This document shows positions 1-64,000 of a stretch of 64,000 bases of DNA, piece by piece (positions within the stretch are counted from its first letter, which is position 1; each line of letters opens with the position of its first letter). The notes beneath the pieces were generated by a model, which saw only the letters and a list, made by a program, of their open reading frames with translations, searched no databases and had not been told where the DNA came from. The position numbers and the translations under genes were made by a program. Source of the DNA: Owenia fusiformis (lineage: Eukaryota > Annelida > Polychaeta > Sabellida > Oweniidae); contig CAIIXF020000008.1 in NCBI GenBank assembly GCA_903813345.2, positions 18,088,822 to 18,152,821 on the forward strand, read 5' to 3'.

Positions 1-1059
1 TCAGTCAATGACTCAATTTTAATCCAGGAATTTAAAATGTTAGAATTAAATCTAAGCAAAAATGTCTAAAATTATGTGTTCTTTTAAGAGTTCTTTTTAA
101 AATTGTTTTCTTCTTTGATATCCGGCTCATGGCATCTATTATGCAGCAATGTTTGATATAGTTATCACTTTTAATATAAAGTTTGATAAGTTTTATCAAG
201 CTTATTGAAAACATTGTTAAGCAAAGTTTCTCTGGTTAGACTGACTGCTGCTCATGATGACAAACTTATAGTTTCTAAAAAACAAAAAACAAGATAATCA
301 AAAGTTTGTATATCTTAAGACTTAATTGTTAGGGGATCATATAAATAGTAAATGTAACCCTGGGTTTTAAATATACCTGTACTGTATGGGTATCAACAAA
401 AAATAAAAATCATACTTTATTTTCATATTCACATGAATACAATATTCTTTTTTATTTAAATACACCGAACAAAAGATAAAAAATATATTGTAGTAAGTAG
501 GATAATTGGCCTATTTTTGAGTTGGTCCCTCATTTTTAATTCCTGGTTTCATGGTCATCAAGGCCCAAAACTTTACCCAACAACCTCTAAGTAAAGTATA
601 CGGACCTTGCAGTGGGCAACAACAGAACCTGGACTTACAAGCAATATGGAAAAAAATATATAGACACCTTGAAATAGGAACACCTTTCAGTCTAATTTTG
701 GAATTTCAAATTGAGGAACATTCATCCTCCTTAGCAGGTCTCCGGAATCAGTACCTCCTTCCCCCTGCTATAACCAATTTGGAACCGCAAGATTAAACTG
801 AATCATATGATCTAATTATGCGCAAATTATACATGATTTCTGTCGCAGTGTTGTGACAGCCAATCAGATTGCTAGTTCTTAATCAGGAAAATGCTAACTG
901 CTTATCGCAGGGGGTAAAAAGAAAGAATATATTCTGGATTTTGAAGCCCTGTGATCGAAGGATGGGAACATAATATTAGAACATTTTAATGCACGGTGAG
1001 CACTTTCACCTTAAACAGTGTTTGTGAATAAAACCAAACCATTGTATTCAAATGTGCCC

Positions 1060-1262
1060 GAGGCCTGTAGGCAAGGGGGTTCGAACTTCCCCCACCCCTC
1101 GTTGGCCAAAAAAAAATCGTTCAAAATCATGCAGTTTTTCACCATTCTGAGTATTTTCCAAGTGATTTTGGCCATATTTGGACCAAAATTGTTGAAAGTG
1201 ACCCCCCTGGAATTTCTTTAAAAAGTAAATGCTCCCTTAGCAAATCCTGGCTACAGGCCTGT
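1060..1262 (+). repeat. Dispersed 200-bp repeat, family R1
   Basis: Starts AGGCCTGTAGGC and ends with its inverse GGCTACAGGCCTG. Inside are a G/C tract, ATCATGCAGTTTTTCACCAT, TGATTTTGGCC and a second C tract. Other copies lie at 3,390, 13,231, 29,188, 42,117 (reverse), 51,968 (reverse) and 63,740 (reverse, partial). Short inverted ends suggest a MITE or other non-autonomous element. Confidence 0.75.
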
Positions 1263-3389
1263 ATGCTACAGGAGTTGGCAGTCGTACTTACAAAGCATCT
1301 GTATGATGAAATGAGGAATAAATACAACTGAGACTGCTTTGGTAACACAATTTCTCCTTAAATGGGCAATAATACCTCAATGAAAGCACTTTACAGGACC
1401 ATTGCTTATTAACTTTGGTTAAACATTTGTTACTGTCTTTTACTGTCTGTTTCCTTGTTGTGCTATTATATCCAATATATTTTTCCTCTAAAGGACGGAG
1501 GTCCTGTTTGATTTGCTTTCATTTATTTCTGACATTAACTCCCTTTGGTCCTACATTGAATGAATGAACTGCCATTGTTGAAACAGAAATTGCTATTTTT
1601 CTCAATCAATTGCCAGAAACATGATTTACAGATCAGCCGATGTTTCATTAAACCATATTTTAAATTGATATTGATGTGAGTATCTCTACACTTTGAAATT
1701 TTACTAGGTTGTTAAATGCTCGTTTCTGAATGAGTGACTTTTGCTTAAGTAAGATTTCAGGAGGATCCTATGCACTTCCACTAATTGAAGTTAACCACTG
1801 AAGCCATCTTAGGTAAAGGAGAGCTATTAGCATGTGTTATGAGAAAAAAATTTATTTCAAGATCTAAAAGCTGCAAATAAAAGAATAAGAAATGTTTAAA
1901 ATGATATTTTCAGACTTCATACATACCGTAACTTTCTAAACAAAATTAACAAATCCGCATGTAATAATTTTATATATTAGTAGCATATCTAGTATTATAA
2001 AAATAGTACAGGCTTGGGCCAAGGTTGGAAATGATTGTTTTTGGTTGCCATGGTTTTGATTTTATATAGTTCTACAATACATTGCAATAAATCATAATTC
2101 TGATGACACATGTTTTTGAAGCACTCATATTTTCTTGTTAGAACCCAAGATTTTTTCTAAGCCTTTTTTTCAAAGAGCATTTATATAGACTAAGCATTAT
2201 AAAGCAAACACCTGAAGTACAAGAACAGTCTAGACTTAGATCAAGGGTTTCCACTAGAAGTAAACAAAACATTTACATTTGCCCTGACCAAGGTTTTTGA
2301 ATCCCTACGAAATATTGATGAAGTGAGATATTTAGGTGTTTTTGGCCAACTGACAGAACTCTGGAAATGTTAATAAATGGTTCTTTCTTCATTTTGGTAT
2401 TTACATTTTGCCACATTGGGCTTTTTTAATGTAAATAAAAGTATAAAATTATAGAATTTTTATTCATTTCATTATAGCAATGGTCAAAATATTTAGGTAC
2501 ATTGAAGCGACCATTACTCACATCTCCACCATGTTAATTGTGGAGTTAATAGTTTTACAATGTCATGCGGCAAGCTTCAAACATTTTAAAAACATAAAGA
2601 CTTTTAGACCACAAATATGGCAAAAAGTCCACAATGTTTGGCTCAGTAAACTCCAATCAGATAGGAACAAATCATCTCATACAGGGTAGGCCAAAAGTGT
2701 GAAACTCATATGACTGCAGATTGAAGAATCCAAATTATATATATTTAGTCAACACAGATTCACTTGCAAAAATATTATATAAAAATCAGATTGTAAAATT
2801 GATACCATTTAGTGCAGCCCCATCGGCACTAATTTCTAGTATTGAAATAGTGCCACAATGAGATCATGAAACATTGTAGCTAAAATTGTTTTTATTGCTA
2901 ATCCTCGTCATGGCAGTAGATCTGGCCCTTAAAGCATATCAGATAATCACTCTATCAGGCTCATATCGATTAGCAACAACTTATAGTCTGGGACCTATCT
3001 ATCAAATCAAAACTGTTGACAGGGGAAATTGGAAATCTTACAAAACAACTAACGTCACATAATTTCAGAAATACATCCAAAATATTGTGTTTATCGAGAC
3101 TATGATGAACTCGGAGATAATCATTTATATTTCGAACTGTTCAATAAATTGAAAGATATACTACACGAGGAACACAGTTCCAACTTTCGTAATAAATTAC
3201 AAAGGGATAATGGGAATATTTAATATGATAAATGTGTTATTTCCAGAAGGATGGTCATTTAATTAGGGAACTTTGATCTTCACTAAGGAGAGGTTGTAGA
3301 GGAACAGACTTACAGTCTATTTCATTTCATTGCTAAGGATGACGAATAATTGTAAAAAGAAAATAATCAGTGTGTCTCCCAAAGTTTCC

Positions 3390-3552
3390 CAGGCCCATAG
3401 CCAAGGGGTTCAGGAGTGCAAGCAACCTACCCCCCAGCCAAAAATTATTTCAAAATCATGAAGTACCATTCTGAGCACATTTCAAGTGATTATGGGTCAA
3501 AATGGTCATATGGTGTGAACCCCCCTAGTCAAAGGCTGGCTATCCTGTCTCC
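3390..3552 (+). repeat. Dispersed 200-bp repeat, family R1, degenerate copy
   Basis: Carries CAGGCCCATAGCC at the left, ATCATGAAGTACCATTCTGAG in the middle and a divergent GGCTGGCTATCCTG right end. Same order of blocks as the copy near 1.1 kb. Confidence 0.65.
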
Positions 3553-3689
3553 TATGTGTGAAATCTCAAATAATGAAATTCCAAGGAAAGAAAAAGAGCA
3601 GGTGATATTTTGATTGATTGATTTTCACTGATTGTGAGTGTTAATTTTCTTTTTTTGTAGCACAGGTATAAGTGGTAACCATTCTCTCC

Positions 3690-3935
3690 ACTGGTGGATC
3701 CAGTAACTAACAAGGGGGGGGGGCACATTTCAATTCGTAAAAAAAACATTTTTGGGCCTTTATATCCCAAAATTGGGCCCAAATTTTGAAAATCTAAGGC
3801 CCATTTTCGATAATTTGGCCCAAAAAAGCCAAGTAATGCCAAAAACAAAGGCCCACTAATTGAGGTCCTACATATTTTTTGGGGCAAAACAAACAAACCA
3901 AGGAGGGGGGGGGGCGAGCCCCATGGATCAGCCAG
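3690..3935. repeat. Inverted-end repeat with G tracts
   Basis: Opens with CTGGTGGATCCAGTAACTAA followed by a G run and closes with a second G run and CATGGATCAGCCAG. The interior is AT-rich with several GGCCC-type words on both strands. A related structure occurs at 15,249-15,462. Probably a non-autonomous DNA element; no target duplication assigned. Confidence 0.5.
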
Positions 3936-4375
3936 TGCTCTTTACATAAAAATTAACAGAAAAAGTTGGGAGAACTGATGATGCTTGTCATACATTTTAT
4001 CAGACACAGCATTGACCCTCAGCAAGTGTGAAAATATTGGTTGAACTATTTTGCTCCGAGGACTTGAAATGAAAGTAAACCTCCTTGCAATGTTCTTTCC
4101 TATACACCTATAGCACTATTAAGAAGGTACTAGGTGGTTTTGACCAGAGTTTTATAACAGTATCAGCAATACACATTTACCAATAAGTCTAACCAGAAAC
4201 ATCCCTAATGAAAAAATACTGATAGAAATCAAATTAAGAAAGGAAAAATTGAATGAATAATGATAGTAAACGTTGTAAAACATTGAAGTCAGCTATATCA
4301 CCTACATCTCTACACCCCCTAAAATAAACATTGCATACAGCCACCAATAAAACCTGAAATAATCGATTACAACAT

Positions 4376-4526
4376 TTATAAGTCCCGCTGCCTCTGTGTA
4401 TCATACTTAAGTCTTCTAGTCCTGTGTTTATCTCTTCGCTCTCTCTTAGCTTCTCTCTGCATTTTCTTCTCCCACCTCTTCCAGAATATCTCCAAAAGCT
4501 CCTTCTGGTGTTCATCAGTAGATGAT
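4376..4526 (-). CDS. EHBP1: Candidate last EHBP1 exon with short basic tail
   Basis: Joined in phase 2 to exon 9, this reads [14 protein letters not shown], then a Lys/Arg-rich helix ([17 protein letters not shown]) and QRQRDL before TAA at 4,376-4,378. The acceptor CTCGTAG follows a T-rich stretch. The charged helix is not recognisable as the bMERB domain that ends vertebrate EHBP1. It may be an isoform-specific terminal exon, a lineage-specific end, or an internal exon with an earlier donor. No clear AATAAA was found just below it. The call rests on phase and composition. Confidence 0.5.
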
Positions 4527-7500
4527 CTACGAGGTCATTCATTAACAAAATAAACATATTGAGCATGCATAATTACAATACCTAATCACATAATAACAAT
4601 ATAACTAGTCCCTAGCTGCAATGCAACAAATTAGTGACAACTATAACAATGTTATGGTCAAAGGAGGAGATTTCCCAGAGTTCATAAATGACCGCATGCT
4701 TGTACATGTACTGAAAGACTGACAATTGCTTGAAATTTTTTAAACCAAAAACAAATTCTCAAAACCAAGAAGGCCAGCATAACCTTAGGTGATATGTCAT
4801 TTTTTGCTGGTCACAGTCAATCTGAATCAACAAATATATTGGTGGAAATAATTTTTAAAAGCTCTACATTTGTTCAATCATTTTGAGTACTTATCCAGTA
4901 TCCTGTGGCAGGTAACCAATGATATCATAATATAACATTCAAGGATTCTGGGAACTCTCCTGCAATATAGACGTTCACTTCCTGTCATACAGACACCAAG
5001 GGCAAACGTAATACCCAGAACGTTCGCAAATTGGCGTTCGGTTTTTTACCACATCCGATTTGAATTAGCCAAAACACCATTGTCTAATGAAGACCAAAAA
5101 AAGCCCCTGATGTCGAGTCGTTTCTCGTTTTGGCTGGTACACAACTAAGCCCCAGGTATTAAATAAACCCTTGCACACACTAGGTTCCATGCATACAATT
5201 CAATATGATAAGAGTGATCAATGATCATGCTGTTCATGTTAAAACACCATCGAAAACAGAGGAATGAATATCATTTAAGCAGTTCACATATCTTCTTTTC
5301 CCATTTGTTTCACCAAGAAAAGCATGACAACAAGCAGGACATTCTAGAAAAGGCAACATTAACAAGTAGACAACATGTATGTGGTGTCTCACCTGCTGTC
5401 CATAGAGATCTCAGGAGGGAGACTGTGCCTGTTGCTAAGAGAGCTCTTCTGTGGAGGAGGTGCAGTCATCTCACACTCATCATCCGAGTCAAACGGGTTC
5501 ATCAGCTGTTTACGCGTCATTAAAGGAGGTTTCTCAGGTGATGGCGATTTACTACTACGGTTGCTAGATGGTGGAGAGGAATTTACAACGCCTTGTTTTC
5601 TCGGGGATTCCCCTCGTTTTGTTCCATTTTCTTTGGTACTGGGTTTACTTAGACGTTTCTCGATTATATTCGAACGGCGTTTATCCTTGCGTAATTCCAC
5701 ATCTGTGTTTGAGTTAGAGTCTTTCTCAGGGGAGCTACTTCCACGTTGAGACTTCAATCTTTGTTCGTGATATGAGTTCAGTTCTGAGATGTTCATCGTG
5801 GCTTCGTCTCCTGAGTCGCCTCCCTGTGATGATGCGATACTATTGAGAACACTGACTTCCTCTGGCTCATGCTCCTCCTCTCCATACATCTCTTTAGTTA
5901 TCCTTGCCTCGACTTCATCATCATCTTCGTGGTCACCAACAGTGTACATACTCTCACTCGCGTTTAAACCAATCTGTTGAATCTCTAACGTCTGCCCAGT
6001 GAAATATGCCCTTATTTGGTATAGATATGTCATTACTGAAAGTTTATCTGGGACCGACTGTAGTACCATATCCGATGGTTCAAGAACCTTTGGGATTCCA
6101 AGCGTGGCTGCAGCATCAAACGCCTGAATATGAGAAAAACATTTTGTATAATTCTTGTATATATACGAAATACCCATTAAAGATCACTATTTGACCAAAT
6201 CATAATATACTAGCGAATAGGTCATGGTTACAAAAAATTGTGCTGTAGTAAAACAGTGCTTAAAACAATAGATTGTGACCAGCTTGTTAGTTATGGCCTT
6301 ATATCTAATACACCAAGGGCCTCATTGAATCCAATGAATACATAAATATCAATGTATTCCCATTGTAACAAATCCCTTTGTATTCACAGATTCACTTCAA
6401 ATGAATGCAAATCCAGAGGGGATTTTTTATTGCTCATGAAATGTGTTTTAATCGAAACATTTAAAGATCAGTCAAATATCTCAATTGAGGAAATAAGTCA
6501 GAAAATGATTTAGCCGGAAAATGTCAAATTTTCTTACCTTTTTACAGTTGCCTTTAACATCGTGAGGCGATAGTGACTCAAAATTTCTGCAATGAAATAT
6601 TAATCTTGTTAATGCAGTAAATCAAGAAATGTCATTTCTCAGCTAGCTTGAATTTGAAGAAGTGCGTATCAAATATCAAGTTTTCCAATACTCTCTCAAA
6701 GAACATTCAGCAAAAATCTTTTCAAAAAGTTTTCAACCTTATCAAAAGTCAAACCTCTTTTCTGTTCATTTAAGCATGTATGTCTTCACATGGCTTTATT
6801 TCATTGTAATTCCTTTTTATCATGATATTTCCTGTAGATGGTATGACCATAGAGTGACTTTAGAAAATCAATCTTAAATCAATACAGCCCGACGCAATCC
6901 ATTTTCATTCAGCTATCTAAATCCATGGAGCATTACAAAAAGCATTGAACACAGTCATTGTGTAATAACAACAATTTGTGCACAGATTCAAGAGGTCAAC
7001 ATTCCTGAGAAAATCAAGACAATTAAGGAATTCGTTGGAAGGGAAGTTCCACCAGAGTGATGATCTGCATTTAATGATTTTCAAAACGTTGTATTCTATT
7101 AGATTGTTCTTCACATCAAACAGGCGCCAAACTTATTAACTGTAAAAACCAATAACCACCAAGAAATAAGGCAAACTTGATCCATATTAAAATCATCACA
7201 TCGATACATGGTATACTTGAGCAGTTGCGAAACAGTGATTAAAAGACGCAGAATAAAAACGACAGAAAGTGTAATTTACAATATGCGTGACATAACAACT
7301 CAGAATAAAAACAAGAGTTCCGACATTTACGAACATTAAAGGAATATTCCTTGCCAGACCCTTTCTCTCTTGATATGGTAGCTATAATCATATATATAGT
7401 TTCCATATTTAGCAAAACATGGGAAAATGTTTTAATATGGTCAATATTGATCATTTAAAAATCTAGTGCTTATTTCCAGTGAGCTGCCATCTTTTAAGAT

Positions 7501-10500
7501 TTCTTGCAGGAAGTGATGTCATCAACTCTCAACTTCTATAACCTTGCCCATAACAGTATAGGAAAGTAGCACAAAATCACTTCTAGACAAGTGATCATTA
7601 CTTTCTGTGCAAAAATATTTTCAGGGCTTGTCAACTTAGAATAAAAGAAGAGATTTTCAGAAGGATTAAATAAGATACAAAGTTGAAAAAGAATATTTAG
7701 CTGGTTTTGTAATTCTTAATAGCTCCTCACCCAATGCTATATGCAAAGTTGAGAGTCGATGACATCACTTCCTGTGTGAAATTTTAAAAGATGGCAGCTT
7801 ACTGGAATTGAGCATCACATTTCTAAGTGATCAAATTTGACCATATCAAAACATTTTTGCGTGTTTTGCTAAACATGGCAAGCATATATATGGTTATAGC
7901 TACCATATGAGGAGAGAGATGGTTTGGCAAAGAATATTCCTTTAAATTAGAAGGTTTGATCAGTCATTGTGACCCTATAAGGGAAACATTAAATGTCTCA
8001 CACGTTCAAGTGTCATGGTGATATCAGATTCCTACTCCAATTAGAGTGAGCCAATATAATATAAATGAATTAGTTAAAACAATTGATTTACTTTGACTGA
8101 CATCAGGGCATGGTGACATTTCTGATTCTTTGATGCCAAAAACGAAATTGTTTAATTTGTTGAAATAACCTTTGACTTGACTGGAAACAGATGATAATTT
8201 GGAATTTATTATCTTACACTTCAGAATTATGTTTTTGTAATATATCAGGAATGAATAAAAAAAATCGTATCTAAAAATCTGTACTTACATAAGTTCAGGT
8301 CTAAAATAGTGAATCACCGCACAGAACGCAAGTCCATTTCGCCATGATGTTGTCATATTTGTGACCTTGACCCCTTTGTGACCTTGAGTGACCTCTTTGC
8401 ACCAATCTAGCAGATCCTGTGTTGGAGTGATGCCAACTTTCCTGACAGGAGTTGGCTTTTGCTGGAAACATATAATATCCCATAGAACGTTGTGAATTGT
8501 CCTTGTACAGAGCACCATGTTTAAAATTATCCCATTCTTTCCTGACGAAAATTATCCGTACAAAGTTTCTCAGATTTCCAAATTCAGATATCAATTTAGT
8601 TCCAATAGTTTTACATTTACATAGTCACTTCTTTTTACACTTTATGACGGCCCTAAAATTCTAGCACTGTTCACATTTTGGCAAAATTTTTGTCATCCAT
8701 CTCATATATCTTAGTTTCGATTTCTTTTACAAACACGATTATCATTTTCCTTTTTTGTACATTATATACCAAAATAGTTTTATCAAGGTCTCAGACAGTA
8801 CAGTTTATCCATAAAGACTTTTGATTGTCCATATCAACTAATTGTATCCTGGTATTCATCGTGCCCTTGTTTTATTACGTTAGTGTCTCAGACAATCTCT
8901 TTTGGCATGTTTACCACAATGGTGATTTAAGGCATTGGAAATTATGCAATGATTTAATGCAGCAGGTTTTCCAAGTCCTCATCAGTTATGATCCCAGCAC
9001 TGCGGATGTCATGCTTCATTTCACTTTATATTTCTCGAAATGTCTAACAAGAGTAAGAGACAAGAGTTGTTCATTTGTTGATTTCCAGATACAGTAGTTT
9101 CAGATGTTGAGATATTTTCTTATTTCCTCTATTTTCTTAAACAAAGCTAGGTTAGATTTAAGAGTGAAGGAATGGCATCCTGTCAAGATTCACTCAGGCA
9201 ATTAAGATGGTTCATGATGATTGAGTAATATAAGGCTGTAAATTGTGTCCCAGGAGGACCAAAATGGCTGGCATCATAGATCCTATCTATAGATGACCTA
9301 CAGATGCATGTTGTAATCTTGCAATTTAAAGCAACTCCTCACAAGTCGAACAAAAACTGTGTCTTACTAAAACATGATCAAAAATGACATTTCGATTTTA
9401 GAGCTGACTTTATATTAGACACAATAAGCACAGTGCAGCTTATTAAATTACCTATAATTTCCCTTGATAAAAAAAACTTATTTGACAAACTCTTTTGCCA
9501 AATTCTCACACAGTACACCTTGCATCTTCAATTTTAAAAAAATGACAAATGCTTTTGAGAAAATTGAACTTTTTCAAAAGTGGACCCAAAATTGGGGATT
9601 ATTGACCCCTTGTCAATTTCCAGCTGTGTTTTTGATCTCTACATCATCTTTGGTCTTATATGTATCTCTAACTAATTTTTACAGACAAAAAACGGCTGAC
9701 AGGATCGATTTATCACTCAATTGGCTCAAGGGATGCCCAGGTCAACCAATGGACGTTGACTTCTGTATAAATGCCTCATAGATCCATTAATACATTTATA
9801 GTAGCTGCTGATTAAAAGATAATCCTATATTGCTCTGGTAATCTCAATTCAAAATGCTTATCAGCAACATTCAGGTCCTAGTCTGTCGTTGGTAAGAGAA
9901 ACCCCTGGATGGATGTTTCTGACCTTTAATCTCCCAGGAAACTAGTGATATATCGAAAAATCCAAATCCTACCAAGGTTCAAGAAATAAGCCAATAGTAA
10001 TAGTAATCCATAATAGTAACAATCCTTTGTTCATATTGTTTGAATATTTTCTTAAATTCAGCTTCGCAAGAAATCGCAACCAATTACTATCTTTGCAATG
10101 TCTGTCTGTCTGTGGTAGTGTGTTCTGAGAATGTCAATGTTCGTTTATCCCTGATAACTTGCACATTTTTCTGAATGAAGTAATTGACTTTTGTCCACCA
10201 ACTTCCCATAATTCTCAATCTGTATTATGTAGAGACGCGACCAGCGTGACATCGTGTATGGTTGTAATGTTAAACAGATCTAAATAACCTCGGGTTCAAT
10301 TAAAGAAACCCTCGTCAATTGTTCGTTAATTTCTTATTTCAAAGTCAAGCTGCCCATTGAAAATAAAAAAGCTATAATGGTTCATGACTAGACATAAAAT
10401 TGAGAACCATATTCTTAACTGCATCATTGCAAATGTCCATTTCTTAATTAAAATACATAAAATGCATCGTGTGAATATCGTAAAAATTTCTGGAGAAGTT

Positions 10501-13500
10501 GAGCTCTTAGAAAGTAAGGCGTCGACAACAAATCATGAAATTGTTCTCTTAAATTAGTGCTGCAACACTAATAAGAGAATGCGAACTACACTTCTGTATT
10601 TAATTTCAAAACCTTGAAACACAACAATGAACAATAAAATCATTTCTGTTTTTAATAAAAACTAAAATAAAATATAAATGAAAAAGATAAAAAAGAAAAT
10701 ATATGTATCATTCGATGTCAATAAAATAATAATTAATGTTGAAAGAAAAACTGCTTGAAATATCAAAATACATGAAATGATGTTGCAAGGCCCCTAAATG
10801 GGTAGTTTGAGAACTGAATGAGTTAAAAGGCTAATTCTCCAAATGTAACTAGTCCCAGTTAGAGACAAATGATGATTCTATTCAAAAAAGAAAATTACAG
10901 TTGAAGAAATAATTGCTAAAAGCCATTGTAACAATAGTATTCTGGTCTATAAGGAGAACTTAAGTGTGTCCGATGACGACAATATGCACAGTGGGTGTTT
11001 AAGTTTACGTGTACTGTAGTGTATATGTGGTATACTTTAGTGTTTTATCGTACAATGTTGTATCATGCAACCGTTAAAAATGAACAATCAAAGATAGGCA
11101 GCTTAATTTTAACATGCAAAATGTCACCACCTGTCATTTGTTACATTTGTTGCAGACACCAAATGCTACCATTAAATGCCAAATACTCTACACCATCAAA
11201 AAAAGTTGGAGACTATAACAAAATATCATCACTTGTAGCGAGAATATAAACAGCACATGAATTGGACCCTTATAAAATAGATATGAGGATAAGTTATAGA
11301 TATGAGGATAAGTTAGAGATATGAGGATAAGTTATAGACATGAGGATAAGGTATAGATATGAGGATAAGTTATACTATATAAGTTATATGAGGATAAGTT
11401 ATATGTATATATGAGGATAAGGTATAGATATGAGGATAAGTTATAGATATGAGTATAAGTTATGAGGATACATTATACATATGAGGATAAGTTATAGATA
11501 TAAGGATAATTTATAGATATGAGGATAAGTAATGAGGATAAGTTATAGATATGAGGATACGTTATACATATGAGGATACGTTATACATATGACGATAAGT
11601 TATAGATATGAGGATAAGTAATAGATATGAGGATAAGTTATAGATATGAGGATAACTTATAGATATGAGGATAAGTTATAGATACGAGGATAAGTTATAG
11701 ATACGAGGATAAGTTATAGATATGAGGATGAGGATAAGTTATAGATATGAGGATGAGTTATAGATATGAGGATAAGTTATAGATATGAGGATAAGTTATA
11801 GATATGAGGATAAGTTATAGATATGAGGATAAGTTATAGATACGAGGATAAGTAATAGATATGAGGATAAGTTATATATATGAGGATAAGTTATAGATAT
11901 GAGGATAACTTATAGATACGAGGATAAGTTATAGATACGAGGATAAGTTATAGATATGAGGATGAGTTATAGATATGAGGATAAGTTATAGATATGAGGA
12001 TAAGTTATAGATATGAGGATAAGTTATAGATATAAGGATAAGTTATAGATATGAGGATAAGTTATAGATATGAGGATACGTTATACATATGAGGATAAGT
12101 TATAGATATGAGGATAAGTAATGAGGATAAGTAATAGATATGATAGATATGAGGATGAGTTATAGATATGAGGATAAGTTATAGATATGAGGATAACTTA
12201 TAGATACGAGGATAAGTTATAGATATGAGGATAAGTTATGATATGAGGACAAGTTCAGACAAATTTCAGTTAGATAGACAGATGGACAATCAAGCAATTC
12301 TTTTGTTTTTTAAATATAAATAAACCAAATGATGAAAGCAGGTTTGAGTTTGAAAGCCAATTCTAGTAAATGTCCTCTGAGTAACAAAATTGAGTTATTA
12401 CAAAGAAATTGATGTTGAAACCATGATTTCAATTCAACTTTCCCGTCTAATTTTCGATCTCTCGAGAGGATGTTAGGAACGGCTCGTGATGTGGTACCTC
12501 ATTTATGTGAGTTCATATTTCACACTACTAAGGAGTAAGCAGGTAAATATTTTAACCACCAAAGAGATTCTGAGACACCCAGGGGCACATATGTCACAGT
12601 AACTTTGTTATTTCATGTGAAATAAAGAAATGAGGAAGGAGCATAATCAAATTATGTTAACACAAAGGTCAAAACGTAAAAAAAAATTTGTAGATAAAAG
12701 AGAATTTCATTCCATGACTGTCTAGCTATCGATAATCTGAGAGGTTATATGTCAAACTGACCTTGAAGTTAATCAAGCTTTTTCTCGTTATCTCAAAACT
12801 TATTGATCATGGATTAGAAGATCTAAAACAGAGAGATATTTTCCAGAAGGAAGAACACAAGGTTGATCACGGAAACACTTATACTCAGTGATGCCCAGTA
12901 TCAATTTAATGTAAATTAATGAGGCGTTAGTTTTAATGGTTTCATTGTAGCAATAAATCAAATCGTAATTTCCTGGATTTTGTGAACGGTGTCTCAGAAT
13001 TTAACCTTTTCACTAATTATGTCCCTTGTCTGCTCTTTATACATTGTTCTATAATTAAACGAATCAGATTCAATTTTCTCACAGAATTAACTAAATTACC
13101 GCAATGTGTTTATTGCTTAATCACACGGGATCACATTGTCGCCATTAATAACGGTGTTCTGTTGGCCTTAATTTGTTGCATATTGAAAGATTCGCGTTTA
13201 TGAGTGTCTGCATGACTTTGTGATTATACAACAGGCCCGAACCAGGGAGGTTACTGGGGTTTGAATGAACCTCCCCTTAGCTAAAGATTCTTACAAAATC
13301 ATGCAGTTTTTCACCATTCTGAGAGCTTTTCAAGTAATTTTGGACCAAAATGGTCAAATTTCTTTTGAAAAGTGAACCCCCTTGGCAAAAGCTGGCGACA
13401 GGCCTGCACTACAATATTCAAACAAGAGCTTGCAAACTTGTGTTTTGTTATAACTCATTTTGGGCATCCGAAAAATGAACAATCTTGTGTAATTTTGATA

Positions 13501-16500
13501 TTTTAAGATGATTGGCTACAACAAGGCCAAGAACATTGACAAAGTGGAAAATATAACCTTGTTATATCAAATACAATTAGACCTCAGGCATTTAAATAAA
13601 TTATTAATTGTAAAAAATACTCTCTCATTTAATAATATCACTGTTATCCAGATATTGCAAAATAATACAAAGATGAAAGTTTGCCGACAAAATGTCTCTA
13701 ATATCTAATGGAATGACCTCTATTGCTCTTTTCTAATAAAAGAATCATAATAGAACATGAAAAGAACACCCATATACAATTGATAATCCATAAGTAAGTA
13801 TGAAAAATATCTTATGTCAAAAATGGAGTCTCTCTGAGATGTCCAAAAAATGTTTTTGAGATAGAGCTTTACTGACTTTCAACGTTAAATAAACTCCTCT
13901 CCTGGGATGTGTAAATGTGATATTCTCTCGCATATTCACAAGAAAATACCCAAATTATGTTGTTTTATGGTTGTCTTTATGTTTTTGCTAACTTCAGTTA
14001 ATTCTTGTCGATGTGTTAATAAATGCAATGGCATCATGACCAAACTATGAAACCTTTTATGAGGGAAACACAGTTACTTAAAAGAAAGTAGGCTCATAGA
14101 GGGGCGTGTCTGGATAAATAACAAATACTAAGGCTGACTCTTGACTGACCCCTCGGTGCTTATGGTAACTCCCTGATTCCTAGGTACTTAGGGTGACTCC
14201 CTGACTCCTTGGTGCTTAGGGCAACTCCCTGACTCCTAGGTGCTTTAAAGGAGACTGCCTGACACCTAGGTGCTTAGGGTGATTCCCTGACTCCTAGGTG
14301 CTTTCAGGGAGACTCTCTGACACCTTGGTGCTTAGGGTGATTCCCTGACTCCTAGGTGCTTTAAGGGAGACTCCCTGACACCTAGGTGCTTTTAGGGAGA
14401 CCCCCTGACACCTAGGTGCTTAGGGTGACTCCCTGACTCCTAGGAGCTTAGAGTGACTCCTAGGTGCTTAGAGTGACTCCCTGACTCCCAGGTGCTTAAG
14501 GTGACTCCCTGACTCCTAGGTGCTTAAGGGGACTCCCTGACTCCTAGGTACTTAGGGTGACTCCCTGACTCCTAGGTGCTTAGAGTGACTCCCTGACTCA
14601 TAAGTGATTAGTGTGACTCCCTGACTCCTAGATGCTTAGGGTGACTCCCTGACTCCAAAGTGCTTAGTTTGATCCCCTGACTTCTAGGTGCTTAGGGTGA
14701 CTCGCTGACTCCCTGACTCCTAGGTGCTTAGAGTGACTCCCTGACTCCCAGGTGCTTTAGGTGACTCCCTGACTCCTAGGTGCTTAGGTTGACTCCCTGA
14801 CTCTTAAGTGCTTAGGGTGACTCCCGACTCCTAGGTGCTTAGGGTGACTCCCGGACTCTTAAGTGCTTAGGGTGACTCCCTGACTCCTAGGTGCTTAGGG
14901 TGACTCCCTGACTCCGAGGTGCTTAGGGTGTCTCCCTGACTCCCCGACTCCAAGGTTCTTAGGGCAACTCTTTGACTCCTAGTTGTCGAGTGTAGATTAA
15001 AGAATTCTAGAGACTTACCTGTTCTAGGCTGAGAGGTTCTAAATTTGGTTTCTCAGCAGGAGGTTTGAAGTCTGGACTAGGATCCCTGTAAGGAGAGCGA
15101 CTCTTGGATCTTTTATCTGGCCTGGAAAACAGAAGAAAAATATAATTATGGAATGTACAAACATTTGCAGTCATTTCACATAACATTGTTGATCAACAAG
15201 TTTTGCTCTTACATGATAAATTACAGGATTTTAAATTTCTAAAGGTCACTGGCGGAGCTTGGGGCCGATTATTGAACCTCTTTGGGCATTACTGGGCCTT
15301 ATCAGGCCTTTTTTTAATTTTAGGCTAAATTATCAAGAAAATTGGCCTTTAATTTTTAAAATTTGGGCCTAAAATTTTTTCCACGTCAGCACTGAATTTT
15401 TTTATCAGATTTTAAATTTGCCTCTTCCCTTTGTTGGTTTCCATATCCGCCCCTGTGAAGGTGATTAGTTTGGTATAACTTACTTACAACTTAATTGTAA
15501 AGGTCTGTTTGCCCATGACGTCAATATAAAAGCTTACATGGGACAGATGCAATTCAAGAGAGACACTAAGATTATTCAATGCCCTGACTGTATTGCTCCC
15601 TAAGGGATGGTGTCCAAAGATTTTACAGTTATGGAATAATAAAGTAAATTTTCTTGTTACAGGGGTTTCATTAGCAGCAGGCAACAGGCGATTTTTACCG
15701 TTTGTTTTCACAAAATCGCCTGTTGTTTTTAAGGATTTTTTAACTTTTCCATGTTAAATTTTTGATTCCCATTTATTTTGCCTGTTGTTTTCATTTATTT
15801 AGCCTGTTATTCTAGAGAAACCCCTGTGTTATATTGGAAATTGTTAAACCATTATGATTAAACAAGTATAATGAAATTAACTCAATTATGAACATTTGGA
15901 CATCATCACTAAATCCCTTAACCTCTTGACTACCCAGAGTGACGAGTTGTCTCATCACATTAGAAATTACTTTGAACCCCGACAACATAATCTGTTACAA
16001 AATTTTTCACTAAAATTGCTCTGGACAATTTTCATCCAATTTACAAAAAGAAACATCTCAAATATGTAAATTCACTAGGTTGAGCATTGCCTGGTGTATA
16101 CATGTATGTACTGTATGTAGTAAAATGTCAAAAGCTGGCAAAAATGAAAAATCGTCTGGTTTCAAACCAATTTTAGAGCCTGGGATTCAAGAGGTTAGTT
16201 AACTACTTATGTGAACATAAGATTCATGAATTTATAAGATTAATAACTTTCTTCATAAGTCACAATATTTCAAAAATAATCTTGCATATTTTTTGAAGTC
16301 ATGAAAAGCAATATTTTAATGTTCAAACTTTGCATAGGACCTTAAAGAACATGTACATTGTACTTACTCTGTTACCGCCATTGGCAGTTTCTTTTCTGAC
16401 GGAGGTGTAAGTTCCTGCGGTTGAGCAAAAGTTTTCTTTAAATGTGGCGGAGTGGATGGCGGAGTTCCCTCATAGATTGGCCTAGATTGTGCTGCCCCCT

Positions 16501-19500
16501 TTTGGACTTTTTCAAACAGAGGCTGACTAGATTTTTCTGGAAGTTCTTCTTCATCGAAAGGATTTGCAGAAACGCCAATCTTAGAATCATCTTTCGATTG
16601 TTTAGAGGATTTATCCTTTGATTTGAACTTCTCAAATGGATTACTACCCTTCATTAACACTGGCAATGTAGCGGACCTAGCTTTATTCTTTTTGGCGTCG
16701 ATTTTCGAAAAACGCCCTGCAGAGGACGCCGTATTTGATTGTGGGAGAGGGACGTCTTCATCTGAGTGGAGATCATTCTCTAAAGCTTTAAGTTTACTGG
16801 TGAGTTCGGACATCTTTGCAGCGTTGTCATCATCCTCGTCATCAAATTCATCCAGGTTGCCAATGTCTGACTGTTTCCCTATGCTCATAAGACTTGCCAC
16901 AGACTGCATGTCTTCATCACTGTTGGGAGACAAAGTAATATAATACAAGGCATTAACATGCAAAATGTCACCACCAGCTATTTGTTACAGATGCCGACTG
17001 CCAAATGTCAAAAACCAACCGCAAAAAAGATGGAGACTATAACATTATATCTGGTGGTAACATAACAAATTTTTAAACTAAAAATTATCTTTTTATAGGC
17101 ACTTCGAGAAATCATCACCTGCAACTAAAGTTGATTACTGCAAAAAATTATTTCAGGTATTATGTGGCAACAGTTTTTCAAGTAAATGTTTGCTTTAATT
17201 ACATGCCAAGAAGAAATTCAACATGCCTAGCTGTTAATCCAAATTTACATTTTACATGGCTTCAATCTCTACATTGGTTATGCCTCAGTCACATTTGATC
17301 TACTGCCCGTACAGGGGCCATACCTATCCAAAATCGAGATAAATATGCAGCATAAAATGTAGGGATAAGCAGTACCATGTAAATTTTCTTTATCGATTTT
17401 GTGAAGTTAAGGCTGCCAATAAAGAGCAAATGTGACTGAATACATCACTTAATACATGGAATACAGAATCTTACGTTGCTTTTCCCTCCTTGATGAACAT
17501 GCAATGTAGTGTAAGCTCAAGTGTTGCGGACACAACTTTCTTTGACGTGGGTTTCAGGTTTATCTTTACAGGATGCTGAGTTGGAATGGCACTTGCAAAG
17601 TCTTTCATGTTAATTGACTTACTGGCAATTACTTTTCTACGTCCTTGTTTGTTTTGCTGGAATATATGAAGAAACAAATATAATTTTTTTGTGATCATAT
17701 TTATTTCTAAATTGCAATAAAAATGCAAATGCTTGCCAGTTGCCAATATTAGAATTTTGGACTAACCTGAGAAACGTTAATAAGATTCTCATGCATCCTA
17801 TGTATAGTAAAATCTGTCTTATCTGAATGCCATTGGGACCAGCCAAGTGTTCAGACTAGCAATTCACAATACAAGTTTTTAAATACGTAAGTCAATGGGA
17901 GATCGATGAGCAAATTTGGAACAGAGAAAAATTATTCAGATTGAAAGATTTTGTATAAGATAGGTGTTCAGATATACAGGTTTCACTGTATAACAATACA
18001 TATGTTCATATTGTACTATCATGAGCTTGTGAATTCTACTTTTTGATTCTATTTTACAATCTCATACTTTTTCCAAATGATAAAGAACAGCAATTCACAT
18101 TGAAAAGTTTATGGAAATATATACTAAAGTGCCAAAAGATAGAGACAACTTAAGGGCATGTCTTTGAAAATTTATAATTTTTATTGCTTAAAGCCCTCTT
18201 TGTCATCGTTTTCCTTAAATTCATAAATTTGGTCTTAGTTTCATAAAAATCCTATGATTTGAAATGTAAGTTAGTTGACATCAACTTCAAATGCCAACCA
18301 CTGAACACCATCCACAAAAAAGTTGGCGGGTGTAACCATATGTCACAACTTGTGGCGGTGACATAAAAATGTCAGCAAATAAGATTTATCATTTAATTTG
18401 GAAGTATGTTTTTAAATGTAACCCTTACATCTTCAATGACAAATGTCCATTCTTTGTCTTCATATTCTTCCTCTCGGGGATCTCGAAACAGTGTGACAGT
18501 TATTTCAACATTCTCTGGTACTGGCCACATCACTGTACCCTTGTAGGGGTTGGTTATAGTAGGCTCCCATGAGTGGGCCTGGAAGATAAATAAAGATAAA
18601 TCGTCATGTTTCAGTTACCTTGATTCAAATTCTTATGCAATTTTGAGAATTTATTAAATATTAGAAAATGCACATTTTTCATCAGTTTTGAACATTTAAA
18701 TTGAAATAGATGAAATAAGAATTTTACATTCATTTCAGAAATGGGGGAATCTAAAAATGTAAAATCGTTGTAACAAAACATACTACATGTATTGATTATT
18801 ATGTAACACAGTGAATCGTGGTGTTGTAGTATTTAGAGTATTTGGGGTATTTCTGGCTAAAGAGCTTTGATATAATCAGCTCAATGGCTTATATGTGTCA
18901 ATTACATTTACAAATAAAAATGCATTCATAAAATACATAACCCATGCGATCATAATTTTGAAAATGAGTCGGTTGATGCACCTAATTCTAAAGTCATGAG
19001 AAATATCCAGACATGTAATCATAAATACCAATTAAACATCCACCAGACATGAATTTGTGACGCGGAACTTGACTTGGCTCTTTACGTAAACTCAAGAGCA
19101 TTATTTGGCATCTGTCAAAATAAGTTAACAAAACGAGTCAACTTAAAATTTAACACAAAATCTTAGCTTCAAATGGGTCTGAGTTCTGATTTGTAAATGA
19201 AGAGTATAAAACAAATCACTATAAACCATTCACAATTTTGAATTCTTACATCAGTTGCCTTTCTCCTGCTCCTCCTAGTCCATACCACAATCAACTTGTT
19301 AGGTTGCCTGAAAATATAGAAAAATATCAATCATCATGTTGAAATCATGTATTCTGGTTGGACAATGTTTGGCAATGTGATAAAAAAGGTTTCACACATA
19401 TTATTCAAGTAGCACATCCAAGCATTTTATCATAGGCTGGAATGTTGGCTTTGTTTCATTAAGACAAATTCATTCATTTATACATTTTAGGTGGTTTCCC

Positions 19501-22500
19501 CATTAGCCATTGTGCTGACAGTGTACTACTAAATATAAAGCAATGGTATCCATATACACTTAAACAAACAAGTGAAACATCAACACATTTTTTAAGTCTA
19601 ATTGAATTATTTTGTAAATACGAATATATTCTCCGACTGTTATATGACTCTCAAAATCCAGATTTATATATCTTGTGATAAACCCTTGAGCTTGCCTTTG
19701 AAAGGTAATAAAATATCTTAATTAAAAGTATAACTACCTACATTTATGGTCATCTAATGTAGAAAGCCGATACCCGAACTCAGAAAATCACATTTAATAC
19801 TGTATATTGTATTGAATATAAAATGTGATCAAACTAAGTTAATATTGTTTTAGTCTGAAACGATTATCAGGATAATGACCCTGCTCTATTAAGATAAGAT
19901 TCAAATACTATTACAAGTAATATAAAGAAAACATTTAGACAATTTAGAATTTATCCCAAACCATAATTTCTCACAATCTGATTTTGGAATTATAGAGATC
20001 CGGACAAATAAACTGAAATCTGATTACGATATATATGGACGCTTCAAACAACAAATACACTTCCACAAATTCTAATACAAGATAATAATCAACTTTACAG
20101 GACTTATTAAAATAGTTTTAATTTCATCTTGAAATCAGAGTCAAAATCAATATTTTTTCAACTGATTCAGATACAGTTCTGCGTTTGAATTCTATTTTCG
20201 CATTTGAATTCTGTGAAAATTTAAAATTGTCACACTGATAGTTTACATAGGAACAAAGAGAAAATGGGATATTCTTTATACGTTGGGATAATCATTGATG
20301 AACCTTACTGATCTGAACTGATCTATCCTATCTAACAGAATCTGAAATCTTAACAACAAAGACTACATATAGTATGATAGCAGTTATATGGGCTAGTTGG
20401 AGGGGGATATTGCATAGGGCATAGTACATAAACAGCGGAAAAGTCTTAATTCATGATCAGTAGTATGAATTAACTTCATCTTTTCTGAGCTCAGTATAAT
20501 GTAGGATATAGCGCAAATATTTTTTAATAATGGTTGCAGACACAAAATAACTTTTTAATAAAAAATTGTAATTATGGTAAATGCATCTTAATCTAAAAAT
20601 TTCCAAATTCCCATGACATATATTTTCAAGTACATATTACCAAAAACAGACCCAATTAAGCCAAAACAGTCAAAATTTATTATCCGATTAAAAAAGTTAG
20701 AAATGAACACAAACTTACACAATCAACAATTAAAGCGGATTAGAAATTGATAAATTCATGATCAGCTTTAGAAAAGAAGATTTATGTTACATCAGCGGGG
20801 GTAAATAAATAAGACGCTGAAACTTTAAGAAGATGAAAAGATCATGGATTTCATCTTCTTTAGCTCTTTGTAATGCTCAAGTTAATCTTGTACAATCCGA
20901 AAAATATGGACACTATAATAAATCACTCACAATTGCAATCAACTTTACCTGTCTGTCAAATAAATGTGCAACGAAAGGGAAACTTTCCAACAGCCAATAG
21001 AATCCATTGTTACATTTGGATATAATCAGTGTCCCCCATTGATTCTCACGTTAAATCCCAACAAGCTTGATTAACTCAGAAATGGAGATAATTTTTTACT
21101 AGATTCCTGTGGTTTACCTACATGCTATACCATCTTAATTACATGTATCACTAGCTATGAAAAAATTGTTGAATTCAGAACACATTGGGGCAACCAAAAC
21201 ACAGTGGCCATAATCCAGTTTTATAGATTATTTTGTATTAAATAAATCAATGATTTAAAAAATAAAAACTCTGGTTAAGCTTTGAAATAAGCAGCTTAGG
21301 ACTGAATACACCTTTTTGAGATCTGTCATTCAAAATGATTGACATGCAGTAATTATATAAGTGAATACCATTCTCAGGCCAGGCTGGAAATACATATTTA
21401 ACCACTTGCCATATTACATTTTGACTTTCACAAATATTCTGTTTCACACAGAATGCCACCAGGGAACACAACTTATATTGAAAAAGATCCTCCAAAAAAA
21501 ATATTCACCAAGTCATCCCTTACCTGTTTTAAAATTGTACTCTCCATATTTTATTCTTAGACTTTGAAAATATTTTTCAATTGATTTCAATGTCTAATCA
21601 TTATAAATAATAAAAATTTCATAAAAATATATACATACGGGTATGTGGTTATATATATTATATGTAAAAGGAACACAACTACGATCATTCAGTATCATGT
21701 TGTATATAAGGCCTATTTCCTTGTCAGGAATTGAATATAGATTTTATACTTTGGTCAATATGATATTTCCAGAGGATCGAAAGGGTATGAGGGAAATTGG
21801 TCATATTGGTCCTCAGTATAGATCCCATATTCAATCTGTTTCCAAATGGTCCTTTTTCCATATAGCTTTGAATAAGATTTTAGGAGATCTGCATTTTTAA
21901 CCATTTTAGACTAAACTTTTACTTCTATTTGATGGCATATTTGAATTCTGCATGTAATTTTCTTTCAAAACAACTTTAAGTTACATCGTTATTTACCTTT
22001 ATTCACATTCTAATGATTTTCTAGTTGTCTTAAAAAGGTCGGGCTAAATCCCCATTGACATAATGCTGAAAAACCTTTAACAGTTCATTTACTCTTACAA
22101 GGATCACAATTTTAATGTGAAATCACAATTCACATGTCAATAAGATCATATAGTCACATTCCATTGATGTTTTTAGTTGATCCAAATGGGAATTAAGTGA
22201 CTCTGGCAATACAGTTACATGTATTCTAGCCCTACCTTAGCCCTACCAATACCCATGGTGGCATCTATTTTCCATTTATATGGAAAAACTGTCAATTACA
22301 CACAGTAGATTGAAAAGTTACAGATAATTGGCCAATTTCATCAAAACATCTGCAATCCAATTACACATTCAGTAGGGCTAAGAAATTGAAATAAAACCCA
22401 TATTCAATATTCCAAACACAGGAAAAAGTCTTTTATATAATATACTTTGGTTGAACTGAGGGAGCAATCATATTTTTGGAATGAAATAATATATTTCTTA

Positions 22501-22746
22501 GATTTGGGGGAACAACTGGGGAAATGTTTAGTGAGTTAAATAATGTGGCTTTTGTTTTTATATCATAGAACTGCATTATTGATATTTATTTTCTATATGT
22601 TTATTCTGGCTTTTGCTCTTTGTTGCTTCATAATAAAGTCTTTACCATTTCTTAGTAGCCTCAACCATCAGTTCTTGGTAGGACGCTGTGAACTGGAACT
22701 TTGTCGCACGTTTGCCGACCCTCTGTAGTCGCTTCCACACTCCCAT
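4376..22746 (-). CDS. EHBP1: EH domain-binding protein 1 (EHBP1) orthologue, whole coding region
   Basis: I assembled ten coding exons from splice sites and phase (high to low): 22746-22646, 19307-19250, 18578-18429, 17656-17475, 16919-16368, 15121-15019, 8461-8289, 6586-6538, 6123-5393, 4526-4376. Every junction has GT/AG and the sum is 2,250 nt, 749 aa plus stop. Domains: N-terminal C2-type (NT-C2, about aa 8-160), an acidic/serine-rich linker with NPF motifs at aa 257 and 283, a calponin-homology domain (about 395-495) and a third NPF at aa 665. In known EHBP1 proteins NPF motifs bind EHD-family EH domains, the CH domain contacts actin and the C2 domain membrane lipid, linking endocytic recycling to actin. 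Exon order and residues such as [11 protein letters not shown] and [21 protein letters not shown] match the vertebrate protein. The C-terminal Rab-binding bMERB domain is not seen. A possible 5' UTR begins at an acceptor near 22,783; the promoter was not located. Confidence 0.9.
5393..6123 (-). CDS. EHBP1: EHBP1 coding exon 9 (CH domain end, acidic and Ser-rich region, third NPF)
   Basis: Opens [20 protein letters not shown] and [14 protein letters not shown], the C-terminal helices of the EHBP1 CH domain. Then follow about 170 residues of acidic ([11 protein letters not shown]) and Ser/Lys-rich sequence with a third NPF (NPFDSDDE). It ends at a GTGAGA donor. Open frames on the opposite strand here are shadows of this exon. 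Confidence 0.92.
6538..6586 (-). CDS. EHBP1: EHBP1 coding exon 8 (CH domain, 49-bp microexon)
   Basis: Supplies [16 protein letters not shown] between the two halves of the CH domain, matching the spacing of the vertebrate protein. Flanked by a GCAG acceptor and GTAAGA donor. It completes the Ile codon from exon 7 and leaves phase 0 for exon 9. Confidence 0.88.
7336..7946. mobile_element. MITE with about 220-bp inverted repeats in EHBP1 intron
   Basis: The left end AAAGGAATATTCCTT and right end AAGAATATTCCTTT are inverse. Both arms carry the same blocks in opposite order: ATATGGTAGCTATAA, a GATCA block, GATGGCAGCT and AGTGATGTCATC. The loop is roughly 160 bp and contains no coding sequence. 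It sits in the intron between the two exons of the CH domain. Confidence 0.75.
8289..8461 (-). CDS. EHBP1: EHBP1 coding exon 7 (calponin-homology domain, first half)
   Basis: Encodes [14 protein letters not shown] and the CH signature [20 protein letters not shown]. It ends with two bases of an Ile codon finished by the next exon. Donor GTAAGTAC, acceptor CCAG. The CH domain of this family is a single, type-2-like actin-associated module. Confidence 0.92.
11275..12245. repeat. 19-bp minisatellite, roughly 50 units
   Basis: Nearly uninterrupted repetition of GATATGAGGATAAGTTATA and one-base variants (GATACGAGG, AAGTAATAG, ACTTATAG) over about 970 bp. Variant units recur in blocks (for example two tracts ordered ACTTATAG then GATACGAGG twice), which points to duplication of multi-unit segments. 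Intronic, non-coding. Confidence 0.97.
13231..13406 (+). repeat. Dispersed 200-bp repeat, family R1
   Basis: CAGGCCCGAACCAGG at the left, ATCATGCAGTTTTTCACCAT inside and GGCGACAGGCCTG at the right, as in the other copies. Confidence 0.75.
14130..14985. repeat. 28-bp minisatellite, roughly 30 units
   Basis: Tandem units built around GGGTGACTCCCTGACTCC plus TAGGTGCTTA with single-base and small length variation. Lies in the same EHBP1 intron as the 19-bp array, ending about 30 bp before the donor of coding exon 6. It is C/T-rich on this strand, hence G/A-rich in the transcript. Confidence 0.96.
15019..15121 (-). CDS. EHBP1: EHBP1 coding exon 6 (linker before CH domain)
   Basis: Splicing with exon 5 in phase 2 gives [18 protein letters not shown] and ends LEPLSLEQ. 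The serine/arginine/proline-rich segment is not conserved enough to identify alone. It is called from flanking GTAAGTC donor and CCAG acceptor and exact phase compatibility with both neighbours. Confidence 0.78.
15249..15462. repeat. Inverted-end repeat related to 3,690 copy
   Basis: Ends are CACTGGCGGAGCTTGGGGCC and TATCCGCCCCTGTG, imperfect inverses. The interior carries GGCCTTAT and GGGCCT words interspersed with A/T runs. Intronic in EHBP1. Confidence 0.45.
15664..15828. repeat. Short inverted-repeat element
   Basis: TACAGGGGTTTC at the left is mirrored by GAAACCCCTGTG at the right. The interior repeats CAGGCGATTTTT, CGCCTGTTG and CCTGTT, consistent with a small foldback element about 165 bp long inside an EHBP1 intron. 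Confidence 0.55.
16368..16919 (-). CDS. EHBP1: EHBP1 coding exon 5 (linker with two NPF motifs)
   Basis: A 552-bp exon that opens [20 protein letters not shown], directly after the NT-C2 domain as in vertebrate EHBP1, then a run of acidic residues. Two NPF tripeptides (NPFEKF, NPFDEEE) are candidate EH-domain ligands. The rest is low-complexity Ser/Lys/Pro sequence with TPP repeats, probably disordered. Donor GTAAGTA lies below 16,368. Confidence 0.9.
16955..17062 (+). repeat. Dispersed repeat, family R2 (GTCACCACC type)
   Basis: Contains ATGTCACCACCAGC, TTTGTTACAGATGCC, a CAAATG block and TGGAGACTATAACA. Related blocks occur at 11,115-11,245, 18,283-18,362, 36,600-36,840, 37,300-37,420 (reverse), 44,240-44,490 and 44,960-45,075 (reverse). 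Confidence 0.6.
17475..17656 (-). CDS. EHBP1: EHBP1 coding exon 4 (end of NT-C2 domain)
   Basis: Reads from [20 protein letters not shown] to [11 protein letters not shown] plus two bases of the next codon, closing the NT-C2 domain. Acceptor CCAG above 17,656 and donor GTAAGATTC below 17,475. Confidence 0.9.
18429..18578 (-). CDS. EHBP1: EHBP1 coding exon 3 (NT-C2 domain core)
   Basis: Exactly 50 codons, from [20 protein letters not shown] to [10 protein letters not shown], aligning without gaps to the core of the vertebrate EHBP1 NT-C2 domain. CCAG acceptor above 18,578, GTAAGGG donor below 18,429. Phase 0 in and out. Confidence 0.9.
19250..19307 (-). CDS. EHBP1: EHBP1 coding exon 2 (NT-C2 domain)
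   Basis: A 58-bp exon that completes the split Trp and reads [19 protein letters not shown], the second conserved strand block of the NT-C2 domain. Acceptor CAG is at 19,308-19,310 and donor GTAAGA directly below 19,250. Too short to appear as an open reading frame of its own. Confidence 0.87.
19308..22645. other. EHBP1 intron 1, no gene seen
   Basis: Unique AT-rich sequence of 3.3 kb. Small open frames are isolated and without domain or splice signals. No tandem repeat is evident. Confidence 0.65.
22646..22746 (-). CDS. EHBP1: EHBP1 first coding exon
   Basis: Encodes [19 protein letters not shown] and onward to the split codon of a Trp, matching the conserved EHBP1 N-terminus. The ATG at 22,744-22,746 is preceded by an in-frame TAA 15 nt upstream, and an AG acceptor at about 22,784 suggests that the exon opens with 5' UTR spliced to an unseen upstream exon. 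The donor GTAAAG lies at 22,640-22,645. Phase 2 out. Confidence 0.88.
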
Positions 22747-22827
22747 AATGCACCTCTTTTACTGGATCCCTCAGCACATTTGACCTGAAATTTAATGAAA
22801 GATTATGATTTGTGACTGCACATATGC

Positions 22828-22998
22828 AGGGGCATAGCCAGCTTTCAGTCAGGGGGGTGCGATTTTGGCATAAACAAGAGATAGAAGATACAAATAAAAA
22901 TATTCTAAAGCACTTTTCTTCTTCTATCTCATGATTTTATTTTAATTGGTTATGGGGGGGGGGGGGCGATCGCACCAATTGCACCCCCTGGCTACACC
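22828..22998. repeat. Inverted-end G-tract element
   Basis: GGGGCATAGCCAGCTTTCAG plus a G run at the left is mirrored by a C run followed by CTGGCTACACCTAG at the right. A related copy is at 26,415-26,592 (GGGGCATAGCCAG versus CAGCTATGCCC). Non-coding. Confidence 0.6.
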
Positions 22999-23512
22999 TA
23001 GTCACCTATGCATATCCACCTTATCAATCATTATTGTGGAGGAAAAAAACCTCCGAGGTGAGTTATTTTATCACATAATTAGTAAAACATTTTTTTTACA
23101 ACTGATGGTACATTGTATAAAGTTATTATCAGATTCCACAATATTTTTCTAAAATATGAAGGTATATTTGAACACAGCTGCCCTCTATTTTAGTTCAGCA
23201 AAGAATCCCCTTGTTTTCAAAAGAGAAGAAAAATGTCGCCATCTAAAATGATTTTGAAAAATGATTCACAATGATAATATAATTGATTGGCTCATCCTAA
23301 TATTTGATCCACCTATTCAATTGTCTTCTTATGAATGGGAAAGGGTTTTCATTTCCCAATTTTTAAATTCTCAGACATGGCAATAGGGATGTTAGTGTTT
23401 TTCACATTCAACAGATAAAAAATAAGGCTTTAAAAATAGGGCTTTGGTAATAAACTGTGATTCTGCTGCCCTCCATCTTATCTAATATGGCTGTTTTACT
23501 GATCACAGTGTA

Positions 23513-23750
23513 ACTACAGGCCTGTCAACTGTCTCGCAATTTGCGTATTTGTCAAGCATTTGCTGAAGAAATTAAAGTCACTCAAGTTTTTGAAAATACA
23601 CATTTTTTCTGATTATTGTCAAGCAAAAATATTTCTGGAGTAGTACATCAAAAAACCGAACACCAAAACATAAAAAATGACGGAAAATGAACAGAGTTTG
23701 TTTGGAATTTTCACCTGAATTGCGTATGTATATATGACAGGCCTGTAACC
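23513..23750. repeat. Short element with inverted ACAGGCCTGT ends
   Basis: CTACAGGCCTGTCAACTG at the left and TATGACAGGCCTGTAAC at the right are inverse. GCAATTTGCGTATTTG and TGAATTGCGTATG repeat the theme one step inside. About 240 bp, AT-rich interior without coding potential. Confidence 0.55.
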
Positions 23751-24402
23751 ATTGCTTATCTACATGGTGTCCCGAAAGTATGGACCCCCCCTAAGCAGAC
23801 ATATACCAGTGTCGTCACAGTATGTGTCATATATCATTTTAAAGCTTATCCACAGTTACATTCATTCGCCAAGTATCATGGTTCAACTCTCAAATGTGAA
23901 AAAATTACAGGCATTTTAAAATTTAGTGTTTGGTCAAAATTCAGTTCAATTTTACACCAAATCAATAGTCAATGTGTTCTCCCGGACCATAGTAAAAGCA
24001 GCAATTTTTTTCTGGTCGGAGGGATATTGAGTTGGAAAAAGAGAACGGTGAGGGTAGAAACTCTAAGGAAACTCTTCTAAAGTCCCTTAACAGGTTTTAA
24101 GAGGGTTATAAAATTCCACACCCCTATTTAAAGGGTTTTTAACCTTTAGCGTGCTGCCGGCGAACGCGTCCGCCGAGACTAAAATGTCTCTCACAACTGC
24201 CGGCGGACCCGTACGCCCAATTTCAAACTTTTAAAAACTTTACTTTTTCGCGCCATTCGTATTGTCCAACTAGATTGCCCGATTTATTCAGTGCCTAACA
24301 TGACTTCCTGTTGACCTAAAAATGGCGATATTTCGAAAAATAATTCTCAATTCAACAATTTAAACAGTGTTTTAGTCGTTTTAAGTGAACAAATCGTACA
24401 AA

Positions 24403-24501
24403 ATGGCGGACAAATACGATCACAACGAAAATGTGGAGGAAATGGACTACGATTTTGAGCTCTTTAGGCTCTTGGAAGCCGATAATGGTCATCGAAAATA
24501 G
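24403..24501 (+). pseudogene. Acidic 32-codon start of a possible piggyBac transposase
   Basis: MADKYDHNENVEEMDYDFEL then FRLLEADNGHRK and a stop. An acidic N-terminus just inside the left end is typical of piggyBac transposases, but nothing diagnostic of the DDD core follows. It is placed by its position inside TTAA-flanked ends, not by family similarity. Treat as a broken remnant. Confidence 0.4.
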
Positions 24502-24894
24502 AAACTAGAATATTTTCTGAATTGAAAAATTAAACATTCGATCGCTGCAAATTCAGATTTGAATTCTGACCAGACGAAGGGGCGGAGCGGCGGATTTCGA
24601 AGGAGTATTCATGGTACAGGGTGACCGGAAAAAAAGGAGACCATTGAAGTAATCAATTTCTCCTAAACTAGACAAGTGACATCAATGAAATGTTGCATAC
24701 ACTGGAACAGTTATATGGAAATTTGTTACTGAAGGTTTCAATACAAGCATTCAACTGGTTCAGGAGCTATGATCATTTACATAACATGCTCCAAATAGGC
24801 ACAATTGAGACCAACGCAGAGTTGGATTCATATGGCAAACTACCCTTACATGTTCTGCCCTCTATGGCATTATTATGGCATTACATATAGCAGT

Positions 24895-25020
24895 AATTGC
24901 CTTCTTTAGGTCAACAATAGTCTGAGGATTGTTTTGGTATAGATTATCTTTCAAATATCCATACAAAAAGAAATCAGCAGGATTCAAGTCTAGGCTGTAT
25001 GGCAATGAAGGGTTATCTGA
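24895..25020 (-). pseudogene. Mariner transposase C-terminal fragment, left arm
   Basis: Minus-strand translation gives SLDLNPADFFLYGYLKDNLY then QNNPQTIVDLKKAI. The D-L-N-P-x-D-F-F motif contains the third catalytic Asp of the DD-D mariner triad and is followed by the usual YLKDxVYQNNP helix. The first two catalytic Asp residues are absent from the element. Confidence 0.8.
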
Positions 25021-25214
25021 CATGTGGTTCATCATCCTGTTGCCAAAGTGCTGATTTACCCAATCTTAAGAGTCTCTTTAGGTATTGGGCATAGTGCCAT
25101 GTTACTAAAACCACTATATGGCACAATTAAATCCCATATGGAAACCAAGGGCTGCCCAAAACCTCCTTAGGATGATACTGTAACTGAGTGGGACCACTGA
25201 GTCAGAAGCCATAG

Positions 25215-25365
25215 GTCAGATAAGCTTCGTCTCCATACACCTCAAACTTGAATCCACCTGATTTCTTTTTGTGGGGCAATTTGAAAGACAATGTGTACCA
25301 AAACAATCCTGAGACAATTGCTGACCTAAAGAAGGCAATAAATGCTAAATGTAATGCCATAACAA
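25215..25365 (+). pseudogene. Mariner transposase C-terminal fragment, right arm
   Basis: Plus-strand translation gives SNLNPPDFFLWGNLKDNVYQ then NNPETIADLKKAI. It is the mirror copy of the left-arm fragment. The catalytic Asp of the DLNP motif is Asn here. Upstream codons include stops, so it is dead. Confidence 0.8.
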
Positions 25366-26414
25366 GGTCTGAATATGTAAGGGTATTTGCCATATGTATC
25401 CAGTTCTGCGTTGGTCTCAATTGCGCCTATTTGGAGCATGTTATGTAAATGATCATAGCTCCTGAACCAGTTGACTGGTTGTATTGACACTTTCCATAGG
25501 ACTGTCATGATGTATGCAAAATTTCATTGATGTCACTAGTCTAGTTTAGGAGATATTGCCTATTTCAGTGGTCTCCTTTTTTTCCGGTCACCCTGTATAT
25601 TTATGCCCAGTCGAATTGTACGAAAAATATTCATAAGAACATTTTTTTCATGAGCCAGGCCACTGTATCTTCCCTTTGTGAAAATTTTATCCAGATTCAT
25701 TCAGTAGTTATTGAGATATTAATTATTTAGTCCAGGCATATCATTTTTTGCACTCTTTGAAAAATAAGCCAGATGCGTGGGATATATTTGCTGAAATAAG
25801 GCAGCATGGTAAAGGTTAAGGTCATATCTGATAATTGCTGCAATAAACATGGCAAAGGGGGGACTCATTGACTAGTAATGTGGTGTGAAATTGAACTTTA
25901 TTTTGACAGAACATTAACTTTTAAAATGACTGTAACTTTTTTCCCATTTGAGAGTTAAACCATGATACTTGGCAAATCAATGTAACTTTGGATAAGCTTT
26001 AAAATGATATATGACACATACTATGAGGACACTGTAATATGTCTGCCTAGGGGGGGGCATACTTTCGGGACACCCTGTATTTGAACAAACTTCAATGTAT
26101 TTCTCTTCCAGGTATTTACCAAATGGAATACAGTATTACTTGCACACAATCAAATTATATCAATTTTATATTGATGTTTTTGAAATATCTCAGAAGGTGA
26201 AGATTTAGAAAAGAATATTGATACACTCCATGATTATCAAACATTTCAATTAACGTCTTCAGACGCATGAGGGACTGTAATAATGGAAAAGTAAACACCT
26301 CTTTCTTTAGAGTTCCTTTAGTATTTCTGAGAGCACGAATGCAGCAGATTTTGAGATTAAAGCACTATTAGGGTATGTGGTAATTAGGAAGGAAAAAACA
26401 CAGATTCATTCAAC

Positions 26415-26592
26415 CATGGGCTTCAGGGGCATAGCCAGTAAATATCAAGGGGGTGCCTCGTGCGATTCTTTGGGTTTGCATCACTGTGAGCAAAGTGAGG
26501 AGGGTAATTTACATTATAGATGGTGGATTCTAAGCACCCATCTAAGCGATCTCACCCATCACACCCCCTCCCCCCAGCTATGCCCATGGGCT
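26415..26592. repeat. Inverted-end G-tract element, second copy
   Basis: GGGGCATAGCCAGTAAATAT at the left and a C run followed by CAGCTATGCCCATGGG at the right. Same family as 22,828-22,998. Confidence 0.6.
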
Positions 26593-26630
26593 TTCTCTTG
26601 AAACTATCTCAACTATCGTAGACTTATCTA

Positions 26631-26796
26631 GTTCCAATCCCATTCTGGTCTTGGGAGCGTTCAATAGAAGCTTAAACGTTTCGATTTAGGCTGGTGTTTA
26701 GAATTGCAAGAAAAGTGTCCTTTGCTAGATTTTTTACTTTTGAAATTTGACATGCACTTTTATGGAATGCTCCCAGGAAAAGAATTGGATTGGAAC
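26631..26796. repeat. Short MITE with about 33-bp inverted ends
   Basis: Left GTTCCAATCCCATTCTGGTC and TTGGGAGCGTTC are mirrored on the right by GAATGCTCCCAGG and AGAATTGGATTGGAAC. The interior is AT-rich and non-coding. Lies between the two divergent genes. Confidence 0.6.
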
Positions 26797-27673
26797 CTGG
26801 GGATTGGAACGAGCTAAAGCCTTCTACAAGGTTAGATAGACCATGGATAGACATAGACATCAGAAGTAGAGTGAAAGAGTGTTATTCAACTAAAATATAA
26901 TTGCACTGTGTGGGTATGATGATTCGAACAAACTCTGGAATCATCTCAAGCTAAAATGTATATAAATAAAGAAAAATGCAGCAGTGAAAGTGAAACAGAA
27001 AATTAATCATCAGATGATGATCATGAAAAATAATCTGAGAGTAAACACCTTTTTTACAGCCCCAGTGGTGAAGTTCTATAAGTTTTACTACATGCAATAC
27101 CACAAAGAACAGTTTATCAATATATTTCATGTACTTACTTGCCACAAAACCTTTATAAACAGCTATGAAATACTAAAATTCAATTATATTTGGAATATTT
27201 TGATTTTTCTGACAGTACCATTTTGTTTAAGTCACGTGACGCAACTAGTCTCGAAATTTATTTTAATTTTCCTTCAAATACTATTTAGTTGATAAATATT
27301 TGGCTACAATTATACAATAAAGGATCATAAAGTGAAATAAAGATTTGTTTTCAAGAATTTGATAAACACATTCTTCTCATTTATTACTAAACTTGCTTAT
27401 TTCATTTTATTTAATTGATTTTACCCTAATTTTTAGTCCGTTATTTGTTCAGTGTCAGAAAATGGACATTTGCATCGATTCAGACGATTTATATAGCATT
27501 TCAAATGAACCCAGTCAATATCCATGTCTAACTGATATTAAGGATCACAATAAAATAGTTGTCTTATTTTGTCTTGGTACAAGATAAGTGCAAAAGAAAG
27601 TCTGCTCCCGGACGTATATTCCGAGGTGAAGCAGACGAGGAGAAGACAAATATTTTCAAAATTGTCTTCCGAG

Positions 27674-30600
27674 ATGTCTTCTGCGCGGAGACGTCAGCGA
27701 TCAAAACCGTCTGGTAAGTATGCTAAAGTTAAGATAATCTACCTATCTTTCGCCAAGGTTAGAATTGAAAACTTATCAAATCTAAAAGATTGATGAAATT
27801 GAGTCGCAAAGTTTATCGACTGCTATGAAAAACATTCTGCTACAATGTCGCCATATTGTTTTGGAAAATGACAACAATGTTGCAAGTTGTGATTTACATC
27901 AAAAGACACCGGCATCGGATTCTGTGGATGAGCATTTCCACACTTCGTTACACAAATAATTCAAAAATGATGATTTAGCCATAATTTATGAGTGATTTAT
28001 TGTATATTTTAGAGTATTATTTTTGAATATTTTATCAGCCATCTTGAAATTGATGTCTGCTTGTGCAGACTATACATTCACTAAAATTATCAATTTATAT
28101 CTGACATGTAATTTCTATCTGTTGATACCTTACATTTCAAAAACTCCCACCCCAAGACAGTAATAAGTCCCAAACTGCAATAATGCCTAAAATGATTTTT
28201 ATGAATTTACGATTATCCGGGAAAATCTCATGCTTACATGTACGATTGTCACTGTTAGTAGGTTTTCAAATTTCTATCTGCCTTGTCGGGTTTTTCAATA
28301 CGTAATCCCATGTTCAAACTATGTCCTGTTTATAATTATATATTTTTTTGTTCCTTCAGCCTCAGCCAGTTCTTCGTCAGATGTGGACAATGCTATTCTT
28401 GAAGCTTTACGACGTCCACCAATCAACCAAATGACTTACAATAAACAAGGGGGTCAAGATATAGATGATGCAAATGTACAAAGTGGAAGAGATTCACCTT
28501 TTATGATGTTTGACGCCCTTTCCCAGGTGGCATCTATGGCATTTGAGGCTGAGGAAGAGGAAAAAGAAAAGAAACCAATTCCAAAGAAGGTGAAACCATT
28601 ACTCTACTTAATGTTGAGACTATCTATATTACTCAATTTTTACTGTACTTCTTCATACAGATAAAACTCAAAACATTGAAAAAATTACCAACCCTTCTGT
28701 AAGCCATCTTGTTCTGGAGACTCCCTCCTTCAGAAGTTGTTTTTATAGAGCAGGACCAGAATGGGTACTGTTTTTGTTCCATAGCTTAACGATAGTGAGA
28801 TGGATACAGATATCTCCATCCTGCTCCTTGGATACAGTATACATTCCTGCATGTTATGTACCTAGAGCAGGGATACATTGGGTATATGGTATTATTATCA
28901 TTAATGTTCTTTGTTATAGATTACTCAAAGAAGTGTCCAATCATTAAGTGTGTTAAACCTGGATCAGATCCGACAACTTTCTGAGAAAACTCTAATCAAC
29001 ATGTTCTCTGAGATGACTGGTGATGAGATAAAGAAGAACTATACATATACTTGTATTTTGATGCCCTCTAGATGTTGCGCTAGTATAACAAGTTTTGGGA
29101 ATGAGAGCAAGGCAAGGTTTCAGATGAAGGACCACCTACAGGAACATATTGTTAATCTTATCAAGGAGTCTGAAGGTACAGTGTGTGCAGGCCGGTAGCC
29201 AGGAGGGGTTCAATGGGTTCAGGCGAACCCCCCTGGCCAAAAATTCTTTCAAGATCATGCAGTTTTTCACCATGCTAAGCACTTTTTAAGTGATTTTGGC
29301 CATTTTTGGACCAAAATTGTCAAAAGTGAACCCCCCTAGAATTTTTCAAAAAGTGAACCCCCTTGGCAAATCCTGGCTGCGGGCCTGGTGTGTAATATTA
29401 GAGCAAACAGATGTAAAACATTGTTGAAATTGTATAAATGCCAAGTATTATGCCACCTTGTGAAAAGTGTGAACTTATACTCTGAAATTTTGACTGAACA
29501 GAGTTCACTTTAGAATCAAAAACTGATGTGTTCATTGTATCCAGGAACATGTTTTTTAATACAATTTTAAGACCTGAAAAAAGTAAATCTTGATTTGACA
29601 TTGATTCCTAAAACTTTTTTTTTTTATTTATGCCCTCAATGAAGTCACATCTCCATCTCTTGTATTTTTCTAGTTGAACCAGGGACCTCTTGTTTGAGGT
29701 TATTTGCTAAATGCAAGAATGCAATATCAGAGGTGGCGTTAACGCAATTTTTTACGTTTTTTACTCACATTTTTGCAACTCTGACGCAAATATTCATTGT
29801 CTACCGAGTCTTTCTGACGCACGTTTGTTTCACATGCAAAATCCCCGCTTGGTACTTGGTTAAATTGATCCCTATACGTGAAAATACGTGATTGATCAAA
29901 TTTATAATTTTGCTAATTCCGGAAATCTAACATTTCGTTCAGCGCAATCGAGCCTCCTTCCTACCGATCATTTTCTTATTTCGGTATTTCATATAATTTT
30001 TAAAGCCCTGTGATTCAGATTCAATGATAAACTTGAAAACATTGATCGATCCCTCGATTTGTTTATCTCTTGTGCTAGGGGGCGTATCAAAAATGCAATA
30101 AAACGAACATAACTTTGAACAATAATTTATTAATTTCATACTCCCTTCTAAGGATTTTAGTGATCGTATATTTATCTAAATTACCGCATAAAATCTTTCC
30201 TTGAATGTTCACACGCTAGATTTACGAACCTTTAGTTTCCTTCGCAAGTTCGCAAAATTCCTTCGCTAAGTTAGCAAGTTTCCTTGAGCCGTCCCCTTCA
30301 TCAGCATGCGCAGATGTAATGCGCAGTAGGTTTATCAATGGTGCTCACAGTGACCGATTTATCGTAAGTTTTCACCAAGTATTTTCAATTAACTCCCTCA
30401 AGTTAAGATCTTCGATTCACTAGATCTGAAGCTGATCCTATGAAGATAGATAATGGGCACATGAAAATCCAGTCGATCGCACATTAAGGGGGGTAATGAT
30501 GATAAATTAGGTATGAAAACAAATCTACTTTCGGTTTCATTTTATAATTACAAGATTCTACCGTATTCAATTTAAATGATGCCCAGTATTGTGGTCGGAC

Positions 30601-33600
30601 TTATATTGCCGTTTTAGACTTTGGAATGATTGCAAAAATGTTGAATTTCAACATGAAACGCTTTGACCCCAATTTGTGTAACTCCACACAGGGAGAAACT
30701 CCTCTCCCACTCCATTCACACCCATGACTCGCTGGACCAGATAATCAGATGATTAATAGTGACATTTTTCTTGCAATTGCCTAATTAATTAATTGTTAGT
30801 TGTTAATGTGCTATAAGAGTACAATAAAAGGTATGCACAAAATCAAAAAATAGATTTTGTATGTGGTTTCTACATTTTGTATGCATTTTTACTCAAGAAA
30901 AACACCTTTATAGCTTTGACTCAACTTTTTTTCTTGTGACTCACTTTTTTGAAACTACCTGAGTCATGATGACTCACAAAAATATATGCCTACCGCCACC
31001 GCTGAATATTGATCAATGGCGTAGCGTCATATACGCATAAAACGCCATGGCGTACTCTCAAAATTTAGAAAACAGTTGATTTTTTATATTGATTTACCCC
31101 ACACTTCAAAAATGGCTAATAATTTATATTCTATTCGTCCATAATAGTCGGAATTTCGTATTTCAAACCCCCCAGAACGCTTCAAATGCTATCTCATTTT
31201 CCTTTTCACTTTCTTTTTTTTCTTGGGGGGACCTCCCCCGAACCCCCCTCAAAGCACGTCTATTTCGCTTACTCGCGGCTTACACTCACAAAATACCCAC
31301 GCTACGCCACTGTTGATACAGGGTATCCTATCAGTTACAATTAAACCTGCTTTGGTGCCGACCTGTTCTCAGTGATCAGCATTAAGCTATGTTCATAAAA
31401 AGTGTGTAGTGAACGCCTACTAATTTTTTGCAGATCCAAAGGTTTTCAATATCCACATAGATTTTACCACACCATACTCTAATTTATACATTAATGAACT
31501 GTGTTTGTAGCACCTGGAGGGGGAAGAATCAAGTTTACATCGGAACCACTCCATGCCAGGAAAAGACGACTATCAGGTAGAGTCTTAATTCTTTAATATT
31601 CATTTAATTGAACAACACATATTCTTAATAGAAATGGAAATTATTTAAAAACCTCTTCATGCAGTTAGTGATATTTTAAAGTCACAAAATGTACAAGAAA
31701 TTCCCATCACATGTGGTTCTAATCCTATTAGTGTGTTTTAACTAGATAAAAGAGAGACATTAGATAATGTATAGGTAAAATATTTTAACTGATTCAGAGA
31801 TGCGCGTACCTATTAGACTTTGGGGTCGGCCAAGTGGTGTAGAGCACTGAACACACCTAGCTAGACGCTGTCACCGTGATCATGATGTCATGAGTTTGAG
31901 ATCTGTGAGCTCCTTGCGTTTATTCAATTAATTATTTATAGCCAGTTTAAACTGTTACTGTTACAGGCAAAAAGCCTATCATTACCAGAAATCGTAACAA
32001 GGAGAAGGAGTCACCACAACAGCAACCACAACTCAAACCAAAGAAGATGAAAAGGTTGAGGGAAAAAAAGCCCATTAAGAAAGACACTGATGCTGATTCA
32101 GAAGATTCCTCAATGTTTACTCTCCTAAAGAACAAACCAAATGACTCAACTGATGAGATCGAAGCAGGGTTTGGGAGTCTATCTGAAACTGATAAACGTA
32201 TAGCAGAGAATGAACAGTTTATAACAGATTTACTTAACAGAAATCAGCCTCATCATGATCATTGTTATACAACCATATTTGGTAAGAGGCGGGGCATAGA
32301 ATGGATGCATTATGAGCTGGACTCTGACTCCGCCCCTGAAGATGAGGAGTATTTACAATCACGTACAAATGCTAAGATAAATAATCCCCGTGAAATCACT
32401 ACTTTGGCTCCTACTGGACAGTTTAAACTTCCATCAAAGTTGAAGGTTATGGGGCCAATTTTAGCTGGTAAACAGAACACGTCGGGACCTGGAGAAAGAA
32501 ACCCTGTGTTGAGGATGACTAGGATTCCTGTCACTCCAGATGGCACGCCCATATTTAGTAACGAAGAAGTCGTTCAAGCAGAGAAAACTCTCCCTGACAG
32601 TGACACAACAGGAGAAAGTAAGTACCATTCACCAAAAATTATCAACTATTCCCAATTCAATTAAATATAAGACAGTGACTGAATGCTGTTTCAAAAATTT
32701 ATGATCAGAATTAAATTGCATTTAAAATACTTGCATTAAATGCCTCTATACCTAAAATCTTATCACAGCCCCAACTGATTCTAAATTCATTCACTTTTTC
32801 TGTACACTATTTTATGCTTTGAACTGAAAAAATGTAACTGTCCGAACTGTTAACTATAATTATTTATTTATATTTTCCTCCAGGGCCATATCCTCCCATG
32901 CCCAAATTTGAGCTGGCTAAGAAAGGTCGCATGGATTGTCTAGAAGAGGACCTAGCTATACAAGACCTCTCATCAGATGAGAGCTTAAACGATGAACAAA
33001 TGAAGAAACGACGAAAGAAAAACCCTGTCATCGGGACTGCAGAGTGGGAGCGTAGACTTGCATTGAAGTGCATAAGAGAGCTGAGATTAAAGAAGAGAGA
33101 TGATACCACAAGGGCGATACTGGAGTGTAAGATCTGTAGAGATAAGACATTCACTGCCACAGCAACACTGATGTACCATTATAGGAGTCATGCAGGTAAG
33201 ATGGGTTTGAGTAGTCTAGCTTACACAACTTCATGTAAACACAAATCACCCAGTCAGTTGTGTAATGTGGAGAGTTATTATGAAGTAAAAGCAATGCCAT
33301 ATACACCCTGTACTTACATTTATATTCATTTTGAGGTACCTATTATGTATCTCATATGATACAAGTATGAAAAAAGGAAAAACAGGTCATATAACATATT
33401 GGTCATTGGAGTAAATCAGAATGATTTAAGTAAACAGGTGCTGCAACTAAAAGTACATTATTATGTATGATACCTTATTTAGTGTACCGCAAGACGAATT
33501 TAGTTTAAATTTGTATCATCTTGTATTAAGCCCTATTTTGCCCTGTTTTGCCCATATAAGATAGTGACAAAAAATTGATGAAATCCTACAACTTGCATTT

Positions 33601-34878
33601 CAGTTTGCATTACAGCTATTGCTATTACATTAAATTAATTACATTAAAAGTGACATCTGCTGGTGTCAGTGGCTTGATTCTTAGACTTATTTGTTTGCAT
33701 AACATGTATACTTTTTCATTTGTTTATTCATGTCAGGTATCAAGCCATTCATGTGTCTGATCTGTGGGACAACATTCACCCGACAACACAGTCTCAACTA
33801 CCACATGTTAATACACAACAACCAGAGCAGATTCACATGTAAAGAGTGTGGACGCAAGTTTAGGCATCCAAGCCACTTTAAGGTAATTACCAAATACTAA
33901 ATCAGCTGTTATAAGAGACTATAAGGGATAGAGACAAATTATCAGAAATATTTCACTTTTGCTATGATTGTATCATCCCATTTCATCTGATCTCTCGGAA
34001 TAATCCTGTGCAGTGGTTTTTACAGTTTATTTTAATAATATTTTATTTCTGTCACAGGTTTACTAAAAAATATTACAAGTAAAATACTTATATTAAAAAC
34101 CCTACAGTCATCATCTAAAAGTATAAATTCTCATGAATTGATTTGAAACACAATTGTAAAAATTTATTTTTTTCTTGTTGCCCATTGTGTAAAGTGGTTT
34201 CATTTTATATATAATTGTTTCATGAACCAGAGCATTGATATAATATTAAGCAATTTTAACATGCTACAGCTAAATTAATCTACATCAACATTGCAACATT
34301 TAATTGTAAAACAACACTTGACAATATTGTCTTATTCATTATAAGTGGTGTAGAATTGAGAAATAAAAATATCTTACTGAAAACGAAGCTCGGAAGTTCT
34401 TCCATCTTGTTATGCTGAGTACCAGTGATTATATAACATTATTTTTATTCCATGATATCATTGATTCAATTTGCAGGAACACCTGAGAAGACACACTGGT
34501 GAGACACCCTTTGAATGCACAGACTGTCCCTTCAAGTTCAAGACACGGAACACTTACAAACGTCATCTTAAAACTAGACATGGCAAACTACTCACAGCCA
34601 ATGGAATCTCAGAAATGCCCGCTGATGAATTTGCAAGAGTGAAAACTAAGCCATATCGCTACCGTCAAAACAACTATGTTGACGTGTTTCCCAATATGAA
34701 TGACGTTAAATACAATGAAAAAAGTGAACATATGACCCAGCGGGAGGACAAAGCAGAGGTGGTATTAAATACTACCCAAAATCCTTCATTTCCTGAAATT
34801 GCTAGTACAAGTAAACCACAAACTTATGACAGTGTGGTTTCTATAAGGGATGCTTTGGGACCCCCAATAAGTCCATAA
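27674..34878 (+). CDS. Four-C2H2 zinc-finger protein, whole coding region
   Basis: Eight exons: 27674-27713, 28360-28589, 28920-29175, 31511-31576, 31967-32617, 32884-33195, 33737-33882, 34477-34878. All introns are GT-AG, every junction keeps frame, and the total is 2,103 nt, 700 aa. The N-terminus is basic (MSSARRRQRSKPS) and Ser/acidic-rich. A Cys/His module lies at about aa 130-170, a long Lys/Glu-rich linker at 200-415, and C2H2 fingers at about aa 495, 521, 549 and 577. The linkers are TGETPF-like only between the last two fingers. Probably a nuclear sequence-specific DNA-binding factor. I do not recognise a named orthologue. The start is the first ATG in frame before a good GTAAGT donor, though upstream in-frame sequence is open back to 27,569 without another ATG. 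AATAAA at 35,555 is a plausible polyadenylation signal. Confidence 0.88.
28360..28589 (+). CDS. Zinc-finger gene exon 2
   Basis: Reads Ser-rich ASASSSSDVDNAILEALRRP, then DSPFMMFDALSQVASMAFEA and an EEEEKEKKPIPKK end. The acceptor TTCCTTCAG follows a T-rich tract. A second AG six bases later (CAGCCTCAG) would also keep frame, so two isoforms differing by two residues are possible. Donor AAG/GTGAAA. Confidence 0.85.
28920..29175 (+). CDS. Zinc-finger gene exon 3, atypical Cys/His module
   Basis: Encodes ITQRSVQSLSVLNLDQIRQL, a helical stretch, then YTYTCILMPSRCC, TSFGNESKARFQMKDHLQEH and IVNLIKESE. The order C-x6-C-C ... H-x3-H, with 'MKDHLQEHI' as the His helix, looks like a non-canonical zinc-binding finger with a longer loop. 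Donor GAAG/GTACAG. An R1 repeat begins 12 bp after the exon. Confidence 0.85.
29188..29387 (+). repeat. Dispersed 200-bp repeat, family R1, intact copy
   Basis: CAGGCCGGTAGCCAGG left end, CCTGGCTGCGGGCCTG right end, with the standard interior blocks. Intronic in the zinc-finger gene, immediately after exon 3. Confidence 0.8.
29388..31510. other. Zinc-finger gene intron 3, no further exon seen
   Basis: A T-rich AG at 29,676 is followed by an open frame in phase with exon 3 (EPGTSCLRLFAKCKN), but it runs into AT-rich sequence with no usable donor. The exon at 31,511 already fits the phase. Contains an inverted-end element at 31,017-31,313. Confidence 0.6.
31017..31313. repeat. Inverted-end element (GGCGTAGCG type)
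   Basis: CAATGGCGTAGCGTCATATA at the left and CCCACGCTACGCCACTG at the right are inverse. The interior has a G run next to a C run (GGGGGGACCTCCCCC). About 300 bp, intronic. Confidence 0.6.
31511..31576 (+). CDS. Zinc-finger gene exon 4 (66 bp)
   Basis: Reads APGGGRIKFTSEPLHARKRR plus LS, a short basic segment, possibly a nuclear-localisation signal (ARKRRL). Acceptor TTTGTAG, donor CAG/GTAGAG, phase 1 both sides. Confidence 0.8.
31820..31912 (+). repeat. tRNA-derived SINE head (candidate)
   Basis: GGTCGGCCAAGTGGTGTAGA and GCACTGAACACACCTAGC resemble the D-arm half and box A of a tRNA with a long variable region. About 50 bp later GAGTTTGAGATCTG resembles box B. The spacing is about right for an RNA polymerase III promoter. 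The acceptor stem does not close, so this is a degenerate SINE, not a tRNA gene. Intronic in the zinc-finger gene. Confidence 0.45.
31967..32617 (+). CDS. Zinc-finger gene exon 5, charged linker
   Basis: Lys-rich start (NRNKEKESPQQQPQLKPKK), acidic DADSEDSS, then a motif-like block TTIFGKRRGIEWMHYELDSD and a conserved-looking end RNPVLRMTRIPVTPDGTPIF. No known domain is recognised. Composition suggests a mostly disordered region with two short ordered motifs. Confidence 0.88.
32884..33195 (+). CDS. Zinc-finger gene exon 6, first C2H2 finger
   Basis: Opens PYPPMPKFELAKKGRMDCLE, then a KKRRKKNP basic cluster and EWERRLALKCIRELRLKKRD. It ends with finger 1: ECKICRDKTFTATATLMYHY and RSHAG, a C-x2-C-x13-H-x3-H finger. 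Confidence 0.9.
33196..33736. other. Zinc-finger gene intron 6
   Basis: 541 bp between the exon with finger 1 and the exon with fingers 2-3. The frame open past 33,195 is intron read-through, and no repeat was recognised. Confidence 0.7.
33737..33882 (+). CDS. Zinc-finger gene exon 7, fingers 2 and 3
   Basis: Finger 2 is FMCLICGTTFTRQHSLNYHM with the second His in MLIH. Finger 3 begins FTCKECGRKFRHPSHFK and its two His residues come from exon 8, so the intron splits a finger. Canonical C-x2-C and Phe/Leu positions. Confidence 0.93.
34477..34878 (+). CDS. Zinc-finger gene last exon, finger 4 and C-terminal tail
   Basis: EHLRRHTGETPF finishes finger 3 and supplies the classic linker. FECTDCPFKFKTRNTYKRHL with KTRH is finger 4. 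About 100 residues of non-finger tail follow (GISEMPADEFARV, IRDALGPPISP) before TAA at 34,876-34,878. Confidence 0.93.
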   Translation, partial: EHLRRHTGETPFECTDCPFKFKTRNTYKRHLKTRHGKLLTANGISEMPADEFARVKTKPYRYRQNNYVDVFPNMNDVKYNEKSEHMTQREDKAEVVLNTTQNPSFPEIASTSKPQTYDSVVSIRDALGPPISP

Positions 34879-35554
34879 AGACCCACTCTTGTGTGATCCT
34901 GAACATGTACATTGACTGATGGAGGGTTTGGATGCCCATAATTTTGAAATGTGATCCTGCTCCCTGCTAGAGGCCTTCAATCAATCCATTTTGTATATTA
35001 GATAATTAAGGAAGGAATATCCATATTGATTGAAAAAGAGCTTAAATTCTAAGATGAAGAAATTGTGAAACTTTTGTCATAGGCTGATATGGCTGGGTCG
35101 TATATTATGTACATTGACTTACTATACACTCAGAGGTTTATGGTATTTTTGAAGAAGGAAAAACTTGGTGAAGACAAAAAGAAAAATCATTGGAAATCAT
35201 AACAATGAAAGCAAACAGTCATACAATTTCTAAAAATGGGTTATTTTGGTATTAACAGCCTCAGAAAATTTCCTGATGCTAATGAAACCCTTGTGTACTT
35301 CTGATACTCATGTTTATCTTGTTTTACACCATGTATTTAAAATATCTATGTTTACATTGTATTGTACATACTCTCATTCCTATAATCATAAAGAGTAATT
35401 GTAGTATGAATTGTTTATTTTTACAAACGTAGCACCCAGCTAGGTAGCCTGCTCTATATATAGGGTATGTAAAAATTAGCATAGCTGGTCTATATTCACA
35501 GAACTACAGAGTGGGCAAAGAAAGTTGCTTTATATATACTTTACTGTTCATCTA

Positions 35555-35560
35555 AATAAA
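35555..35560 (+). terminator. Candidate polyadenylation signal of the zinc-finger gene
   Basis: AATAAA about 680 nt after the stop codon and upstream of the 117-bp array, in the same strand as the gene. Other AATAAA-like words occur nearer, but this one is the best hexamer in the likely 3' UTR. Confidence 0.4.
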
Positions 35561-35689
35561 GAAACAAGCGCCAATACTAGTACATGTACATTTACATATT
35601 ATGGCCACCCTGTACAAAAGTATCATATTACCTTAGAAGTCCATATGCTTCATGGTATTGTATCGTGAGAACTCATTTATGGTATATGG

Positions 35690-36310
35690 TATAAAATGGT
35701 TATATACCCTTTATGGTACATGGTATAATGTGGTAAGATGCCCTTTATGGTATATCGTGGTGGGATGCCCTTTTATGATATGACCTGGTTAGATGCCCTT
35801 TTAAGCTATGATATGGTTAGATACCCTTTATGGTACATGGTATAATGTGGTAAGATGCCCTTTATGGTATATCATGGTGGGATCCCCTTTTATGGTATGA
35901 GCTGGTTAGATGCCCTTTTAAGCTATGATATGGTTAGATACCCTTTATGGTACATGGTATAATGTGGTAAGATGCCCTTTATGGTATATCATGGTGGGAT
36001 CCCCTTTTATGGTATGAGCTGGTTAGATGCCCTTTTAAGCTATGATATGGTTAGATACCCTTTATGTTACATGGTATAATGTGGTAAAATGCCCTTTATG
36101 GTATATCATGGTGGGATGCCCTTTTATGGTATGACCTGGTTAGATGCCCTTTTAAGCTATAATATGGTTAGATACCCTTTATGGTACATGGTATAATGTG
36201 GTAAGATGCCCTTTATGGTATATCATGGTGGGATACCCTTTTATGGTATGACCTGGTTAGATGCCCTTTAAAGCTATGATATGGTTAAATACCCTTTATG
36301 GTAAAACATC
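35690..36310. repeat. 117-bp tandem repeat, about 5.3 units
   Basis: The word GATATGGTTAGATA (last units slightly changed) recurs at 35,810, 35,927, 36,044, 36,161 and 36,278, exactly 117 bp apart. Each unit contains four related sub-blocks of the kind TGGTTAGATGCCCTTTTA and TGGTAAGATGCCCTTTATGG, so the 117-mer itself grew from a shorter ancestral unit near 29 bp. Non-coding. Confidence 0.95.
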
Positions 36311-36619
36311 ATATAACATGATATGGTATGATCAGAATCTTATAATATGTGGTAAGAAACTATTTATGGTATGCTATGGGTAGATCCCTGTTTATTGTAT
36401 ACTGTGGCTAGAAACCCATTGTGGTATGCTCTGATTAGAACACTTTTATTGTACACTATATTATGAGTAGAATAGTAGAATGATATGTTGTAAAGAACTC
36501 TATTTTTAAAGTACATTCTAAATGTATATAAACAAATATTTTTATATGAAACAGTTGTAAATCGGTATAAAGAGTTCTTGAAGAATGATCTTCATAGAAT
36601 TAAAGTTAATGCAGTAATG

Positions 36620-36726
36620 AGTGTTGATAATGTCACCACCACAAGTGTTGATTATGTCACCACCACAAGTGTTGATTATGTCACCACCACAAGTGTTGAT
36701 TATGTCACCACCACAAGTGTTGACAT
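36620..36726 (+). repeat. 24-bp tandem repeat within R2 element (unit A)
   Basis: About four copies of GTTGATTATGTCACCACCAC plus AAGT. Read as codons the unit is eight residues long (SVDYVTTT), so it keeps an open frame, but no gene context supports translation. The duplicate is at 44,263-44,367. Confidence 0.9.
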
Positions 36727-37739
36727 ATTGTTGGAGTCTTCAACTTTTTTGTGGATGTTGTTAAGTGGTTGCTGTCTTTGGTGATTGCTAAGTGGTTGGT
36801 GCTTGGCAGCCAGTGTCTGTAACAAATGACAAGTGGTGACTGACTCAAAGACTCATGACACCATTTTCACCATCAACAACTTTTATTGTTATTGTATCAA
36901 TAGGAGGTATGAGTTTATGAGAAAGTGGTTTAGAATTCTAAGCTTTCATATCCTACTTCATATAGTAATTAGTTAGTGGGTCTATATAAATATGGCAGTG
37001 TAGTATGTGGTTTGTCTGAATATATTTGCCTACAACTACATTGCAATCCTTCCATTAACCCACTACTGATCCATAATTTTTTGTCCTTCTTAAACAGCTA
37101 CTGCAAAACACTACCAAGTTCAATTTTAACTGATTGGTGAATATCCTTTTTGTACATGTATGTTAAACAAGACAACTTTTAAAAAATAAAAAATAAAAAT
37201 TGGCTTGATGGAGGATGGGTCTTAAATTTGGGATGTGAATGTGAAATGGAGATTTTATTCTTGGTTCAAAATATGATATTATTTTTATGCCATCACCAGA
37301 AGAGATGACATATTGTTATAGTCTCCAACTTTTTTGTAGATGGTGTTTTGCCAGTTCGTGTTCAGCCTCCATTGGCTGACATCTGTAGCAAATGGCAGGT
37401 AGTGATAGTTTGCATGTTAACGCCTTGTTAAAACTTTGAATTTGATTGACATATTCTCTTGAGAATTCCAATATATATCTGGATATTTCATCTTCGACTC
37501 GGCCCGTTTCTTTCAAGCACACTATACACATAACATTCAACATTAATTTTAAAGTACATAAATGTACAATAAACAAAACGATGTCAAGTTGAGTGTTGAA
37601 ATGTTATTAAACAATTAAATACAGATTTTGTTCATATTTGAGTTACACATGATGATATACGGTATTTAACTTTCAAATCAACTATTATAATATCTGTATT
37701 TTATCAGTCATATGATACAATTACTTGAATATTGTGCCG

Positions 37740-37950
37740 TATACAATTATAAAATGTCATTGTGTCTATGTACATGAAATATATATATATATATTGTAAA
37801 TTAAAATTCATTGTGTTGATATATTATTATATTATTATAATGAAAGCCGACTGTATAGTATATTATATTATTACGGACAAGTGACAACTGATTTAATAAT
37901 ATGTAACTTGTTTACAATCAGCTTTCATTTTGTGTGCAATATACCTATAT
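37740..37950. repeat. TA-rich palindromic stretch (unit A), mirrored at 45,440-45,620
   Basis: A (TA)n run, AATGAAAGCCGACTG and (inverse) CAATCAGCTTTCATT, with TATTATATTATTA tracts between. The duplicate in unit B keeps the arms but differs in the repeat lengths. Likely a decayed MITE. Confidence 0.5.
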
Positions 37951-37977
37951 TTATATACATACACCTTGTATTATACC

Positions 37978-38725
37978 ACCGAACGAAGTAGAGAACCCGT
38001 CCGTCCGTTCGCCCGTCCATGTGTCCTGATGAAATCTCAAAAACCGTCGACGGATTTGATTCAAATTCTATTCACTAATGCATTATGGGCGTAGGACCTC
38101 TGCTCGAGAAAGAATTATAAATATGATCGCTCAATTCAAAATGGCTGCCAATTTTCCTAAAAACGCTATCTGATAACTGTAATACTACTTGATGGATTTG
38201 GTCAAATTTTCATATGCTGATGCCTAGGGACAAAGGGCATTGCTCAAGATAAGATTTTCAAGACGGCAGCAGAATTTCAAAGTAGCCGCCACTTTTCATA
38301 AAAACACGTCATCTTTGATAACTCAAATACCAGTGGACGAATACGGATATGTTGATGCCTAGCGACACATAAGCTCTGCTCAAGAAGGAATTTTCAAGAT
38401 GGCTGCTACTTTTTGTTAAAAACGTAATCTTTGATAACTCAATACCAGTGGATAGATTTGGTTCAAATTTTATTAGCTGATGCATTAAGACATCGCTCTG
38501 CTCGAGAAGAAAATTTCAAGATGGCAGTTGAATTTCAAAATGGCCGCCATTTTTCGAAAAATATCGTTGATAGCTCAAATACAAGTGCAGTGGGTGGATT
38601 TGTTTCAAATTGTATATGCTGATACCTGGGGACAAAGGAGATTTGTTCAAGAGAAAATTTTCAAGATGGACACTATTTATCGAAATATGTTTTGTTCGGT
38701 GGGATTTGCTACTCCGTGGAGATGA
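37978..38725 (+). repeat. Degenerate tandem repeat with ATGGCNGCC words (unit A)
   Basis: Blocks of GATTTGGTTCAAATT, TATGCTGATGCCTAGGGACA, TTTTCAAGATGGCAG and AAAATGGCCGCCATTTTT recur every 115-145 bp, about five times. It begins with CACCGAACGAAGTAGAGAA and clustered CCGTCCGTTCGCC. The shorter version in unit B is at 45,650-46,280. Non-coding or a very old decayed repeat. Confidence 0.7.
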
Positions 38726-39505
38726 TGTGCTTGAGTTTTCCCATCTATTATCGCAGCTTAATTTTTGATTATAAGTTCACTCGACCTTTGTATTTTCTAG
38801 TTCTCATTCTTGTTCTTGTTGAAGAGTTAATCCAACGGTGCTTCTGAAAACTTATTCCCCGAGAAACTTTTTTCATATTTTCTTCAAGGGTGCAATTTTG
38901 TTCGTCTCATCTTTCCAACGTATACAGCAATATTCCGTCTGGACCGGACGCGTCATTCACTATGTTCCTGGAATCAACCATTTACGTACCATACATTATA
39001 TATGTTTTTTAGTTCGTTTAATTATAGAGTATATTATTTGGTTTCTTGAAAAAAATCAAGTTCCATCGTGATAAATATACACTAGTATGCATTTACAATA
39101 ATGAATTTAAATTAGCAATCTAAAAGTCTAAAATGAGCTATTATAGCTAGAATAAATGCGTTGACATCAATTTTACTAGAGACTTATTATGCAATATAAT
39201 GAACTTTTGTAAAATAGTCATCAATTATGTATGTTATACTTAATATTGGCAAGTGCCACTAAATACCTTGTGGGACCCACAGCCTTTATTAGTATTCCTT
39301 GGAATACACTGCATGAGATAATGAAGGACTAAACTAAATATTGATTGGGTTACTGATCTAAAGTAGCACTCAATTAGTAAAACGATAACTATATACTTCC
39401 GGTTTTATCTAATGGGTGCCTGCCTGACATGGCAAACGTTTGATTTTCTGGCGTCATACCCCTGCCCCCCCCCCCCCCCCCATTCGCTCCGTCTCTCTTA
39501 CCCGC

Positions 39506-39649
39506 TTAATCTGGACATCCAAGAACATCAAACGTCATACAACAAGCGCCTTGCCAAGTCTGGGGAATGATCCGAACAAATCTTGCTAGCACTGGTGGTT
39601 CAATCAGGTTTATTGCATGAGTGTATCGGTCCTTATTCCCTGGTAGAAT
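39506..39649 (-). CDS. Copy A exon 4: F5/8C end and stop
   Basis: ILPGNKDRYTHAINLIEPPV through TFDVLGCPD and TAA. The N-x-D and RFVRI-P-W motifs are typical of the C-terminal part of F5/8C domains. A 19-base C run lies about 25 bp beyond the stop. Confidence 0.87.
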   Translation of the reverse strand: MLPGNKDRYTHAINLIEPPVLARFVRIIPQTWQGACCMTFDVLGCPD

Positions 39650-42600
39650 CTTGGAAAATAACATTGTAACTGGTAACGTAAAATAAAAGAGGATAGTAAA
39701 TAAAATAGTAATATATGGTATAGCTTTGATGGGATTTTACATGGTGGGTCAATAAAGAGTATATTTTTATACATTGGCTATCTTCAGAGTACTAGCAGAT
39801 ATGCATTCATGAATGGTACACTGTACTGGTGAATCAAGAATCCAACAAGGGGGGGGGGGGCTATATTTCAAATCGGAATAGATTTTGAAATGTTTGAGCC
39901 CAGTACACTAGTATGGATAAATATCTTAATTTCCAATTACGAAATTACATTTTGCTATTTTGTGCACCATTTAGTGATTTATAAATGATCAGAATCCAAA
40001 TGTCACGTATGACATATTAAAAACATCTTTACCATACAAGAATAATTTGTCTTTATATAGTTTCCATTTTGTCAAGACTTGATGCAATATGTTGTTTTAA
40101 CAGAGGTGTTGTTTCATTAGTAAGTTTCAAGTAAAAGAAACTATTTACTATTTTTCTATTGGTATGTTTGAATTATTTCGCATCAAAAATTATTAATTAT
40201 AAAATTATATTTTTCAGTATCGTGCATACTTTTCTAATATAAATATCATATTTGCAATTACCTCTCTGTACTCTTCCAAACTGTTTTCAGTTTCTCCATA
40301 CAAAAACTTGTACGATGTTACCCATTGAATATACGCCCCGTCTGTTCTTCCCCGAGTCAGGACACCCGTCACTAACATGAGTTCACCGAGGTCCGCTTGA
40401 ATCCATCGATCGGGTTCGCTACCCGGACCCCAGCATGAATTCAGGCCTGACCTAGAATAGAACAAATGATTTCATGATGCATATTTTACATACAATGAAA
40501 CGTAAAACATTTTCTGATTATTCAGTTGTAGGGCTGAAAAGAAATATCCTGATTGTTAGATATCAAAACACTACCCATTCTAAGGCACTTCTAAATGTGG
40601 TTATGGGTCCTTAAATTATAATATATCTCGAGGATGTTTAAGGATGTTCTGAAAGTTCAACATGCGTGGGATATTGTTGAAATGATGAATGCCATTCGCA
40701 GTCCTATCAGAGGATATGTAGAGGATATTCTTTTTATCTATAGTCGATATCCATGAGTTGATAAACATGATTGTCCGAGAAGGTCATAGGATATCAAATT
40801 CATCCTATGTGTTTAAAGATATATTACTATGTGTGTTCTAAATATAGCTCACAATAACTTTACAATGAAATATATAAAAAAAAGTCAATAAATATCAAAA
40901 AACTCAAATATTTGTTTAAACTGAACATACTCTTACAGTGGTTGCATGAAAACATTATACTCCTTTTAATATGCACATAATGGTCATCACTCTTAAAAAT
41001 TATTACTTGGATTTCCTTATATTGAGAAATTGTACTACTCATTTCAAGTCAAAAATTACTTAAATAATCTTGAACTGCTGAATAATTTTTAAGTAATTTT
41101 TAAGTAATTCATTTATGGTGAATTTACTAATGCAAGGAGAGAAATTGAAATACTTACTGTAGTAATTGTAATACTCATTTACATAATTAAGCAATTAAAA
41201 AACTCAAAATGACAATATAAGTTAAACCTACGTAAAATGAAGTAAAACTAAGTATTTAACTTTAATAATACTCAAGTAATTCATTTTTAAGAGTGATATC
41301 TTTATTCGGCTATTTCTAAAACCAATTTTGGCCAATTCAAAAATATTTTAATACGATTTTAGTAGGAAGCGCATACCAAAATTATTTTGTGTCATATATA
41401 TTAAGTATCTATAGGATAAATAACATCACCTACGCCTTTATCTCTGTTCTTATTACTTACTTACGACTAGACTTGATTTTAACAAATTCTCATTTTATTT
41501 TGTTTACATTCTATGAACCATATCTGAATGAAAGAAGAATCATATCATTTGGAGCAAAACGTCAACATGTCATTTTTATTCCGATAGATCTGCGTATATC
41601 TGATTTTTGAAAGAAAAATCATTTTGTCATTGTCATTACCTAGAAGGAGTTCATTTGGTTATTTTGTGAGGAACACGTGCAGGAATGATTACCAATTACC
41701 CAACCCCCCCCCCCCTCAAAGCTCACTCGTGGCGAGCACTCACAAAGCTAGCAAAGTTAATTGGACGATCGCAATTCTTTCGAGTTTCAATGGTCGAAAC
41801 AAAAAACAGTTCTTCAATTCCATTCAAATAATCTTTTATGATCTCAGCAATCATACAGGCCTCCAATATATTCGCGATCCAATATAACGATTTTGATTTT
41901 TTAAAGTTAATCTTTACATGCTGATTCAAGTCTGATACTTACACTTGCTGTGAGTCTAATCTACCTCTGCTCGGGACATGTGCAGTATTGTAATACCCCG
42001 ACGCAGTGATACTTGCATCACCAACACTGTAAATATCTCCAGATACAAGTTGTTCTCTGCAGTTAACTAAATTTTAAAAATAAGTTTGTGATATTTAATA
42101 ACTAATATATATATATCAGGCCCATAACCGGCTTTTGCCAAGGTGGTGTCCACTTTTCAGAAAAATTCCAGGGGGTTCACTTTGACAAATTTGGCCCAAA
42201 ACCAGATGAAAATGCTCAGAATCATGAAAAACTGCATGATTTTGAAAGAATTTTTGGCCCGAATCCCTCGACCCCCCCCCCGTCTACGGGCCTGTTATAT
42301 ATACACCCAGAGTAAATCTGACAATGTACCGAAGGTAGGCTCGTGAACATTATTTATAAACGATTCTTTCAAACTTCAATAAAAACAAAACAAGTATAAT
42401 AACAAGTATAATACAGAACATATTCATAACGAAAATGTTCTCACTTACACAACCCGAAAAAACTAACTTTTAATTTTGACGTCGCAGTGGCCTAAGGAAA
42501 CCATTTCTTTTTCGGGTAGTGTAGTTTATATAATTATGTTATTGACAAATATGATCAATCATAGGCAAGTTATGTTGCATTGATCAGGAATGCTTATGGA

Positions 42601-43362
42601 TTTGCTAAGAATTAATAACTCCAGAGAATCTGCGAATTAAAAATTCCCCATACAACGATGCATTTAGGCATTGAAATGGGCATTTTTAATCGAAAGCTTA
42701 GTGAATATCATAATTTACAATTTTTCAATAAGAGTGGTTAGATATGACATATTGGTACTAATAGAAACGTCAGAAACCCCAAATTTAGATAGTTGCATTT
42801 TTACCATTTCTGAAGTTTAACACGAGATGCTTAAATCAAAAACGCTATTTCTCTAAATCTCAAAGTCATCGATGCTATCTAAATAAATACAAAACAGTTG
42901 CCCATATCGAACACTCTGTTCACACAAGAAAATTCACTAAGATTTCATTGTGATTTTGAAAGTTATCCCAAAATTATTTAGAGAGAATTGCAATTTTAGT
43001 GTCATGCACAGTCAATGCCTGAATCAAAATCAGTGAAAATAATACACCTTACCATGTTGAGAATGGTAATAATGATCACTTGCAGTATTCGGAACCGCGT
43101 GCCCTCCTATAGTTCCGATAAACTCGCACACTTTATCACTGCTTCCTCCAACCGTCATCAGATTGTACGATTTACAGAGCCATTCTTCCAGCAAACACCG
43201 AATAGCACACTCACTCACCGAGCCGACGCTAATCGTTTTTGTGACGTTATCTGTTCTGCTTATATTATCGAATTTATAGTAGGTTTTTGTTTTAGTTCCA
43301 TTCCTATGGCTAATATGAAGAAGTAAGATCAAATTGAAGAGGTACATGTGCTTTGATTTCAT
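39506..43362 (-). CDS. Secreted PAN/Apple plus F5/8C domain protein, copy A
   Basis: Four exons: 43362-43053, 42066-41943, 40451-40262, 39649-39506, total 768 nt, 255 aa, with GT/AG junctions in phase. MKSKHMYLFNLILLLHISH is a signal peptide. A PAN/Apple-like module follows (CAIRCLLEEWLCKSYN with a later Cys). The remainder is an F5/8 type C (discoidin) domain from VNC to LGC: SGDIYSVGDASITASGYY, WIQADLGELMLVTGVLTRGR, YIQWVTSYKFLYGETE, ARFVRIIPQTWQGACC. The terminal Cys pair of discoidin domains is present. Such domains bind glycans or phospholipid outside the cell, so a lectin-like or matrix role is likely (inferred). The stop TAA directly follows the last domain Cys (GCPD then stop). A tandem paralogue lies about 9.8 kb downstream. 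Confidence 0.85.
40262..40451 (-). CDS. Copy A exon 3: F5/8C core
   Basis: SGLNSCWGPGSEPDRWIQAD through SLEEYRE, the strand region with the W-x-Q-x-D-L-G motif of discoidin domains. Acceptor TTCTAG, donor GTAATT. Confidence 0.87.
40986..41297. mobile_element. MITE private to unit A
   Basis: Ends ATCACTCTTAAAAATTATTA and (inverse) ATCACTCTTAAAAATGAATT. The interior contains AAGTAATTTTTAAGTAATT repeats. The aligned position in unit B lacks about 400 bp including this element, so it was inserted in A or lost from B. Confidence 0.7.
41943..42066 (-). CDS. Copy A exon 2: start of F5/8C domain
   Basis: Begins with the first discoidin Cys (VNCREQLVSGDIYSVGDA) and ends PSRGRLDSQQ. Acceptor AATTTAG, donor GTAAGTAT. 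Too short to stand out as an open frame. Confidence 0.83.
42117..42294 (-). repeat. Dispersed 200-bp repeat, family R1, unit A intron
   Basis: Reverse orientation, with CAGGCCCATAACCGGC and ACGGGCCTG ends. Present at the same place in unit B (51,968-52,140), so it predates the duplication. Confidence 0.8.
43053..43362 (-). CDS. Copy A exon 1: signal peptide and PAN/Apple module
   Basis: 103 codons plus one base. The Cys pattern C-x3-C-x6-C and a further Cys in KVCEFIG fit a short PAN/Apple domain. Donor G/GTAAGG. Confidence 0.85.
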
Positions 43363-43885
43363 CGTTCTGTGGAGTTCGCAATCCTTGTTTCAATACCTTC
43401 TAGGCTCTTATTATATTGGATTGGCTCGTTTCTCTCTGTCCCCTAAGGAAAGTTCCGCAACTAGAATTTGAAGTTGTAAAATATAAATGAAAGTATCATC
43501 CGAGTAGACATGCGTAGATTATGGCCTAATCAGTTAATGACGTTTGCAAGCCTAGAGGCTGCAATAATTAAGATTATGTATTTTTGTTTCCTTTTATTCA
43601 GTCGTGACCAATTGCTAGAATTGACTGATGTAAATTAAATATCCAATGGAGGCAAACTTTAATCAACATTTATGATTCGGCAAAGATTGACGGTTTGGCC
43701 ACACCCTATATCTTGCATACTTCTATTTACTCGATATTGATATTGGCAAATGGGCCATGATCGATAAAACTCATTATTTTGGGCATAATTGGTTCGGTAT
43801 CCCGTTGAAGCTAATGTCTATTTTGTAATGTTATCAAGGGATACATGGGATCAACTATCGGAGGTATCGAAAGTCGAAACAGTTA

Positions 43886-44207
43886 CACTCCCCTCCATAA
43901 GTCTGACGACCGGAAGTTCCTTTTTAAATCATACGTTTATGCGATTTTTCAAAATTCATCCATGAATTTCCAAACTATTGCACTAATGCCTTGGTCACAT
44001 ATGATCTGATCCACCGGCCGTCGCCCGGCCGATTGAGTGTTTTGTTCAATATTGTATACAATTTTGAACAAAATACTCAATCGGCCGGGCGCCGAACCAA
44101 ATGTGACCAAGGCATTAAGGAGCAAAATAAAGATTCTAGCATTGACAGGATTTAGCATGATGTTATCAAATGAAGGCTTTCAGTTCCTAAACTTATGGAG
44201 GGGAGTG
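43886..44207. mobile_element. TA-flanked MITE with CACTCCCCTCCATAAGT ends (unit A)
   Basis: Terminal inverted repeats CACTCCCCTCCATAAGT at both ends with TA flanks. The orthologous copy sits at 53,953-54,172 in unit B, and the same ends bound the 1.86-kb palindrome at 60,577. It closes the duplication unit. A hairpin is nested at 43,984-44,117 in this copy only. Confidence 0.8.
43984..44117. repeat. Hairpin element nested in the unit A MITE
   Basis: TAATGCCTTGGTCACA and GTGACCAAGGCATTA are inverse, as are GCCCGGCCGATTGAGT and ACTCAATCGGCCGGGC. The loop is about 45 bp. GC-rich arms contrast with the AT-rich surroundings. Unit B has unrelated sequence here. Confidence 0.75.
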
Positions 44208-44262
44208 TATGTAAAACAAAATTTAGAATGATCTTCATAGAATTAAAGTTAATGCAGTAATG

Positions 44263-44367
44263 AGTGTTGATTATGTCACCACCACAAGTGTAGATTATGT
44301 CACCACCACAAGTGTTGATTATGTCACCACCACAAGTGTTGATTATGTCACCACCACAAGTGTTGAC
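44263..44367 (+). repeat. 24-bp tandem repeat within R2 element (unit B)
   Basis: Four to five units of the GTTGATTATGTCACCACCAC repeat, the counterpart of 36,620-36,726. Confidence 0.88.
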
Positions 44368-46696
44368 AATGACATATTGTTGGAATCTTCAACTGTTTTG
44401 TGGATGTTGTTAAGTGGTTGCTGTTTTTGCTGGTTGCTAGGTGGTTGGTGCTTGGCGATCAGTGTGTCTGTAACAAATGACAGGTGGTAACTGACTCAAA
44501 GACTCATGACACCATTTTCACCATCAACAACTTTTATTGTTATTGTATCAATAGGAGGTATGAGTTTATGAGAAAGTGGTTTAGAATTCTAAGCTTTCAT
44601 ATCCTACTACAAATAGTAATTAGTTAGTGGGTCTATATAAAGATGGCAGTGTAGTATGTGGTTTGCCTGAATATATTTGAATATATTTGACAACTACATC
44701 GCAATCCTTCAATCAACCCACTACTGATCCATGATTTTTTGTCTTTCTTAAACAGCTACTGCAAAACACTACCAAGTTCAGTTTCAACTGATTGGTGAAT
44801 ATCCTTTTTGTACATGTATGTTAAACAAGACAACCTTTAAAAATAAAAATAGAAAGATTGGCTGGATGGAGGATGGGTCTTAAATTTGGAGTGTGAATGT
44901 GAAATGGAGATTTTATTCTTGGTACAAAATATGATATTATTTTTATGCCATCACCATAACAGATGACATATTGTTATAGTCTCCAACTTTTTGGTAGATG
45001 GTGTTTTGGCAGTTTGTGTTCCGCCTCCATTGGCTGGCATCTGTAGCAAATGGCAGGTGGTGATAGTTTGTATGTTAATGCCTTGTTAAAACTTTGAATA
45101 TGATTCACATATTCCCTGAGAGTTCCAAAATATACCTAGATATTTCATCTTCGACTCTGCTTGTTTCTCTCAAGCACACTGTACACATAACATTCAACAT
45201 TAATTTTAAAGTACATAAATGTACATATGTACAATAAACAAAACGATGTCAAGTTGAGTGTTGAAATGTTATTAAACAATTAAATACAGATTTAGTTCAT
45301 ATTTGAGTTACACATGATGATATACGATATTTAACTTTCAAATCAACTATCATAATATCTGTATTTTATCAGTCATATGATACATTTACTTGAATATTCT
45401 GCCGTATACAATTATAAAACGTCATTGTGTCTATGTACATGTACATGAAATATATATATATAATATTGTAAAATTAAAATTCATTGTGTTGGTATACTAT
45501 TATTATAATGAAAGCCGACTGCATAGTATATTATATTATTACAGACAAGTGACAGCTGATTAGTATTCAATAATATGTAACTTGTTTACAATCAGCTTTC
45601 ATTTTGTGTGCAATATACCTATATTTATATACAATCACCTTTTATTATTCCACCGAACGAAGTAGAGAAGCCGTCCGTCTTTTCGCCCGTCCATTCGTTC
45701 ATGTGTCTTGGTGAAAACTCAAAAACCGTCGACGGATTTGATTCAAATTCTATTTACTAATGCATTATGGGCGTAGGACCTCTGCTTGAGAAGGAATTAT
45801 AAATATGATCGCTCAATTCAAAATGGCTGCCAATTTTCGTAAAAACGCTATCGGATAACTGTAAGAGTCGATAAGAGATATATAATACTAGTTGATGGAT
45901 TTGGTCAAATTTTTATATGCTGATGACTTGGGACAAAGGGCATTGCTCAAGATAAGATTTTCAAGACGGCATAGCGACACATAAGCTCTGCTCAAGAAGG
46001 AATTTTCAAGATGGCTGCTATTTTTTGTGAAAAACGTAATCTTTGAAATACCAGTAGATTTAAGAAAATTTCAAGTTGGCAGCTGAATTTCAAAATGGGC
46101 GCCATTTTTCAGAAAAAATCGTTGATAGCTGAAATACAAGTGCAGTGGGTGGATTTGTTTCAAATTGTATATGCTGATACCTGGGGACAAAGGAGATTTG
46201 TTCAAGAGAAATTTTTCAAGATGGACGCTATTTATCGAAATATGTTTTGTTCGGTGGGATTTGCTACTCCGTGGAGATGATGTTCTTGAGTTTTCCCATT
46301 TCTTATCGCAGCTTAATTTTTGATTATAAGTTCACTCGACCTTTGTATTTTCTAGTTCTCATTCCTGTTCTTATTCTTGTTGAAGAGTTAATCCAACGGT
46401 GCTTCTGAAAACTTATTCCCCGAGAAATTATTTTTTCATATTTTCTTCAAGGGTGCAATTTTGTTCAACTAGTGCGTCTTGTCTTTCCAACGTATACAGC
46501 AATATCCCGTCTGGCCGGACGCGTCATTCACTATGTACCTGGAATCAACCATTTACGTACCATACATTATATATGTATAGAGTATATTATTTGGTTTCTT
46601 GAAAAAAATCAAGTTCCATCGTGATAAATGTATACTAGTATGCATTTACAATAATGAATTTACATTAGCAATCTAAAAGTCTAAAATGAGCTATTA

Positions 46697-49086
46697 GAGA
46701 GTTTAAGATTAGCGTAAATAACCCATTTACCTATACCTATACGTAGTTTGTTATTACACTAAGCGGTATTTTACCTAAGTTACAGGGTTCACGATACGTA
46801 ATTACCTGTAAATGACCGAAGATAGGTAATTCGAAAACGTATGTTTTTATCCAACAAATTATGTCATTTCTAGATCAAATATCATCCATTAAACTTTAAA
46901 ATAGTAACAACAAACATTTCTCATTCGATCTACATAGAAATTAAGTGGTCGAACACATTCATTGATGCGATAAACGATGCCATGTGATGATGCATGAAAT
47001 TGTTGAATTTACACATTCTTCATAAGTTTTGCTTATTGTAAATGTATGTATGTATAATTTATTTACCTCTTAAATAAAAGAGAGTTACATTCATATTAAC
47101 ATGTAGAGAAAATTAAATAAAATTATAAAACATATTTGTGTTACTTGATGTTAAAGGTAAAGAGGATAACTAACTTTTATCCACAAGAAATTGCCTATGC
47201 CTGTGTAACTCGTACACATGCATAGCTATGAGTAACAGAGTCTCCTTATCATCATTGTATACAGTTCCTAGAATCACTTTAAGAATATAATCGTCGTTCA
47301 TTACATTCAGATTACCCCTCGCTAAATTGAGTAAGGGTTTTCTAACATCAGTAAAAGCTGGACAAGTAATCAAGAAATGCTTAACACTTTCTCTTTCGTT
47401 AAGATCACAAAATATACAGATATCTGATAAAGTAGTGTCACCCTCACGGCGTCTACTGTTAAAATATGTCGAGGTTAATAATTTGACCATCATTTTACAG
47501 AGGTATAATACATTGGGATTTTCTTTTGCGATCACCCACCATACATTCGGTTTTAGGATAGACAACGATCCTGTCACCACGTTGAGATTTTTATACATTA
47601 ATGATGATAAAACAGTACTATAATTGTGAAAACTCTTGACACGTCCGTAGACTTCAGTTCTAAATTCTTGTTTTGAAGGGATTTCTGCATTAAAAATCAT
47701 GTTCTTAACATAGTCTATGAGGTTGTACTGCACAACAGTATCCCACATTTGAGATAATGGAGATTTCAGACCTTGAGATGGTGATTTTAAATACATCATC
47801 CGTATTAACCTTTCTAAACAAATGACCTTATATATACAGCTTACAGGTAGCCTTAACAACATATACAGAAACATCAATCTATCACAGTCAATTTTTGCTT
47901 TAACAGACATCCATCCAAGCAGACTAGTGGCGACAGGGTCTGGCGTATTCTTTGGTAATGTCTGAATGCGTTTTCCGACCTCTTTGTGCAGACCTTCCAT
48001 TAGATAAATGTCATTGTTAGTGTAAGGTATTACTGCACAACCATAAGTCAGAGTTGGATAGGAGAATGACCAGTACAGCTTTGATCCAAGCAAGGGATGT
48101 ATACCACCGCACCCATTGCCTAGACCTAAGAGTGAACAAAATTTTCTTCTTGCACAAGATATTGCAGTTTTAACATGTACATTTGTACTACCCAGTGGTA
48201 TTCCAACATGCTGAGCAGAGTTAACAATTTTAAGCGAATTTTTACCAAGTTTAAAATCTTGAGCAGCCCTTTTCCCTGGGCCAAAATACATGATGACACA
48301 TTTGTCTGGGTGGAATTCAAATCTCCAGCGAAGACTGTAATCATAAGCTAATTGAAGTAAAATATTCATTTGGTGATGACCAGTAGTAATAAGAGCAAGA
48401 TCATCTGCGTAAGCCGGGCAACCTACAGGGTGATCCCCAATTTTAGCAACTGCCTGACTGTTAACCAGCTCGTGTAATAAATCAGCCAAGTAAAACTGAT
48501 ACAAGACCATACTACAAACCCCACCTTGGTGGACTCCCCGGTGGACATTGAAAGATTCTTGGTTTAAAATTCCACTTACAAAAACTTTACATTTGTATTT
48601 ACAATAAGACTGGTACAAAATTCGCCACGCTAGACCATTTACACCGTTGTGATATAGCTTCCAGAACAGACCGTCAATCCAAGTACCGTCAAGTATGAAG
48701 TCAGCTGTTTGAATTGTTTAACTTTACTATTTGGTCACTCTCATTGTTGGATCATGCTAGAAATTTAACATTTCGCCTTAAGTCACTGCCCCATTAGCGG
48801 GCCCACAAGCAACACTCCCTCCCTACAGTAGCTACACCACACTCTCTCTGAAGTATATAACATTCTTGGAGGTGACATGTACTGGAATGTACCATATAAG
48901 CCATCGCATGGTTTTAATTCTATAATTAGGATGTCATTTTTATCATTAATTGTAGCATAAGGTTTCGTAGCTTTTTACGTTAATCTTAAACTCATTTTGC
49001 AATACGCATTACCTATACGCATCCGTAACAAACATACGAATAGGGATAGGTACACGTATGTTTTTACGCTAATCTTAACCTCCCTA
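46697..49086. mobile_element. 2.39-kb TIR element carrying a LINE RT fragment, private to unit B
   Basis: Unit A reads GAGCTATTATAGCTAG where unit B has GAGCTATTA, the element, then TTATAGCTAG, giving a 3-bp TTA target duplication. Left end GAGAGTTTAAGATTAGCGTA and right end (inverse) GGAGGTTAAGATTAGCGTAA are imperfect inverted repeats continuing for about 60 bp. A second, internal copy of the end motif (GTTTAAGATTAACGTAAAAA, inverse) lies near 48,975. The TTA target suggests a PIF/Harbinger-like DNA element. The reverse-transcriptase fragment occupies 47,170-48,710. Confidence 0.8.
47170..48710 (-). pseudogene. 5'-truncated non-LTR retrotransposon reverse transcriptase
   Basis: An uninterrupted minus-strand frame of 482 codons from 48,618, in frame with about 30 further residues upstream (WIDGLFWKLYHNGVNG). 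Contains the RT motif GVHQGGVCSMVLYQFYLADL, the catalytic box YADDLALIT, a thumb region, and a C-terminal zinc knuckle CIFCDLNERESVKHFLITCP typical of LINE RTs. The finger subdomain, first catalytic Asp region and endonuclease are missing. Intact frame suggests a fairly recent insertion. Clade not assigned. Confidence 0.88.
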
Positions 49087-49346
49087 TTATAGCTAGAATA
49101 AATGCGTTGACATCAATTTTACTAGAGACTTATTATGCAATATAATGAACTTGTAAAATAGTCATCAATTATGTATGTTATACTTAATTGGCAAGTGCCA
49201 CTAAATACCTTGTGGGACCCACATCCTTTATTAGTATTCCTTGGAATACACTGCATGAGATAATGAAGGACTAAACTAAATATTGATTGGGTTACTGATC
49301 TAAAGTAGCACTCAATTAGTAAAACGATAACTATATACTTCCGGTT

Positions 49347-49586
49347 TTATCTAATGGGTGCCTGCATGACATGGCAAACGTTTGATTTTCTGGCGTCATA
49401 CCCCTGCCCCCCCCCCCCATTCGCTCCGTCTCTCTTACCCGCTTGGTCTGGACATCCAAGAACATCAAATGTCATACAACAACCTCCATGCCAAGTCTGA
49501 GGATTGATCCGAACAAATCTTGCTAGCACTGGTGGTTCAATAAGGTTTATTGCATGAGTGTATCGGTCCTCATTCCCTGGTAGAAT
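49347..49586 (-). CDS. Copy B exon 4: F5/8C end with extended tail
   Basis: ILPGNEDRYTHAINLIEPPV through TFDVLGCPDQAGKRDG and the Gly run. The tail after GCPD depends on the length of the adjacent homopolymer, so its frame is easily changed by slippage. The true end of the protein is uncertain. Confidence 0.75.
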   Translation of the reverse strand: MLPGNEDRYTHAINLIEPPVLARFVRINPQTWHGGCCMTFDVLGCPDQAGKRDGANGGGGQGYDARKSNVCHVMQAPIR

Positions 49587-52500
49587 CTTGAAAAATAACA
49601 TTGTAACTTGTAATACAAAAAAAAAGAAGATATTAAATAAAATAGTAATATATGGTTTAGCTTTAATGGGAGTTTACATGGTGGGTCAATAAAGAGTATA
49701 CTTTGACGATCTTCAGAGTACTAGCAGATATAGAATGAATCAAGAATCCAACAAGGGGGGGGGGCTATATTTCAAATCGGAAAAGATTTTGAGATTTTTG
49801 GGCCCAGTATACTGGTATGGATAAATATCTTAATTTCCAATTACGAAATTACATTTTGCTATTTTGTGCACCATTTAGTGATTCATTGAATGATCAGAAT
49901 CCAAATGTCACGTACATATGGCATATTAAAAAAACATCTTTACCATACAAGAATAATTTGTCTTTATATAGTTTCCATTTTGTCAAGACTTGATGCAATA
50001 TATGTTGTTTTAACAGAGGGGTTGTTTCATTAGTAAGTTTCAAGTAAAAAAAAAATTATTTAATCTTTTTCTATTGGTATGTTTGAATTATTTCGCAATA
50101 AAGATTATTAATTATAAAATTATATTTTTCAGTATCGTGCATACTTTTCTAAGAAATATCATATTTGCAAGTACCTCTCTGTACTCTTCCAAACTGTTTT
50201 CAGTTTCTCCATACAAAAACTTGTACGATGTTACCCACTGAATATACGCCTCGACTGCTCTTCCCCGAGTGACGACACCCGTCACTAACATGAGTTCACC
50301 GAGGTCCGCTTGAATCCATATATCGGGATCGCTACCCGGAGCCCAGCATGAACTCAGGCCTGACCTAGAAAAGAAAAAATTAATGATTTCATGATGCATA
50401 TTTTACATACAATAAAACGCAAAACATTTCCTGATAATTCAGTTGTAGGGCTAAAAAGAAATATCCTGATTGTTACATATAAAAACACTGCCCGTTCTAA
50501 GGCACATCTCAAAGTGGTTATGGGTCTTTAAATTATAATATATTATCATTTATCCTATGCCAAGTAGAGTTTTAGGGAGATAAGTTGGTAAGATATATCC
50601 CGTATCCTGATTTTGAGGTTTCCATATCCTGAACCTCCATATCTCCCGCTCCAGGGCATATCTTCCCCCTTTGAAAACAAATGTGAAAAAATAAGAAAAA
50701 TTCAAAAAAATTCAAAAAAGAACAAAAATTGAAAAAAATTTAAAAATGTGAAAAAAAAATTAAAAGAAAACTCTACTTGGTATAGGATAAAGCAGTTATG
50801 TAAGGTCGGTTTGGATATTGGGTTCATCCCTCGTGAGATATGCATATCTACCCTCGGTCCCTACGGTCCCTCAGGTAGATATGTATATCTCCCTTTGGAT
50901 AAACCCCATATCCAAAACCTCCCAGTACATAGCCCTAAAATATTTCGAGGTAAGGATGTTCTGAAAGTTCAACATACGTGGGATATTGTTAAAATGATGA
51001 ATGCCATTCGCAGTCCTATCAGAGGATATGTAGAGGATATTCTTTTTATCCATAGTCGATATCGATGTGTGGATAAACATGATAGTCCGAGAAGGTCATA
51101 GGATATCAAATTTATCCTATGTGTTTAAAGGTATATTACTATGTGCGTTCTAAATATAGCTCACAATAACTTCACAATGAAATATATAAAAAAGTCAATA
51201 AAAATCCCAAAACTCAAATATTTGTTTAACCAATTTTGACCCTTTCAAAACTATTTTAATACGATTTTAGTTGCGCATACCAAAATTATTTTGTGTCATA
51301 CATATTAAGTATCCATAGGATAAATAACATCACCTACGCCTTTATCTCTGTTAATTGGAAGAAACTTCTAATATTATTACTTTAATAAATTCTCGGTATT
51401 TTAATTTGTTTACATTCTATAAACCATATCTAAATTGAGGGAATGAAAGGATAATCATATTATTTGGAGCAAAACTTCAATATGTCATTTTTGTTCCGAT
51501 AGATCTACGTATATCTGATTTTTGAAACAAAAAATCATTTTGTGTTGAAGGAGTCTTGTATCTTATAATGTGAGGAAGACGTACTGCAATGATTTCTTTA
51601 ATAACGATTTCAGTTTAATCAAACTATTAGCTAAAGGTTAATTGGACGATCGCAATTCTTTCGATGTTCGAAACAAAAAACAGTTCTTTAATTCCATTCA
51701 TATAATATTTTATGATCTCAGCAATCATACAGGCCTCCAATATATTTGCGAGCCAATATAATTTTTCAAATATTATTTTTACATGCTGATTCTTAGTCTA
51801 ATACTTACCCCGCCTGTGAGTCTAATCTCCCTCTGCTCGGGACATGAGCAGTGTTGAAATACCCCGACGCAGTGATACGTGCATCACCAACACTGTAAAT
51901 ATCTCCAGAGATGAGTTGTTCGTTGCAGTTAACTAAATTTAAAAAAAAAGTTTGTGATATTTTTTATCAGGCCCATAGCCGGCTTTGAAGTGGTGTCCAC
52001 TTTTCAGAAAAATTCCAGGGGGTTTACTTTGACAAATTTAGCCCAATATCAGGTGAAAATGCTCAGACTCGTGAAAAACTGCATGTTTTGAAAGCATTTT
52101 TGGCCCGAATCCCTCGACCCTCCCCCCGTCTACAGGCCTGTTATATACACCCAGAGTAAATCTGACAATGCACCGAGGGTAGGCTAATACTAACTAGTAC
52201 TTTTAATTCGTGAACATTATTTATAAACGATTCTTTCAAACTTCAATCAAACTTCAATAAAAACAAAACGTATATAAGTATAATTACAGAACATATTCAT
52301 AACGAAAATATTCTCTCTTACACAACCCGAAAAAATCTAACTTTTAATTTTGACGTCGCAGTGGCCTACGGACACCATTTGTTTTTTTCCGGTAGTGTAG
52401 TTTATATAAGTATGTTATTGACAAATATGATCAATCATAGGCAAGTTATGTTGCATTGATCAGGTATGGATTTGCTAAGAATTATAACTCCACAGTTGCG

Positions 52501-53100
52501 AATAGCAAATGCCCCACACAACGATGCATTTCGGCATTGAAATGGGCATTTTTAATCGAAATCATTTACAATTTTTTCTCTGTTTCTCTAAATCTCAAAG
52601 TCATCGATGCTATCTAAATAAATACAAAACAGTTGCCCATATCGAACACTCTGTTCACACAAGAAAATTCACTAAGATTTCATTGTGAATAAGAGAGTTA
52701 TCTCAAAATTATTTAGAGAGAGTTGCAATTTTTGTGTCATGCACAGTCAATGCCTGAATCAAAATTAGTGAAAATAATACACCTCACCTTGTTGAGAATG
52801 GTAATAATGATCACTTGCAGTATTCGGAACCGCGTGCCCTCCTATAGTTCCGATAAACTCGCACACTTTATCACTGCTTCCACCAACCGTCATCAGATTG
52901 TACGATTTACAAAGCCATTCTTCCAGCAAACACCGAATAGCACACTCACTCACCGAGCCGACGCTAATCGTTTTTGTGACGTTATCTGTTCTGCTTATAT
53001 TATCGAATTTATAGTAGGTTTTTGTTTTAGTTGCATTCCTATGATTAATTATATGAAGAAGTAAGATCAAATTGAAGAGGTAAAGGTGCTTTGATTTCAT
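49347..53100 (-). CDS. Secreted PAN/Apple plus F5/8C domain protein, copy B
   Basis: Four exons in the same phases as copy A: 53100-52788, 51932-51809, 50364-50175, 49586-49347, total 867 nt, 288 aa. Signal peptide MKSKHLYLFNLILLLHIINH, PAN module and F5/8C domain are intact, with amino-acid substitutions clustered in the discoidin part (SCWAPGSDPDIW versus SCWGPGSEPDRW). The codon that is TAA in copy A is CAA here, so translation continues 32 residues through a poly-C tract read as Gly (KRDGANGGGGQG) and ends VMQAPIR. A GTAAGA donor one base beyond GCG could alternatively splice it to an unseen exon. Confidence 0.82.
50175..50364 (-). CDS. Copy B exon 3: F5/8C core
   Basis: SGLSSCWAPGSDPDIWIQAD through SLEEYRE. 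Donor GTACTTG, acceptor TTCTAG. Confidence 0.87.
50549..50940. mobile_element. Insertion private to unit B with two hairpins
   Basis: TTTATCCTATGCCAAGTAGA and TCTACTTGGTATAGGATAAA form one inverted pair (50,549 to 50,791). GGTTTGGATATTGGGTT and CCCCATATCCAAAACC form a second hairpin (about 50,810-50,929). Unit A lacks this block at the aligned site near 40,630. Confidence 0.65.
51809..51932 (-). CDS. Copy B exon 2: start of F5/8C domain
   Basis: VNCNEQLISGDIYSVGDARI through RGRLDSQA. Same 124-bp length and phase as in copy A. Confidence 0.83.
51968..52140 (-). repeat. Dispersed 200-bp repeat, family R1, unit B intron
   Basis: Counterpart of 42,117-42,294, with CAGGCCCATAGCCGGC and ACAGGCCTG ends. 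Confidence 0.8.
52788..53100 (-). CDS. Copy B exon 1: signal peptide and PAN/Apple module
   Basis: One codon longer than copy A in the signal peptide region (HIINHRN versus HISHRN). The PAN part is almost identical. Donor G/GTGAGG instead of GTAAGG. Confidence 0.85.
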
Positions 53101-53952
53101 CGTTCTGTGCAGTTCGTTCGCATTCCTTGTTTCAATACCTTCTAGGCACTTACTTTATTGGCTCGTTTCTCTCTGACCCCTAAAGAAAGTTCCGCAACCC
53201 GAATTTGAAGTTGTAAAATATAAAATAAGGTATCATCCAAATAGACATGCTTAATAGAGCGTAGAACTTGGGTGTGTGGCTCAACTTTTTGTTCCTTGAA
53301 CTTCATCTTGGTGGATACATCAATACCTCAATATGAGGTTATCGTACTCAGGCTTTAACTGTAATACATGGTGGCCCCAAAATCAGAAACGCCTTTCTTT
53401 ACATATGTTTAGAAGATCAACGTCGTCGGTCTTATCCTTATCAGTTTATTCAAAAGTAAGCCTATTTTGAATTGTCATTAGCAAGATGAACAATGAATGC
53501 GAAATTATATAAAGTTGATTATATAAATGTTAAAGAAACTATTGAACTTTTAAAGCGTATGTAATTTGCTTGAGTAAAAGTCCTTAATCAGTTAATGACG
53601 TTTGCAAGCCTAGATGCTGCAATAATTAAGGGGTGTATTTTTGTTTCCTTTTATTCAGTCGTGACCTATTGCTAGAATTGACTGATGTAAATTAAATATC
53701 CAATGGAGGCAAATTTTAATCAACATTTATGATTCGGCAGAGATTGACACACCCTATATAACATCTTGCATATTTCTATTTACTCGATATTGATATCGGC
53801 AAATGAGCCATGATCGATAATCGATGAAGCTATAGGCCTATTATTTTTGGCATTATTGGTTCGGTATCCCGTTGAAGCAAATATCTATTTTGTAAAGTTA
53901 CCATGGGATACATGGGATCAACTATCGGAGGTATCGAAAGTCGAAACAGTTA

Positions 53953-54172
53953 CACTCCCCTCCATAAGTTTGATAACCGGAAGTTCCCTTTTAAATCATA
54001 TGTTTATGCGATTTTTCAAAATCAATCCATAAATGTCCATATTGCATTCACTATGAATTATTAACTATTATTGACCATTGCATAAAGGAACGAAATAAAG
54101 ATTTTAGCATTGGCAGGATTTAGAACATTATCAAATGAAGGCTTCCAGTTGCCACACTTATGGAGGGGAGTG
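53953..54172. mobile_element. TA-flanked MITE with CACTCCCC ends (unit B)
   Basis: Same termini and flanks as 43,886-44,207. It lacks the nested hairpin and marks the end of the duplicated segment. Confidence 0.78.
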
Positions 54173-54374
54173 TACGTAAAACAGAACTTAAACTCGAGGT
54201 TACCGGATGTTTGACTGGTCATTCACCAAAGGTGATGGGTAACTGTGATTTTGAGTACCGGTGATGTAGAATTGAGTTTTCTCGTACATCGTGGGGGATT
54301 AGGTTTTTGAGTATGAATGATAGGGTGTGTTGAGTACTAGTGACGAGGATTTATATTTATATGACGAGGATTTA

Positions 54375-55374
54375 CAGGGTGGTCCAAAAAAAGTGAACCC
54401 CTGCAACGGGCCATATTTCCCTTATTACCTGCAGGAATTCTTTTTTATTTTCACATGTTGTAGAGGAAGGTCTAAAATTTATGTTGGTATCATACATTTC
54501 TCTTAGTCTTAGAATTTGCAGAAATTATAAGCCCTAACCAAATATTACTGAAAATGGATAAAATGTGATTTTCAATATCCGCGATTCTTCAACCCTTCAT
54601 CACCTTTCCCCTAGGAATTTTTTTAAGCTGCAGCCTTAAAGAACTAATATTTTCTAACTTTGTTCAATTTTAAGTCCTGCACAATATGGCTTAAAACTAG
54701 CATCCTACCTTTGTTTGTTGCAAAGTTATTGTGATCCAAAGAAATGTACTAAGCTTCCACAGATGAAAACATTTTCCAGTGAAATCGCGAGCATATTCCT
54801 ACATGATCTTGAAATGTCAATATCTTCATAAATCATGGACCAATTCCAATGAAATATGACTCAAAACATTAAAAATTGGATTTTATTTTGATTTTTTAAA
54901 GATATTTGATGAAGGGATTATCAGATTCCTGGTCACAGGGGGAAACTTCCTTCCATAAGAGGCCCCCCTCTAACTGTTGGTGTAGGTAGCATACCCCTGA
55001 ACTGTTAAACAGTTAAAACTGCTTCAAAATGATCAATGAAAGTGTGAAATGTGTTTTCTGCTTAAATAGTGTCCCTTTTGTCAAATGGTAGGGTTTTAAA
55101 CTTGTATTTCTAACTGAAAGCTGTTTAAGATCATCCAATGTAGTGTTCCAACAATTTCCGTAAATCACATTCGTAAAATTTTGTACAGTATCTAATTTTC
55201 AGGCATGTTTGTTAAACTCTTGTAATTTCTTCAAAATTTAAGACTGAGAATAAATTATGGCATCAACCAAAATTTTAGACCTTTCTCTTCAACATGTGAT
55301 AATATGAGCCAATTCATGCATGTATTAAGAAAAATTTAGCCTGTTGCAAGGGTTCACTTTTTTGGACCACTCTA
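54375..55374. mobile_element. 1,000-bp mariner-like non-autonomous element
   Basis: Left end CAGGGTGGTCCAAAAAAAGT and right end (inverse) TAGAGTGGTCCAAAAAAGTG, continuing through GAACCC and TTGCAACAGG, flanked by TA. The interior shows no transposase motif on either strand and is AT-rich, so the element is a MITE-scale derivative. Confidence 0.8.
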
Positions 55375-55685
55375 TATATTATATTAAAATATGCTGTTAC
55401 TTCGTTTGATGTTGGAAATACGGCATTCTTGGCAAGAAAAATTCCCATACATGAAATTCCCGGAGATTTTTTACTTCTTTCATATATGGGCGCTCTTTGT
55501 AATGAGTTACAATGAGAATTTCAATTTTGTAAGCGTGTTTTTTTTATGGCGAATACTGTATGTCAAGTTAGGTGTTAAAATCGTATTTTTTAATGAAACA
55601 TAGATTTTGTTCATATGTGATTTACACTTAATGATATATACTTAATATTTAATATTCACATCAACTATTATCTGCACAAAGCGAC

Positions 55686-55990
55686 ATGAAATTCCTTTTC
55701 TCCAACATTAATAGCATTGGAAGTAATGAAGGCACCAGGTTTGAATCTCTCAAATTAAAAATAAGGGATAGAAACATCTCTGTAGCTGGTCTTTGAGAGG
55801 CTGGTAATTTAAATTCAAAAACTATCTCAGACAAATATACAATTCAAGATTACCATACCCCCATGTATCATCCAGGGGGCAGAGGCCTTATGATCTATGT
55901 AAAAAGTGACCTCATGTATTCCAAAGCCTGAATTTAACACAGAAAATAGCCTGTGGGTAAATGTTAAATTAAAAAACACATCTGTTTTAT
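55686..55990 (+). pseudogene. LINE endonuclease, 5' piece (interrupted)
   Basis: MKFLFSNINSIGSNEGTRFE and RGLMIYVKSDLMYSK are the start of a LINE apurinic-type endonuclease. An in-frame TGA at about 55,796 and a frameshift near 55,922 show decay. The coding frame (NTENSLWVNVKLKNTS) resumes at 58,037 after the inserted antisense LINE. Confidence 0.8.
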
Positions 55991-58027
55991 TTTTTTATTT
56001 TATCTTTTTTAAATTAATTTATTAACATTGAAACAACATTTATACAATTTTTACATAATATACAATGGTTACATTGGTACTTATACAGGAATACAGAACT
56101 TATTGGTTATAGATTTTACTATTTCTAATTTTCCAAATTTCAAACTTGTGTTTAAGCACTAGCTGGTTTCTATGGCATTTGCTCTCAAAATCTCCTTCAT
56201 TGCTATAAAATAAAATTCTTGTTCAGAAAACTTTAAATTTTGAGTATTTACATATTCCTTTGCATTCATACAATTGACAAATAAGTGTTTATGACTTTCT
56301 GCTTCAACATTGCATATTTTACAAATTCCATTTGACTTCTGAATTTTTTGTAATTTTTTTTCTGTCCATATGGCTCCATTAAAACATTTAAATATAAATT
56401 CTTTAACATTATTGCTAATGTTACATATAAACAAAATCTTGTAAAAATCTGAGAAATCCGTTTGAGCAAACTGCTCAGACCAATACTCTTCTGATTTGGA
56501 TTCTGTTAAACTGTTTTTTACAAACCCTTTTCTTATTGATTGCACATTGATTTTCTGTACAGGAATACAATTAAAATATATTTTGCTTTCACTGTTTTTT
56601 AATGCCTCAACCTTGATTCTGTCTAACTTGTTAAAAACTCCTTTAAGTAAATTGTATTGAAGAAAAGTCTGGCCATTTAAAAAACAAACTATTTATCCGT
56701 TTAATAATCTTATCTGACAAAATAAAACTTTGCATAATGTATCCAAATTGTGAGAGCATTAGTGATTTTACGAGAGTAATTTTACCAAACATGGTTAAAC
56801 ATCTACCTGCCCATCTTTTCATTATTTCTTCACATTTTTTGAATTTACAGTCAATATTCTCATCTAATTCAACCACCTTATTGGTTGTGCAAAATGTTAC
56901 GCCTAATATTTTAATCCTATTATTTGGGAAAATATTCCATTTGATGTTTACTGGTTTTTCAACACAAAATTTTTATTGCCGAACCATATTGCTTCTGATT
57001 TCTGTTTATTTAATTTTAACCCAGATATATTTGAAAAGGCATCAATAATATTGATTGCCTCTTTGACAGATGCAACATCTTTAAGTAAAAGTGACATATC
57101 ATCAGCGTATTGAACTAGTTTAATTTCATCTGTTTCAGATATTACAATACCTTTCACATTATTAGTCTGTCTTATTTTACATGCCACTAGTTCACAGCAT
57201 AAAATAAAGCAAAAAGCAGATGCAGGGCACCCTTGAGATAAACCTGACTTTAGTGGTATCCACTCGGAGAGCCAACCTCCAAAATTAATGCAGCTTAGCC
57301 CATTTGAATTAAGTGTTTTTATCCATTTGATAAAATCAGGACCAAAACCAAAAATTTGGAATGTGTCATACATTAACTCTTTATTTAAACTATCATACGC
57401 ACGGGAATAATCCAGTGCTACAAGTACACCTTCATCGTCATTGTTACATAAATGTTCTATTACATCATCAATAAGTCTTAAAGCAGTAGCTGGTGTGCGA
57501 CCTGGTATATATCCGCATTGATCATGACTAATTATTTTTCCAATTACTTTTCTGAGCCTATTTGCTAATGATTTTGCTAAAATTTTATAATCAGTGTTTG
57601 TTAATGATATTGGTCTCCAACTTGGTAGACACTCCATTGGCAGACCTTTGCCTTTATATAATAAAGTAATTACTCTTTGTCTTTGGGAAGTAGACAACTG
57701 TCCATTATTAAAACAATCATTTATAGCTGATACATAAAGTTCATTTATCTTGTTCCAAAAACATTTATAAAAACATATAGTGAGTCCATCAAGACCTGGA
57801 CTTGAAGTATTTGACATATTTTTGAGTGCCTGAGTACATTCAGCTAAAGTTATTTGTCCTTCACAAGATTGCATTTCCTCTTTATTTAAAGAGGGCAGTA
57901 CTACTCCATGTAAATATTCATTCAATTTGTTTCTGGAGTAATTACTGTTTACACTAAAAATATTTTTATAATAGTTTACTTGAGCACCCATGATATCATT
58001 GGGATTGGTGTACAAATTATTTTCTAC
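55991..58027 (-). mobile_element. Antisense L1/Tx1-like LINE inserted into the plus-strand LINE
   Basis: CTGTTTTAT occurs on both sides (55,982-55,990 and 58,028-58,036), a 9-bp target duplication. The plus strand begins with T-rich sequence, the complement of a 3' A-rich tail. The element is 5'-truncated within the RT region. Insertion in the opposite orientation to the host LINE. Confidence 0.9.
56159..58015 (-). pseudogene. L1/Tx1-type reverse transcriptase of the inserted LINE, frameshifted
   Basis: The main frame 58,015-56,948 has RT motifs: WRPISLTNTDYKILAKSLAN, LVALDYSRAYDSL, GLSQGCPASAFCFILCCELV and the catalytic YADDMSLLL. Frameshifts then move the frame to 56,876-56,643 (WAGRCLTMFGKITLVKSLML) and 56,545-56,159, which ends with the zinc knuckle CKICNVEAESHKHLFVNCMN. 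The motifs are those of the L1/Tx1 group. No complete ORF, so inactive. Confidence 0.88.
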
Positions 58028-58036
58028 TGTTTTATA

Positions 58037-59583
58037 TGGGGTGCATTATCGCTCCCCTAGCATGAATGCAATCCAAGAAGCGGCTTATTTTGAAGAGTTT
58101 AAAGAGAACTTAAAACTTGCCTCCAAATTTAAATGTGACTATTTGATCATAAATGGAGATTTTAATTGCAAAAATAAAAAGTGGTGGAATGAAGGAACAA
58201 CTGATTCAAAAGGAGCAAAATTAGATACCATACTTACAGAACTTAACCTTTTCCAATTAGTCAAGGAACCTACAAGAATCACTAGAAATTCAAGAACTTG
58301 CATAGATCTTTCAATTACAGACAAAGCATTTCTGGTTAAAGAAATATCAGTCATTGATCCAATCGGAAACACTGATCATTCAACAATTTTGACCACTCTT
58401 CCACTTAAACTAGACAAAAAACATGTGACTAAAAAAACAATATGGAATTATGATCTTGGAGATGTAGATGAAATAAACTCAAATATCAGCGATATCGATT
58501 TGACCGACATTTTCATAAATAACAATGAAAATGTGAACTTAACTACTGAAAGCTTTACTCGCAATGTTTTTGACATTTTTTCCAATAACATTCCGCAGAA
58601 AACTTACATAACCAAGGCAAATGACCAGCCATGGATTAACAAAAAAATCAAACTTGAGATCAGAAGTAAGTAAGTCAAAATCAAATGATGACCCTGTTCA
58701 TTTTGAAAATTATGCCAATCAAGCAGAGCATGTAAAGACTCTTATTAAAGAAGCAAAATTAACTCATGAGGACAAATTAGTCCAACAACTTAATGAGTCC
58801 ACATGTAAGGGCAAGCAATATTGGAATATTGTAAACTCATTTCTCTCCAAAAAATTCAATGACTGTCTCCCTTGTCTCAGAAGTGAAACTTCATGTTCTA
58901 TTGCTACATCTGACACTGAAAAAGCCAACCTTTTCATGAACCTTTTCTCTGGCAAATATCACCATGATGAGCTTCATGGGGATATGGTCTTTCCTAATTT
59001 TCCAAAAAGGTGCAATCAAGACATTGACAATATTACGACAACACCTGATGAAATAAATAAAATCATACAGTCTCTTGAACGTGACAAAGCATGCGGTCTT
59101 GATGGAATAAATAACAGAATGGTGAAAATTGCCTCAGCCACTCTATCAATCTAACTTTCTTCGCTTTTTAACTTCATTTTCCAAAAGTCAGAATTTCCTG
59201 ACTGTTGGAAGTTGGGAAATATTTCTCCAATTCATAAGAAATCTGACCGGTCATTCGTTGAAAACTATAGGCCGATAACATTATTAAGCTCTTTCTCCAA
59301 AATTTTTGAAAATGTACTCCATGCTAGAATCATGAAACACCTTATGGATAATGACCTCTTATACAAGTTTCAGTCAGGTTTTCTCCCTGGCCACAACACA
59401 GAACTTCAACTTTTAGCAATTACTGACTATATTTATCATCAAATGGAACAAGGAAACTGTATTAACTCGGTATATCTCGACATTTCGGCTGCGTTTGATA
59501 CCGTCCCGCATTCGCTCTTAATACACAAAATGAAATCTTATGGAATTAACGGCAAGACAATTGATCTTTGTGATTCTTACCTA
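58037..59583 (+). pseudogene. LINE endonuclease-RT, 3' piece, CR1/L2/jockey-like
   Basis: Continues the endonuclease (LIINGDFNCKNKKWWNE, SITDKAFL, the TDHSTI catalytic block). A frameshift near 58,670 changes frame, then RT begins: KACGLDGINNRMVKIAS, a stop near 59,153, WKLGNISPIHKKSDRSFVEN, YRPITLLSSFSKIFENVLHA and the motif VYLDISAAFDTVPHSLLIHK. It stops abruptly after DSYL, before the YADD box, so the element is 3'-truncated or internally deleted. Confidence 0.88.
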
Positions 59584-60239
59584 TGAACATATGAATACAA
59601 CTAACTTTTGATTGTATATTTTACATAATTTTAAAGTCATTTTGTATTTTCCAACACATGCTTAATAAAGTTTTACAAAGTCAATTCAAATAATTCAAAA
59701 ATCAAAAAATGATGATCTAAACATTTTTATTAAGTACTTTCATTTCTCAAAATAATAATCTAAAAATATTTTTTCCCAAAGATGATATTTTAATGTTTGG
59801 AGGATACAAAATATTGGACAGCCTCATCTAGACAACTTGAATTCACGACAGAAATACCTACACTCAATCAGATATCTCCATTGTCTGCAATCGAAGATAT
59901 GTCACCAAAATGTACCTTGTGGCATAGCTTTCACCAAAATAATGCATCAATAGTGTATATTAATATGGCCGATGTGTTGGAGGATACGAATATTTGACAA
60001 ATCGTATACTTGTGCATATAGTAAAACATACTTAATTATGTGACTAAGACATATCAAACATCCCGCTTTCAAGAGTTGGTAGCACATACATTTTATTAAC
60101 ATGCTCAAAAATATCAACGCAATCGATACAATTTATATTAAGGAATCCGAGTTTATATTTGCCGAAAAAATAAAATACTTCTTAATTGTCTAAAAATCCA
60201 TCATTAAAGTGATATTTTTTAAAAAGATAAGCAATATTC

Positions 60240-60379
60240 CAAACAGGTACCTTGTGGTAACGATTGTTGTTATATATACTGTTTTCTGTTGTATTGATAT
60301 ATTGTAAAATTAGTGTTTACTTTGTGTACACTTAACCTTTTATGGGTATGAATGTGTAATAAAGTTCATAAAAAAAAAA
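60240..60379 (+). repeat. Candidate retroelement 3' end with A tail
   Basis: GAATGTGTAATAAAGTTCAT followed by nine A's is the typical end of a polyadenylated retrotransposed RNA on the plus strand. It may be the 3' UTR of the plus-strand LINE above, with the segment between 59,583 and here rearranged, or a separate short insertion. No target duplication was identified. Confidence 0.45.
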
Positions 60380-60576
60380 TCTATGTCCATGAAATCAACA
60401 TATATGTCGCAGTCTATAGTACAACAACAGATTTTTAAAATATCAATTATCATAAATTGTCCCATAAACAAATAACAATGGAAGTCAATGAATACAAATA
60501 TTGATACCATTAATGTGTCATAACAGTTTTTAATTTATCATTAGTCGATGCGATTTTGTAACAAATACTGTTTCTA

Positions 60577-62438
60577 CACTCCCCCATTGAACTACGTATT
60601 AAAGCCTCTTTACCTTTGAATTTTTATTTACTTAACCTTCAATGAAAATACTTATACTATTGATGGAAACGTAATTTGACTTTATTTCCAATACCTCAAA
60701 ATTTTCTCAATTTTTTCCTCAATTACAATAAGTCGAAAATTGATGATAAAATTGATGAATTTTTGAAAATCGACATTCCCATGTTAACCAATGGAAAATG
60801 GTAGGTTTGCCGCAAGTCATATGACAGAATATCCATCCATCCAAGTCCTTGCAAAAATACGAGTTAGATAGGCAATTGAGTTTGCTAACTTTATTTAACC
60901 AAAAAATTGATATGTTTCTTCAGGTTCAACAAAGTTATAGGGCTTTAAAGTCAAAATTGTTTTTCAAAAAGCCTCTCCCATTGAAATAACACAGGAGGCG
61001 AAAAATTCTTTTCAAAAATGACTTTGAAGCGCTGTAACTTTAGTATTCATCAAATAAACTTATACACACGGGGTACCATCGAATAATTTTGGCAACGTAC
61101 TGGAGAACGACATTTTACTAAGAAATGGCAATAATTTAGCACAATATATTTTTTAACTAGAGTTCTATTTTGATTTTGACAAAAGTAAGTATTCCATGCA
61201 ATAACTATTTCATTCATGAGTTTGTAGGAATTCTGTTGGAACCCAGTTCTGATCAAGTACGAAGTTATTGAAATCGGCGCAGACGGACTTTACTCCGAAA
61301 GATGGTTTTTCGATTATAACTTTTCACAACATTTAAGTATAGACTTTTGAAAAAAAGTACAGAATAGTCCTTATACTTTTGAATAATTCTGTTATTTCTG
61401 ATTCACACGACTCTGATTTGTTTAATTAAAATTTTTTTTTTAAAAATATTACTTAGGAACGTAACCGGAGCTGGGAACGTAACCGGAGCAGATCAGTTGA
61501 ATTATTAAATCAAAAAATTAAAATATATGATTTAAAGCACATATACTAATTTAAAAACATACGGGGTTGTTCGAATGCGTATTTATTAATATATATGCTT
61601 TAAATCATATATTTTATTTTTCTAAATTATATAATTCAACTGATCTGCTCCGGTTACGTTCCCAGCTCCGGTTACGTTCCTAAGTAATATTCTTAAAACT
61701 TTTTTTTTAATTAAACAAATCAGAGTCGTGTGAATCAGAAATAACAGAATTATTCAATAGTATAAGGACTATTCTGTACTTTTTTCAAAAGTCTATACTT
61801 AAATGTTGTAAAGAGTTATAATCGAAAAACCATCTTCCGGAGTAAAGTCCGACTGCGCCGATTTCAATAACTTCGTACTTGATCAGAACTGGGTTCCAAC
61901 AGAATTCCTACAAACTCATGAATGAAATAGCCATTGCATGGAATACTTACTTTTGTCAAAATCAAAGTAGAACTCTAGTTAAAAAATATATTGTGCTAAA
62001 TTATTGCCATTTCTTAGTAAAATGTCGTTCTCCGGTACGTTGCCAAAATTATTCGATGGTACCCCGTGATACACTTAGTGTACAAAAAGTAAGACAATTC
62101 AATTTTCTATAAAAAAATATTTTTTTGCTGAATCTTTTACTGAAAAGATATCCTGATTTCCGATTTGTCCCGAACCCTCCATTTCCCATTGGATTACATG
62201 GGAATGACGATTTTCAAAAATCCATCACATTTATCATCGATTTTTGACATATTGTAATTGAGGAAAAAATGAGAAAATTTGGAGGTATTGGAAATAAAGT
62301 CAAGTTACGTTTCCATCAATAGTATAAGTATTTTCATTGAAGGTTAAGTAAATAAAAATTCAAAGGTAAAGAGACTTTAGAGGCTTTAACACGTAGTTCA
62401 ATGGGGGAGCTAAGGTTGCCAAATTTATGGAGGGGGTG
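60577..62438. mobile_element. 1.86-kb near-palindromic TIR element
   Basis: Flanked by TA; ends CACTCCCCC(ATTGAACTACG) and (inverse) CACCCCCTCCATAAATTTGG, related to the 43,886 MITE family. The outer about 210 bp and inner about 500 bp of the two arms are inverse. The middle of the arms (60,810-61,060 versus 62,055-62,190) is unrelated. The centre near 61,560 is a short AT-rich loop. GGAACGTAACCGGAGC occurs twice in each arm next to the centre. Both arms contain the same short frame (MIRTGFQQNSYKLMNE), probably chance. Confidence 0.85.
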
Positions 62439-64000
62439 TATTTTAAAGTGATCTAAGTTAAGGCGGAATTTCATGTTTACATTTTTGAAGTACAGTGTCA
62501 ATGTAGTAGGCAAGCATATTTGATATAGAAATATTATCTTACCTTAACAATGAATTCGAATTGAAGAATCGCTGATGGCTGCTTGTATGTAGTTTTGCAC
62601 GAGGCAGATGTATGGCAAGTTTGGAATAAGAGGCTAGACGTGAAACATTGTTTTCATTCTGCTGTCCTGTTGCTTTGCAACTTTCTTAAATAATATAAAC
62701 TCGGTCTACTTTATTAACCTTTAACATGAGATATTATAGTAAACAATTCACTTCATAGTAAATGGGAATAGTAAACAATTTTGATATTGTAAAAATAACC
62801 ATATAATCTGCATATCATTTTCAAGATATACTTGTATGTACTGCTTTAAGAAACCATGCCATGCAATATTTTGCATTGAAAAATGAAACAAAAATTGTAA
62901 AAGAAATCTTGATTGAATATAATGCGTTTGAAAAACAGTTATTATACGGAGTGCTTTACTCTGTAAACCGTTGGTGTGTTTGCAAAGTTGGTGGAATTGA
63001 AACATGGTAGTTTTTTATTGAATAGTTTAGTTGACAATGTTTATTTTACAAATATTTTGTGTTTGAGGACAAACACTTTTAATTAAGTTGGGGGTAATTA
63101 AACAGGTTTTAGGTTTTTATATATTAACTTTTGGTACAAACTTCATTTTTATATATCACATGATTTAGGTTTCAAGATATATTTTATTGTTCTATACATT
63201 TGATGTACATCGTTTCTATTCTTTATTCCTCTTTAGTTCATTTGCACTCAAAACATGATATCATTCATAAATAACATTAAAATCTTGACTCTTTTCATAT
63301 TGTTATGTCTTTTCTATCAGAGGAAAGTTCCAATTCCCATAAAGAAGGATTTTAAGTCCAGTATATTTTACTTTTTTACATAATCTACTTGACTTTCTAT
63401 TATGGGAACCAGCATTTGCCTCCATTTAGATGAGGTTTAGGAAGTCCAGTAGATTTAATTTGATACTATCTTTAATTTGTTCATTATTGGTTCATCTATT
63501 TGGTAATTATGGGAAATTATTATTCGCCTCCTTTTGGAATCTTCCCTGTGGAACTTTCCATTCTTTCAGACTATTCTTCAGTATCATCTCAGAAAATCAT
63601 CCTCAGAACAGTTTTTACCACGGCACAACATACTGATTAAATTAAACTCACTGTAAAGATTGGATTTTGATAGTGAAATAATAAACGTTTAGAACTTTAA
63701 GTTTTAGGAATTTTATGTTCGTTTTTTACCTGGGAATAAACTTAAAACATGCTTAAAACGGTGAAAATTGCATGATTTTTAACGAATTTGTTCCCCCGCG
63801 GCTATGGGCCTGCCCTGGGAGTCGATAATGTCATTTTTGCTCTTTGACTCAATAACTTAGATTCGAGTAGGTAGCTACCAGTTTCACCACCAGGTAGCTC
63901 GTTCGGGTTAGATAGCATTTCCCTTTTTGTGATTTTTATAACATGGAGTCTACATGTATGTGGATTGAATCTCCCCGAAATAGAAGTCAGATTTTAAAAA
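62439..64000. other. No gene seen; partial R1 repeat at 63,740-63,814
   Basis: AT-rich unique sequence with isolated short frames lacking domain or splice support. Near the end a reverse, truncated R1 copy is visible (GCTTAAAACGGTGAAAATTG and GCGGCTATGGGCCTG). Confidence 0.6.

Follow-up and report, generated by a model that had tools for sequence, protein, structure and literature searches.

Related Mobile Elements

The Pangu group of the PHIS (PIF/Harbinger-ISL2EU-Spy) superfamily is described, in the passages available from PMC4482050, as producing ANT target duplications and having termini that usually start with AG or GG, whereas PIF/Harbinger proper has a TWA (TTA/TAA) target duplication (PMC4482050). 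The MITE studied here resembles Pangu in its 3-bp ANT duplication, which empty sites support, and in its termini starting with AG. It differs in being non-autonomous, in imperfect inverted repeats extending to about 60 bp (11–40 bp in Pangu) and in duplications whose centre bases often disagree, a feature of which those passages make no mention (PMC4482050). With the Tourist/mPing MITEs of PIF/Harbinger, as characterized in part of PMC4561436, it shares short length, non-autonomy and a 3-bp duplication whose centre base varies; the Tourist/mPing duplication is TWA rather than ANT.

In the window (the 64-kb stretch of Owenia fusiformis DNA analysed here, contig CAIIXF020000008.1, 18088822–18152821), a member of this MITE family occupies one of two tandem paralogous units and has a LINE fragment nested in it. 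These are almost certainly two independent insertions stacked one upon the other, which is an ordinary kind of event and involves no hybrid mobile element.

Insertion in One of Two Tandem Units

Units A and B, at about 36582–43972 and 44225–54039 of the window, are tandem paralogues whose pieces are 85–94% identical. Their alignment shows the insert to be present in B and absent from A, with the flanks of the insert in B matching A on both sides of the empty site (Table 1), and pairwise alignment of the insert ends reveals imperfect inverted repeats over about 60 bp. The first-pass annotation had delimited the insertion by the unit A empty site and described inverted repeats of this length, and both points are confirmed. 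It had also named TTA as the duplication and compared the element to PIF/Harbinger; the 3-bp size and the near relation stand, while the register is corrected to ANT (here ATT), which fits the copies and empty sites, and a duplication of ANT rather than TWA speaks against PIF/Harbinger in the strict sense. Because both flanks of the window copy read TATTA, TTA is one of several equivalent registers at this site. The ANT register holds across copies and empty sites, and the whole element is therefore placed at 46696–49085.

Table 1. Coordinates of the features of the composite insertion and its empty site in the window.
Feature	Position	Strand	Basis or remark
Empty target site, single ATT, paralogous unit A	39140–39142	.	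Alignment of units; letters checked
MITE left target duplication ATT	46693–46695	.	Unit A empty site has one ATT; letters checked
MITE right target duplication ATT	49086–49088	.	Letters checked
Left terminal inverted repeat, imperfect	46696–46753	+	Pairwise alignment of ends
Right terminal inverted repeat, imperfect	49026–49085	-	Pairwise alignment of ends
Internal second copy of terminal motif	48966–48993	-	Seen in the window and in other MITE copies
Left MITE part, begins A-GAGAG	46696–47048	+	95–98% identical to 16 compared copies
Right MITE part	48698–49085	+	Without roughly 11 bp near 48705 that empty copies have
GTATG, LINE duplication copy beside LINE 3′ end	47044–47048	.	Against 16 empty MITE copies; letters checked
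GTATG, other LINE duplication copy	48693–48697	.	Against empty copies; letters checked
5′-truncated LINE: 3′ part of ORF2 and 3′ UTR ending in (ATAC)n	47049–48692	-	Own-genome comparison
482-codon frame: part of RT domain and region downstream of it	47170–48618	-	ORF list, Pfam

The MITE Family

A search of the genome with the insert as query returned two separate sets of matches: end pieces without RT, in which the two MITE end pieces adjoin each other directly, and the RT stretch without end pieces, with one end nearly constant and the other variable. This search scored 40 of 382 candidates, and its counts are lower bounds. The element is about 755 bp long, and its terminus matched at 447 places with up to 3 mismatches, compared with 19 for the reversed control; 80 loci (L001–L017 and L033–L095) representing part of this family were fetched, some of them with common flanks (L037/L038, L042/L045 and L052/L061). 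From the first 17 end-piece loci fetched, 16 were compared at the junction, leaving out L015, a tandem array.

The family has the properties of a MITE, being short, multi-copy, bounded by terminal inverted repeats and devoid of coding capacity, and the two MITE parts of the window copy contain no ORF that reaches 60 aa. The termini read A-GGGAG in most of the copies listed and A-GAGAG in the window copy and L003. In the family member L001 the internal copy of the terminal motif lies 89 bp inside the right-end copy.

Several family members depart from the standard structure. Four tiny elements of 128–129 bp (L059, L064, L065 and L072) carry the MITE right end on both sides, three of them with ANT at both sides. 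Longer terminus-bounded copies were found at L033, L035 and L037/L038, with extra sequence starting near MITE position 444–460; the extra sequences of L033, L035 and L037 do not match each other. L036 and L043 are terminus-bounded copies of 4–5 kb that have foldback-like interiors in common. We considered the longer copies as autonomous elements and rejected this, since the extra sequence, near 444–460 in L033, L035 and L037/L038, lies at other places of the MITE in the rest; no transposase was recognised by eye in their frames, among which the L044 frame alone was run against Pfam. L002 and L044 are two MITEs that point in opposite directions and interrupt the same abundant repeat at one and the same position.

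Target Duplication and Classification

The 80 loci and the window copy (81 sources) yielded 71 terminus pairs, from which three with duplicate flanks and four mis-paired copies (L008, L013, L014 and L015) were dropped to give 64 copies for analysis. Their flanks follow the pattern ANT-A[GGGAG...CTCCC]T-ANT, and 55 of the 64 show A.T at each end. A weaker palindromic preference extends outside ANT, with GAY before it (G in 30, A in 44 and T or C in 51 of the 64 copies) and RTC after it (A or G in 57, T in 41, C in 20).

Two other registers were tried and rejected. For TTA, the whole triplet is equal at both ends in 11 of 40 copies, against 34 of 64 in the larger ANT set. TA does border nearly all MITE copies, as a Tc1/mariner-like duplication would require, but for L043, L002 and L052 the target in the empty site lacks TA, and the empty site of unit A falls 3 bp short of the length expected under a TA duplication.

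The TWA duplication of strict PIF/Harbinger elements does not fit the copies and empty sites, and the two Pangu hallmarks are present: A.T on both sides at the frequency given above, with the centre base equal in only 34 of 55 copies, and termini starting with AG or GG. Judged by sequence features, the Pangu group of PHIS appears to be the better match for this MITE than PIF/Harbinger proper. At least 150 DDE_Tnp_4 matches exist in the genome, the nearest, as judged by eye against the MITE termini listed, about 9.6 kb from one of them; comparison of these matches with the listed termini revealed no autonomous copy of the family and no transposase tied to its termini.

The LINE Fragment and Its Relatives

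The retrotransposon belongs to what we take to be the APE-type two-ORF LINEs (non-LTR retrotransposons). Such elements combine endonuclease and RT in one frame (seen here in a relative), 5′ truncation and a constant 3′ end with a microsatellite tail, and we see no notable difference between them and the element described here. The fragment in the window is 1.64 kb long. Its 482-codon frame matches RVT_1 (E 9.9e-11) and stays open up to the 5′ truncation point, in keeping with its first-pass description as a 5′-truncated LINE RT with an intact frame.

The RT stretch occurs at no fewer than 22 other places among the matches listed, and 15 of these were fetched. Each of the 15 has this (ATAC)n tail at its 3′ end, after which the sequence differs from one to another as judged by eye. 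Eight of them start at eight different points and seven extend past the start of the window copy, so that variable 5′ truncation is coupled with a fixed 3′ end, as expected of an APE-type LINE. Over the matched pieces they are 86.5% to 99.6% identical to the window copy. One relative (L018) has a frame of 1167 aa, stop to stop, with both Exo_endo_phos (2e-11) and RVT_1 (3e-18), and this union of endonuclease and RT domains in a single ORF identifies the LINE as APE-type. The upstream frame of L018, 346 aa from stop to stop, has no Pfam match above the cut-off.

A LINE Nested in a MITE

The point at which the LINE sits in the window copy is intact in all 16 MITE copies compared, and 66 of the 80 fetched loci match unbroken across it; the other 14 include the miniatures of about 128 bp (L059, L064, L065 and L072). 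The LINE piece of the window copy was found in none of the 80 fetched loci with MITE termini, and MITE sequence in none of the 15 fetched LINE loci. The composite junctions (36 bases on the left, 27 on the right, up to 3 mismatches) each matched once in the assembly, at this locus.

The LINE has a candidate target duplication of its own. GTATG is present once in empty MITE copies and at both LINE ends in the window copy, which partly answers the call for a LINE-type duplication: the motif is there, at 5 bp at most, and it overlaps the (ATAC)n repeat unit. Because the tail itself is (ATAC)n, the edge is ambiguous and fewer than 5 bp may in fact be duplicated; the small size and the overlap make the duplication weak evidence when taken alone. 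By eye, no clear longer duplications were seen around the other LINE copies inspected among the 15 fetched. About 11 bp of MITE sequence is missing beside the LINE 5′ junction in comparison with empty copies, a detail that counts against our preferred explanation.

The history that we favour involves a non-autonomous MITE of about 755 bp, which would have been moved in trans by a PHIS/Harbinger-related transposase into unit B with an ANT duplication. LINE RNA would have been copied into the MITE by target-primed reverse transcription, which presumably stopped early and so produced the 5′ truncation, the 1.64-kb fragment with its (ATAC)n tail and the GTATG duplication. The RT frame would be open because the LINE copy is young, and not through use by the MITE.

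It is conceivable, though improbable, that the MITE had already acquired the LINE at another site and that a single cut-and-paste event brought the two together to unit B. Such a move would leave no second copy behind, but nothing positive points to it. Moreover, the closest LINE relatives are at least 99% identical to the window copy over their matched stretch, against 98.3% (left) and 96.1% (right) for the closest MITE halves among the 16 copies compared; this fits a later arrival of the LINE, although copy-to-copy identity does not date this insertion. The first-pass annotation had offered, as one option, a LINE landing in a MITE before the MITE moved; the landing is borne out, whichever of the two events came first.

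The annotation's other option, a hybrid element in which a DNA transposon had taken up the RT fragment and carried it to new sites, can be dismissed with near certainty: the RT does lie wholly between the termini with its frame open, but it is absent from the 80 other terminus loci, each composite junction was found once, the 3′ end of the fragment is that of free-standing LINE copies, and the main expectation, that this RT piece would recur in several copies, failed in this assembly. It was the genome search with the terminus pair that answered the hybrid-element claim, as had been proposed at the outset: the same RT was sought between termini at different sites and found in none of the fetched loci. 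The picture is instead the one anticipated for a simple insertion, with the 80 other terminus loci fetched free of this RT piece, and an RT piece bearing its own microsatellite tail and short duplication. Nothing found suggests co-mobilisation of the RT piece and the MITE, and no account of MITEs capturing an RT was seen among published titles and abstract openings.

Another MITE copy (L044) contains, at a different position, a C-terminal piece from a different LINE; the zf-RVT match of this piece is weak, at 22.1 bits against a curated cut-off of 27.5.

Centre-Base Mismatch between the Two Duplications

Of the 55 copies flanked by ANT on each side, 34 carry the same centre base in the two duplications and 21 do not. 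When the pairing was shuffled, 22.6 were equal on average, and 34 was reached in 2 of 10000 shuffles. Since the observed equality exceeds the shuffled mean, the duplication is real, and we rejected on the same comparison the pure version of the alternative, in which there is no duplication and one base is carried along. The mismatch is concentrated at the centre, as 9 of 64 copies lack an outer A or T at one end or the other.

Paralogous empty sites were sought for 9 of the 21 mismatched copies and found for four (L002, L052, L057 and L003, the sites of the last being only about 85–87% identical); two further ones came from L043, where the element lies inside a MITE, and L044, in the same repeat as L002. 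In all six, the target's centre base survives at one end and not at the other. Eight matched copies were queried and three compared with fetched paralogues. Both ends agree with the target in L059 and in L035, where the comparison is with the nearest paralogue in a satellite whose other copies vary; L054 is ambiguous, as neither of its ends has the centre base of its paralogues, which have also diverged in the adjoining sequence. In the window copy both ends agree with the centre base of the empty site (ATT).

If each end is taken to retain, independently of the other, the base of the target or of a donor, 39% of copies should be mismatched, against 38% observed; this model was built after seeing the data. 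We tentatively speculate, while regarding it as doubtful, that the MITE might move with single-stranded donor ANT overhangs that pair with the ANT overhang of the target, a mispaired centre being resolved randomly at each end. If so, the target duplication would be a donor-target hybrid holding a one-letter memory of the previous location. As a general rule this is opposed by mPing: elements carrying TCA duplications placed 1 of 46 new insertions in TCA, in a passage that is silent on whether both ends were read (PMC4561436). That mPing paper was the only one found on non-matching duplications among published titles and abstract openings (PMC4561436). Should the mismatch hold up, it would allow the cutting and joining of Harbinger-related elements to be read from genomic sequence. 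The analysis also yields a well-sampled family of ANT-type MITEs in which the two duplications differ at a single base far more often than at the outer bases.

Other Repeats in the Window

Tandem arrays are present at 11277–12255 (19-bp units), 14145–14943 (28-bp units) and 35696–36303 (117-bp units). About 1 kb at 61067–62068 matches its own reverse complement at 93%, forming a large foldback or palindrome.
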